Part shown: in pieces, positions 1 through 64,000 of the stretch | Layout: each line of letters begins with the position of its first letter | How positions within the stretch are numbered: position 1 is the first letter of the stretch | NCBI GenBank assembly: GCA_008933995.1 | Contig: WARS01002905.1 | Coordinates: 62,001 to 126,000, forward strand | Reading direction: 5' to 3' | Source: Datnioides undecimradiatus | Lineage: Eukaryota > Chordata > Actinopteri > Lobotiformes > Datnioididae | DNA: 64,000 nucleotides | Program-made: the position numbers and the translations under genes | The notes under the pieces: generated by a model | Seen by the model: only the letters and a program-made list of their open reading frames with translations | Told to the model about the DNA's origin: nothing | Databases searched by the model: none

Positions 1-526
1 AGATCGAGGAAATTTTTGTAGGGATCACCTTTCTGTTCTTCTGCTTTCCTGAAGTTAAACTGACTCAGAGGAACTGCCAACCTGCATCTGCAGCTCTAAA
101 CTCTCACTGCATTGGTCTGTACTTTGCTGCAGCACTTCTCTGGATCATATCTGTGTTTTCTGTGACAGTCCCAGAGGAGAGTCTTCTGCTGCTGAACAGC
201 TGCTGACAACTATCAGCACACTTTGTTTTAAATCTAGGCTGATGTTAGTGACGCATGCAATGACAAAACCATCTGTTATTACCACTTCTAAAGCAACTGC
301 TCAGCGTTGGTTAACGCAGGAATGTTAAAGGCATATTTTTAGCAGTTTAGCATTTTAAATCAGACTTTGAGTATGTTTTATCTCCACTTGATGAGATATT
401 GAAGTTATGATGTGGAGAAAATGACTGAGTCTGACGCAGGAAATATTCCAGCTTTATCTCCTGAAGAGCAGCAGAGTGGTCTTCACATCAGCACTCCCTG
501 GTCCACGTCCTCCTTTCTCCTTACAG
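1..526. other. Cadherin intron (upstream part), no gene seen
   Basis: This stretch precedes the first recognisable cadherin exon and should be intronic. It ends in a pyrimidine-rich acceptor (CTTACAG at 520-526). I see no other exon, repeat or RNA gene in it. Exons for the signal peptide, prodomain and EC1-EC2 must lie to the left of the window. Confidence 0.5.
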
Positions 527-3500
527 ACTCTCGACTTTGAGACAAAGTCAAGCTACATGTTGCGCATTGAGGCGTCCAATCGTTATGTGGACACTCGTTT
601 CCTATCAACGGGTCCACTCAGTGATGTGGCAACACTCCATCTACTGGTGGAGAACGTAGATGAGCCTCCAGTCTTCTCCTCCTCCGTCAGTCGGATGGTT
701 ATCTCTGAGGCAGCTGCAGTGGGATCTGACGTGGGATCAGTTTTAGCTCATGACCCAGATGCCGCCAACAGTCCTGTCAGGTACAAATATTGACACTTTG
801 ACACTGATAGAGAGTCAGTAGCAGAGCTGATGTATTAACAGTGTTAAATGTGTGTGTAGGTACTCTATAGACAGGAAGTCAGACGTGGAGCATTACTTTA
901 ACATTGACAGCAGTTCAGGTGTGATCACCACAGCCAGACCTCTGGACAGAGAGATCATCACTCTGCACAACATCACTGTCCTCGCTACAGAGACCTGTGA
1001 GTCTGAACTTCACCTCACTTCAACCAGTAACACTGACAGTAACACTTTTTGATATAGATCATTATTGTTGGTGTTTCTTTATTCATCCTGGTCCAGTTCC
1101 CAGAGTTCATTACAAATGATGCGATACAAGTTCATGATAAGAAACACTGGACATTCCACATTAACAGAAACAGACTTCAACAATTATGAATGCTGGATGG
1201 TGACAACTTGGCAGAGTGTTAAGTTACTGTCAAAGTGCTTCATAAGCTGCTTGACCAATCAGATCACCTCAACATTTGTAGAGGAGAGCTGAGTATCAAA
1301 CCACCAACCCAGTGGTCTTGGGGCTAAAAGGTGGGACCTGAGGCAGTCCTCCTTATAGCCACACCCCAGCAAAGGGTCCAGGTGCACATGGACCAGCCTT
1401 AGATCAGCAGCTGTACAGGTGGACTGGGCCCCATCTGTAATGAAATGTCACAACTTTATTGTCATCCCCCAAAACGCTGCTTCTTATTCACTTGTTCATC
1501 ATTTTCTGTTGTTCTGTCAGTCCTGAGCCGCACACAGTAATTCACTCATTACTCAAACTACACCTGAAAGCTTCTTGTCGGTTGAGATGTTGTAGCATTA
1601 GATCATAATGACAAGCAGTGATGGATCAGCATCATAATCACTATACATATGTATAGAAGACAGAAATGGGGTTTGTGAGAAATTAGTGAAATATGTAAAT
1701 TAAACATGTAAACAACATTCTACCAGCTGCTCATATGCACACACACCATGAGCTCACACACACATTTTAACAGTAACAAGAGCTAAAACTAGGGATGCAC
1801 CGATACCGATACCAGCATTAGGTATCTGTCCGATACCCTGTTCCTGTACTCGTATTCATAAAAGTGTCCCGATACCACTTTACGGCAGCGTGACGTTCAG
1901 TTGGGCGGTCAGGTGCTAATTGAGAGCAAGTAGGAGCAATGTCAGCAGTATGGAGGTATTTCAAAGTGGATGATGGTGACAAAAGTAAAGCGTACTGCAA
2001 ATTATGTTCTGCAAAGTTGTCAAGAGGAGGGACGAAAGCAAGTACTTTCAACACAAGCAATCTGATAAAACATCTAAAAAACCAACACAACGCCGAGTTC
2101 AAAGAGTTTGCTAATAGCGAACTCTTTGAACTCGGCAAAGTAAGTGTACGTGTAATGGCAGTAATAAGTACTCATACTGGTACTCGGTATCTGCAAGTAC
2201 TCAAATGTAAGTACTTGTACTTGTAATTGGATTGAAAAAATGTGGTATCGGTGCATCCCTAGCTAAAACAGTGATCACACAAACGGGATCCATTTATGGA
2301 GAATGAACTTTTCTCATTTTGTGTTGTTTGTGGTACCAACAGACTCACTGTTTGATTCATATGTTGTACGTCAGCAGCAGCAAAACCAAACGTCTTGCAG
2401 TCGCAGCTTCTACTTATTTTGTTTTGGTTGCTGTCTGTCTGATCATGATGTAAACAGCTCAGAGGACGTACCTCACAGGTGTGTCTCTGCATGTGTGTGT
2501 GTCAGTGGATCGGTCTCAGGTGGGGAAAGCCGTGGTTCTGGTGTCTGTGACGGACATTAACGATAATGCTCCAAACCTCGCCGTTGAGTACGAAACATTC
2601 GTCTGTGAGAACTCAGAACCTGGACAGGTAAACAACACCTGGATACTGTTTATTACACACTATCACGCACTTTTGTCAAGTATTTTAATCTGTATATTAA
2701 TATTCTCAGTGTTCAAAGGTGTTTCCATCAAATACTCAGGTGTCTCAATTAAACAAATAATTTATTCTAACAATTACTTTGTACAAATGGTTTATGGGAA
2801 AATATAATTTGCATAGATACAGCAGACAATATTTAATTAAAACAAAATTTGTTTTTACCACACAAAAGCAGAATGTTGCTCTGTTTCATCAAAGTGAACA
2901 CAAACTTTTACTCTCCTGTTTTATTTTGATACGATCACTCGTCTTCAGATGGACTTCACTTCCGGCCTGTCTCTTCCTAATCGTATCTTATATTTAATTG
3001 GTTTGTTAGTTTCACCTGTGTTTTGTTGGCCTGTTGTGTTGTCATTGTTCTGCGCTTTGTCTGTTTTCAAGTGACTCTGTGCCTGTTTTGGATTTTGTAG
3101 TTTCTTAGACTTTGCTTGTTTATGGACTTTTGATCTTGTCTGTTGCCTGACGCGCCACGAAAGACCCAGCAGGATGTTTTAAAGTGGACAGGATCGTGCG
3201 CAAGGAACTTTTCACAAAATGTTAGTTTGAAAGTTCATTGGGTACTTTAATCACTTCCAATTTCCAGCCACCCAGCCTTCAGTCTACTCATCGCCAGTCA
3301 TTTGATCCTGCAGACTGCCAGATCTGAGTCTGCTGTCCATTTTCTCCAAGTATGTTGGGGTTGGTGCCCCCAGATGGAATCATGGCTGTGACCGATGGCA
3401 TGCCTCCCTGCTGCTCAGATCCTCACTGCCTCTGGTGCTCAGTGCCATGGAGGGCCAAGAGGTTCAGCTGCTGAGCTGAATGTCAGTGATCCCAGCAAGT

Positions 3501-6500
3501 GTCCGATCTGTTCATGATGCTGTTCTGAGTTGGCCAACATCTGGTCTGCTCCTCGTCCCCAGTCAGTGGCCCAGCCAACTCCTGCTCCTTGTTCCCAGTT
3601 GGCATCCCTGACAGCACCTGTTGTGATTTCATGGTGGCAATTTGGCCAACTGCCGATCCTCAGAATTGGCTCTAGAGGGTTTCATGTTTCAGCGCCATTG
3701 GAGCAAGAGTGACAAACATATAGCAGCTCAATGCAGAGAGCTGAACATAACATGTAAACCACACCATGTAACTGTCATCTGAATCAGATAATGCCACATA
3801 ATGCTGTCTTCCTGCTGGACTGACCACAATGAAGTCAGTTATGTTAATGCTGCAGAAATGTATCATGGTTGACTTCCTGTTTGAGCTGGTTTGACAACAC
3901 ATACCTGGGACGAACGTCTCACTTGTTTACGTTTGTAGGAGGCGCTATTGAGTCATTTTGAAACAAAACCCTCATCACATAAAAATTCAATTAATTGATC
4001 AATTAAAGAAATATAATTCAGTTTTATGAAATAATACTTCAGAAGAGAGGAGGTGCGGGCTTAGTAACACACATTAATGGGATCAGAAGAAGTTCAGGTG
4101 GAGAGGAGGAGAGAGGGCCCCAGTGCATCATGGGAAGTTTACCAGCGGTCTGTACCTATCATGTCTCAAAGTGTTTAAACTCAGAGTTTCACACAGTGAA
4201 GAGCTGCAACAACAGACACAAAACAGAACAACTCATTGTCATTGCACACTCACAGTCTTCAGTAATTATCACTTTACTGTTTACTTACTTACTTTGAGGG
4301 AAGTAATGTGCAGCAAGCGCTGATGAGGCCCAACCTGTCACTGAACTACCTGTGTCTGAGCTGCAGCCAAATGTTCCATCACTGTTCAACTGATCTGATC
4401 CCAGTCTGATGTCACAAGACCAGGATCAGTCTGGTTTCAAGATTCAAGATTCAAGAAGCTTTATTTATCCCGAGGGAAATTGTTGTGCAACAGTTGCAAT
4501 ACAAAGGTGGAAAAGTAACACAGTGTGAGAGAGTAGAAATAACGCTATCTTAAATAAAATAAAATAAGGCTAACATACAATAAATAAAAGTAATTAAATG
4601 CAATGAAATGCAAAGCAATTACAGCAAACATAAAACAGAATATAACAATTAGCTAAATGCAACAACATGCAACAAGGATTGCAGTTAACATAGGTATATA
4701 CAATATACAACAATACGAACTGTGCAATTCAGCAGCATAGTTGAATAAAATAAGTACAAGCTAATAAAGTGATAAAGTGATGAAAGTGATAAAAATTGTT
4801 AGCAGCATAAATTACACACGGTAAAGTACAAACTAAATCAAGTGATCTTGTGTGTGATCAAGTGAAATTGGTGAAAATGATAAAGTGACATTATGGCCTC
4901 AGGACACAGTGTCTCCACTGTCCCTCTCGCAACCAGAGGTAGAAGAATTAAACAGTCTGATGGCCACAGGAAGAAAGGACTTCCTCTAGCGTTCTGTGTT
5001 ACACCGGGGGGTGATGAGTCTGTTGCTGAAGGTGCTTCTGCTCAAGGTTAGCACCTGGTGGAGAGGGTGAGCGTTGTTGTCCAGGATACTATGCAGTTTG
5101 CACAGCATCCTCCTCTCAGACACCACCAACAAAGAGTTCAGTTGGACCCCCAGGACAGAGCCAGCCTTCCTGATGATCCTGCTGATCTTGTTGGCATCTG
5201 CTGCCCTCAGCCTGCTACCCCAGCACACAACACCAAAGAAGATGGCACTGGCTACCACCAACTGATAGAACATCCCCAGCATGATGTTACATACGTTGAA
5301 TGACCGGAGCCTCCTCAGGAAATAGTCGACTCTGGCCCTTCTTGTAAACAGCCTCGGTGTTCTTGGCCCAGTCCAGTTTGTTGTCCAGGTGTACTCCAAG
5401 GTCTTTGTAATCCACAGTCACACCGTTAATGGAAATGGGTGTAGGGGCAGATTTCCTCCTGCGGAAATCCAACACCAGCCCCTTTGTCTTGGTGGTGTTG
5501 AGATGCAGATGGTTAGTTCCACGCCACTCGACGAAGGAGTCCACAACGCCCCTGTACTCCTCCTCATTCCCCTCACTGACGCAGCCAACAATTGCAGAGT
5601 CGTCCGCAAACTTCTGCAGGTGGCAGGACTCAGAGTGAAACTGAAAGTCAGAGGTGTACAGGGTGAACAGAAAAGGGGAAAGAGCAGTTCCCTGTGGAAC
5701 CCCAGTGCTGCTGACCACAGTGTCAGACACACCGTCCTGCAGTCTGACATACCAGGGAAACCAGGGGAGGGTCCACCTGCATCGCCGTCAGATGGTGTCA
5801 CATGACCAGGATCAGTCTGGTGTCACATGACCAGGATCAGTCTGCTGTCACATGACATGTTTTTTTAAGCTCAGGGAGTTAGCATTGACCAACCGGCCAA
5901 CCCAGTCGGTCAGTTAGTCAGCTAGCATTGAATTCTTATTGCAGGTGTGTTGCTCTGTTTAAAGGAGATGGCAACTCAACCTAAAAGGCCCTTCTGATGT
6001 TTCAGCACTGTGACTCAGGTCTGCAGGATTTATACAACAAATGTCACACACACACACACTGAGGCTCGGTGAGGCTGGTGAAACCAAACCTCCCCCCTTC
6101 TTCCTTGTTGTATTATCAAAACTGTGTTTTTACCTCTGGTTATGACGTCATTCATATGAAAGCCTCATTCTTTGTCTTTCACCCAACCAGGGACTCACAA
6201 AGGCCAGTTCTATTGGTTTTAGCCCTTAGACCTGCAGAACTGTAGGTGATTAAAATATTCATGTGGATGTTATTAGTAATAGTCTTAGTTCTGCATTTAG
6301 GCGATTATTCAGTCAGACCTCTGTCACCAGACATGGTCTGATATAAGCCAGCGCTGTGTCTTAGGAAGTGACGCCATCTACATTTAATTCAGTGCTACAT
6401 TTCAATTTGACAGAAAGCTCCTGTGCTAATTTTAGTCACTATCAAGTGGATCACTGTGTTGATGGTGTTGCAGAAATGACTGTCTAAAAAAGAAAATCAT

Positions 6501-9303
6501 AAAACAAAAGAGGTTATCTCCATGCTACAAACCAAACCTGGGAGTTAAAGCAAACAGCACGAAACACTCCAGAAGAAATGATGTTTCCTGTGTCTTGAGC
6601 CAGGCGGGGTCATGGTTTGGGTTCAAATGATTACAACACATTAGTAAGTTACAGGGAGTGACACTGGGTCAGAGCAGATTAAATCTAATTCTGTGTTTGA
6701 CCTTTCAGATCATTGAGACTCTGAGTGCTGTGGACCGTGATGAACCTGAGACTGGACATCACTTCTTGTTCTCTCTGCCCGCCAATGCTGAGGCTGGAAA
6801 CCTGAACTTCACCCTGAGAGACAATAAAGGTAAAGTAAACTGTCAATGGGATGATTTGTTGCTTTGTGTTGTCTGGACATAGGCAGCTGTTTGAGCATGT
6901 GTGAGAAAAAACTACTTTATTGACTATACATATAATATTAAACAAAGAAGGGATGGTAATGGATGGTTTAACTCGTGCTGTTGGTTCCTCTCTTCTCTTT
7001 TCTGTGGAGTCCTACAAACTGCCACAGCACAATGAGAATCAACCCCTCAGTCAGACTTTCTACCTGCTTATGTTCCTGGGCTTATGTTTCTTTTAAATAA
7101 CTAAGAAGAACTGGACTGTTAGTATTTGCATCTATCTTGAATGAGCAGACACAGAAAGGAGCACCACCCACTCTGTGACTGACCACTAATACAGGAAAGA
7201 AGCACAGGAACAGCACAGGGGTGATTACTTCATTAACCATGATATTTAAAGGTTCTTCCAGAGTTCCCCTACCTGCCAACCTCACTCAGGTCTTGTACCT
7301 TGTGTCGTCCTCTGTCCCCAGACAACACAGCGTCCATCCTGACACGACGTGGGGGATTCCTCCAGCGAGATCAGCTTGTTCACTTGCTGCCGGTGGTGAT
7401 TTCAGACAGCAGCAGTCCATCTCTCAGCAGCACCAACACACTGTCCATCGTCGTTTGCGCCTGTGATGTTGCAGGTAACCGTGGCTCCTGCAGTCAGAGT
7501 ACAACACCACAGCTGGCAGTTGGTGTCAGCACCGCCATCGCTGCTGCAGTCTTCACCTGTGTCCTCACTCTGATAGGTAAGACTTGAATTATGATTGTTA
7601 GCTCAAAGACCTCGTCCCTTTCAGCTCAAACAGGGAGTAAAAACACCAAAGCACTGCACCTGCAAATACACAGCACTCCGTATTAACCAGGATGTACACC
7701 CTAGTCACTGCCAGCAGTCACTAGTTTCTCTATAGTTTGTCAGTTAAAATCATAATTTCACTGAGCAGATTGTGAAATACATTCCAGGAAACTGTGCCAT
7801 TGCCTTTCATTGTGTAGCGCAGCAGAAGGCAGTGGATATGTCTGAGTCTGTTGAGTGCTGACCAACAGTAGCTGGATTGATACAAAGCTGGAAAGGAAAT
7901 GATGTTCTCCTCTCCTGGCGTCACAGGTTTTCAGGCTCTGTGAAGGTTTACTCCGAGCATCTGCAGCAGAGGTGCTGTACATCTCTTCACTCAGCTGCAG
8001 TGATCCGTCAGTTAATGTTTGCTTTACACCAAGAGTGAAACATTGCTAATCACATCATGGTTTGACAAGTGACCAGAGTACAATCCACTGAAATAAAGGA
8101 GACCAAAGTAACCATAAGTCACACAGCCAGCTGGACAGAGTACACAGATGTGGTTCGGTACACGCTGTAGCCGGACTCTGAGTAAAGGCAACTGACGTGA
8201 GGGTGACCTTAAAGAAAGGACTTTATTCACCAAAACATAAATGTGTTTAACAAAGGTAACAAAACTGAGCACTCAACCAGACAGAGAGGAAACTAAATAA
8301 AACTTGAACTCAACTCAACTTTGACCTGGAAGTAGAAACAGTGGCCAAAAGACGATGCTGAGGCAACTCCATGAACGCACCTCAGCACAGAGGTTCTCAG
8401 GCTGTACTTGGCTTTTTTATACTAGACATCTACACTTTAGGGGGAAGTACTGTACTTTTTTCTCCACTAATTTATTATTTCACAGAAATATTTTGAAGTT
8501 ACTTTACAGATGAATTTCTATGTAAAATACAGGGTCAGCTGAAACCAACTGCTAAACATCTCCCACTAACAACATGTTAAAGCTGGACTCTTCCTTAGTT
8601 GCGCAGAGATGGCTGAGGTTTATTTACATATTTATTATACTTTTATTTATTTTATCTATTTTATTTACTTAGCCTATTTGTAAACTAAACAATATTTAAA
8701 TGAAATATTTTATTTCATAAAGTAACTTGTTTCAGAAAGCAGCAACTCACTGAACCATGAATCACTGCCCTCATCACACCATTACATGTGTCCTCAGGTG
8801 TTGTCATGGTGACCGTTGCTGTCAGATACAGGAGGAAGGAGCCTCTGATGATGGATGATGAGCGAGATATTCGTGAGAATATCGTTCGTTATGATGATGA
8901 AGGTGGAGGTGAGGAGGACACCGAGGCCTTCAACATGCTCACACTGATGCACTTGAACAAAACAAACCAGATCTGCCGAGACCCGAACAAGAACCCACCG
9001 GAATTCCTCACCAGAACACCAGAGCACCATTCAGATAGAAACAAGTTGTTCCAGGAGTTCATCAAGGACAGACTGCAAGTGGCAGATCTGGACCTGACGG
9101 CGCCCCCGTACGACTCACTGCAGACCTATGCCTATGAGGGCAGCTGGTCTGCGGCTGAGTCGCTCAGCTCATTAAACTCACTGGACTCGTTTTGCTCATT
9201 AGAGTCCGAGCAAAACTATGACTTTCTGAGAGAGTGGGGGCCAAGGTTCAGGAAGCTTGCAGACCTCTATGGACACCATGATGGAGGAGGGTTTGCCTCG
9301 TAG
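527..9303 (+). CDS. Type II classical cadherin, 3' part (EC3 end to cytoplasmic tail)
   Basis: Calcium-dependent cell-cell adhesion receptor of the plasma membrane that links to catenins. Six coding exons are seen: 527-780, 860-996, 2506-2627, 6709-6829, 7322-7576 and 8798-9303 (stop TAG). Phases join without a break and give 464 residues. In order: end of EC3 with the NVDEPPVF linker, EC4 ([32 protein letters not shown], then TDINDNAP), EC5 ([18 protein letters not shown]), a membrane segment ([20 protein letters not shown]), the juxtamembrane p120-catenin region ([20 protein letters not shown]) and the beta-catenin-binding end ([30 protein letters not shown]). The type II assignment comes from the tail and EC4/EC5 motifs. 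The exact paralogue cannot be fixed: the tail resembles several (CDH6/7/12/18/24 types) and the middle of the cytoplasmic domain is divergent. The 5' exons are outside the window. AATAAA at 9376-9381 is a likely polyadenylation signal. Confidence 0.88.
1790..2261 (+). mobile_element. Short non-autonomous hAT element with a BED zinc-finger remnant
   Basis: The ends are inverted repeats (TAGGGATGCACCGATACC at the left, its complement GGTATCGGTGCATCCCTA at the right). The element is flanked by the 8-bp duplication GCTAAAAC at 1782-1789 and 2262-2269, the hAT size. Inside, 1939-2104 encodes a ZBED-type finger ([25 protein letters not shown]). This is the usual N-terminal DNA-binding part of hAT transposases, but no catalytic region follows. 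The finger ends in a hairpin with 17-bp perfect arms (2092-2108 and 2120-2136). It lies in a cadherin intron. Confidence 0.9.
2628..4408. other. Cadherin intron 3, left part; no gene
   Basis: AT-rich intronic sequence between cadherin exons at 2506-2627 and 6709-6829. I see no splice-flanked coding segment here. The stretch near 3000-3170 has the T-rich, low-complexity look of an old repeat, but I cannot name a family. Confidence 0.4.
4409..5850. repeat. 25-bp tandem repeat split by a LINE insertion
   Basis: A unit close to TGTCACATGACCAGGATCAG plus TCTGG occurs once at about 4409-4435 and about two and a half times at 5794-5850. The intervening 1.36 kb is a Rex1-like LINE. The left and right copies therefore look like one short array interrupted by the insertion, or by its target-site duplication. 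Confidence 0.65.
4436..5793 (-). mobile_element. 5'-truncated Rex1-like LINE
   Basis: Read on the minus strand this encodes part of a reverse transcriptase: [20 protein letters not shown], then the active-site box FADDSAIVG, then the thumb-like [10 protein letters not shown] and [15 protein letters not shown] at about 5730-5290. A second frame at about 5399-4986 continues with the C-terminal part, so the reading frame is broken. The 3' end is the TTCAAGATTCAAG-type repeat at 4436-4455 next to an A/T-rich tail. The Rex1/Babar assignment rests on overall resemblance. The copy lacks its 5' half and looks dead. Confidence 0.75.
5851..6708. other. Cadherin intron 3, right part; no gene
   Basis: Intronic sequence leading to the CTTTCAG acceptor at 6708. 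Only a short CA run near 6047-6058 stands out. No coding segment is supported. Confidence 0.4.
7577..8797. other. Cadherin last intron; unclassified repeat-like sequence
   Basis: This lies between the transmembrane exon and the final cytoplasmic exon. About 8130-8420 has the look of a dispersed repeat (GC-richer, abrupt edges), but I cannot place it in a family. There is no exon signal besides the terminal acceptor TCCTCAG at 8791-8797. Confidence 0.35.
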
Positions 9304-9375
9304 CTCTCACACTGCAGCGAGCAGAGAGGACGGGGCCACAGCCGTGTCACTACAACTGTTACATGGGGAGTGGTT

Positions 9376-9381
9376 AATAAA
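9376..9381 (+). promoter_or_regulatory. Polyadenylation signal of the cadherin gene
   Basis: AATAAA lies 73 bp after the cadherin stop codon and is the first such hexamer downstream. The position suits a short 3' UTR. Confidence 0.5.
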
Positions 9382-9699
9382 GTTTGGATCAGTCCAGAGT
9401 TGATCACTTCTCCATTCACCCTGAAAGATGTGTCAGACGTCTCTTCTCTGTTTCTAACTCGAATAATTAATAATTAATTATTGGTCGGACAGTTTCATTA
9501 TATCAATAAGCAGCTTAAAATCTTCAAGGTGATGCACGGAAAGTCTTCAAACCGCTGTTTAATTTGAAATACTACTGTTTCTGAAATTGAATTGACAGAT
9601 GATGTCACATGGTCTGTGATGTCAGATGAAGGTTCCTGAACATGCTGCTACATACTGTATATGGCTGCTATGGACCAAGCTGAAGACTAAAATCTTTAA

Positions 9700-9852
9700 C
9701 CTCCTAAGACCTAAACTCTTGCATGGCATGCTTTATTGATTTCTCTTTGTTATTTGGGTTGATTGGGACCTGCTAAGTGTAAAAACAAATAATGATCTTT
9801 TTGCATTCCCAAAATGTGTTGTCCACATATGTGGACGCCAGGTCCTAGGAGG
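9700..9852. mobile_element. 153-bp MITE flanked by TTAA
   Basis: The ends are inverted (CCTCCTAAGACC and GGTCCTAGGAGG, one mismatch) and are flanked on both sides by TTAA (9696-9699 and 9853-9856). It also has an internal palindrome, GTCCACATATGTGGAC. TTAA duplication is the piggyBac signature; the terminal bases are not a textbook piggyBac match, so the superfamily is an inference. Confidence 0.7.
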
Positions 9853-10117
9853 TTAAAGACAAACAACATAATGAAGTTTAAATGTTGTGTTTGTCAGCAA
9901 AAAGAAGGAACCTGAATCACATGACCCAGTGGCCAGTAAGCACTGAAGCTCTGGAGGCAGACGACCTCATTGTCAGAGTTTGTGAGATCCTGATGAAGAT
10001 GTTTGTGGAACAGTGGAGCCTACAGAACCGAAGCTGAGAGAAACAACTAAGGTAAAGTCTGTTTATCATGGTTTCATCCTGCATAGTGATGCTCAAGTGA
10101 TGTCATCATTGGTCGCC

Positions 10118-10185
10118 AACATCAATTCAATTCAATTTTATTTATATAGTTCACAACACAAGTCATCTCAGGGCACCTGAGCCAA
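10118..10185 (-). mobile_element. L2-type LINE 3'-tail fragment, inverted
   Basis: CAATTCAATTCAATTTTATTTATATAG followed by the TCATCTCAGGGCAC box is the reverse complement of the 3' tail of the larger L2-like copy that ends at about 12873. Only the tail is present. Confidence 0.6.
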
Positions 10186-10969
10186 ACAGGAGCAGACCTG
10201 GTCCAACCTGGTCCTGAGATTAAGTCCTGATGTGAGTCCAAAACCTTTTCACTGACCCCGACCGAGTACGAGCATCATCCAAAACAGTGTGTTTGTGTTT
10301 CTGTTCGAGTTTATTATATCAACTGCTCATTATCAACTGATGGAAGATCGTCACACCTGACACATCATGATGTACCTGAAGTCTCTTTCACTGGGTCCGA
10401 CAAATCACTCTAATGGACACACACAGCCACTGGTCGCTGAAACAAAGTAAATTGATTTCCTTTTTGTCTCTTCATCTGCAAAAAGTTTCAACAAGTGCAA
10501 CAAGAAAAAAATAAACTGACAGTAAAAGATGTGAGATGAATTTCCAGACTCCATGTTTTTTGTTTAAAAATAAATATGATTATATTTTATAACTGATGAA
10601 CAGCAAAAGAAGGCAAAGGATGTGTTTCAATCATTCATCTCCTGATGGAAGTGAGTGTTACAGAGAGCATGAGATATGATGTGACAGCTTATTGGGACAT
10701 CAGGATGCATGTTTGATGATGTCTGGCGACAGGATACAGAGAAAGAGACAACCAGCATCAGCAAACATGATGTTTAACTGTTTGTCAATTAGCAATAGCC
10801 CACAGCCAGACCCTACAACCAATAAGTCAGCCGTCCATCACAAGGGAGCAGAAATATGACGCTGGCTAATGATGATTTTTAATATATTTACTAGTTTCTT
10901 TCATCTGAAAGAGACAGATTTATTTCATTACAGGGGGAAAAGAAGCGTTTTGATGCTTTTCATTTTCCT
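10186..10969. other. Intergenic spacer, no gene seen
   Basis: AT-rich DNA between two LINE pieces. I find no splice-flanked exon, RNA gene or recognised repeat in it. Confidence 0.4.
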
Positions 10970-12588
10970 TTGATTATATCAGTTCACATATGTTCTGTAC
11001 TTGTCCTGCTGGACCTCAGTGCTGCATCTGACACCATCACTCACAGTATCCTACTACAGAGACTGGAGCATGTCATTGGGATTAAAGGAACAGCACTGAG
11101 CTGGTTTAAATCTTATTTATCTGACAGAGTCCAGTTTGTCCATGTTAATAATGACTCGTCCATGCACACAAGTGTTATGGAGCTCCACAGGGTTCTGTGC
11201 TTGGGCCATTGCTGTTCACCTTATACATGCTTCCCCTAGGCAACATTATTAGGAAGCGCAGCATAAATTTCCACTGTTACGTGGACGATACACAGCTATA
11301 TTTATCTATGAAGCCAGAAGAAACAGATCAGTGAGTCAGACTTCAGACATGTCTTACAGACACAAAGGCCTGATGACCTGTAATGATTTACTCCTAAACA
11401 CAGACAAAGCTCAGGTGATGGTGTTTGGTCCTAAACACCTCAGAGACAGGTTATCTGACCACTCTGGATGGCATTACCCTGGCCTCCAGTTCAACCTTGA
11501 GGAACCTGGGAGTTATGTTTGACCAGGACATGTCCTTTCAGTCTCACATTAGTCAGGTCACTAGGACTGCCTTCATTCACCTGCGCAACATAGCCAAGAT
11601 CAGGAACATCCTGTCCCAAAGTGATGCTGAAAAACTAGTCCATGCATTTGTTCCTTCAAGGCTGGACTACTGTAATTCTTTGTTGTCAGGTTATCCGACC
11701 AGCTCTCTGAGAAGCCTGCAGCTCATCCAAAATGCTGCAGCGAGGGTTCTGATGGGAATTAGCAAGAGAGATCATATTTCTCCCGTTTTAGCTTCTCTTC
11801 ATTAGCTCTCTGTAAAGTCCAGAATAGACTTTAAAGTCCTTCTTCTTACCTACAAGGCCCTTAATGGCCAAGCTCCATTGTACTTCAATGAGATGCTAAG
11901 TCCCTATCAACCCAACAGATCACTTCGCTCCCAGAGAGCAGGTTTGCTTGTGGTTCCCGGAATTTCCAAAAGTAGAATGGGAGGCCAAGCCTTTAGCTCT
12001 CAGGCTCCTCTCCTGTGGAACCAGCTGCCAGTTTGGGGCCGAGAGGCAGACACCCTCTCTACTTTTAAAGTAAAGCTGAAAACCTTCCTGTCTGACAAAG
12101 CTTACAGCTCTAGTTATAGTTCTAGTTATCATGATAACTAAACCCATAGTTTGTCACAGTTACTCCTTAATGCCACCCCTCAGTTATGCTGCTATAGGCC
12201 TCGGCTGCTGTGGGACATTCCATGATGGTCTCCACACTCCTCCTCTCCTCTCTCTCTTCAGACCTATCCTCTCATCTGTAAACCATGTCTACCATGTCAT
12301 TACCTCTGTGTCCTCTCTCCCCTAGTGCTGTGCTTGTTTCTCTCTGGTCTCTCTCTCTGTACCTCTCTACAGATACCTGTGGCTCCAGAGCTGAACATCT
12401 GATCTGTGGCTCCACCGACCTGCCCCCTGTCCTCTGCTGCCACTTATTATCATTATTGTATTATTATCATTATTGTCCTGCTAACAGCAGCCATAGTTAG
12501 GACTCTGCTGCTCTACCATTCTGTCAGTTTCATCTTTATGTTCACCTGTATCTCTGTCTGTGATATATTGTACCCCCATCTCTCTCTC

Positions 12589-12626
<38 letters not shown>

Positions 12627-12873
12627 CCCCCTCCTGTCTCTCTCTCTCTTTCCCCCCAGCCGGTCAGGGCAGATGTCCATCCACCTAGAGCCAGGATCTG
12701 CCCAAGGTTTCTGGAAGTTTTTCCTGCCACTGTCTCCAGGTTTGCTCATGGTGAATCTGTTGGGTGTAATTAACAGTAATGAGTGTGGTCTAAACCCGCT
12801 CTGTTTGTAAAGTGCCCTGAGATGACTTGTGTTGTGAATTGGCGCTATATAAATAAAATTGAATTGAATTGAA
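10970..12873 (+). mobile_element. Decayed L2/Maui-like LINE, 3' half
   Basis: Frames at 10985-11240, 11425-11805 and 11878-12141 together resemble the second half of a fish L2-type ORF2. They carry the reverse-transcriptase start [20 protein letters not shown], a degraded [10 protein letters not shown] box near 11276, KLVHAFVPSRLDYCNSLLSG, and the C-terminal QAFSSQAPLLWNQLPVWGRE. Several frame breaks and stops show it is dead. The 3' end is the characteristic GGCGCTATATAAATAAAATT followed by GAATT repeats. The 5' end is truncated. Confidence 0.8.
12580..12655. repeat. CT-rich microsatellite in the L2 3' region
   Basis: An almost uninterrupted CTCTCT tract with a few G and C-run interruptions. 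Long apparent reading frames here are products of the simple repeat and are not genes. Confidence 0.85.
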
Positions 12874-13025
12874 CATTTAGTTGAAAGCAGTTGTGTGTGA
12901 TTTACTGACTGAATTGTTTGTATTCATATAAACATGTTTATATCATGCATGCTTCTTTTTGTCACATTTCCTCTGACTATGATTCATGTGACTCTATGTG
13001 ACTATACAATGAACACTCCTGATAC

Positions 13026-13365
13026 GTGCAATACTCTTACACTCTAATGTGCAATATTATTATTATTATTATTATTATTATTACAATTGCAAATCTACAA
13101 CCCACTTCCACTCTCGCTTTGCAATATCTCTATCATATGTGCAATATAATAATATTATTATCTACTATAACTACTATAACTTCCTGTATAGTCTGTTGTG
13201 GTATTTTTATATTTATTGTTATTGTACTATTTTTATTTTCTTTATACTAGTATTTTTATACTGTACGCTTCTACTGTCTGATTGATACTGCTCTTACCTT
13301 TGCTGTTGCAACATTGCAATTTCCCCATTGTGGGACAATAAAGGTTTCTTAATCTTAATATTTCT
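13026..13365 (+). repeat. Retroelement 3'-tail remnant with ATT microsatellite
   Basis: GTGCAATATTATTATT-type sequence (ATT repeats at about 13057-13082) runs to GCAATTTCCCCATTGTGGGA and an AATAAAGG end. This is a common fish non-LTR tail form. No coding part is attached. Confidence 0.5.
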
Positions 13366-13587
13366 GACGATTTGTGAAATATTCTTTCATTTAGCACATC
13401 TGGATGATATCAACATCGTTTCATAAATGTTAATTACATGTTATTTCATTTTAGAGTCATGACGTTAAAGGTTTGTCTTCTTCTCTGTTCGTTGTTCACG
13501 TCTTCTCCACTGTCAGTTTAACCTTTGTCCTATAGATGTCGCTGCAGTCACCGCTGGACCACAACTGAGACTTTTATTTTGACAGTG

Positions 13588-13600
13588 TGACCCGGAAGTG
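13588..13600 (+). promoter_or_regulatory. Putative dnajc1 core promoter with ETS-type site
   Basis: ACCCGGAAGTGA matches the CCGGAAGTG ETS consensus typical of TATA-less housekeeping promoters. It lies about 115 bp before the dnajc1 start codon in a GC-richer stretch. The position fits a promoter; there is no transcript evidence here. Confidence 0.4.
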
Positions 13601-13707
13601 AATGCCTGTGTTTTCCTGGGTCGGTGGTCGCTGAGCTGGTCGACAGACCGCTGCAGACCTGCGTCGTTAAACCGTGGACTCTGTGATCTACTGTAACGCT
13701 CTCGGTG

Positions 13708-14215
13708 ATGAGGGTCTGTGCGGGTCCGTGCGGATCTCTGGTAGTCTGCCTGACACTGCTGGTCTCTTCGCCCTCACCTCTGACCGCCTGGGACGCGGAT
13801 CTGGAGCTGCTGGATCTGGTCGAGGAGATCCCGCAGACCTTCTACCAGTTCCTGTCCCTGGATCAGGTCCGTGCTAATTGCTAATGTCTCCATGGTAACT
13901 GCACATCAGCCGCTAGCTGGGTGCTAATGCTAACAGCGGAGTGCCACGCACACAAACAGGGTTCAAACTAGTTAGCAGCTACCACTAATCTGAACCAGAC
14001 CAGCGATCCAATTAGCACTGACTGGTCAGTCCAACAGTTTCAGTTCAGAGCAGGTGACTGGGTTAGCAGCTAAACAGATAGCTGAGGCTAACAGAACAAA
14101 CTAATGGAAACACCTGTCTGTCTACATCAATACAACTGTATTCATAAGCATTAGCAGACAGAGTGCATGTTCCACACAGAGATATAATGTGACAGTAACA
14201 ACAGGGGCAATACAA

Positions 14216-14250
<35 letters not shown>

Positions 14251-17200
14251 AATATTATTATATTTCATTATTGAATTAATATTGCATTAATAAGAAGAGT
14301 AGCAGGCTCCAGGGGACAGTGGCTGGTTTGTGATCATATGTCCAGACGCTACAGCTCCAGGAGATGAACTGATGAAATGAATTAAACTGACATGTGTCCT
14401 GACGTAGAGTCTCTGTCTGTCTGCCTGTCTCTCTCTCTCTGTGTTTCTCTCTCTGCCTGTCTCTTGTTCTGTCTGTCTCTCTGTCTTTGTCTCTGTCTGT
14501 CCGTCTGTCTCTGCCTGTCTGTCTCTTGTTCTGTCTCTCTCTCTGTGTCTCTCTCTGCCTGTCTCTTGTTCTGTCTCTCTCTGTCTCTGTCTCTCTGTCT
14601 CTCTCTCTGCCTGTCTCTTGTTCTGTCTGTCTGTCTCCCTGTCTGTCTCTCTGTCTGTCTCTTGTTCTGTCTCTGTCTCTGCCTGTCTCTTGTTCTGTCT
14701 GTCTCTCTGTCTGTCTCTTGTTCTGTCTCTCTGTCTGTCTCTGTCTCTCTCTCTGTGTCTCGTTCTCTGCCTGTCTCTTGTTCTGTCTCATTCTCTGCCT
14801 GTCTCTTGTTCTGTCTCTCTCTCTCTCTCTGTCTCTCTCTCTCTGTCTCTGTGTGTCTGTCTCTCTCTCTCTCTTTGCCTGTCTCAGGATGCATCAGCTG
14901 CAGAGATAAAGAAGGCGTATCGGCGACTGTCTCTCTCTCTGCATCCTGACAAGAACAAAGATGAAAATGCTGAAACTCAGTTCAGACAAGTAAGAGGCGC
15001 ACTCACACACACTTTGTGGATGACTTTGACTTTGACTTTGTGGTGTTGGCAGATGTGGGTGGTGTGATTGCTCATGTAGCTTTGCAGGGGGCTGCAGCAG
15101 GTGATGCACCGACGTCTGTCTATTGAACCTGACCACATGCAGCGAGTCAGCATGTGTTCACACCAAACATGAATAACACAGAGTCAATGCAAAGAGATGG
15201 CGTGATGTGAGTCTGTCGTTTGATTTTCAGCTGGTGGCCATTTACGAAGTCCTGAAGGACGAGGAGCGACGACGCAAGTGAGTATGCACGCTTACAGCTC
15301 ACAGCCAATCACAGGACAGAGCCACACCTCTAGGCATTCTGTGGTTTGTTATCAATGTAAATAAGAGATACCTGTCTGCAGGTATGATGACATCTTGGTC
15401 AACGGGCTTCCGGACTGGAGACAGCCGGTCTTCTACTATAGGCGAGTGAGGAAGATGAGTAATGCTGAGCTGGCCTTCCTCCTCTTCCTCATCCTCACTG
15501 TGGGACACTATGCTGTCATCTGGTCTATTTACCTGGAGAAACAGTTGGTGAGACGGCCAATCAGAACACACCATTACACAGACAGCCAATCACAACATCA
15601 AAGGCTCAGACAACAATGTCGTGTGATCATGAATCCTCCTTGTTTACAGGATGAGCTACTGAGTAAGAAGAAGAAAGAGAAGAAGAAGAAGCTGAGCTCC
15701 AGACCTGCAGAGGACCTCAGGTGCATTGGCCAGGACCGGACTGACAGGTACCGCTGTGACATAAGCGTCTGACTTCCTATTTTGGTTTGTTTGTGTTTGT
15801 TATTGTTTGTTTGCTGTTTCAGAACTCAGGACAGACCTCACTGGCAGGACATCCTCCCTTTGAAACTGAGCATCTGGCTTTACCTGTCCATCAAAAACCT
15901 GCCACAGACCATCCAGGTAGGAGGTGAAGCAGTTCAGGAGTCTGGTCTCTGGTCATTGTCCTAGTCTTGGGCCTAGTCTTAGGCCTGGTCTTTGTGTGTT
16001 TCAGGAGGTGAAGCAGTATTATGAGGACTACCGGCAGATGAAGCAGCAGCAGAGAGAAGAAGCAGAAGCTGAACAGGAAGTGGCCCCCAGTAAACATGTT
16101 TTCATCAGTGTCTGTGAACAGCACACGGTCTAAAATGTATCGAATGAAATGATCAGTCCATGTTTACTGTCAAGGACAATCCCACATTTAAGACAAAGCT
16201 AAAAACTTTTCAGTGCGGGAAACAAATTCACATCACGTTCCATCGACACCTGTCAGACAACGAATCTCAGAATTTTGTAGAATTAACCAGACTTTGAGCT
16301 CCTGTGTTCAGTTTAACTTCCTGTCTGAGCTCTGTCACCTGCCTGTGTTCAGTTTAACTTCCTGTCCGAGCTCCGTCACCTGACTGTGTTCAGTTTAACT
16401 TCCTGTCAACTGCTTGTTCAGGAGAGAAGAGGCCAAAGGTCAAAAAGCCGAAAGTGGAGTTTCCTGTTTACGAACCATCATCAGAAAACCTGAACTACCA
16501 GAGTTATGACCAGACGACGTCCATCGAAGAGATTGAGGACCAGATGGATGACTGGCTGCAGGATCGCAGAGCCACAAAGAAGAAGGTCGTATGTTATTGA
16601 TCAGTTATTTCTCAATTGATATGTGTCCTTAGCCTGCAGACTGGACTGATGTGAAAGGGACAAACACCTGGAGGATGCAAACTTCTCTGTTTACATCCTC
16701 AGGCTGCTGACTGGACGGAGGATGAGCTCAGCCTCCTCAGCAGGTTGATGGTCAAATTCCCTGGAGGATCTCCAGGTCGCTGGGACAAGATCGCTCAAGA
16801 ACTGGGACGCTCAGTAACTGATGTAAGCCAGATGGTTTAAAGCAGCTCAGTTCGAGTCATATTGTGGAACAGTGTTTAGTTTGAGACAAATCAGAGGATG
16901 GACATCAGGTTCACAGTGTCCTGTTTAGAAGGACAGTGTCCACACCAGGTTTGACGCCCCAGGGCTGCATATGTGTGAGTGCGTGCATGTTCCTGGACAG
17001 AAGTGAGATTACATTTTATTGAGCTGGCCTTGTTTTGTGACGTCAGATTGTGATGAATGAGTAAACTTTGGGGGGTAATGATCAGATGAGTCTGGATGTG
17101 CTAGACACACAGTAGGTGGCTCTGTGTCAGAACGCTACAGGAAACCCTGAACCTGAGGGCTGAGTCACAAGGTACCCAGGGCAGGGCTGAGACTCCCATA

Positions 17201-18874
17201 ATCCCAGATAGGTAGACCAGAGCACCAGACCCCCAACTCCGCAAGACACTATAGACTGAACACAGACAGCCATGACCAGGAATGAACCTCAAGACTCCAA
17301 AAAAGCCACTTTGAACCATTGTCGTAGTGTTCTTCTTCTTCCTGGTCTCCTTCACCATGGACATCTCTGAACAGTGGTCCATATCCAGCAGCTGGTTCAA
17401 GAACCTGTACTCTACAAAACTGGGTCCAGTCAGTATCCTTCTCACTGGAGAGCTGCTGTTCCAGGTCCCTACATCCAGTTATTGCAGAAACCCTGACCCT
17501 TAACTCAAGCTCAGTCTAGCCCCATGCATGCAAGCCAAACCACCAGGTGCTCTTCAGCTACAGGACAGGGTCACTGTCCTTCTAAGGGTCAAAAGGGTAC
17601 AGAGATTCCTCAGACATGAGAAGGTGGGAGTTCTTGGAGGCCTCAGTGAACAGGACACAACATTTATACAGACAGGCTGGTGGTTTAAGACTGTCCTGAT
17701 TGAGCTGTACTTGGAGCTAGCTGCTCTAAACTAGTTTCAGTCTTCGTGCTAAGCTCAGCACAACATGTGCAGGACACACAGATTAAGCTGATGTCCATCT
17801 GAAACTTTAGAGAACACACAGAAAACACACTGTGGCACTGTTCCTTTAAACATCTCAAACTGATCTAAGCTGTTTCCATCAAAGGTGACAACTAAAGTCA
17901 AACAGATGAAGGACAACGTGAGCCACACCTCAGGTAAAGTCAGGCTCCTCTGCTGTCACTCAGGTTCTAACAAACCTCCACTGTCACGTCTAATTAACCT
18001 TCACGTTGTCTGTTTAAGGTCTAGTGAAACTGTCAGAGCTGAAGGGAAGCCCTCTTCCTTTGAGGTCACTTCCTGTTGCTGACAGTGTGATGACTCAGAG
18101 AGAGTGCGGAGCCTGCGAAGAGGAGCAGGAGGAAGAGGAAGAGGCAACTGCAGCAGTCAGGAGGAGAAACAGGAAGTCAGCAGCAGCAGCAGACGGGGCG
18201 GAGATAAAGGTCAGAGGTCGTCGGCAAAAAGATTTCGATCCGGCGGCAATGGAGGAAGAGGAGGCACAGCCTCAGGACAGTAAGGAGAAGGCAGACCCTG
18301 CCATTTGGACTCAAAACCAACAGAAACTACTGGAACTCGCTCTGCAACAATTCCCCCGAGGAACCGCAGAACGCTGGGATCGCATCGCCAAGGTGGTACC
18401 CGGGAAGACGAAGGTGTGCACTAACAACGACCTTCATGACAGTTTAATTCAGTGCAGTTTCATTTGTACAGCCTCAAATCACAACAAAGGTTATCTCAGG
18501 TCAGTGTACACACAGCAAACAGATCCAAACTGTGTTTGGCCCGCAACTTAGGCCGACACCCAGTGCTGCAGGGACAGAGTGTGTGTTCCTGATCCTCAGC
18601 TGACTTATGTCTGTAAACCTGCTGTGTCGTACCTCAGTGATGTCATCTTGTGTGCAGCCACAGTAACACAAGGTGTTCGGGTCATGTTGCCGCAGGAACC
18701 TACCTGCACTGACCTGGCAAATGCAGACTTGTGTGTGATATTGATTTGTAACTTATTGATTATTAAATATTGATTGACTGACTGATCTGTGTTGTTTTTT
18801 TCCAGGAGGAGTGTATGATTCGCTACAAGGTGTTGGCAGAGCTCGTTCAGAAGAGGAAACAGGCTAAAAGCTGA
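13708..18874 (+). CDS. dnajc1: DnaJ homologue subfamily C member 1 (ER J-protein with SANT domains)
   Basis: Hsp40 co-chaperone of the ER membrane. The family's J domain faces the lumen and recruits BiP; the SANT-containing part is cytosolic. Twelve exons: 13708-13866, 14888-14989, 15231-15277, 15382-15547, 15650-15747, 15823-15916, 16005-16089, 16422-16585, 16703-16822, 17885-17933, 18019-18413 and 18806-18874. Phases close to 1548 nt, giving 515 aa (human about 554). Features in order: signal peptide (LVVCLTLLVSSPSPLTAWDA), J domain with LHPDKNKDENAETQF (HPD motif), membrane segment (LAFLLFLILTVGHYAVIWSI), a lysine-rich stretch, SANT1 (WTEDELSLLSRLMVKFPGG, GRWDKIAQELGRSVTD) and SANT2 (WTQNQQKLLELALQQFPRG). 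The end, KRKQAKS, resembles the human KKKQAKS end. Start 13708 gives a proper signal peptide. Intron 1 ends in a very long pyrimidine tract. AATAAA at 19138-19143 is a plausible polyadenylation signal. Confidence 0.95.
14213..14262. repeat. AAT microsatellite in dnajc1 intron 1
   Basis: A run of AAT trinucleotides with TGATAATGATAAT interruptions. Confidence 0.9.
14409..14886 (+). repeat. 478-bp degenerate CTGTCT pyrimidine tract
   Basis: CTGTCTCT-type sequence, with TTGTTCTGTCT and CTGCCTGTCT variants, fills the intron right up to the acceptor of dnajc1 exon 2 (exon starts 14888). All six frames are open over long distances because of the composition. The long serine/cysteine/leucine or arginine/glutamate/threonine frames are not genes. 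Confidence 0.95.
16303..16410 (+). repeat. Minisatellite of about 41 bp (2.5 copies) before dnajc1 exon 8
   Basis: CTGTGTTCAGTTTAACTTCC followed by TGTCTGAGCTCTGTCACCTG occurs twice plus a partial third copy, ending about 12 bp before the acceptor of the exon at 16422. The array may supply the polypyrimidine tract of that acceptor. Confidence 0.75.
16823..17884. other. dnajc1 intron 9, no gene seen
   Basis: A 1.06-kb intron between the SANT1 exon and the 49-bp exon. The frame on the minus strand at 17101-17445 has no recognisable domain. It may be an old repeat, but I cannot name it. Confidence 0.35.
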
Positions 18875-19779
18875 TAAAAGGTCATGACCCCTGACCCACC
18901 TGCTGCTGTGACCTCAGACCTCCTGACAGTTAAACCGTCAAAAGTGTTTTTATTTCTCTGTCCAGATGAACTGCCTCATGACTGGACTAAATTGCAATTG
19001 TTTTCTCTCCTATGTGGCGTCTCACCTGCTCAGGTGAATCAGGTAACTGATTTGAACTCACCTGACCACTGACCTCACAGCTTCATGTGCCTTAGCTCCA
19101 TACAGCATGCTGTCAATCAACTTATGTTCAACTGATCAATAAAAAGTATTTATTACCTCCTGCGGTTTGTTTTCATTTCTTCAGTCAGCCACTGGTTTCA
19201 GCTTTAATCCTGCAGTCGTCTCCTGTTTATTGATCATCTATGAGAGCTCATAGATTGATCATCTTATGATCAATAAAAAAGGTCTAATCAGGACATAAGC
19301 TGTGGGTTCATGTCTAAAACTGAGGAGTCTTAACTCTGGGAACCAACATCTTTAGAACATGGTGATAACATCTGTACAACATGGCAGGAGCTTGTTGGAG
19401 AACAGCAGCTGGTTCTGAGGTAGAGCTGTTCTAAGCCACAAGGTGATGGGTCCCAGTAGATCGAGTGCCCTGAGTGGACGGACAATGGACAGGAGAATTC
19501 TGGGTAATGCAAATTGGCTCACCCCTCACAGCTTTACCAAACTCTGAGGGAATAAAAAACTCACCCAGTGCTGAGATCAGGACGAGCAGGACAGCAACAC
19601 TCAGGTCAGAGCAGTGAAGCAGGAAAACAGGATGGTGGAGAAGGTGAAACCATGTGTCATGACAGGACACTCAGCTGACATTGTAGGAGTTCACTCACAC
19701 CAGGAGGTGGCAACAATGCTACCTGAGAAGGAGAAGGAGGCGGAGGAGTAAAAGAAGAATAAGAAAAAAAACATGCGGA
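18875..19779. other. Spacer between dnajc1 and the C7orf25 homologue
   Basis: It holds the dnajc1 3' UTR with a polyadenylation hexamer AATAAA at 19138-19143. A palindromic stretch lies around 19235-19275 (ATGAGAGCTCAT and TGATCATCTTATGATCA). No gene is seen. Confidence 0.5.
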
Positions 19780-19903
19780 AGCCACTTCGTTATTTTTCCT
19801 GCCAGCGGAGCAGAAGAACTGACGCTGACTCAAATAGCATTAGCAGCCAGTTTTCTGATATCTGAAGATTACACGGGCAATTAAGTCCACACGTCACTGC
19901 GAC
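19780..19903 (+). promoter_or_regulatory. Likely 5' non-coding exon and promoter of the C7orf25 homologue
   Basis: The sequence ends in a strong donor (GCGAC|GTAAGT, GT at 19904-19905). The coding exon further on is preceded by a clean acceptor (CCTCCTCAG, ending 20571) 17 bp before the start codon. Together they suggest one untranslated exon spliced to the coding exon. The transcription start is not determinable. Confidence 0.45.
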
Positions 19904-20587
19904 GTAAGTCAACATTATTTTTCTGAATGTCTGAAATGTTCATCTTTTATTAAAATAGCGGGAATACTGCGTGATAAACTTCGGACTAGCGGAGTGAAGC
20001 TAACCGGCTTTAGCTAGCTGACTGACGTCACAGTTCCCCGCGAGCTCAGAGCTAACGTTGATGAAGCAGCTGGCAGCAGACAACCAGACCTCAGCTTTCA
20101 CAGATTAACCGCAGGGACGGGGACAGAAACTGTCCTTTGACGCTTCAGGATAAGATTCATAATACTAATGTAGGTTCAAAATTGCCTGGATAATGTTACG
20201 TCACCCAGTTTCAGTGTTGAAATACACTGAAGACTTCACCAGAAAATAGTTCAGGAACTTTTTCTGATTGTTGGCTCATTGTTGTTCATGCCTACTGGTC
20301 AGACAGAACATGTTCTAACATGGTAGGTTGATGGACGGAGCAATAGGACCACATGTCAGTACCCCAGAACGCAGAGTAGTCATGTCACACAGCTGTTGGA
20401 TCAGACTGACTCAGGTTCAGTTGCTGTTCCTACAAAAGTGGACATCAAGTGTGGAAGTTAACCTGTAGCTCCAAGTGTTGTGTTGATCCGACTTCCTTCT
20501 CATGAATCAGCAGTGAATTAATTCAGATATATTCAGGTACATTTACCTGTCTGTCTGTCTGTCCTCCTCAGGTGTGATGTAGCAGTC

Positions 20588-21838
20588 ATGTCCCTGCAGG
20601 TGACGTTGCAGCAGAGAATCAGCTCCGCTCAGGTGTTGCTACAGCGGATGGAGCAGCTCTGTCAAGGTGTGGAAGGTCACCAGAAGCTCTGCGCTAAACT
20701 CAGAGCAGAGCTACGCTTCCTGCGACGGGTGGAGGCTGGAGAACTGCAGGTGAAAGAGTCTCACCTGCACAGCACTAACCTGACACACCTGACGGCCATT
20801 GTGGAGTCGGCAGAGAGTCTGGAGGGCGTGGTTGCTCTCCTGCACGTCTTCACCTACCAGGACTCTGCTGGCTGCAGGCAGACTCTGGTGGTGGATGTGG
20901 TGGCTAACAGGGGACACACCTGGGTGAAGGCAGTGGGCAGGAAGGCAGAGGCTTTGCACAACATCTGGCAGGGGCGTGGCCAATATGGAGACAAGAGCAT
21001 CATTAGGCAGGCTGAGGACTTCCTGCAAGCCAGCCGCCAGCAGCCTGTCCAGTACAGACACCCCCACATCGTCTTCGCCTTCTACAATGGGGTCTCCTGT
21101 CCCATGGCCGACCGCCTTAGGGACATGGGTATCTCTGTCCGCGGGGACATAGTCGCTGTCAATGCTGTGGTCTCAGAGGAGGAAGGAGATGGGGGGGGGG
21201 AGGGAGAGGTACAGGGGGAGGAGGAGGAGCCAGTTGAAGAGACTGAGGATGAAGAGGAGTCTGAGCTGACTCGAGTTGACCGCAGCACAGTGGTGGCCAG
21301 CCTGGCATTTCCTGCTCAGGTGCAGGTGGAGGAATGCCAACGTGTTAACCTCGACATCACCACACTCATCACATACGTGTCATCGCTGAGTCATGGCCGC
21401 TGTCACTTTACCTTCAGGGAGCCGGTGCTGACGGAGCAGGCGGCTCAGGAACGCTGCCAGCAGGTCCTGCCGCAGCTCAATGCTTTCATGCAGGGGAAGC
21501 AGCTGTTCGCCTGCCGCGCCGCAGTACACGATTTTCAGGTTATCCTGGACACACTCGGGGGGCCAGGTGAGAAGGAGCGCGCTCAGAAGCTGCTTGCACG
21601 ACTCACTCTGGTGGACGACCAGCCATCAGAACGCACGTTGCAACTCACACCCAGCGCCAAGATCAACCACCGCTCGCTCATGATCTTTGGCACTGGAGAT
21701 TCACTGAGAGCTGTTACCATGACGGCAAACAGCCGATTTGTCAGGGCAGCAGCCAATCAGGGAGTCCGATACAGCGTGTTCATCCACCAACCAAGAGCTC
21801 TGACGGAGGGCAAGGAATGGAGGGCCACACGCATCTGA
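20588..21838 (+). CDS. c7orf25: UPF0415 protein C7orf25 homologue (DUF1308)
   Basis: Single coding exon of 416 codons plus stop, close to the human length (about 421). The family is conserved in animals but has no firmly established biochemical role that I can state. Recognisable segments are the N-terminal helical part ([20 protein letters not shown]), [20 protein letters not shown], the core [38 protein letters not shown] and the C-terminal [20 protein letters not shown]. Between the two halves (residues about 195-235) is a Glu/Gly-rich acidic linker, [12 protein letters not shown] onward, encoded over a run of ten G at 21191-21200. The start ATG at 20588 follows the intron acceptor closely and begins the conserved N terminus. 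AATAAA at 21996-22001 follows 158 bp after the stop. Confidence 0.93.
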
Positions 21839-21995
21839 TAGAGGCAGCCACCAGAGACAGAGACTTCCTGGTCAGGGCCTGATGGAAGTTTGTCATAATA
21901 ACGCTGAGTTAAATTAAATGTTTCTGAGTTCATGCTAAGATAATCTGATATCTGACCGTTACGTTCAGTGGTTCCAGAATCTATACTCAAAGATC

Positions 21996-22001
21996 AATAA
22001 A
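21996..22001 (+). promoter_or_regulatory. Polyadenylation signal of the C7orf25 homologue
   Basis: AATAAA in TCAATAAAGCATC, the first hexamer after the coding exon. Confidence 0.55.
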
Positions 22002-22704
22002 GCATCACAGTCACTTCCTGCATGGCTGTCATTTGTTACAGGAGGTCACATGGTGTCAGGTCACACCTTAGATTGTAGCTGCTTTCAGGTGCTAATCGGA
22101 TGGTCCCATCTCCAGAGGTTCTCTGACTTTAGTGTGTGACAATGCTGAGACGAGTTTCCAGGTCAGAGTTTCTGTCTGACTTTAGACTTAAGACTTTCGC
22201 GTGTGGCTACCCATTCACAGGTCACTACCACTACCTCTCCACCAAATATAAATATGGTCTGTTGTGGCTGCTTAAAATCAATATAACGACAGGCATATAC
22301 CAAACAGGTCAAAGATGCATCGAGGAGAAGTGGATAAACAGGTGGGTTTTGTTCCTGTGAACGCTGCTCAGTGGTGTATGTGAAACTGGTGTAAAGCCAT
22401 TTAGACATGTAAAGATGGAGCTCTTCAGTCTGTGGCTGTTCTCAAATCATCAAATGTTTTTAAACTTATCAAATTCTGGCTGAATTACTAAGAGACTGTC
22501 TTTAAAGCAATAATTTCCATTCCTCAACAGCCCACAACTCTGCTCTTGCACACCAACCCAGCAGCTGGTGGTGATGAGTCTGTGATCTGGTTCAACTGTC
22601 AAGAGACGTCACATTTACTTATAACAAGCAACAAAATAAGAGCATTGAGAAATGAAACTGAATGAATGTCTGATAAACAGCTGTATTAGCTGAACATTTC
22701 CTAC
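22002..22704. other. Spacer, no gene seen
   Basis: Unremarkable non-coding DNA between the C7orf25 homologue and a hAT element. No splice-flanked coding segment is visible. Confidence 0.4.
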
Positions 22705-23886
22705 TAGTGGTGTGCGATACTGCATATTTTGGTATCGATCCGATACCAAGTAAATACGGGCCAGTATCGCCGATGCCGATACCGATACCTTTCAATAAAT
22801 AAGGTGGATGCGTCATTGAATTGCTAAATCTCAATTAATTTTCATGACCTTAAGTGTTTTTTGTGATGTTAACTTTTTTATTATTAAATAGTTAAAACCC
22901 AGGACAGAATTAGGACAAAGTTTATAATTAAATAGAAAATGCTTTATTATCAATTTTTTTTTTCAGAAAATAAATAAAAAGTGCACGCAAACCAGTAAAC
23001 AAATTTAAAACAAACAAGTACTGTTGAGAAACTATAATACAAAAATTAAATTAAAATTCTCAACAACAAAAACAACTGGTGAAAATATAAATAATCTGTA
23101 AACAGCTTAACAACCCCCAAAGCCTTTAGTTAGTCTGTGCAGAACAAAGGTTTTGGTTACAGGTTTTTGTTCAAGAACAGTATGATATTAACATTTTTTG
23201 CTTTTAATGCACTTCGTCTGTGACTCTCTAAATGCCCTGCTTTTGAAAAATTCCTCTCAGCTGGCACTGATGTTGCAACCACTGCCAGGTATTTTTTGGC
23301 AAGTTTGCTCAGAGAGGGGAATGTTTGTTCATTGTTTTTCCACCAAAAGTAGTGGATCCTGATCCCGAGGAATTGGCCTTTCCTCAGTGTACCTGCGCAT
23401 CTCAATTAGGGCATCAGTGCCAGTTGTCCGATGCTGCTGAGAGGCTAGGACTTTAGAGTCAAATTCTTCCCATATCCCACCTTTTGCTGTTGTCTCGTTT
23501 TCGGCTTGAAAATACAGCCACACGGCGCTCCTCTTCCTCTCTGCCATTCTTCTGTTGTATTTTCTCTGTACGTGTGCTGATGAACCTGAGCCGGCAACTT
23601 GCTTGTTTGTTTGCTTTGTGCGTCTAAGTCACGTCACGTGACTCACGTGACGGCGCAACATCTAAACACAAGAGGGGGGAGGGGGAGCAAAGTGTGCCTG
23701 CTCTGCGCTGACATAGGAGCGGCGAGTCCGGCGACCTGGCTGTTTCCTCTTTGCCGAAACCGCAGCACTGCAAACAAGAGCGGAACTTAAAGTAAAGAAT
23801 CGATCTCACCAGGCTAGTATCGATCCGATTCCGATACCGACTTGGTATCGATACTATCGATATTTGGATCGATCCGCCCACCACTA
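22705..23886 (-). mobile_element. Internally deleted hAT transposon
   Basis: 1182 bp bounded by the 8-bp duplication TTTCCTAC (22697-22704 and 23887-23894). The terminal sequences are TAGTGGTGTGCGATAC at the left and GATCGATCCGCCCACCACTA at the right. Subterminal GGTATCGAT/CGATACC repeats occur on both sides. The transposase remnant lies on the minus strand. Confidence 0.93.
23157..23547 (-). pseudogene. hAT transposase remnant (start of BED finger plus dimerisation domain)
   Basis: The frame starting at 23547 begins MAERKRSAVWLYFQAENETT, like the opening of a ZBED-type finger, but loses the cysteines. A second frame (23405-23157) carries the hAT C-terminal dimerisation signature: WWKNNEQTFPSLSKLAKKYL, then ATSVPAERNFSKAG and an R..L..KNV.. 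end. The frames are offset near 23345, and the whole central catalytic region is missing. It cannot make an active transposase. Confidence 0.88.
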
Positions 23887-24037
23887 TTTCCTACTACAGC
23901 ATGCCTTACACTTGGTTGTAACTGTTTTTGGGCGAATGAGAAGTTGATGCTTTTAAAATACTGGAAATAAACAAAACCTTTAATAATTCACTATAATATT
24001 AAATGTGTTTAAAGCTAAAATAATTTATTATGTTTCT

Positions 24038-24038
<1 letters not shown>

Positions 24039-24098
<60 letters not shown>
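24039..24098. repeat. GT microsatellite, about 30 units
   Basis: Uninterrupted GT dinucleotides about 130 bp upstream of the start codon of the UEV-RBR gene. Confidence 0.97.
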
Positions 24099-24101
<3 letters not shown>

Positions 24102-24205
24102 CGTTGCAGTGCTTTTAATTTAAAAATCCAGAAGCGGATGTAGGAGTGTCAGTTAAAACCCTCCGGACGGCAGCCTGTTAGCCTGCTAGCAGGTGGTTAC
24201 AGACT

Positions 24206-24226
24206 GATGCGCCGAGTTTGGGGGTA
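24206..24226 (+). other. Six-codon upstream ORF just before the UEV-RBR start
   Basis: ATG CGC CGA GTT TGG GGG TAA (MRRVWG) ends two bases before the main ATG at 24229. If the transcript starts upstream of it, ribosomes would meet this ATG first and could need to reinitiate. Whether it is in the mRNA is unknown. Confidence 0.4.
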
Positions 24227-24228
24227 AA

Positions 24229-27200
24229 ATGCCGAGAGTTGGATCTGAGGCGGAGCTGCGGACTCTAACGGAGGTTAGAACAAAACTTTAAGCCTTAAAC
24301 TTCAATTCAAAATCAAACTTTGTTAGTCAGAAACAACTTTTATCTTGACCTGCCGCTGACCGGCTAGCCAGCGAGGCTAACAGGGAGGATGAGCTAATGC
24401 TAAAAACATCTCTCTCATGTCTTCTGCTTTCCCTCTCATTCCCTTGTCTCCTTCTCCTCTCCTCCTCCTACTGCTCGCCTCTCCTCCTCCTACTCCCCCC
24501 TCCTCCTGCTCCTCAGTGTCAGTACAGTTATCCAGTGGAGACTCTGTCTGATCTTCAGAGCGTTCGCTCTCGGTTTTCTGATCTTCGTCTCTATGTGGAC
24601 TTTTACTGTAAGTACAAAATGTTTCATTCAGCAGATGAGGCTGCCGTTCAACTTCCCGCGCGTCTTTCACAATAAAAGCATGTTTCCAGGTTTTCCAAAC
24701 AAAGATAAGAAGAGGCTGGTATACCTGGCGGGGACTGTTCCTGTTCAGTATGAAGGTGAGTGTGTCCTGTCTGGTGTCAGAGCCTCCGACCGTCAGTCTC
24801 ACAGCTGATTTCACCAAACTACTCTGGCTGAAAGCAGCTCGTTTCATACGTCTGCAGTATTCACATCCAAATATTCCCAACTCGTCTCACGAAACATGTG
24901 TCCTCTTCCTGTGGCCCAATTAAAATGGTGGAGTCTGGCCTGGGTAAGTCTGATCAGCCTGACCGATCAGTCTGGCCAGTCTGGATTCAGTCTGAATGGT
25001 TGGTGTGGTCTGATCTGGTCAGATGTAGCCCAGTCTGTCCTGGTCTGGGTTGTGCTTTAGTGTGTTCTGGTCTCATTTTGTTGACACATTGCCATGTGTC
25101 TTTGCAGGAAGTGAGTATAATATCCCAGTGTGCATCTGGCTTCATGAAACCCACCCAGTGTCCCGACCTCGCTGTTATGTCTGCCCCTCCGTCTCCATGT
25201 TGATCAACCGGTCCTGTCCCTATGTGGACGATTCTGGCAACATCAGTCTGGACGGACTGAAGAACTGGACTCATGTAAGACTCACTGAGCATGCTGACTT
25301 AGACTGGCATGGTTCATCTGGTTAGTTGCTTGGTGAGTTGCCTGGTTAGTTGTCTGGTGAGTTGGCTGGTTATTTGCCTGGTACTCCATCGGTTGTCCTC
25401 TGTTTACCCCCTCCATGTAATGAGGTAACAGACTAAATGAAGCAGTTAATGTCAGCATCCTGGCAGAGGTTTGCAGATGTCTGCAGAGTATCTGAGCAGT
25501 GAGTTTCCTGATACCTGGAACTAACCCTCTAGCCCCCTTTTCAAAATGTGAACCGTTACCCTGGTCTGCCAGTCCATAGGTACTGGACTCAACCAAGAGA
25601 GTCCAACAATGTCCAGAGGTGTGGACAGGTAGAGCACAATGGTGAGTGTATAGAAGCAGTAAATCCTGCTCTGAAAGTGTCCGGGTATGTCTGATGCCCC
25701 CACTGGAACTAGCACACTGGAGTTGTTGCTGCTGACAACGCAGCTCCACAGATCAATGTGTATTCAAACCTTTTGACAGGAGTTACAGCTGTCCCAGACG
25801 TTACGGCCCCTGCCTTCACCTGCTGCCCCGCTGGTAACACACTCAACTATTACATCCAGTGTAGTGACACATCAGAAAAAGCAGTCGGACATGAATGGTT
25901 GGTTAAGATCGGGGGTCTTTGATGATACATAGAAAAAGTGGAAAGACCTCCTGAACAAGACCAAGAGGAAATGTGTAGAAATGGTCATGAAGGTTTACGC
26001 CCAGTCTCAGTCAGAGGACAGTTTGAACCTCAGTCCACAACCGGCGTAATTATTAGTTTGGACTTAAAACACTAAAGCTCTGACCAATGTACTTAACCAA
26101 CATTAGACTTAACTTAATTCAGCCCCTGGCAACACAGACAACTCGTATACAAACCAGTTCACCATGATGCCCTGGCTTGGTTCTTTAACTGCAAACTGAC
26201 TGTTTCATGAAGAGAGGAGTGAAGTTAGCACCGGCAGAACCCTCCCAAATGTGATTCAGGTAAAACTTTCCCTGCAGGAAGGTCAAAGTGAAGTTCCTGT
26301 TAAAGGTGTCCATAACATTGTGTTTCAGGGTGTGTCCAACCTGTCACTGCTAGTGTCAGAGATGAGGCAGGCCTTCCAGAAGGATACGCCGCTTTATGCC
26401 AGCTCTGTTGTCCGAGCTCCGCCCCCTGCAGGTGTTCACATGTCCCAGTCAGCAGGAAGGTCAGAGAGTTCAAACTAAACGATGTCCGATGTCCCTCTTA
26501 ATTTGTCAGTGATTCTGACGTGTGATTATTGATCATCAGTAACTGAACAGTTATTAAACTTTCCCCTCCTGCAGCATCCAGCACCCCACCTCCATCCCCT
26601 CCTCCTCCTCTCCCATCCGGACCAGCACCTCCTGCTCTCCACACAGCAGTCATCTCTCCCACAAACAAAAAGGTAAACTTCCTACACATGTTAAATATTA
26701 AATGTGCTAAATGTATAACATTTGTGTGCGTGTGTGTGTCTCTAAGGTGACCTAACACCCCTCTGCCCCCATGTTGCAGTTAGCCAGTGGGAGCAAACCA
26801 CAGAGGTGAGGGTGGGAGGGTCCTATACTGAGGAGCTGCTGGGGATCGACTTCAGTGCTCCTCCTTCCTCTTCCTTGTTCAACAACCCCTTCCTGAGCTC
26901 CTCCTCCCCCTCAGGTGAGACAGTGGCAGGAGACACCTGAGCTGATGGTAATGAATGGGTTTGTGTGACTACACATACAGGTAAGGTCATATGACACCTG
27001 TGCACTTCTTTAAAGCTGGCATGATAGATGAATTCAAGCGCCTCCTCAGGGGCAGGGGGAGTTAGAGGTGAGGCATAGGAAGTGAGTTGAGAGGCTCAGG
27101 TGTAAAGCAGCTTCTCGGCTCATGGTAGACAGGAACAGTACAGGTGGACCTTCTCTCAGAGGAGATGGTTTCATGATGAAGACTCACCTTCAGCTTGATT

Positions 27201-30200
27201 CATCATGAATGATCAGTGACACAGTCAGCAGTGTGTCTCTGAGTGAACTGTGGAGCTGTAGACATGCATCACACATTGATGTGATCGTCCATGAATGAGC
27301 TGAGAAACGTGAGATGGTGCAGAATTTGTTCTTCACTGTTCCTCAGTATCAGGGATCCAGTGCTGTGCCATGTGACACTCCACAGCCCTGCAGTCTGTTA
27401 CGGTGCAGAAGGATTTCACTTCTACAGTCTGTAACAGCTGCTCCTCCACCTGGTCCTTGTCTCTTCAGGTGTCCCCCCTGCAGACCCTCTCAGCAGAATG
27501 ATGGGAGCTCTGAGGCTTCACAGCGAGTCCAGCAGAGATCAGCAGAGTGCATCACCTGTAGAAATGGTCGAATCAGAATCAGCCACAAACAGACACATGC
27601 CAGGCTCTGGACCAGCAGCTAAGGGAGGTCAGTCACAAACAGCACCTGGAGTGGATTACATCAAGGTGAGGAGGACTACTGGCATCAGCAGGTCTCATCT
27701 GGTCTGAGGAGGTCTCAACAGACCTTACTTGAGCACTCAGCAGGTCTCAACAACTTTTCAGCTGGTCCTTCTGCTCCTTCTTCTTCTCTCAGATGGCAGC
27801 AGGTCTTCCTCAAGGCCAGGCAGCTATCTTCTTGTCTCTGATGACCATGGAGGGGCGGCGCTTCATCCCCAGTGATGTCATGGAGGCAGTACAACTTAAC
27901 AGAGATTTCTCATCAGCCTTTAAGTTTCTTACTCACAGCTGTCCCATCTGTCAGGAGCAGGTGTCCTTCAGTAAGGTGAGAAACGCATGATTTGTCTCAG
28001 CCAGTCAGAGACCAGAGAGCCTCATTCATGCTCTTCTGTCTGTGTCTCCTGTAGATCATCACCATGACTCACTGCTCCTGTTTCCTGTGTCAGACGTGTT
28101 TTAAGACGTTTTTCTCGTCTGCCATTAAAGAGAAGAGCATCGATCAGCTGGTCTGTCCTCAGTGTGGCAGACCTGACGTCAGAGGTCAGGGAGGGATGGA
28201 GGAGGCCATGGACTACTTCAACCTGCTGGACACGCAGGTGAGGGGGCCAGTATTCACCTGGACACGCAGGTGGGGGGGCATTTCTCAGAGCTTGAATGAG
28301 CTGTGACCATTATCATCTCTGACTCTAATCTAGACTGAACTGGGCCAAATGGACAGTGAAATAAAACCATGAGCTGTCAGAGGAAGCAACTCTCTGATTA
28401 GAAACAGCAAATCAAGAAACTGAACTTTAATTTCATAAATCTAGGACCAGGACTATTGAGCTGCAGCTGCTCTTCAGTCTGAACATGAAGAAATCAGTTT
28501 TAAACTAATGATTCACTTTTTCTGGTTCCCTCATTATAATGTTATAGGTGTCTCAGCTGCTAAAGACCTGAGTGATGTTTGTATCTGTTGCAAAGAAACA
28601 ACTGTGTCACGTCACCCACTGATTCTGTCTTTGGCTGCAGAGGCTCAGTTATTTCTTTGTTTGTGTGCAGATCCGTCATTTCCTGCCCCCTCAGATCCAT
28701 GAACTCTTCCAGAGGAAACTCAGAGACAGAGCTCTGCAGGAGATGCCAAACTTCCGCTGGTGTGCTCATGTAAGGACGTCAGAGACTAGATCACAAACTA
28801 AATTAGGATTGCAGAGACTAGATTCGGTCAGGGACTAGAGCAGGGTCTAGGTCAGAACCTCAGAGACTGTTAACATGCAGTCTGTCCCTGGAGAAGGTTT
28901 CAGTATCAGGTATAACTCATTAATACTGGTGTAAATATACCTTAACTGAAATCAGTCACTGAGACCAGACCACATCTAGAAGTGGTCCGGCTCACTTTCC
29001 CGTCAGACCTCAGCAGGTGAATATGGACGTGAACAGAATGACTTCCTTCACAAAGCACGAGTCACATGTGTTGGAGATGTTGCATCTTTCATCTCCACCA
29101 TCTACCTGACCCACCTTCCACATCAGCTACCTGCCAACAAAACGCGTTTTATGAATGACTTACTATTCTATACTACTATAACACAGTTTTGTTTGCAAAT
29201 ACACAATTAACATATAAGTGTTTAGTTTTATTAATTCCAAACAAACTTAAACAAACAAATACATGTCCTTGCCTCGAAATATCAAACTAATTCTAACAAA
29301 AGATTGAAAAACGGAAACCGTCTCCTCTGAAGTCGTCTCCTCGTGATGCTCCCGGCACTCTTGAGGACATCTGTGGAGAGCAGCAATTGTGTTGCTGCAG
29401 CTAAAACACTGTGTGTGTTCTCAGTGCTGTGTGTCCTGATGGAGAAGCAGAGCTCCACCTGTCACAGTTCAGGTGGTTGGTGCTGATTCTCCTCCCGCCT
29501 CAGAGCGGTGCAGACAGTCTAACCCTGGGGGATGAATTCACGATGAACAACCCCGCGACTGTGGGATGAGACAACCAGCATGTCTTCCTGATCTGACGCA
29601 GACACTTCCCTCTGTGACTCTGCAGCTTCTCCACTGCTCAGTCTGCTGGTTGCTTTCTGGAGACAAACCTCAGCTCCATCAGGCTCTGACTCTCAGGCTG
29701 AGGGATCAACTCTGGGTTTTATCTTGTGATCATCCACAACATGAAGCTTTCAACCTGATTTTCATGTTTCCTTCAAGTTTGAGTTCCATGGTGACGATGA
29801 GCAAACAAGCATGGGTCGGATTTCAAACGTGCACCTGCAAGTGGTCGCAATACTGCTTCCTTGTTACAGAGTCATGCTGCGTTCAGGAGCAGCAGCCACC
29901 ATCTAAAAACATTTTGTTCTTACCTCATAGTTCAGGTCTCACAAATACAAAACAATACATCCTGCAGAGATACAGAAGAATGACTGACCAAGACTCATAC
30001 TTTTCCTTTAAAATGTCCTGAGTAATTCACCATCCACAACAGCAAGTGGTGCCATTAATGTTAACACATCGGGAGTTTGAGCAGAGGCAGGCCGACGACC
30101 ACTGTGGACAAGAGCGTGACATGTTCTGTCCAGCTAAGCTCAATCAAAGAAGATGAGTCACCTGAGCCAACATGTGAGTCTGTGGGTGTTTCTGGTGAAA

Positions 30201-33200
30201 AATCAAAGGCAAAGATAATATTAATTAGAAGAAGATAACGTTGACCTTTCACCATGGTGATGCCACTGTACATATCTGATGTACATTCCTTTTACTGTTG
30301 GCTGAGCACACACTGCCAGGCCAACACAGAAGTCACCACCTGGATTAAACTAGTCTAATAGGTTAGAGTCTTCCATGGAGAAGCACTGTAGTGGTCAATA
30401 TGTGTGAGCTGGCACATGGTATTCAACTGATGAAGGTCTTTTCTTTAACATCCTGTGGTCATGGAAAAGATGTTCCTCTGTTTCAGAGAAGTCAAACTAT
30501 TGGTCTGCATCAAGCAAAGTGAACCATAAGAACTGTGCAACACATAATTTAACCCTGGAAGGACAGTGGTGAACCATCATCTGTGCCGTCCAGAATCACT
30601 GGGATGTCCTGGAGAAGACTTTACACAGACGTCCAATTCCCCCATTGTCAATACAAGATCTCAGATCCAGAAAATTGACGTGAAGTGTGGACGAACATTA
30701 ATGTAGGGACATTTCATAAACTTACCAAAACGAACACGCGCTATAATCAAAGCTACAGACTGTCCAAAGAAACAGCGTGTGTGACTTGTTCTTTGGCCAG
30801 GAGTGTTCGAAGGCACAGAGCAGCCAAAAACCGATCTCACCATCCTCAGACACACATCACGTGTGCGACATGAAATCGTCTTCACACACTTGAAAACTGT
30901 TTCTGAAATTCTGTTAAAGCTGATGCCGGTTAGTGTTTTCTTTATTCTTCTCTTCCAGACCCGGATCAGATCACAGTCAGACCCTGATCAGACCCCAGTC
31001 AGACCACAGTCAGACCGTGATCAGACCCTGATCAGATCACAGTCAGACCCTGATCAGACCCCAGTCAGATCAGTCAGACCGTGATCAGACCCTGATCAGA
31101 TCACAGTCAGACCCTGAAGTCATGTGACTTTTTTTTATTTGTGAATTGCATTTGTTTCTAAATTGGAATCGATCAGAAAGATAATGTGTACTTATTTGTT
31201 AATTGTGTTTGGTATCTGTGACCCACACAGTCAGACTCACCAGACATTTGTAAAACAATTTTCTTTGTTCGCAGGACACTAATTGTGTGTGTGTATGTGT
31301 GTGTGTGTGTTTCAGTGTTCATTCGGGATGCTCCATGAAGCTGACAGGTTGAGGATGGACTGTCCCAGCTGTAAGAAGAGCACCTGCTCTCAGTGCCGAT
31401 CACCTGTAAGACACACACACACACACACACAGCCCTTCCAGCTGGTCACAGATCAGAACCAGGCCCTTCAGTCATATACTACATACAGTATCACTGTCCG
31501 CTGACATGGACCTGAGACCAGCCTGTTTGTGTCTGCAGTGGGCTCCTCAGCATCAGGGACTCTCCTGTCACCAGTTCAGACTGTGGCAGCAGCAGAACCA
31601 GCCAGACCAGCACAGCAGCCTGCTCAGCTACAACAGCATCGGTACAAACACATCATCACCTCCAAAATCTGGACCTGAAATCACACAGTCATACACAGAA
31701 AGGCAAGGCAGAAAAAGACACAAACGATGTGGCTTCTGGAGACACAACACATATAAGGTAAAACAATTGACAGTTAAAAGTGGGAAAGTAAAGACAAGAG
31801 ATTCACAAGATAACAAAATCAAGAGGTGAAAATGACAAATCAAGGAAAGTTGACAGGAGCTCTCTGAAGTGCAGGTCCTGAAAGTCTTTGGCTCCTTGAG
31901 GAGCAACCCGAAGTCCTTGAAGCATCTGATGTGTTTTCTTCACCAGCATTAAAGGATCGTGATGCGTCTTCTGTGATGTAGACTCTATCTGAAGCTTTCC
32001 ATCTCGCCCATTAAGCCGGTTGATCCTAATAGGATGGTTACTCCTCCAGTTTTGATCCTGTGCACAGTTAATTCTCCATCACAAGTCAAGTCACAATTTC
32101 TCTCAATTTCTATTGGAATGATGGTCAGAGAAAGTTATGTCTGTAGGTAATTAAGTGTATTTAGAGTGTGTTGTCTTCTATTCTGTTTCTCAGAGTGTCC
32201 AAACTGTCAGTTTGTCTTCAGTCTGTCTAAAGGAGGCTGTCTTCACTTCACCTGCAGTCAGTGTCAGCATCAGTTCTGTGGAGGCTGCAGTCAGCCCTTT
32301 GCTCATGGATCTGTGAGTTTGTATCTGCTCTGATCTTCTAGTTTCTTTTCTTAAATATGCAGGTTTCATATACTCAAGGGTCACATTTCTTTCTTATATT
32401 TCACGAAATAGTGTGTTGTTTTTATTGCTGTTTGTTTTGTTTTTTTTGCTTTTAATTAGTTAAAACTGTCATATCAGTCTCATCATCACATTACAGTCCA
32501 GAAAATATGTGTAAAATGTGTTGCAGCTGCAGATGTGTCTGCTCTGTGCAGCGACTTCTGCTCTGCACCATCTGCTCTGCACCATCTGCTCTGCGCTTTG
32601 TTGTCTGTTCTCCATCTGCTCTGCAGTGTCTCCTCTCTGCACTGCCTGCTCTGCACCGTCTGCTCTCTGCACTGCCTGCTCTGCACCGTCTGCTCTCTGC
32701 ACCACCTGCTCTGCAGTGTCTGCTCTCTGCACCATCTGCTCTCTGCGCCATCTGCTCTCTGCACCGCCTGCTCTGCAGCATCTGCTCTGCCCTCTTTAGT
32801 GACACCAATATATTACCTCAAGCTTTTTCAGCATATATGGGAAATGTTTTAGTATTTGTGCTTATTGAGAACTTATAAGCTGAGACCTTGCCCGTGATAG
32901 ATGTAACGGGCCGATATCATCATCACACTCTTTGTCAAGATTTTGGCCTTTTATATCCATTTTGATTCAGCCTTTCATGTCGTCAGGCTTGTGGTTTCTC
33001 CACCCACTGTGGGACCAAAGGTCTTCATGCCCACCACCCAAGAGACTGCCTTTACCACCTGAGAGACTGGAGCGTGCCCCGGCTACACCTGCTGCTGCAG
33101 GTAAGAACCAGGTGGTGCTTTGAGGGCTCAGGGGTATGCAGGTGATATGCAGACAGTACTGGTGAGGTGTGAACAGGTGATGAAGTGCGTTGTGCTCCTT

Positions 33201-34085
33201 GTCTCTCAGTATTGCAGACTGTCTCCCACCTGGTTGGAACCAGCCAAAGGGCACTCACCTGACACCAATCAGACAGGTAAGTTCTTCATCTGCTTGATCA
33301 AGTGGAGTCTTTTCTCTAGCACACTGAGTGACACGTGCGTTCATTTTCAGGCGTTTGTTTGGTTTTGGAGCTCAGAGATGATAGCGGCAGACGGGAGGAG
33401 CCCTGTGGACAACCTGCTCTACCTGAATTTAGAGGTTACTGCCAGTAAGACCACTGCTCCAGAAATAGCCCCCCAGTCTGATCCACCATGGACTGATCCA
33501 GGACAGTCTGATCCAGGATAGTCTGATCCTAGACTTGACTGATTTACCTGCATAAGTGTGTTGGTCTCCTCATCAGGTGTTTCATTCTGACAGGTTACAC
33601 TATAAAGAGCGTTTGGTGGAGCTGATAAATCGTTTCCATGCCGACCCAGCAGTCCTGTTCACCTCAGCAGAGATGATGGCAGAGCTGCAGCGATGGCACG
33701 TCACAGTGCCAACCAGGAAAGCAGAGGAACCAGAGTCACTATATGCGCACCGCCTGCGCCTGGTCAGTGACTCAGCCTTTATTATGTTGTCACCTGTGAG
33801 TCACTTCATGCTAATTTGACACACTAACTCTCACACGTGTCTCCAAAAACCACATCGTTTATTGACGAGGAGCTAGTATCAGATCATTTTCCAGAAATGT
33901 TCTTGTGCTGCCGCCTCCCTGCCAATCACAGTACAGCATCTTGTGTGTCTCCTCAGACTCTGACCAATAGCATTCCTCTCAGGAAGCAGCGGGGCTCTCC
34001 ACTCAAACTCAATGATGACGTCTGTCCTCTGACTTCGGCTGTGGCTCCTGGAGCTCCGCCTCCTCACCTGTTGCTGAGTGACTGA
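24229..34085 (+). CDS. Predicted UEV-RBR-LDD ubiquitin ligase (TSG101-like UEV fused to HOIP/RNF31-like RBR)
   Basis: Nineteen exons: 24229-24273, 24517-24607, 24690-24755, 25108-25274, 26329-26459, 26575-26672, 26780-26914, 27469-27665, 27793-27975, 28055-28237, 28671-28769, 31316-31405, 31539-31641, 32194-32312, 32987-33100, 33210-33276, 33351-33444, 33594-33762 and 33957-34085. Phases close to 2280 nt, 759 aa. Residues about 1-148 are a UEV fold; Y66, Y71, N72 and M98 sit where TSG101 has its PTAP-pocket Y63, Y68, N69 and M95. About 149-300 are Pro/Ser-rich. RING1 starts at C360/C363 (SCPIC), followed by an IBR (CPSCKKSTCSQC) and RING2 with SKGGCLHF, catalytic Cys about C545. The LDD keeps HHPRDC (R588/D589, HOIP R935/D936) and GYCQLHYKERLVELINRFHA. 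HOIP's PUB, B-box, NZF and UBA parts are absent. By homology it would transfer ubiquitin through a Cys thioester, possibly building Met1-linked chains. The join of the two halves (exons 7-8) is inferred from phase, the absence of an intervening stop and the absence of TSG101's coiled-coil end. The alternative is two genes. Confidence 0.75.
28770..31315. other. Large intron of the UEV-RBR gene between RING1 and IBR exons
   Basis: A 2.5-kb intron. The frame at 29566-30021 lacks splice signals and any recognisable domain, so I treat it as chance. The region 30955-31118 is a tandem repeat (separate entry). Confidence 0.5.
30955..31118. repeat. Minisatellite of GATCAGACC/CAGTCAGACC units
   Basis: Tandem 10-11-bp motifs such as GATCAGACCC, TGATCAGATC and ACAGTCAGACC alternate in higher-order units over about 160 bp, within the intron before the IBR exon. 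Confidence 0.85.
31642..32193. other. UEV-RBR gene intron before RING2 exon
   Basis: A 550-bp intron without visible exon or repeat family. It ends in TTTCTCAG at 32186-32193. Confidence 0.45.
32530..32800. repeat. CTCTGC-based minisatellite in UEV-RBR gene intron 14
   Basis: Units such as CATCTGCTCTGCACC and GTCTGCTCTCTGCACTGCC repeat over 270 bp. Several frames stay open on both strands and give Cys/Leu/Ser-rich or Arg/Glu/Ala-rich translations. These are artefacts of the repeat. Confidence 0.92.
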
Positions 34086-35427
34086 TAGACTCCGCCCATC
34101 CCCTACATGACAGCCAGTGAGGACCCGGCGTCCTGTCTCACTACTAACTTGAATTTGGAGGGGAAGTTTCAGAGATAAAGTGTACTTCTGTGCCAAGTGA
34201 TGCAAACTAACTGACTAAAACAAGTCTGCACCTCAGTCCCAGTGACATCATCAGTCTGTTGTTCAAATGCACTGCTTCTGATTGGCTCGTTAGTTTGTGG
34301 CAGAAACACAGCCAGAGAAACGAACAGACTTCAGCAGAAGAAGAAAGTAAAGTTACCAAACACAGACTTGAGCAGCCAATCAGAGCTGGTGTGATATTCA
34401 CCTTAACGAGCACCAAGAGACACTGTTCTAACAAGCAAACAGTTATTGAGTCTCTTCTCAGTATTTAATTATCCACTTGAGTCATTGTGAGTGTCAGTTA
34501 GCATGTTAGCTTTGTTAGCATGTGCCTGTATGAGCAGGTGAAGTATTTTACTGGGGGGCTGTTGAACCGTCAACGTTGTGCTGTAGCTCTTTCTGCACTT
34601 TAACTGTTTAAATGTATTAAATCTATAATCTCCTCAGTATTTCAGCTGCGTCCCTTCCTGTCAGCTGTTTCAGAGTCAGTACATTTGTCGAACAGGTCTC
34701 ATGAAACCATCACATCAGCTCCTCAAAGCCTCAATAATGTGACCGGATGTTGTTTCTCAAGAGGAATACCACTGAGGCCTGAGAACAGTTTGACGTGTGT
34801 GAGGGAAGTGAGCAGCCCGAGACGACAGCCGTGTTTCTACAGAAGCCCAAACTGGACAAACAGAACACTGGATTTACAGAGAACCCTGTAGGTTCTCCTA
34901 CACCAGGAGAATCAAATTTAGTTCATGGGCCACATATAAGCTAGTTTAAAGTGGAGAGGGCTGGACCAGTGAAACCAGTGCATATTCACCTGTTAATAAC
35001 AACAGGTGTAGGACAGTCTATTGTCACGTGCATCAGACTTCACAGATCATGGTCTACAGACACACAACACCCGGTCACGTGTGCAGTTTTCTAGAAATGA
35101 GCGGTCCTGACATTTTCCTCTGGAGGCTACTGTGCGAGTTTGTTGCTGACTCTGCCAAGTCACTACTACATGTGCTGAAATCCAGCTACTAGATCTGTGA
35201 TGCGTCTGATCCTCAGGTGAGACAGTGACAGAGACACTCGCTGTACTGTAACAACACACGTCATTTATCCATTCACATACACACACTCCTGCAGCCATTT
35301 CAAATTTCAGGTTCAGTAAAATGTTGTGCAGGTGTGATATGAAGCAAACTCGTATGTGTATTTGATATTATGACAAACTTTATTCATGACAAACTTTACA
35401 AACACATCAACTCTGTTGTCTACTTCT
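34086..35427. other. Spacer after the UEV-RBR gene, no gene seen
   Basis: Presumed 3' UTR of the UEV-RBR gene followed by spacer up to the convergent inositol monophosphatase gene. No clear AATAAA lies close to the stop. A TTTATT at 35380-35385 (AATAAA on the minus strand) is about 45 bp beyond the monophosphatase stop and may serve that gene. Confidence 0.4.
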
Positions 35428-37549
35428 TCATTGTTGGTGCGGTGACGCAGCGTCGTCTCGGGCAGGACTGAAGGCGGCAATCTCTTTAACAATCCTCTCA
35501 GCGATGATCCTGTTGTTGGCTGCTACGATTCTTCTGGACATCAAGTCCACGTCTCCTCCTGCACACAGAAACACCAGACACACCTGACAATAGCGACGCA
35601 ATCCAGCTCAAAGTCTCCATTTTGATTGGTCGATTTGAGCCATCAACAGAAACGCATCTTTACCCTCCACATCCATCAGGACTCCTCCAGCCTCTGAGAC
35701 GATCAGCGATCCAGCAGCGACGTCCCAAACATGGATCCCGATCTCATAATAAGCTTCAACACAACCAGATGCCACCAGACACATGTTGACCGCTGCAGTT
35801 CCCGCGCCACGCACACTGGTTACACACAAACACTGTGAGCGCTACACACTTTGCACATCAGCAGCATACGTGCACATCAGCAGCATTACCCGTGCACAGG
35901 GATGCAGAGGATGTTCCTCAGGCTGGAAAAGATCTTGTTGACAGCCTCGGGGTCTCTGCTGGATCCAAACTCCGTGGCAACAATCGATTGCTGGATGTCT
36001 GAGTGAGAAGAGCAGCAGAGTCGATTTTGGTGAAACATGTAGCAGGACCACTACAATTCATATTCCATTTCTAATAAACTCTTCATGGTTTCAGTTGCTG
36101 CCTTTGATCACTTCCTTCATTTCACACTGGATTTATTGATCAACTGAGTGATGTTATTGATTACTGACCTTCCTGATCAGAAACCTGCAGCGGTTCTCCG
36201 TTACAGAACGCCCCCTTCCCCCTCCTTGCTGTGAACATCTTGTCTTCAAGACAGCTGTAGACCACCCCAAACTCCATCTGAAAGCAGAGACAGGTGTGGT
36301 TCAGAGGTGGAGAGGGTCATACATGGGGTGGTGTCAGGTGGTTGTTGTACAGTCAGTGAGGCGCAGGTGTTGGACTGTGTCTGCTGAGCTATGTGGCACA
36401 TCACTTATGGACAGTGTGAAGGGTGTAGTTCAGCTCGGTGTTGTTTAGCAGGGTGTAGCAGCTGTGGGGTGGAGTTCAGCAGGGTGTAGCTGAACAGTGA
36501 CTTACCTGCTTGTTGACAGAGAATCCGATTGAAACAGCAACAAAGGGGAATCTGTTGAGACATGAAAGTAGTTACTGAAGGTCATTGAAAGTTACTGAAA
36601 GTTATTGAAGGTTACTGAAGGTTATTGAAGATTGCTGTATGCTTGTTGTGGCTGAAACAGTTTTGCTGAGGAGACGTCGACATCTGGACACTGAACATGT
36701 CAAGTGTTTGATCAGCTGATAATGGACGACAATGGTGTGATGATGTCAGCATGTTTCAGAAAAACTCACGCATGAACAAAGTTGGTTGTCCCGTCGATGG
36801 GGTCAATGATCCAGGTGGGACTGTCAGTCAGGACACATGACTCACCTGCAGCCACAGACTCCTCCCCTATGAACCTGACACACACACACGCACACTCTGA
36901 TCACCTGTTGTCATCAGTTTAAATTAAAAAGCTGTTTGAAAGGTTCACAAGTTCAATTCAAATGATTCATTGACTCCTCCCCTCCCCATCCTCCTCCCCC
37001 ACTCCCCTTCCTCTCCTCCCCCACTCCCCCTCCTCCTCCTCTCCTCCCCCTCCTCTCTTGTCACTCTCCTATTTGTTTGTGTGCTGTTTGTTTATGAGGG
37101 ACAACTCAAACATAAATAACATGTATGTTTCATGTTTCCTCAGAGAAAGTATTGATCAGTGGATCAGATCAACTATCAATAACACACACACCACAGTGAA
37201 GGAGGTGGAGCTTCTTACCTGTGCGTGGGGAATTTCTCCTTCACTGATTGGATGATGAGCTGCTCCACCTTCTGGTCAGTTTGTGTCACCAAATCAACAG
37301 ACGAACTCTTCGTCATCACCTTCCTGTCGTCCAGCAGAGCATTGCACACCACCTGATCAACACATCAGTCACTGCACCTGATCAATACATCAACCACTGC
37401 ACCTGATCAGCACATTATTTATCATACACTGTATGAATGTGTGAGCAAGTCACACACACACTCTGACCTCACACACACACTCTGACCTCTCCGGCTCTTC
37501 GTGCAGCAGCGACAGCATGGTCCATGGCGTTCTGCCAGAGGTCGGCCAT
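35428..37549 (-). CDS. impa1: Inositol monophosphatase 1 (copy A)
   Basis: Mg2+-dependent, lithium-sensitive family that hydrolyses myo-inositol monophosphates to free inositol for phosphoinositide recycling; cytosolic homodimer. Eight exons (5' to 3' on the minus strand): 37549-37487, 37352-37219, 36874-36770, 36551-36506, 36277-36169, 35998-35890, 35815-35664 and 35558-35428. Together 849 nt, 282 aa (human IMPA1 277). The metal and catalytic motifs are intact: [20 protein letters not shown] and [15 protein letters not shown]. The start [20 protein letters not shown] matches the IMPA1 N terminus. The end, [11 protein letters not shown], differs from the usual RDDED. An acceptor 5' of the ATG (about 37600) and a donor at about 38342 suggest a non-coding first exon. 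A tandem partner lies 1.4 kb upstream with the same exon structure. Confidence 0.94.
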
Positions 37550-38340
37550 GTTGGAGGAGGACAGATGTTACCGTTGGACTGAACCTGCACGACGTTGTTG
37601 TTCCTGAAGATGAAGAGCAGAAACCATCAAAAACTCCTGATCACAGTCATTGATCCAGTTCCTGTGAACCACATGTAGAAACTTCGGGTGTTCACAGAGG
37701 GCGGTGTACAGTCATCCACATTCAGCCAGTGAGCTGCTTCCTGTGATGTCATCAGGAAGTCAACAGGCCCAGTTCCTGGAGGCGTTAATGCTGTGAGACA
37801 GTGACCACATCATCATCATCATCATCATCACCACATTCACCTGGAGAGCCTCATTTTATGTCTGCATGTAATAAAATATTATATATATATATAAAATATT
37901 ATAAATTATATATTTATATGTATATTTATATACACATCTGTTTTCACGGAACTGCATTTCTGTTGTATTGTGTGAACCTGACACATGGCAGGTGTCGGTA
38001 GCATGTTCTTGTTGTGTTTCAACATAATATGCAATAAAGCACCGAGCCGGTCTCACGTCTGCACAGATCATTCGGATGATTTCATTTTCCATCATCACGA
38101 GAAATGAGGCGTAATAACCGTCGGTACATAATGACGTCTCAGAGAGCAGTAGGCTGTGCGTGCTGCGTGTCTGTGCAAACAGAGTAGGTGGGTTGTAAAC
38201 GGAGTGGGCGGACAAACGTCACCTGGACCCCCCAGAGGTTTAACTGTTCAAGGCGGAGGAACAACGTGACGAGGAGCCGCTTCCGCCGGAACAAACGTAA
38301 ACATCAACAGAATAAAATAACCATGAAAGTCAAATCTCAC
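37550..38340. other. 5' non-coding intron of IMPA1 copy A with small microsatellites
   Basis: It holds an ATC microsatellite (about 37808-37833) and an AT-rich alternating tract (about 37875-37935). No coding sequence is supported. Confidence 0.45.
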
Positions 38341-38400
38341 CTGCGGAATGTGAGGTAGCGATCAGCTACTGCTGACGGACGGGACACCGCGCACTTCCGG
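38341..38400 (-). promoter_or_regulatory. Putative first exon and promoter of IMPA1 copy A
   Basis: On the minus strand CCGGAAGTG (38400-38392) is an ETS-type promoter element. A donor CCGCAG|GTGAGA lies about 50 bp downstream at 38342. This is the layout of a TATA-less promoter with a short untranslated first exon. Confidence 0.45.
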
Positions 38401-38958
38401 GTTTTTCTTCTTCTTGTTTTAAAACGCTGGTGCCTCCTGCTGGTCACTCGGTGAACTGTATATTGTCCAACTCAACCCGGGAAACAAGTTTTACACCAAA
38501 TCACACGTATAAACACACGCTGTCACCGTCACAGGATTCCCGCCAGCCTGTCCCGCTGGGCCTGCATAATAACAATTAAATATCAGTCAGCTTGTAGTTT
38601 GGTAAAAGAAGTAATTCCAGATCAAAGAGTAACCAGCCAATAGATAATCAATATGTCTGGCACGTGATCAAAATGATTTTTAATATCAATATGAACTGAC
38701 AGGACAACAACATCTCATGCTAATGATGTTAAATGACAAATTAATGTAAAAGAGTTTAATCAGGCTTTTAACCAAAGTTAATATTCTGATTTTCCTTTGG
38801 ATCAATCATCGATTTAATGCTGAGAAATAACTTCACTGTAAAACACAACACTGAGTCCAGACAATCTGAGGAAACCAGGTTTTATTAATCATGTGACGCT
38901 TTGTCGGGAACATGACAACATTCTGCATGAGCACCTTTCAGACTTCCTGTCAGCTGAC

Positions 38959-41780
38959 CTACACTCCATTCACACCTTTTGCTCCACAGATACATGTGTT
39001 GAGGTCCTCGTCATCACGGCGACAGGGAAACGCCTGGATGACTTGAGCAATACAATTAGCCACAGCGGCGGAGCTCGCTGCGATGACTCTCCTCGACATC
39101 ATGTCAAACCCTGTGCCTAAGGAGACGCACAGACCAATGAGAGGAGGACATGGCCCCTGCAGGTAAACACAGGTGAGACATGACATCAAACATCAGTTAC
39201 AGACCCTCTGTATCCATGACGACACCCCCAGCTTCCTGGACGATGATGGCAGATGCAGCAATGTCCCAGCAGTGCATCCCAATGTGATAATAGGCATCAG
39301 CTCCACCTGTCGCCACCTGACACATGTCGACCGCCGCCGTCCCCAGTGCACGAATACTGGAAACACGCAAACAGCACCTTGCAGAGGTCACGATGCAGGA
39401 TGCAGAGAGACACTGTCTCACTACACAAACTGAAACAGACTGTCTCACTGTACAAACTGAAACAATCTGACCTCCTGTCTCACTGCACAGACTGAAACAA
39501 CCTGTCTCACTGTGCAGGGAGGAGGATGTCTGCTGGTGCAGGCTCTCACCCGTGGACAGGAAGTTTCAGCAGTCTGAAGATGTTGGAGGTCATGGTAGAC
39601 AGAGCAAGGTCATCACGTTCTGCTCCAATCTCCGTCACCACTACGCACCTGCTGATGTCTGATTGGAGGACACAGACTAGTCAAAACAAATATGATACCA
39701 CTTTAACGTGCAGAGTACATGTGTGATGTCACATGCGTGATGTAACCTTCTTGCCCCGAGACATGCAATGGCTCTCCGTTCAGGAACGCTCCTCCTCCTC
39801 TCTGAGCATGGTACAGTTTGTCCTCAACACAGCTATACACGATCCCAAACTCGGTCTGACAACAACAGCATGTTAGTCCACTTCCTGTCTGACCTGTAAC
39901 ACTCCACACACACAAACTCACACACACACACTGTGTTTACCTGCTTGTTGACACTAAAGGCAATGGAAACAGCCACAAAGGGAAACCTGTCAGCAGAAAG
40001 AGCATGCCAGGTCAGATTACAGTTTCACATGTAACCACAGTTCTATGAGTGGTAACCACTCTTCTATGAGTGAATGTTCTATGAGTGGTGGTTCTATGAG
40101 TGGTAACTACAGTTCTGTAAGTGCAGGTTCTGTGAGTGGAGGTTCTAAGAGTCATGGTTCTGTGAGTGGAGGTTCTGTGAGAGGAGGCTCTATAAGTCAT
40201 AGTTCTGTGAGCAGGGGTTCTGTGAGTGGAGGCTCTGTAAGTCATGGTTCTATGATGGAGGTTCTATGAGTCATGGTTCTGTGAGTGGAGGTTCTTTGAG
40301 TCATGATTCTGTGAGTGGAGGTTCTATGAGTGGAGGTTTATGATTGGATGTTCTATGAGCCATGGTTCTATGAGTCATGGTTCTATGAGTCATGGTTCTG
40401 CAGGTGGAGGTTCTGTGAGTTGAGGTTCTATGAGTCATGGTTCTGTGAGTGGAGGTTCTATGAGTGGAGGCTCTGTGAGTGGAGGTTCTGTGAGGGGTAA
40501 TGACAGTCCTCACTCTCCAGCAAGACATGTTTTAATTATCAGAGTTGCTCAGAATGAGTGGGGAAACACTGTTTTGGCTGAGTCATCATCACAGTACAGG
40601 TAGATTCCTTTTGTTTCAATAGGTGTGACCCTCCTATCTGTGACATCACAGTATGGGTGGAGCTGCTCACCTGTGTACAAAGTTAACTGTCCCGTCAATG
40701 GGGTCGATGATCCAGGTGGGATTGTCAGTCAGCTCCACGCGCTCACCTGAAGCCACAGACTCCTCCCCGATGAACCTGAGGTCAAAGGTCAAACAACAGC
40801 ACCAGTGACCCGGCGAGCTCCAGTCCCCTGCGGCCAGGTGTTTTTTAGGCAGCAAAGTATAGTAGAACAACGATAGAACAACAGTAGAACCTGTGATGTG
40901 GGTACTTGTTCCTGATGGCAGAGATCAGGATCTTCTCGACTCTTTGATCAGTCTCTGTCACCAAATCAGCCGGAGAACTCTTCAGTTTCACCTCTTTCTG
41001 CTGCTGAAATGCCGACAGGACAATCTGAGAAAACACATGTTGGTATTAACAGCAGTTGCCGTAGTTGCTGCAGTTGCTGTGTTGTTGCAGAATCAGTTGT
41101 AGACATTGTTATTCATAAGTGTTTGTATTAAAAGTACTTTACAGAATGAACTCCCACTAATCACTCAAACTGTGACAAACTAATAAAGTTCTTTGAATCT
41201 AAATTAGAAACTGAGACAGTCAGTCAACGGAGCAGCCAATCAGCTGAGCCATCCATTACATTGACAAACAGAGCTGCCAATCAGCTGCAGCGGGCTGGCT
41301 TTGACAGCAGCTGTGAGTCCAAGCCTGAACAGAGCTTTGTATGTGTGTGTGTGTGAGTGTGTGTGTGTGTGTGTGTTATAGGGTGTGTTTGTGTGTATGT
41401 GAGTGTGAGCGTGTGTGTGTGTGTGTGTGCAGGTGAGGGTCGTTTATCAGCTCAAACACAGAAACTTTTATTCTTTCTGTTCTGTTTTTATCAAAAAGTT
41501 ACAAAACTGTGAACTGAAGCTGAACTCATCATCACCCCTCCCTGCAGCTGATTGGACAGACACACTACCTGCTGTGCTGCAATTGGTCGACAAATCCGAT
41601 ATTTTAGCCATTAAAACTGAAACACATTCATCTTCTGCAGAGTCAGTAATGTCTTGGACATCAGGTCAGTGACATCACCCCTCTGCAATCTGTGCTGTGA
41701 TTGGTCAATGTAGCTCTTACCTCACTGGCCTGCTTGGTGATGGAGATGCCAAAGTTCAGACAATCGGTCCAGTCGGCCAT
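38959..41780 (-). CDS. Inositol monophosphatase 1-like (tandem copy B)
   Basis: Eight exons on the minus strand: 41780-41721, 41024-40891, 40775-40671, 39986-39941, 39855-39747, 39658-39550, 39356-39205 and 39116-38959. Together 873 nt, 290 aa. Exons 2 to 7 have exactly the same lengths as copy A (134, 105, 46, 109, 109, 152), so this is a tandem duplicate. The catalytic motifs are kept: [21 protein letters not shown] (second Thr of the usual DGTTN replaced by Val) and [16 protein letters not shown]. The C terminus has CRRDDED like human IMPA1, then 13 extra residues ([13 protein letters not shown] and a final V). Three donors are poor matches to the consensus (GTTCTA after exon 2, GTTACA after exon 5, GTCTGT after exon 7). 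A TATA-box promoter lies upstream. Probable function is the same as copy A. Confidence 0.9.
40033..40500. repeat. Minisatellite of 15-bp GGTTCTATGAGTGGA/CAT units
   Basis: About 470 bp of imperfect GGTTCTRTGAGTSRW units in intron 3 of the second monophosphatase gene, with higher-order alternation of GGTTCTGTGAGTGGA and GGTTCTATGAGTCAT. Frames on both strands give Ser/Gly- or Thr/His/Arg-rich repeats; these are not genes. Confidence 0.93.
41340..41430. repeat. GT-rich microsatellites in copy B intron 1
   Basis: Two GT runs (about 41341-41374 and 41408-41429) separated by GT-rich sequence. Confidence 0.85.
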
Positions 41781-41784
41781 GGCA

Positions 41785-41785
41785 G

Positions 41786-41818
<33 letters not shown>
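41785..41818. repeat. GAT trinucleotide repeat just upstream of copy B start codon
   Basis: About eleven GAT units in the presumed 5' UTR, five bases before the ATG on the minus strand (read there as ATC repeats). Confidence 0.85.
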
Positions 41819-42088
41819 CTGTCTCTGAGAAAAGAGGAAACACTGACAAGTTGGTACATTGACTTAAAAAACAGCGGAAGAAAAGACGAGACAGAAACAG
41901 AAAAAACACAAAAAAGGACAGAGGATTGAAAAGAGTGGATTTTCAGAAAAATCAGGCAAAGACAAAGTTAAAGTATGAAAAGTAGAACAGATGAACAGGG
42001 ACCAGCAGAACCAGCAGAACCAGCGGAACCAGTTTGTACCTGAACTTCAGTGAGAAGAAGAACTTTCTGAACTCGGCTCATTTTCCCT

Positions 42089-42097
42089 TTTTATACA
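42089..42097 (-). promoter_or_regulatory. TATA box of IMPA1 copy B
   Basis: On the minus strand TATAAAAAG is followed about 45 bp later by a donor (AAGTTCAG|GTACAA near 42040), fitting a short untranslated first exon. Copy A instead shows an ETS-type element and no TATA box. Confidence 0.5.
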
Positions 42098-42099
42098 AC

Positions 42100-42308
42100 A
42101 AACAGACCAATCAGAGCCTAGCTCCCGCCTCCCTACTGCACAACCAACCAATGGCAGCTCTGCCTGGATCAGCTGCTACGCCACAACACCTTCACCCCCC
42201 CATCCTCCTCAGTCACGGCTGAGTCTCCTCTGTGCTTCTTCCAAACCTCATACAGAAATCTTGTTCCAGCTGATGAAAATCTGCAGTGTGTGACGTCCTG
42301 AGAGTCTT

Positions 42309-42359
<51 letters not shown>

Positions 42360-42608
42360 GTGGGGGCCAGAGGAGAGAGGTCATCAGGTCTAGAGGAAGT
42401 GGTGGCACGTGTAGTTAGTCAGCTGACAACGAACAAGCATCCTGTTCAGAGACTTGTCCTCACTGCTAATTCTATTTGCAACATCTAGTGTGTGTCTGTG
42501 AGTGTGCCCTGTTAGTAACAGGTCATCATCACAGCGTGTTTGACAAAAGTGAAAACAAAGATTAGAGAATCAGTTTGTTTTCATTCTTCGAAGCCAGAAT
42601 TGAACAAA

Positions 42609-42658
<50 letters not shown>

Positions 42659-44935
42659 TGGTCATCTTTTAAACCACACAAACAGTTTGAAACAATGACT
42701 GATTAGTCTCTATTATAAATTATAAATTATAATTTTAAAAAGCCTGATGCACATGTGAACTGCAGATGTCACATGACTACTGACATCACATGACTTCCTG
42801 CCAACTGGTCAAACATTATGCAACATACACTGCACTGAGGGGCTCCTTGGATAGACCCCTTCCCCAGGTTGGGCAGTTGTTACAATAGGTTGTAAGCCAC
42901 GCCCCCGGTGCCTGGCTCCAGTACAGCTCATAAGCCCCGCCCCCTGGTGTCTGGCTGCAGTACAGCTCATAAGCCCCGCCCCCTGGTGTCTGGCTGCAGT
43001 ACAGCTCATAAGCCCTGCACCCTGGTGTCTTGAGTTCAGTAAAGTTGAAACATTACTGTTAATATTTGTATTATCTGAATATTTGTGGTACAGATATGAA
43101 GGAGCGGCACGGCGGCGGCCTTGCTGACCCTGATGCTGTGAGCTTGTGGAGATAAAGATGCCGACCTTGTTGATGTTCCTAACTCCTGAGCCGCCAACTG
43201 GTTGGAGCACTGAAACTCATGTCATGTCATGAAACAATGTTTTGGTGCCCCTGGTTTTGGTGTGTGTGTGTGTTAATATCTTAACACACACACACACACA
43301 CACTCATGCTCTAATGTGTGTGTGTGTGTGTTAAGATATTAAAGTAAGTATAATCCATGTGTGCGTCAGCAGTGTTTTATTTGTTTGTTTGTTTTTCAGT
43401 CTGACTTCTTAGAACACACACACACACACACATTATAAATATGTGTATACATAAACTACATAGATAGAATGAGATGTTGAGATCCTTGTCCCTTGTATGA
43501 ACAAGAAGCTCTGTGCGTGTGATTGCAGACTTACAATCCAGCCTCTTTTAGGATGGTTGACTCTCTTCTTGTTAGCTGGTTTATAATGTCCATCTGGTCT
43601 GGAAACACATGGACTTCCTGTTCAGCAGTGTGACACCTGCAGGGTAATTCAAAAATGCTAAATCAACATGATGAGCATCAGAGGATAGTCAGTGATGTCA
43701 GAGCGAATACTTTCCCGCCAGGAAACAATCGATTTGTGCTTCCTGTTCCTCAGTCCCAGGTGTCTTCTCTCCTGCTTCTTTGGAGGACGTCACCCAATTA
43801 GCTCCACTGTTGTAGCCATGATGCACCTCCCTGTTCCAGCAGATCGCAGACCTAATCCAAGCTGCTGTCAAAAGAACATCCCATCTGACACACGATGATG
43901 GAAAAGGATCAGTATTATGATCCGACCTCGGTTCTGCTGACGATGGTGTGAATCTGCTGCACCAGCTGAGGGGTCTCATCTAACTGTTCTGAAGTTGTGG
44001 GTCTGTGGGTTCCTGTCACCTGTGTCGTGTGGTGTCCAGCAGGGTTATTCTGGGTCCCATGTTTATTTTTGCTGTCGCACATTATTTGCTGTTTCAGCAG
44101 CATCTCTGATCATTCTGGGGCTGATGATCTTCAGCTGTGATGTTCACAATGACCGATGGTCCTTCTTCAGTGTGTGGATGTCATAAAGCTTCTGGGAGAT
44201 TCAGACTCCGAGGGGCTCGTATCAGGCAGAGCAGGTCTGAACATCTGTGTCTTCACATCAACGGACTTTAATGAAAATTAGATGGAAACTCTCCCAAGCA
44301 TCAAACAGTATGCGATATGACCAACCTTCAGACATGTTAGCGTGTAGCTTGTGGTGTGTTACCTGTGTCTCTGATCCATCATCAGGTTTAGTAAAACAAT
44401 GAAAACTGCTTAGTACAAACTGTTCAGTGGGTAAAGCTGGAAACACGGTTTCACTCATGGTGGTTCTCTTCAGCCTGTACCCACCATATTTTGATAGCTA
44501 GCTAGCAACAGCTAGTGTTTCACTACAACCAGCTCTTTTACAGCTGCTAGCAAACAAATGAAGCTTGACCTGCTGCTGCAGAATGATGGCAGATGGCCGT
44601 TGTGATATTATTGGTTGAAATCGTTTTTTGTTTTTTTTTTTAGGTGCATATTGTTGGGCATTAGACTGTTAATAATGAACTATGAGAGATATCAAGTTAA
44701 TGTACACTGCGGGAAATCTTTATTCTCAATAAGATGTGAAAAGACGACAAATCCTGAAACTTAACTGATTCAAAGGTTTATTAAAAGTTTCATGTCTGCT
44801 GTCATCTTACCAGAGGCCGTGATTAACCAACAACTATTATCTGACAGCTGTGATTGGCCGACAGCTGTGGTCAGTCTGGTTTTCATGTTTGCAGAGGATC
44901 GATGAAGTTTTGACACATAGGCAAACAGGAAGTCA
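42100..44935. other. Spacer upstream of copy B and downstream of riok1; simple repeats only
   Basis: Holds GT microsatellites at 42309-42355 and 42612-42657, a minisatellite at 42890-43025, paired GT/CA tracts at about 43258-43332 and CA at about 43415-43431. No splice-flanked coding exon is visible. Small frames at 43692-43898 and 43995-44186 have no recognisable content. Confidence 0.5.
42890..43025. repeat. Minisatellite of about 43 bp (three copies)
   Basis: CTCATAAGCCCCGCCCCCTG followed by GTGTCTGGCTGCAGTACAG repeats three times with small changes. The GCCCCGCCCC core resembles a GC box, but the setting is intergenic. Confidence 0.8.
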
Positions 44936-47900
44936 TTATCTTCCTTTCTTCACCTTGGACACCTTCTCTTTCCTCTTCTTGACGTGTTTTGGAACTTTGT
45001 TTCTTCTTCTCTCTCTCTGAGCTTCTTTCACCATCTTCTTTTTCTCCTGGAAAAACAAAATCAACTTAGTCCACAGTCTTACAGAAGCAAACACTAATAC
45101 TGAAAATAAAAGCAGCTGTGTGGCTCCAGACTCTTCATCAGACATGGCATCTGGTATACAAAGCCAGTTAAACACCTTTTTGTCAATGGAGGCTTCCTGT
45201 CTCTGCTCCCCGTGATCATCTTCTTTGTCCTTGTCCTCGTCCTCGTCCTCCTCCTCTTCGGATGATGAAGACTGGTCATCCTCCAGGAGAGCAGGAACCT
45301 GAGGACACATTGGACCTTCTGATTTGTCCATCTTAACTTCTCAGCCTGGAACAGATGCTGTGATCACATGATTCCATTTAACCAGTGTTCTGCAGCTTTT
45401 GATCTGATCACATGATCTTCCTCAACTTTACATCTCACTTGGTCGCAGTGATGTCAGTATCTGGTGTATTCAATACTGCATCAACCAGCAGAAGCAACTG
45501 TCGGACATGCGTGTGTCAGAATGAACCAACAGAACAAATCCTGTTTCCACCCGTATGTTGACATGTTGTTAACAGCTGACTGACATGCAGGTCAACAGGA
45601 TTCTGAACAGTATGTCATCAAGCTAAGCTAAGCTAAGGTAAAATAGGCCGACATTAGATTCTCATAGAGGGGTAATCTTACCGTTTGAACACCAGACAGA
45701 TCCTTCTTCAGTCCAGTCAGAGTCTGATACAGAATCTGAAATACATCATCATCACCACCATCATCATCACCACCATCATCATCACCATTTCTGTCTGAAC
45801 GTCTCCTGGAGACGACAGGAACTGGTCCAGTGTTGATCAGCTGTGAGCAGGAACCAGCTGCTCCCCGTCAGTGTGTGTTTGTGTTTCTGACAGACTCAGA
45901 GCCGATGGGCAGCAGTGACAGCGTGTGGATGGGAGCGTTAGCATGCGTTTGGAGCAACAGCTAGCCACGACTTCAGCATGTCCTGATCCAACAGAGGCGG
46001 CCTGTGAGAGCTGAGCTGTGTGTTGTGTGACGTGTTGCTGCCACAGGTCAGAGATGTGCAGCTATGAACTGTTTGGTTTCTGATCTTTCAGAGACACTGA
46101 GCTACGATTTCTGTCATTCACAGCAACAAACTCTGCACAGCTCCTCTCTTCAACGCTCACTCACGTCTCCACAGACGTCTTTCTGCAGCACAGCAGCTCT
46201 TACAGCTGTCGCCAGGTTTCAGAGACACACAGAGACTCTGGTTCATCATGTTCATGCATAACTTCTGTGTCTGAAACAGTTTCAGTGGACGGACACTGAG
46301 GGGGGCAGTTGCCCTGTATTGGTTTCTGTATCCTGTTTCCTGATTGCAGCTGATTGACACTGGACAGGTTCCACAGACTCTAGACTCCAGGAGACGTGTC
46401 AGATGTTCTGTGCTGCTGCCGCACCGTCAGTGTGTTTCTTACATTGTCCTGGTGGCCACTGATGGCTGACTCCTCCTCCTTCGCCTTCATCTGGTCAACG
46501 TCTCGCTCGTAGTGACTCACCTCCGTCAGCGTGCGGGGGATGTAGGCCTTTTTAAACACCTGGGGAGAGAGGGCGGGGGGGGTCACTGGTTGTTAAAGGG
46601 GAGGAGCTTCTGACGGTAACCTGCTGAACAGAAAGATGTTTGTGTTCATCACCTCCTCATCCACTCGGTCCTGATCAGATCGCTGCTCTGACGTCCGCTC
46701 GGCTGCAACCACCATCGCCTGGATGACCAATCACAGAGACACAAACAACAACAACAAATCAATTCTCTGTCATCTTTTCCCAACAACAACCAGCTTGAAT
46801 GAAGTGTGTAGCTTCAGAGGTGTTTGGACCTTCTCCAGGTACTGGTCGATGTTGTGGCAGGTGATCGACGGGTCCGTGATGAAGTCAAACAGCTCTCTGA
46901 CAGTCATCACAGCCACACCACGCTTCACAAAGAACTCTGGGTAAAAACACACCACAGACTGCTGACTAATCAGATCCTCAGTCGCACTGCGAGCGCCTGA
47001 AAAGGAGAACAGCTTCAAACTCACCGTTCACATTACTGCAGTCCTTCCTGAGGAACTCAAGAGCATGAGGATGATCGTGCTCCACCGACTGTGACACGTC
47101 AATGATGTAAGCATCCCCGTTGTGATATCTGCAGACACAACAACAGCCAATCAGCAGTGTTGTTTACACAGGTGAGGAGCAAACAGGTGCACAAACAAAA
47201 TGTGTGAGATCACACATCAGGACGGTGGTGTCTGAGCTGACGGAGGCTGGACCATGACCAAGAGCTCCTATTGGACGGTTATTGATTCGGATCAATCTGA
47301 TTGATCTGCCGTCCACCTTCATGAATGGTTGACAGAGACGTTTTATTTTGAAAGGGTTTGTGTGGTGGATGTTTCCTCTCACAGCATGTTGAACTCGCTG
47401 AGGTCAGCGTGGACGAGTCGAGCCTCCTGGAACATCTTTCTCATGTTCTGCAGAACCTGAAGGTAAAGTTCTCGAGCCTTCGACTCTGACAACGATGCCG
47501 TCTTCAGCAGAGGAGCTGGACTGGATGATCGACAGAGAGAGAGAGCGAGATTTGATTTTAAAAGGAAACTTTATTCCACCATTTTTAAAAACCTTTTACG
47601 ACATCACAACAATTCTCAGGACACACAAACACACACACACACACAAACAAATAAAATCACATCAGCTCTTCAGAGTAAACCAGCTTGTCGTCCTGTACAG
47701 CACATATCAAACCACCATCAGCCCATATCCTGTTAAACTGGTCCACAGCCTCCATCTCCCTGTAGGAGTTAACATCAGCTGCTGCTCTGGCTTTCACCGT
47801 CCTTGAGAACAGTAACTGGACATCGATATCGACTGAGTCATCAACTTTTCTTTTCCTGCTCACATAAATCGCCATCTTTGCTTGCCCCAAGATAAAATTC

Positions 47901-50900
47901 ATAAGCTGACACTTCTGCTTGGCAGACTTCTTGTATTTAAAACCAAAGATGAACATCTGTTTGGAGAAAGCCTCACCAACCTTCCTCAGTAAACTGTCCA
48001 CCAGCAGGAACAGTGGTGCCAGTCGCTCACAGTCCAAGAAACAGTGGAACACGGTTTCCTTTTCAGGACAGAACGGACATTTATTGCTGATGTTATCGTT
48101 AATGACTGACAGAAAGGCGACTCTCCACTGCAGGTCTGCTACCTTCTTTGTCAGAGGAGGCTTGTACAAACACCTCCACTCTGGTTTGACATCATATTTC
48201 AACTGTAGGTGACCTCGCCACGGTGTGTCCACTCTGTTGTGCAAATTTAGACATTTGACCATCATTTTGTAAAACACTTTGCCGTTGGCCTCTTCTAAAT
48301 TTAAATAAGAACGAGTGTCATTTAAAAAACCTGCACAGTCTTTAAAATTGGGATGAACACCCAAACAAGGAAAAGCATCATCTGCTTGAGGTACAGTTGA
48401 ACCACGGCTGTACTCTGTCAGCATGATGCATTCATGTCCAGTCAAGCAATGCTTCCACTGGTCAAGCAGTTTGCTTATGATCCTCATGGATCTCATTCCC
48501 AGTCCAGTGTCCATACGTCCTCCATGCACCACAGGGAGATGCCCTAGGCCAGCCTCTCCTTCAGTCTCCACACGGTGAAAACCCCCCGGTAGAAAGGCGG
48601 CAGCGTCTGGAAACTCAGAGTCTTCAGGTCCATGAGGAAGAGAGAAGCATGCAGTCCCAGACCACTGAACCGCTTCAGGACTGTCTATGCCAGTGGTCTC
48701 CACACCAAGTCTTTAGGTCCAAACAGTCTCTGGACAAACTGAAGGCAGAAGGCAGCGCCTCTACTGGCTAGATGTATGAGGCCCTGTCCTCCTTCCTACT
48801 TTGGAAGAAACAGCACCGCCTGAAGAAATTGACCGGAGTGGCCTGAATCCGGGCGAGCAGGTTCGGAGGAGGATCCACACAAGCAAGTCTGTGCCATAAA
48901 GAGGAGGACACTAGGTTATTAATAACCAGTGTCCGCCCTCTATAGGACATGCTCGGCAAAAGCCACCTCCACTTTCTCAGCTGGCCCTCTATCCTGTCCA
49001 AAGTGTTGTCCCAGTACTTTGCTAAAACAGATTCTTCCCCTAAAAACACTCCCAGGTACTTCAACCCAGCCTTCTTCCACACCAGCCCTGCAGGTAAAAC
49101 TATACTGTTGGTTAGCTTCTGTCCAACCATCACAGCTTCACTTTTGCTCCAGTTTACTTTGGCAGAGGAGAGTTTGTTAAAAGAATCTACATTTCCTACC
49201 AAGACATCAACGTCCCTTTGTGTGTTTGTCACAATCATGATGTCATCTGCATAAGCTGACAGCTTAACAGCAGAGGCACAACCTGGGTAACGAACACCGG
49301 ACAGTTCTCTCCTCAGTTTATGCAGCAGTGGCTTAATGGCGAGGGAGTACAACATCCCTGACAGGGAGCAGCCCTGTCGTACTCTCCTGTGAACCTGAAA
49401 GCAGCCAGGCCTCCATTAATCTTTAGTATGCTCGCAATGTCACAGTACAAAGCCCAGATCTTGGCTACAAAACCTGGGCTGAACCCGAAAGCATTTAGCA
49501 TCTGCCACAGATACTGGTGTTCAACCCGAGAAACAGGTGTCCAGTTCTTTAGATCCTGCAGGTCTCCCTTTTTTGGCAGCAAGGTGATGACTTCTCTCCT
49601 GCAGCTCAGCGGCAACTGCCCTCTCTCCAGAATGTCCTAAAAAGGTCTCCACCGACCTCCGACCAGAAGGTTTTATAAGAATCAATGGGCAGTCCGTCAA
49701 TGCCTGGTGCTTTGCCATTACTGAGACTCATGAGAGCAGAGAACAGTTCATTCAGAGACAGCTGTTCATCCAGTATGGTATTACTGTCAGCATCCAGCCG
49801 AGGCAGTCCATCTCAAAAACACCCAGCCAGCTCAGAGTCCTCCACATACTCCCTTTTGTACAGTTCCTTGTAAAAACCAGTGGCGTACCTTCGGATCTGT
49901 GTTTTCAGTTAAAGCTGATCCGTTGTCTGAGCGTAAGGAGTGAATGATCTTTCTCTGACCATTCTGTCACTCCAAACTAAAAAAGAACTGTGAGGGAGGA
50001 TCCATTTGAGCTGCATTCAGGAACCGTGACCGGACCAGAGCGCCCTGTGCTGTGATGCCCAGCAGGTTGGCCAAAGCAGCCTTTTTAGATTTAAGGGCTT
50101 CAACATGCCCTTCATTTCCTGTAAAATCCACCAGACCTTGCAATTCTACCACCTCAGTCTCCAGATCCTGGAGAGACCAGGTAATGTGCTTGGTAGTGGT
50201 GGGCAAGTGAAGCCTCATGAAGTACCGAGGCTTTCCTAACAATTGTGCCGAAAACGATTCAAAGCTTCAAGACTTCAGTGACGGTGACATCTGGTGGACA
50301 ACTGAAGCCATAGCAACCTCTAAAGAGCACGACTGAAGCACTGGCACTGTTTCAATCCCATGACAGCAATAAAAGTTCAGAAAAGTCTGTGTGGTCATTC
50401 AAGTGTTTTGTTCATTCATACCAAATAATGATTATATTGTCATTACAATAAAATATGCAGATGCTCTCCCCCATACTCTAAAACACCTTCCAGATTAACC
50501 CAAAGAACCAATGCAAATTATATTAAGGGTTAAATGTTGGTTAAGGGTTTATTTAAAGCTTTGAGCTTTATTTAAAAACTGTACTAAAAGTCCCTAACAG
50601 GATTAGAGATCCTTCCTACTTTGCAAATGATCATGGTGTTTGAATTCAGAAACATTGTTTTTTTTGTGTGTGAAACACCGCACCTACAAGCAATTGTAAT
50701 TTTGAGACCCATTTAAAAATTAAAAATACAATTCAATTATGGAAACACAAAATGTATGCCATAAACTGCATTATACCTTATTTGGTGGTATGAGATCAAA
50801 ATGATCCCAAACTAGAGAACGTCGCTTATTGGTGGTACTCGCCATGAAACTTGCCAAAATACTCTCACTCTCCAAATCTCTATCTCCTCACAACCCCATT

Positions 50901-53900
50901 TTGAAGCATAATGATGCATCTTATATAGCTGGTATGGCACCAAACCACTCAAATCTGTAAAACCTGTCAAGCTGTCATTGGCTCAGAATGCATTGAAACG
51001 CCATGAGCCAATGACACACACTGAAAGACTATGGGCCAATGAAAAGCTTCGAAACATTTTGAAGGAATGAAGCGCGAAGCGAAACAGCGATGATGTTCGA
51101 AGCTTCGAACGTCATCACGTGACACTGGTGTTTTGATACAAGCTCCGACACAGCGTTTCGAATCACTCCGTTTCAGGAAGAGTGTCACAAGCTCCAAAGC
51201 CTTGGTATCATTTGCCCATCACTAGTGCTTGGTGTCATTGTGAGTATAATGCTGACAAAACTGTTTTATCTGGCACTTTCCAATGTCCCACCACTGTTGT
51301 AAGGAAGGAAACAAAGATTTTCGTTTCCTGTGTGGAACCCATAAAAACTCTAAAGCTTCTGTAAAAGATTTATCCTGTAAAAGACCAGTGTTAAAATGCC
51401 AGTACGCACTGTTTAACCTGACATTCCTAATGTAAAAGGAGCACAGGACGAGACAGTGGTCAGACAAACCAATAGGAACGATTTGACTAGACTTAAAAAC
51501 ACTAAAATGATGTTTAAAACAATAAAAGCGATCAAGTATGGCCAAAGATAACAACTTGTCCTTGGAGTGACTCCAGGTGTACTGCCTGTCATTCCTGTGA
51601 AGACCTCGCCAAACATCTCATGGGTTTCAATGAGACGCCTGAGTCTGGCAGATGAGGCAGGATGAGGCTCCAGGTGATTCCTGTCTAACCTGGCGTTCTC
51701 TGTACAGTTAAAATCACCTCCCAGAAACAGGAAATCATCAGTACAGCGATGAATCACATCACATAAAACATCTAAAAACTTCATTCTGTCAATACTTAAA
51801 CTGGAGCGTAAATGCAAACAAAGGACATTTGAGTGTTTTCATGTTGAGCTCTGACTTTTAAAATGTGACCACACATGATCTCCTCCACCTGGAGAGAGCA
51901 AGGTCTGAAGCTCCGTGAGAACATCACAGCAACTCCACCACTGTTGGAGCGTCCATGACTGAGGTTGACTTCCCCCGACCACGCCTTCCTCCACTCACGC
52001 TCATTCTGAGGGTCACTGTGAGTCTCCTGAACAAACACCACATCTAGCTTCTTCATGTCCAGCAGTTTGAAGAGTGAAGCTCTCTTCACGTCACTTCTTG
52101 CTCCATTGATGTTCAAAGTTCCTATTTTTAAGTCGCCCATGGAATAAAAGGAACTTATCACCACAACAAACACACATACAGCAGGTGTGTGCAGAGGCAC
52201 TGTGGACCTAATCATCATCAATGAGCTGAGCTCTGACTTTAGTCACGACTTTCTTAAGTCGAAACACTTCTTGTTCACTGAAAGCATCTTCCTCCTTCCT
52301 CAGGCGAGTCACAGACCTGACAGATGCCCTCAGATCAGGGAAGAAGTGTTCGGTTTTAACGGCCCGCTGCCCTTTAGTTTCCACCAGAAACCTCCTAATT
52401 TTCTCCAGAGGATAGAAAACCATCTCATCCTCCTGTGACGGCGTCCACTCACTCACCTCCTCATTGTCAGACAGGTCCTCTAACAGCTTCTTTGCCTTGG
52501 CAGTGCTCTGCTCCTTATCAATGTTCTTCCTTTTACTAGATTTGTTAGTTAGACTCATGTCTTCACACATGTTCTCAGGCATCAGCACATCATCCACCAC
52601 ACTGTCAGCGCTCTGACTGCAGCTGCTGGGACCTCTCTTTTCCTCCTCCTGCTCCTTTTTCTCTGTTTTCTCGCTGCTCTGTGTGTTTCTGTTATTCACT
52701 TTATTTCTACTTTCACTTTGAACCTTTTTCACACTCTGCTCCTGCATGTCTGCCTCAGTCTGCTGCACGTCGCCCGCCCTGCGCACATCGAGCAGTTCTA
52801 ACCCACTCGCAAGCAGCAATGCATCAAATGCGTCCGACCTGTAATCAGGCTGCACACCGGTCATCTTGGCACCTCGGCCGATTCAGCTGTGGCCTCCTCT
52901 GCGTATACATCAGGCACAGTGGGGACAACAGTCCGCTGCGCCCCAATGCCCTGCTCGGGGGGACAGACCACGATCCGGTCCATCCCCCGGCCTCAGGACA
53001 GGACCAAACCAACTGTCCGTCTGCTCCGCAACCAAAACATTTCATCAACTCTGAAGTAGCAAACATGGGATAACTGAAGCCATCAACTCTGGAGCTGAAT
53101 GTCAGGTTCAGGTCCTTGGTGTTGTCTTTGGGGATCATGAAAACCTGTTGTCTGTGACACACCACATGCTTCAGCTTCAGGGACTTGCAGCCCAGCAGCA
53201 CCATCTTAATGGGGGACACCAGCTGTCCGTAGCGCGACAGCTCTTTGGCCAACTCTTCGTTCTTAATGAACAGGGGTGCATTTGAGATCATTATCTTTTT
53301 TGTGGGATTCACTAAAGGGAGCACAGGGATGAAAGTGTCCTGCAAAACAACTCCACTTTCAACCACCCACTCAACTTTCCCCACATCATCAAGAAAAATC
53401 ACGATCCTGCTGTTCATGCGGGAGGCAGACTTAACACTTTCAAAACCCACAACCTCTCCCACAGCGTAGCTGGCCTCCTCCACGGAGCAGCCCACATTCG
53501 GCAGGAGCTTCGCCGCATGCCAGCGGGTCAGCTTTTCCAGCTCTGCATGACTATTGGTGATGGGCATGTTGCCCAACCACCGATACCACCACCAAAACAA
53601 CTAATCTACTGATGATAACCCTAACAAAGACACTGCCAACACATACAAACAACCTCAAAACAGATAGAAAAGAGTAAAGACTGAAAACCACTCACTCCGC
53701 AGACTCAGAGAGAGACAGAGAGCGAGACATCATCCTGATTGGTTCTTACATGTTATCTTTTCCGATAAAGCTCATCAGCAGAACGTGACTTCTGAGCAGA
53801 AGAGGTTCTGGACTCGGGATTCCTGCTGTTTGCAGCCTGAAACACACACATGTACAGTCAGGTTCTGCTGGGTTCTCCCTTTCAGACCAGGTTCTGCTGG

Positions 53901-56407
53901 GTTCTATGAGTCACAAGAGAGGTTCTGACCTGATGAGGTTCCTCATCTCCTTTTCTGCCCAAGTTCTCACCATCTTCCTGGGGTTTCCTTTACAGTAGCC
54001 ATGACGGAACCTGGAGAACAACAAAAGCAGAATCACCGTCACTGAAAACTGATCACAATCAATTACCAAAATCATTAACAGCTACAGATTATTGACTATT
54101 GTTAATGTGACAGTAACTCAGTGCCTCAGAACAGACACCTGCCTTGTGTCACATGTTTGATTTTGGAAACAGGAAGTTCAGTGTGGCTGACCTGAGCCCT
54201 TCCTCTGCGGTGTGTGGCTGACCTGAGCCCTTCCTCTGCGGTGTGTGGCTGACCTGAGCCCTTCCTCTGCGGTGTGTGGCTGACCTGAGCCTGAGCTCTT
54301 CCTCTGTGGTGTGTGGCTGACCTGAGCCTGAGCTCTTCCTCTGTGGTGTGTGGCTGACCTGAGCTCTTCCTCTGCGGTGTGTGGCTGACCTGAGCCTGAG
54401 CTCTTCCTCTGTGGTGTGTGGCTGACCTGAGCCTGGGCTCTTCCTCTGTGGTGTGTGGCTGACCTGAACTCCCCGCTGACGTATTTGTCTCGGTCTTTGA
54501 ACAGCAGGATGGAGGTCTTGTAGATCTTGATGGCTCTGCTGTCTCCTGTGGACGTGCTGGCGTGATAAACATTCGCCTGAAAAACACAAACACATGGCAT
54601 GACATCACTTCCCGAACTCGCTGTGACTTGTTTCAGAGATATGTATTGATCTGCGTATTGATGAGTGGTTACCTCCTTCCCTGTGCTGATGCAGCCATTG
54701 ATTTCACAGATGACTCCTCGGCTCAACATCTTGAACAGAATCATTCGAGTGCGAGGGTCTAAAACCTGCAGAAGAAGAAAATCAGAACATCACCGCTGAA
54801 TGTTTGGATTGGCCGATTATTGATCCGTCAGTGTGATTGACGACGTTTGTGTGAACAAAGGTTGTCACATTAGTGGAGTGTGCTGGAGTCAGTGTCACAG
54901 CTGACACACACACACACACACACCACTGTCACCTGACTGATGTCACCTGACATCTTCTTAGGAGCTGGTTCACTGACTCATGGCTGTTGTAGGTTGTGTC
55001 GATTCTTTATTTCATTTTAATTTGTTTCATCGTTTTACTTTAATCTTCACTTTTCATTTACTTTGCAGAACAAATGACAAACAAACAAACTTCTGGGGGG
55101 CACCTGTTGAGTCATCTTCATGCTCACCTGTTCCACTGTGGCTCGATCTGATTTGTCCTTCACTCGGTACCTGCACAGAGGAGCCAATCAGACAATCGTT
55201 AATCAAATCAGTCACGACTTGTGAAGCAAACAGGCCAGAGATGTGTTCAGACGTACGTGTTGGCTTCTTTCTGTTTCTGCATCGTCGTCACTTTATTGAT
55301 CACCGAGTCAGCATAAATCAGTTTATCTGTAATCAAAACAAACAGTGAAACACCAGAGGGACGCCTGCAGGAGAGTGACAGGTAGGCGTGCGTATGTGTG
55401 TGTTACCCAGGTTGATCTTGTGCTCATATTTCCTCAGGGCTTTATCAGATGGAGCTGACGGCAGATTCTTATTGGACGGATTCTGTCTGTTGGACTGACC
55501 AACAGAATCACAGAACAGTCAGCTGACCTAACAGACTCAGTTACTGATAATCAATAATCATCAATCAGATCTGTCCATTTATCCTCATGTAGAACCTGTC
55601 TGTCTGCCTGCCTCCCTGTCTCTCTCTCTCTGCCTGCCCGTCTCTCTCTTTGCCTGTCTGTCACCAGGTGCCTGAGTGTTACCTGTTCTGCTCTGACTCT
55701 TACATCATCAATGAACCTGATCGATTGATCAGCCTGTCTTACCTGACAGTTGACACTCATCCTGTTGTATCTCTTGGTCAGATCCCCTCCAGGTGAACGC
55801 CACCCCCACTCCTCTTCCTCCTCCTCCTCCTCCTCCTCTTCTTCATCCTCCTCCTCCTCCTGTTGCCCTGATGAAGGCTGCTCAGTGACATCACTCATCA
55901 GACTCTGCACAGCCGACAACTCTGATTGGTTGCTACTGACAAGACGGAAGAAGAGTCAGAAACTTCCAACATGGCCATCGTGGTAGGTAGGCAGGCAGAC
56001 AGGCAGAAAGCTTTAAGACCTGATTATTATTCTAGATAAATGCAAAATCTTTAGTTTCAATTAACAGTTTGATTTTTAAAAATTTCAGACCCAAACTGAA
56101 CTTTCATTGTCAAGTTTTAGTTTTTTAGATAAACAGATTAAGTCCAGCGGCGTGAAGGACTGAATGACGTCACATGTACACAGGCTTAACATGATGCTGC
56201 AGTGAGTGTGCGCAGACACACTGATCAATAACTGAACATCAGCTGATCAAAAAAAAGTTCGATTACTTTCTGATTTGGTTATCAAGGCGTTCAGAATCAA
56301 CAGGAAACACTCACGAGATCCATTCAGAGCTCAGCGTCTCACCTGTCCTCCTCTGCGTCATCAAACTGTCCAGGTACAGCGCCGAGCAGCGACATAACGT
56401 CACACAT
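44936..56407 (-). CDS. riok1: RIO kinase 1
   Basis: Atypical kinase/ATPase of the RIO family, needed for late cytoplasmic 40S maturation and a PRMT5 adaptor. Seventeen exons on the minus strand: 56407-56343, 55935-55743, 55494-55407, 55326-55257, 55170-55128, 54765-54673, 54576-54464, 54010-53930, 53836-53750, 47520-47383, 47128-47025, 46936-46830, 46718-46653, 46559-46443, 45735-45682, 45298-45176 and 45046-44936. Together 1653 nt, 550 aa (human 568). Visible: N-terminal PRMT5-binding motif [11 protein letters not shown], acidic stretch, nucleotide loop [17 protein letters not shown], catalytic loop [12 protein letters not shown] (His-x-Asp, Asn), metal motif [14 protein letters not shown], and the basic end [20 protein letters not shown]. 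The start at 56407 (MCDVMSLL) matches the human distance to VPGQF; a Met four codons later is possible. Intron 9 is inflated by a nested transposon, and a minisatellite begins at the exon 7 donor. Head-to-head with rpp40. Confidence 0.95.
47657..52141 (-). pseudogene. LINE ORF2 remnant (AP endonuclease and reverse transcriptase)
   Basis: The endonuclease opens [17 protein letters not shown], with the active-site [10 protein letters not shown] and later [14 protein letters not shown] and LSDHCLV. The coding sequence is cut by a hAT element at 50194-51224, with the codons TKH repeated on both sides by the target duplication. The reverse transcriptase follows in three frames: [16 protein letters not shown], the [14 protein letters not shown] active-site box at about 49250, and a C-terminal [18 protein letters not shown]. 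At least two frameshifts exist in addition to the insertion. Confidence 0.85.
50194..51224. mobile_element. Non-autonomous hAT element nested in the LINE
   Basis: 1031 bp with inverted ends (TAGTGGTGGGCAA and TTGCCCATCACTA) and a perfect 8-bp duplication GTGCTTGG (50186-50193 and 51225-51232). Internal GAAGCTTCGAA-type palindromic repeats lie near both ends. No transposase coding is visible. It interrupts LINE ORF2, so it is younger than the LINE insertion. Confidence 0.93.
52208..53600 (-). pseudogene. LINE ORF1 remnant (nucleic-acid-binding, zinc-knuckle type)
   Basis: The first part (53600-52845) contains [20 protein letters not shown], an RRM-like middle ([20 protein letters not shown]) and a knuckle-like [16 protein letters not shown] frame change then leads to 52864-52208, a Ser/Glu/Lys-rich C-terminal tail with [10 protein letters not shown] and [19 protein letters not shown]. 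This is the layout of ORF1 of Tx1-like elements. The frame break shows it is not functional. Confidence 0.7.
54185..54463 (-). repeat. 31/37-bp minisatellite starting at the riok1 exon 7 donor
   Basis: Nine copies of TCAGGTCAGCC (as GGCTGACCTGA on the plus strand, starting at 54185, 54216, 54247, 54278, 54315, 54352, 54383, 54420 and 54457) define eight units of 31 or 37 bp. The copy at 54457 is the true exon 7 donor (TTCAG|GTCAGC). The array is intronic if that donor is used, yet all three minus-strand frames stay open through it. Confidence 0.92.
55615..55665. repeat. CT-rich simple repeat in riok1 intron 2
   Basis: CTGTCTCTCTCTCTCTGCCTG-type sequence, between exons 3 and 2. Confidence 0.7.
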
Positions 56408-56808
56408 CAGAACAGTCCAGAACCACAACCAGAGCCGGTCCAAACCGAGCCACAGCACGTTAGACCAGCAGCGTGTTCGCTTCACTACCGGAGCTGAACA
56501 CGTGACTACGGCGAGAGACGGGACTGTGGCGAACTGCAGCTCAGTGCTTCCCCCCACCTGTACAGTCATTGTACTTGTATTTACTGTTGTTGTGGTTTGT
56601 GTTGTTGTTCCTGTCAACATTAACCGAGGCTGAACTCAGAGTCTGCACTCAGAGTCTGAACTTCTGTTTTTTTAATTTATTCTTGAAAAGCTCCTCCAGG
56701 CATTTATGTTGAAAATCCCTCTGTGGGCGGATGTTGTAGCGGGTTCGCTTCCTGTTTGGAAACCAGCGTTAAATAAAGTCAGACAGTTTCAGTAAAGTTT
56801 GTAGGAAG
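56408..56808. promoter_or_regulatory. Shared divergent promoter region of riok1 and rpp40
   Basis: Only 401 bp separate the two start codons, which point away from each other. Neither side shows an obvious TATA box. The stretch 56440-56545 is GC-richer than its surroundings. A bidirectional promoter is inferred from geometry. Confidence 0.6.
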
Positions 56809-59800
56809 ATGTTTGGTGATCTGGATCAGACTCCTCGGTCTCTGCTGGTCTGTGATCGGTCCAGTTTCCTGGATGAGAAAAACCGGCTGAGTTCACAGGT
56901 GGAGCAGCTGCACTTCAACTACAAGGTAACGCCATTAGCACGTTGGCACGTTAGCACACGCGTGCTTGCACGGACATAGACGGTTTGCACCGTTAGGTCG
57001 GCCCTGATCTAACTGTCTCAGTCCAGTCACTTGACTAATGTTAGCGATCTACGCCGTCTCATGAGCTAGCAGCTAAAATGCTAACATGAAAAACACAAGA
57101 ACACAAACCGAGTTCACGCATGTTGGGCATGGAATTTCACAATAAAAGTCTGACCGCATTGAAATTCCGACGTTGAAGCAACAAGTCCCCCGAGCAACGT
57201 GTTTCAGTGCAGGAATAAGCAGAGGTGTTTTACCTGTGCAGGTGTCTGTGCTGCTGCCTGAATGTAGCTCCACCCCTCCCCACCTGGATGCTGTACTGAA
57301 CAGTTTCAGCAGTTTCTACCTGATCAGGAACCTGCCGGTACACGAACTGCTCGACAAACACTTCCTGGAGAGCGCTGTGTACCACGGTAACGTCTGCACA
57401 CAATACAACCAAAACGTTTACAGGGTTATGACTTTTTGTCTGTCTGTCTATATCCTGTCTCACCTCCTGTCCTGTCTGTCTGTCTCAGGCAGTGTGTATG
57501 GTGTGTCCTACAGGACCAGGATAGACGAAGATAACTGCGTTGCTCTGATGCCAAACGGTAACCGTCTGCTCATTAACACCAGTGATGTCATCAGTGTACA
57601 GGTGTCTCATCAAGGTGGATTGATTAATGAATCAATCAGTACAGTGGATATAGAAAAAAAATGAAACTGCAGGTTTATGAAGGAACAATGTAAACACACC
57701 AACAGCAAAAAACAAATAGTTTATTAATTATTATTGATCATTGGAAACATTTGAAATAAACAACAACAGGTAACAACAGGTGTCTGTGACAGAGCGGCGC
57801 TGTCACTGACTACGGGCGGCGCAGAGCGCATATCTCCTGGCGGCGGCGCGGCCTATCGGCAGCGCACACACACACACACACATCCATTCATTGCTCCGCT
57901 CCCTTCCGTATTCTCTACACACTCCGAAATCATTTACATCTCCCCTCCAGAATAGCTTAGGTAACGCGACCACAGAATACACCTCGTTGCAATACTTTAT
58001 TTAGGAATCAGACACTGCATTCACTCACCACACGGAGAACGCTGCTGGCATCATGCCAATCACTCGTCTGGCATCGGCCTGGCAAAAACAGAGCTTGTGT
58101 GTTTCCGCCTATATGTAGGGCATTCTGGCGCGTTTGTGGTCAGGTGACCAACCTTATTGTATTTTATTTTTATATTAGTTTGGCTTCTAGCCAATATGGA
58201 ATTGTTTCTGATGTGAAGAAATTGAGATGTCCATTGGAAGAATAAGTGTCTAGGTGGTGACACCGGATATTACGCTATACTTGGTTTAAATGCCACAAAA
58301 ATACTGTTTAATTGTATTTGCTTATTGAAGGGCTACACCCAGGGGAGGGGCTAGGAAGTATAAAGAGGGGCCATCTTGGCATTCTAAGGCAGTCTTCTCA
58401 TCTGTTTCGACTACGCCATCATTTTTCTTTTTGAGGAGTTTTGAACAGAACCCCATGACAGTGTCCACAGGTAACCAATCACATTGAAGCCTGCAGTTAA
58501 GTATGGGACACGTCAGTGAAGGTGGTTCTGATGAAAACCAGGTTAAAGTCAGCTGCTGCTGCAGGATCTGAGTGTTTGGACTCCTCCTGCAGGGAGAGTC
58601 ATGGAGCACAGAGAGTTACCAAAGAGACTGAGCTCTGACTGTTGGACAGGACAAAGACTCAGGAGAGGGACAGAGGACGATCTGGAAGGCTTTGGATGGA
58701 CCATGGAGCTCCATCCAAACGCCATCAGTAGGTGGAGGAGATGTGTCTCCACAGAAATGCTGCAAAGATCAGGACAAGCCTCCAGAGGTGACAAGAGGAG
58801 GAAACTGATCAGGGAGGCGTCAAGAGGCCAACAGCAGCACTGAAGGACCTACAGGAAGTTGTGTCAGCTGCTGGTCGACCCTTAGTGTGACATCATCTCC
58901 TGTGTCCTGCTCATGTGTGGAGCAGCAGACTGACGGTGAAGCCTGGTGGTGGCAGCATCAGGCTTCAGGCTCCTTGTCCTCAGCTGCTCACAGCTCTTTG
59001 TCCTGACAGAAGCAGAGTGAAGATCTCCAGATGTTTGGACTCAGAACCTGCCAGCCTCCGTCAGAAAGCTTAAGATCCACACTCCAACATGACGACCAGC
59101 CACAGCTCACATCCAAGTGGACCAAGGCTTCAGAAGAGGAAGCTCCCAGTCAGAGCTCAGACCTTAGTCCCACTGAGAACGATAAAGAGCCTGAACACAC
59201 GAGAAGCTGTCACAGTCTGAAGGAACCACGTTTCTCCAAAGAACAGAGAGAGAAACTCCAGAGTTCAGAGACTTAGAGCTGGAACCAGGAGCTGCTGCAG
59301 CAAACAATCAGCTGCTCACTGATGACATCACACTGTTTACAACAATTCTCATAATCAACAACAATCAATCAACTGTTTGTGTTTGTTTACACTGTTGTTT
59401 TTTATGTCTTTACTTTGAACCTGCAGTTTCATCAGTGTCGACACTTTAGATCGACTGAACTGATCAATGACGAACTAATCAGTGTCTGAAAGCAGCCTGT
59501 CTGTCTGTCTGCAGGTCACCTCTCTCTCTCTCTGGACAAAGACTCCTTCGAGTTATTGGGAGTTGAGGGGAAACCATCCAGATTCAACCACAGAATAAAC
59601 TCCAGATTCGGTCTGATGACATCACAGTGACATCATACTGACATCATCTGTGTCACATCTGCTGTTATTTGTAAACTGCTGATGATGAAGCATTAGAATA
59701 AATTTCATAGTAGAAATGATGAAGTCCCCCAGGTTCAGGTGTGCCTGAGCACCATGCATGCTGATTAGTCGATCCCAAAGATGTCATACACATGCAACAA

Positions 59801-61491
59801 AAGCAACGGCTGTCCAATTAAGCTTGCTAACTTCAGAAATATATAAAAACAGTTTTCTGTGACGAAACAGAAAGACTTAAGTACTCAATGTTCAGTGTTA
59901 CATGTGCTTATTGCAGTGGTGTCTGTAGATCTGACTGACAGCAGCATGGCTCCTGGTGGGCGGGGCTACCAGAGACTCCTCATAGGTCTGAGGACACGAC
60001 TTCAACTGAAGACTGACTTCCTGTTGTCGCATCATCCAGGTGACTGTTACATCATCATCCAACAGCTTGTTGTGTCTGCAGTAGCTCTCAGACACAGGTG
60101 AGACCTGGTACTTGATGATCCAAATGAGTCTGAACATCTAAGGGACATTTACATTGATGTTCTGTCATCAATTCTCCCCACAGTAAAGCTTTAAATACAT
60201 GGACTGATCCTTTAAAGAGCAACCAAGCAGCTCAGCAGTGACATCACAGTTCACCTGTGCAGGTTCAACCACCAGGGGTCAAAAAGCTGCTTTTGCTGTA
60301 TATTACCCACAAGCCCCTTCTGCCTGTCCTGTAGGGCGTGGAGCCTCTCTGCAGGCTCTCCTTTCTCATTGCGATTGGACAGAACACAGACCTGAGATCA
60401 GCAGTCACACCCTGATGGACCTGTCCTGCCCCACCCTGCTGACCTCTGACCTGCAGTCATGTGACCCACACAGCTTCCTGGAGTGGGTCGGAGCCATGGA
60501 CGCCCACATCTGCTGGTAAGAGGACAAACATCATGACATGTCTCACATTATCTCCTGTGTTGACAAATACCCTTGTGGACTCTCATGTGATGCGTGCTCC
60601 TCGACTATTCTTCTGTGGTTTCAGTGAGAACTCCTCCAGCAGCTTCTTGTCATCACTGGCCTGTCCCGAGCCAAAGACGACACTCAGCCAAGCTCTGAGC
60701 ATCTCCATCTGTGGACTACTGCTCCCTCAAGATGTCCATAGACTGATCCACCAGATCAGGTCAGCTGACCTCAGGTTCTGTCAGACCAGGTTCAAGACAC
60801 AGAGTCAGAACTAGATTCACTGAACCTCATCGCTGGAACTGCTGTATCTCTTTCAGATTTGTTTGTTTGGTGAAGAGAAAACATCTCAGATACATTTCTG
60901 ACATATCAACACTGTCCCATCCTGTTAGCTGAGCATTAGCTGGATGGCGTTAGCTGAGCATTAGCTGGATGTTAGCTGGACATTAGCCGAGCATTATCTG
61001 GATGTTAGCTGGACATTAGCTGAGCTTTAGCCAGATGTTAGCTGAGCATTAGCTGGACGTTAGCTGAACTTTAGCCAGATGCTAGCTGAGCATTAGTTGG
61101 ACGTTAGCTGAGCTTTAGCCGGATATTAGCTGAGAATTAGCTGGATGTCAGCGTTAAGTCAAGTGTTAGCTGAGCATTAGCGATATGCGTCCACATGTAG
61201 GACTTTGCAACCCGTTTCCAAATGCTGAGAGTAATAGAGCGACTGTGTAAGTGTGAGGTTCCACTTTGATCCTGTCCTCACCTGTCCTTCAGGTGTTACC
61301 TGGAGCAGCCCCGGTTGGTGTCCTGGGTGTCACTTACAGTTCATGGTTTCGTGGACAGTCCAGTGTCGTGGGGGGGCAACGAACACGGAGTCCTGAAAGG
61401 AGGAGAGAACTTCTACAGTCTGCTGATGTTCCACGACCATACCTACCACCTCCACCTAGCTACGGGAGCACATGACACCTGTCCACCATGA
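56809..61491 (+). CDS. rpp40: Ribonuclease P/MRP protein subunit p40
   Basis: Nuclear/nucleolar protein subunit of RNase P and RNase MRP, which process tRNA 5' ends and pre-rRNA. Eight exons: 56809-56925, 57242-57386, 57489-57557, 59515-59610, 59917-60039, 60335-60515, 60625-60759 and 61293-61491. Together 1065 nt, 354 aa (human 363). Shared landmarks with human RPP40 are HLLVCEKS-like RSLLVCDRSSF at the start, VSVLLPEC, YLIRNLPVHELL, RTRIDEDNCVALMPNG, LSLDKDSFELLGVEG, VVSVDLTDS, LMDLSCP, EWVGA, ACPEPKTTLSQALSISICG and the C-terminal FVDSPVSWGGNEHGVLKGGE with DTCPP at the very end. The exon 4 donor (GTCTGA) is weak. The large intron 3 holds repeats and intron 7 a minisatellite. Divergent from riok1 and convergent with cdyl. 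Confidence 0.95.
57558..59514. other. rpp40 intron 3 with unclassified repeats
   Basis: About 57780-57900 is GC-rich (GGCGGCGCAG, CTGGCGGCGGCGCGGCC) followed by a CA run, unlike the flanking DNA. About 58510-59280 contains AAGCCTGGTGGTGGCAGCAT and other phrases that recall degraded Tc1/mariner-like copies, but no frame supports a transposase. I call the block repeat-derived without naming a family. Confidence 0.4.
60925..61180. repeat. TTAGCTGG/TTAGCTGAGC minisatellite in rpp40 intron 7
   Basis: Units of about 18-36 bp built from GTTAGCTGAGCATTAGCTGG and GTTAGCTGGACATTAGC variants repeat over roughly 250 bp. Confidence 0.9.
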
Positions 61492-63304
61492 CGACATCAT
61501 CAGCTGCTGCTTTTTAGTGTTTCATCTGAGGACAGTTTTGTCTCTGGACCAGGTTTTGTTGTAGAACCCCGTTTCAGGTTATGTTATGGTTATGTTAATA
61601 CTGAAGATAAACAGTTGTCATGTTTAGTGTTTGTTTACTGATCATTCAGGATGAAAACATGAACAGATGTTTACTGACGTTTGTATGGTCAGACCCATTT
61701 ATTTGTACGATTTAGTTTTTTTTTAATGGCTCAATCTCATTTCACATTAATGATTAAAAACAAGTCTAACATTAAAAAAGGTTTTTGATTAATGTTTAGG
61801 TAATGCTGAGTAAAGCTGATTTGTCTTGTTTAATTTGAACCACATGAAACCCTACATGAAAGAGGCTGGTTAGCTTAGCTTAGCATAAAGCTTAGAAACC
61901 CCTGGAAACAGCTAGCCTGGGTCTGTCCAAAGGAAAAAAAATATATGCACCAGTTATGCAGCATAGGGAGATAATATACACGAATGTAATCTGCACATCA
62001 CTTGCAGACAGAGTGCTGCTGGTGGCGTTGAACAGAGAGAACCATGGCAGCATCCAATAGGGCCCATTTGACACTTCAGTGTTGACATGTTCTTCAGCTG
62101 TCTCTCAAACGTTAGCAGTTAACTTATTTGGTGGCTCGTTCAACAAGCTGCAGATCAACACACATTTAAAAGGACGAGGCGTTAGTATGAGTCTTACACG
62201 AGACTTAACACGAGATTTGATGTGTCAGATTAAGGTCTCCATGTATACCCAACAGTGTTAATGGATAAATCCTCTACAGAGTGGGAGTTTACATGCTGCC
62301 GCAGACAACACACAGGACATTTAATCTCAGTTCAGGTTCAGTTTATATGGAACAAAGTAAACAGAAGGTAGCCAACTAATGTGGGTCTGTCTGTATGTGT
62401 GAGAAACTGTTTCATGACTGAAAACAAACTGTGCAAACCTGAACCTGATCAGATCCTGATCAGACCTCACAGCTGACAGGCCCACGTGCTCTATTTGTCA
62501 TCTCACCTCTCAGGTGTCTGTAGTTACCCAGATTTCATTGCCACTAAATGATCATACAAATTTAATTAGACTTAACTGATTGTTGAGTATTGTGGGACTG
62601 CTGACAGTTCATGTCATGATGATGCACTTGTCCCAAACATGGAAGGAAGCAAACTTGACAGTCTGTGCTGAAGATGGAGCTAAAACCTCACGATGATCAG
62701 ATCATGATCTCATGAGCACACCAGAGGAACCCTGAAGGCCAGTGTTGGTTTATATCCTTTTTCTGCTCAGCCTCCACTTCTTGTTTATTCCTCCATGCAG
62801 AGATTCAGAGGCTATGCTGGGAAAAGGTCAGAGGTCACCTCCACAAAAAGGTGATTCTGTTGATCAAACGCTGTAGAGAACTGCTGTTTAACCTGCTGTC
62901 ACTGAGTAGTTAGTAACTGTTTAATGAGCCGTTTAAACCCTGGGAAGGTCTGTTCAGGTTCAGGCTATCGCAGGTTATGTGCCCTCAGTTTGGTCTGGCA
63001 GGAACAACAGTGATAGAATAAGAGGTCGTTTTTAACATGTGAGCTGAACAACAAAGGACCAGGGGTGGAGCCCTGTGGAGCCCCACTAGTGAGGTTAGAA
63101 TAAACCAGAGAACTAGAGGATCTAGTGAAATGTCTGTATTTGAATCAATGTTCTGAAATTATAATTTAAATGTTTCAACAAAAAGAGGAAACATTCAGTG
63201 TTTCCTGTCCACCTCAGACTGCTGAGTCACTGCTGCCACCTCAGAGCTGCTGAGACAAAGGTCCAGTTCTGCACCTGGTTCAGGACCTGGTCAAAGTCCA
63301 GGTT
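61492..63304. other. Spacer between convergent rpp40 and cdyl; no gene seen
   Basis: It contains the two 3' UTRs. TTAGCTTAGCTTAGCAT at 61870-61886 is a short repeat. No exon or named transposon is supported. Confidence 0.45.
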
Positions 63305-63869
63305 CTAGCAGAGCTCGGTTCTCCTCTGTAGGTACTGCAGGATGGAGTCAGTTCCTTGCGATGAGCCCCAAACTCTCTTCAGGGCTTCACACTCGCGCTC
63401 ATTAGCTTGCTCCAGAGCACTGCGGCTGGTGTTCCTCATCAGAGCTTTCGATTCCCGCAGAACCTTAAGGACAGGAAGTGGAACCACCATCAACACAGAA
63501 GAAGAACTCAGATGAGAACGACAGTTACAGGACAAAACAGATCAGGTCAAACTCCTGGGACACGGACCTCACCTGGAGCTGCAGAAACACACACACACAC
63601 ACACACATTCACACACAGACAGACAGACACACACACAGAAACCCACACATGCGCAGACACACACACACAAACAGAGACATACAGACTCACACACACACAC
63701 CCACGCATGTGTGTTTGTGACTGACCAGTGAGTCGACGGACACCAGCTCTTTGATTCGCAGCATCACTTCCTGTGTGAAGGTTCCCGGCCAAAGAACCTG
63801 AGACACTAAACCTTTAGAACAGGCCTCCTGAGCCGTCAGCTTCCTGCCATTCAGCAGCAGCTCGTTAGC
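63305..63869 (-). CDS. cdyl: Chromodomain Y-like protein, last two exons
   Basis: Chromatin corepressor whose C-terminal half is an enoyl-CoA-hydratase (crotonase) fold; the N-terminal chromodomain lies outside the window. Exons on the minus strand: 63869-63726 and 63463-63305 (stop TAG), 101 codons in phase. The sequence ANELLLNGRKLTAQEACSKG, LVSQVLWPGTFTQEV, then ESKALMRNTSRSALEQANER, ECEALKRVW and YLQRRTELC is close to the human CDYL end and clearly nearer CDYL than ECI2, which has a different tail. The gene continues beyond the right edge. The cdyl-rpp40 neighbourhood agrees with human 6p25. Confidence 0.9.
63589..63705. repeat. CA-rich microsatellite in the last cdyl intron
   Basis: ACACAC runs interrupted by CAGACAGACAGACAC and similar variants fill the intron between the two cdyl exons. 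Confidence 0.9.
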
Positions 63870-63870
63870 C

Positions 63871-63963
63871 TGGAACAGAGCAGAGCAACTTAGTCTGGAA
63901 CAGAGCGGAGCAACTTAGTCTGGAACAGAGCGGAGCAACTTAGTCTGGAACAGCGCAGAGCAA
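63871..63963. repeat. 25-bp minisatellite next to a cdyl acceptor
   Basis: TGGAACAGAGCGGAGCAACT plus TAGTC repeats nearly four times, starting two bases outside the cdyl exon that begins at 63869 on the minus strand. The first unit overlaps the acceptor of that exon. Confidence 0.88.
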
Positions 63964-64000
63964 AAGAGGTGAAGGTAAATGAAGCAGTGAAGGTAAATGA

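Follow-up and report, generated by a model that had tools for sequence, protein, structure and literature searches.

The locus studied here raises the question of whether a vertebrate gene joins a TSG101-like UEV domain to the catalytic half of a HOIP-like ubiquitin ligase, and what such a protein would do. To our knowledge, HOIP is the sole vertebrate enzyme shown to make Met1-linked chains, and its activity has mostly been interpreted through LUBAC and NF-kB. We analyzed a window of 64,000 nucleotides from the fish Datnioides undecimradiatus (contig WARS01002905.1, positions 62,001 to 126,000). Judging from its sequence, we consider it fairly probable that the locus is a single functional vertebrate gene for a LUBAC-independent Met1-chain ligase that would be recruited to P(T/S)AP-bearing or endocytic partners.

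Gene structure and linker

The gene comprises 19 exons on the + strand at 24229–34085 (Table 1), with 2280 nt including the stop codon and 759 encoded amino acids. A sequence-only reading had proposed these phase-compatible exons, and all of them were found where it had placed them; the introns are GT-AG (18/18), and there is no in-frame stop across the 19-exon frame. The residues that it had named, Y66, Y71, N72, M98, and C545, were likewise in place, with HHPRDC beginning at 585. The first AATAAA/ATTAAA hexamer 3' of the stop codon is at 34616. A scan with bacterial promoter and terminator models returned 0 and 2 sites, respectively, which have no bearing on a vertebrate gene.

Table 1. Exons of the fusion gene, in window coordinates.
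Exon	Position	Strand	Content
1	24229..24273	+	ATG start, aa 1-15
2	24517..24607	+	UEV start; intron phase as in tsg101
3	24690..24755	+	UEV; 66 nt, like tsg101; ubiquitin-hairpin equivalent (N45 to P48)
4	25108..25274	+	UEV core; Y71, N72, M98
5	26329..26459	+	Final UEV helix, start of linker
6	26575..26672	+	Linker, Ser/Pro-rich
7	26780..26914	+	Linker; LLGID at aa 219-223 (clathrin-box-like), NPF at aa 235-237
8	27469..27665	+	Linker
9	27793..27975	+	HOIP pre-RING1 segment, first RING1 cysteines; aligned to C389/C477, 3' intron position identical
10	28055..28237	+	RING1
11	28671..28769	+	Between RING1 and IBR
12	31316..31405	+	IBR
13	31539..31641	+	End of IBR, linker toward RING2
14	32194..32312	+	RING2; Cys545 (HOIP Cys885), His547 (His887)
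15	32987..33100	+	HHPRDC; Arg595/Asp596 (HOIP Arg935/Asp936)
16	33210..33276	+	LDD
17	33351..33444	+	LDD cysteines
18	33594..33762	+	LDD
19	33957..34085	+	C-terminus, TGA stop

The predicted order of UEV, RBR, and HOIP-type LDD was borne out by a Pfam search of the fusion protein, in which UEV (E 1.4e-36), IBR, IBR_1 (which covers RING2), and E3_UbLigase_RBR, the C-terminal domain of the HOIP type (E 9.6e-22), all scored above their Pfam cut-offs; RING1 had no Pfam match and was assigned from the alignment to HOIP. The PUB, B-box, NZF, and UBA parts and the steadiness box (Vps23_core) had been called absent, and Pfam matched none of them at E values as high as 10, a range in which the HMMER filters remove most matches above ~0.1. 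For the coiled coil, for which Pfam alone was used, there was no match in the fusion and only sub-cut-off matches in the tsg101 piece.

The two halves are joined by a 163-aa linker, with a coding score of -0.04 in frame; its two alternative frames scored -0.18 and -0.12. Intron controls had a mean score of -0.45 (sd 0.12), and the top of 2000 draws was -0.16; the gap between linker and introns owes partly to stops in the introns. Scored alone, exon 6 was not clearly coding and had a higher score from a reverse frame, and the coding signal of exon 8 was not clear. Taken as a whole, the linker frame scores as coding. The clathrin-box and NPF patterns co-occurred in 0.01% of 20,000 linker shuffles, these motifs having been chosen post hoc from a set of eight. 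A further match to the clathrin pattern, LMTME at 326, falls within exon 9.

These data bear on more than one possible scenario. Two adjacent genes, one short and encoding a UEV, the other a truncated HOIP paralogue, could have been merged only in the gene model, with the ATG that forms the first codon of exon 9 starting the second; the two AATAAA/ATTAAA hexamers inside introns 5 and 6 would also fit such an arrangement. However, the phases of exons 5-9 are compatible, exon 8 is open and runs in phase 0 into exon 9, and the coding character of the linker frame also counts against a boundary there. No AATAAA/ATTAAA was present between 26914 and 27793, and within 26460-27793 four intervals had a CpG o/e of 0.09-0.23, compared to 0.78 at exon 1 (24100-24400). 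We regard two separate genes as very unlikely and infer that the locus is transcribed as a single unit. Alternatively, two loci could have been joined within introns 5-8 during assembly, the source being a contig assembly. This is extremely improbable, as the fusion region contains no N, the phases agree across three linker exons, and, among the at least 4 places matched by the UEV model and the at least 3 loci matched by the LDD model, neither half turned up as an additional partial copy.

The UEV and RBR-LDD halves

The nearest solved structure of the UEV half is the human TSG101 UEV, to which it is 34% identical. Taking the PTAP pocket of TSG101 as listed in an excerpt of PMC3217271, the alignment showed that Y63, Y68, I70, and M95 are conserved in the fusion, as are N69 and P71; F142 is changed to Tyr and S143 to Ala in the P(T/S)AP pocket, and T92 to Ser. 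A UEV that has lost PTAP binding and serves in stability or dimerization, or instead pairs with a different E2 or E3, would be consistent with these three changes and with the 34% identity, and PMC12513931 reports that TSG101 protects certain E3 ligases and that UEVLD associates with SHARPIN. We consider this unlikely, however, in view of the conserved Y63, Y68, N69, P71, and M95, the last of which weakens PTAP binding when mutated to Ala in TSG101 (excerpt of PMC7073217). The earlier proposal of P(T/S)AP binding may stand on the conserved Y63, Y68, I70, and M95, qualified by the changes at F142 and S143.

The companion proposal, recruitment by the UEV to ubiquitinated cargo, was weakened. The position of TSG101 Asn45 is occupied by Pro48 and that of Asp46 by Asn, and in TSG101 the N45A change weakens ubiquitin binding (excerpt of PMC7073217). 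Because the PTAP pocket is largely intact while Asn45 is replaced by Pro, peptide-directed recruitment is favored over ubiquitinated-cargo recruitment as the predicted role of this UEV.

For the C-terminal half, the nearest solved structure is the human HOIP RBR-LDD, with 40% identity. Its cysteines are conserved 28/28 in the fusion, and 118 of the 337 other aligned positions are identical. The domain matches are not due to chance, because of E values of 1.4e-36 and 8e-88, this cysteine count, and agreement of 10/10 intron phases with a HOIP paralogue. The equivalents of HOIP Cys885, His887, Phe905, Leu922, Arg935, and Asp936 are all conserved; in the LDD, Gln974 is changed to Leu and Asp983 to Glu, and both other fish HOIPs have the human letter at these positions. 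According to an excerpt of PMC7125101, Arg935 and Asp936 touch the acceptor ubiquitin, and mutation of these residues to Ala abolishes linear activity.

The fusion could be genuine yet have lost Met1-chain activity, building other linkages on its partners or acting as a scaffold. The modest identity to human HOIP and the two LDD changes would agree with such a loss, as would a long branch (1.18 compared to 0.52 for human HOIP). The unbroken set of cysteines and the retained equivalents of Cys885, His887, Arg935, and Asp936 argue against it, and we judge a loss of activity improbable. From these same four residues, the Met1-chain formation suggested by the sequence-only reading is plausible for the fusion.

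Origin and relatives

Besides the fusion, the genome holds two HOIP genes, C389 and C477. Introns of the RBR half agreed in phase with those of C389 at 10/10 positions (9 in the same alignment column, 1 off by one) and with those of C477 at 9/9 mapped positions, and in the UEV half the intron phases and a 66-nt exon agree with tsg101. The fusion appears to be an extra gene assembled from intron-bearing copies of both TSG101-type and HOIP-type parents; genomic copies of a TSG101-family UEV and the 3' half of HOIP/RNF31 would have been joined. This shared intron pattern, the two further HOIP genes, the HOIP segment that exon 9 retains before RING1, and the clathrin-box/NPF linker had all escaped the earlier reading.

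In upstream pieces of the two HOIP paralogues, PUB matches were present (one 0.6 bits below cut-off, one above), with an NZF-type finger at or just above cut-off, a UBA_HOIP match, and a B-box piece below its cut-off; the tsg101 gene of the same genome matched Vps23_core (E 5e-18). In a four-taxon tree, C389 and C477 grouped together and left out the fusion (SH-aLRT 82, bootstrap 80), although such a tree cannot tell whether this split preceded or followed the divergence of fish and tetrapods. Of 347 columns, the fusion shared a state with both fish copies and not human in 22, and with human and not the agreeing fish copies in 9. The inner branches of a five-taxon tree of the UEV parent all lacked good support. 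A pattern scan of genome_contigs, which covers bacteria and archaea and is uninformative on other fish, gave 26 matches and 0 confirmed relatives.

Known systems and proposed function

HOIP/RNF31, the LUBAC catalytic subunit, shares with the fusion the RING1-IBR-RING2-LDD order, catalytic Cys, acceptor-site Arg/Asp, pre-RING1 segment, and intron positions and phases, but does not carry an N-terminal UEV. TSG101 (ESCRT-I) is alike in its UEV, the majority of pocket residues, and UEV intron phases, and differs in having Vps23_core and N45. UEVLD (UEV3) also joins a TSG101-type UEV to an enzyme (excerpt of PMC12513931), although that enzyme is a lactate/malate dehydrogenase and not an E3. LUBEL, the Drosophila HOIP orthologue, has a HOIP-type RBR-LDD and no PUB and forms Met1 chains independently of HOIL-1L/SHARPIN, which offers a precedent; in contrast to the fusion, it carries B-box, NZF, and UBA, and no UEV is mentioned in the excerpt (PMC5090701). 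The E3 ligases TAL/LRSAM1 and MGRN1 are tied to the TSG101 UEV pocket (excerpt of PMC7073217); they bear the P(T/S)AP ligand, whereas in the fusion the pocket sits on the ligase.

In the proposed mechanism, RING1 would accept ubiquitin from an E2 and pass it on through a Cys545 thioester, and Met1-linked chains would be built with the acceptor ubiquitin held by the LDD. Tethering by HOIL-1L/SHARPIN is not expected because the HOIP UBA pair is missing, nor is holding by OTULIN because PUB is missing, and the fusion would therefore act outside LUBAC. Binding of P(T/S)AP-type motifs by the UEV pocket would provide the recruitment route, and the clathrin-box-like and NPF motifs of the linker may assist, placing the ligase at endocytic/ESCRT membranes. 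A more speculative extension, which we consider rather unlikely, is that at clathrin/ESCRT membranes the fusion attaches Met1 chains to proteins with P(T/S)AP motifs, among them viral Gag/matrix with late domains at budding sites, as a possible innate immune sensor or budding trap, and that it is a Rosetta stone for an overlooked functional ESCRT-I–HOIP link in other animals.

Such a protein would bring immune-signaling chemistry to membrane-sorting targets. If the reading is true, a second vertebrate ligase with the HOIP catalytic half and a TSG101-type head would offer a natural setting in which to test the role of linear chains at ESCRT/endocytic membranes, and whether HOIP chemistry operates in vertebrates without HOIL-1L and SHARPIN. 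Among the matches listed in a search of titles and abstract starts in the open PMC literature, no UEV-RBR protein was named. Orthologues may well be present in automatic annotations, and papers on salmon and trout list 'RNF31-like' entries (excerpts of PMC12575339 and PMC6723134) that may correspond either to the fusion or to one of the two further HOIP genes. Solved structures exist for relatives of both halves, and the main claims are therefore approachable by single residue changes (C545A, M98A).

Gene model and coding continuity

The sequence-only reading had proposed a 19-exon gene joining a TSG101-type UEV to a HOIP-type RBR-LDD, and this model was reproduced in full: the spliced frame was 2280 nt with its sole stop codon terminal, encoded 759 aa, and had GT–AG boundaries at 18/18 introns. 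The gene region contained zero ambiguous bases (N). A Pfam search of the spliced protein returned UEV, IBR, IBR_1 and E3_UbLigase_RBR, all over their cut-offs. No further family matched at E <=10, with HMMER filters discarding most weak matches; RING1 had no Pfam match and was positioned by alignment. By sequence search, the closest solved structures were human TSG101 UEV for the UEV (E ~1e-23) and human HOIP RBR-LDD for the C-terminal half (E 8e-88). Two tandem arrays lie in introns of the gene, at 32537-32788 and 30956-31117 (periods ~30 and ~33).

Positions of the fusion gene in the window and of domains in its predicted protein
Feature	Position	Strand	Basis
Fusion gene, 19 exons	24229–34085	+	Spliced frame, GT–AG junctions
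Exon 17	33351–33444	+	Spliced frame
UEV	aa 25–145		Pfam, E 1.4e-36
IBR	aa 445–505		Pfam, over cut-off
IBR_1	aa 527–570		Pfam, over cut-off
E3_UbLigase_RBR (HOIP C-terminal domain)	aa 601–694		Pfam, E 9.6e-22

The locus is a predicted single gene, not two. Reading phase was consistent at all exon junctions, and the 163-aa linker had a coding score of -0.04 in frame (the alternative frames gave -0.18 and -0.12), using codon usage from 1216 codons of the same genome. Equal-length intron stretches scored -0.45 (sd 0.12; top of 2000 draws, -0.16), a gap that owes part to stop codons inside introns. Scored singly, exons 6 and 8 were unconvincing as coding, and exon 6 was beaten by a reverse frame. 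An ATG opens exon 9, which counts against the single-gene reading. Two genes would imply a transcript end after exon 7 (26780–26914); AATAAA/ATTAAA hexamers were present in introns 5 and 6 (26553, 26697) and absent between 26914 and 27793, the interval in which such an end is expected. CpG o/e was 1.12 upstream of the gene (23600–24000) and 0.78 at 24100–24400. Compared to the latter, values of 0.09–0.23 in four intervals examined within 26460–27793 do not suggest a second promoter.

Origin of the two halves

The window belongs to a 581-Mb assembly whose content points to a bony fish. The LDD model (E <=1) had at least 6 matches in this assembly, at no fewer than 3 loci: the fusion gene and two HOIP (RNF31) paralogues, C389 and C477. 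Nine query pieces from upstream of the RBR in these paralogues were searched against Pfam (E <=10), and all but one matched some family. There were two PUB matches (one over cut-off, one 0.6 bits under), two NZF-type finger matches that reached or slightly exceeded the cut-off, three UBA_HOIP matches, and a sub-threshold match to a B-box family. C389 and C477 therefore look like full-length HOIP genes, their N-terminal parts being known as separate unspliced pieces. Over the RBR-LDD they were 75.5% identical to each other and each ~60% identical to human HOIP; the fusion shared 41.0% identity with C389, 41.5% with C477 and 40.0% with human HOIP.

In spliced alignments, introns of the RBR half shared phase with C389 at 10/10 positions (nine in the identical column, one shifted one column beside a gap), and 9/9 mapped C477 introns shared phase and column. 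Exon 9, which alone matched no Pfam family, aligned to the pre-RING1 segment of both paralogues, so the HOIP-derived part begins upstream of RING1. The three intron phases and the 66-nt exon of the fusion UEV recur in tsg101 and in the genome's two other UEV genes. These shared introns rule out a retrocopy origin for either half; both are intron-bearing DNA copies.

The UEV model matched at least 4 places in the assembly, at least 3 of them outside the fusion gene. A further UEV gene (L022/C334, near 4686700, - strand) adjoins tsg101 on the same strand. Another locus (L023, 3516-4975, - strand) has a UEV with a weak, sub-threshold Ldh_1_N match (E 0.0032) after it; this gene is UEVLD-like and lies about 0.4 Mb from tsg101.

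Predicted activity and targeting

The fusion retained 28/28 cysteines of the human HOIP RBR-LDD; seven of the 43 human Cys/His positions differed, each a His. Cys885, His887, Phe905, Leu922, Arg935 and Asp936 were retained. PMC7125101 states that Arg935 and Asp936 touch the acceptor ubiquitin and are required for linear activity. The fusion has Leu for Gln974 and Glu for Asp983, positions at which both fish HOIPs retain the human letter; Glu976 to Asp and the His889 change were common to, or also altered in, fish HOIPs.

Of the PTAP-pocket residues listed in PMC3217271, Y63, Y68, I70 and M95 were retained, with F142 to Tyr and S143 to Ala. The UEV also carried Asn45 to Pro, Asp46 to Asn, Val43 to Cys and Phe88 to Tyr, and Asn45 to Ala is described in PMC7073217 as impairing ubiquitin binding. 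Judged by these residues, the UEV looks more like a peptide reader than a ubiquitin reader. Recruitment to PTAP-bearing or ubiquitinated cargo had been suggested; the PTAP side is favored by the mostly retained pocket, and the ubiquitin side is weakened by Pro at Asn45.

Exon 7 encodes ...EELLGIDFSAPPSSSLFNNPF..., containing LLGID, a match to the clathrin-box pattern, and NPF, a match to the EH-domain motif. In 20,000 linker shuffles the clathrin pattern arose in 2.1%, NPF in 0.7% and both in 0.01%. Eight patterns were applied to the whole protein, six without a match, and the clathrin pattern matched once more, in exon 9. Because the motifs were chosen afterwards, the pair is a lead.

We infer each biochemical step of the following mechanism. 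Because the fusion lacks the UBA pair and PUB, it would be a HOIP-type ligase freed from LUBAC and redirected to endocytic coats and to partners that carry P(T/S)AP motifs. LUBEL is comparable, described in PMC5090701 as a HOIP-type enzyme building Met1 chains without HOIL-1L, SHARPIN or PUB. PMC12778051 links linear chains to membrane deformation in Drosophila muscle and reports zebrafish T-tubules as unaltered by rnf31 knockdown. SHARPIN association of UEVLD and protection of certain E3s by TSG101 are both reported in PMC12513931, so there is some precedent for connecting UEV proteins with linear ubiquitin.

The fusion is a set of known domains in an arrangement that alters their predicted targeting. 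No UEV–RBR protein appeared in titles or abstract starts among the best matches in the open PMC literature, a collection outside which most subscription papers fall. Orthologues may well be present in automatic annotations under RNF31-like names.

Neighboring genes

The nearest gene found upstream was a 438-aa open frame with DUF5614 and DUF1308 (20522-21835, +), presumably C7orf25-like. A weak Myb match under cut-off (18018-18548, +) marks a piece we assume to be DNAJC1-like. Cadherin gene pieces lie within 425-9300 (+): the segment 425-790 matched a cadherin repeat exactly at the cut-off, and 8761-9300 matched a cadherin cytoplasmic tail. Downstream, frames matched inositol monophosphatase (39200-39565, -), RIO1 kinase (54181-54789, -) and Rpp40 (57146-57661, +). 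A reverse transcriptase fragment (RVT_1; 48771-49415, -) is possibly inside an intron of the RIO1 gene.
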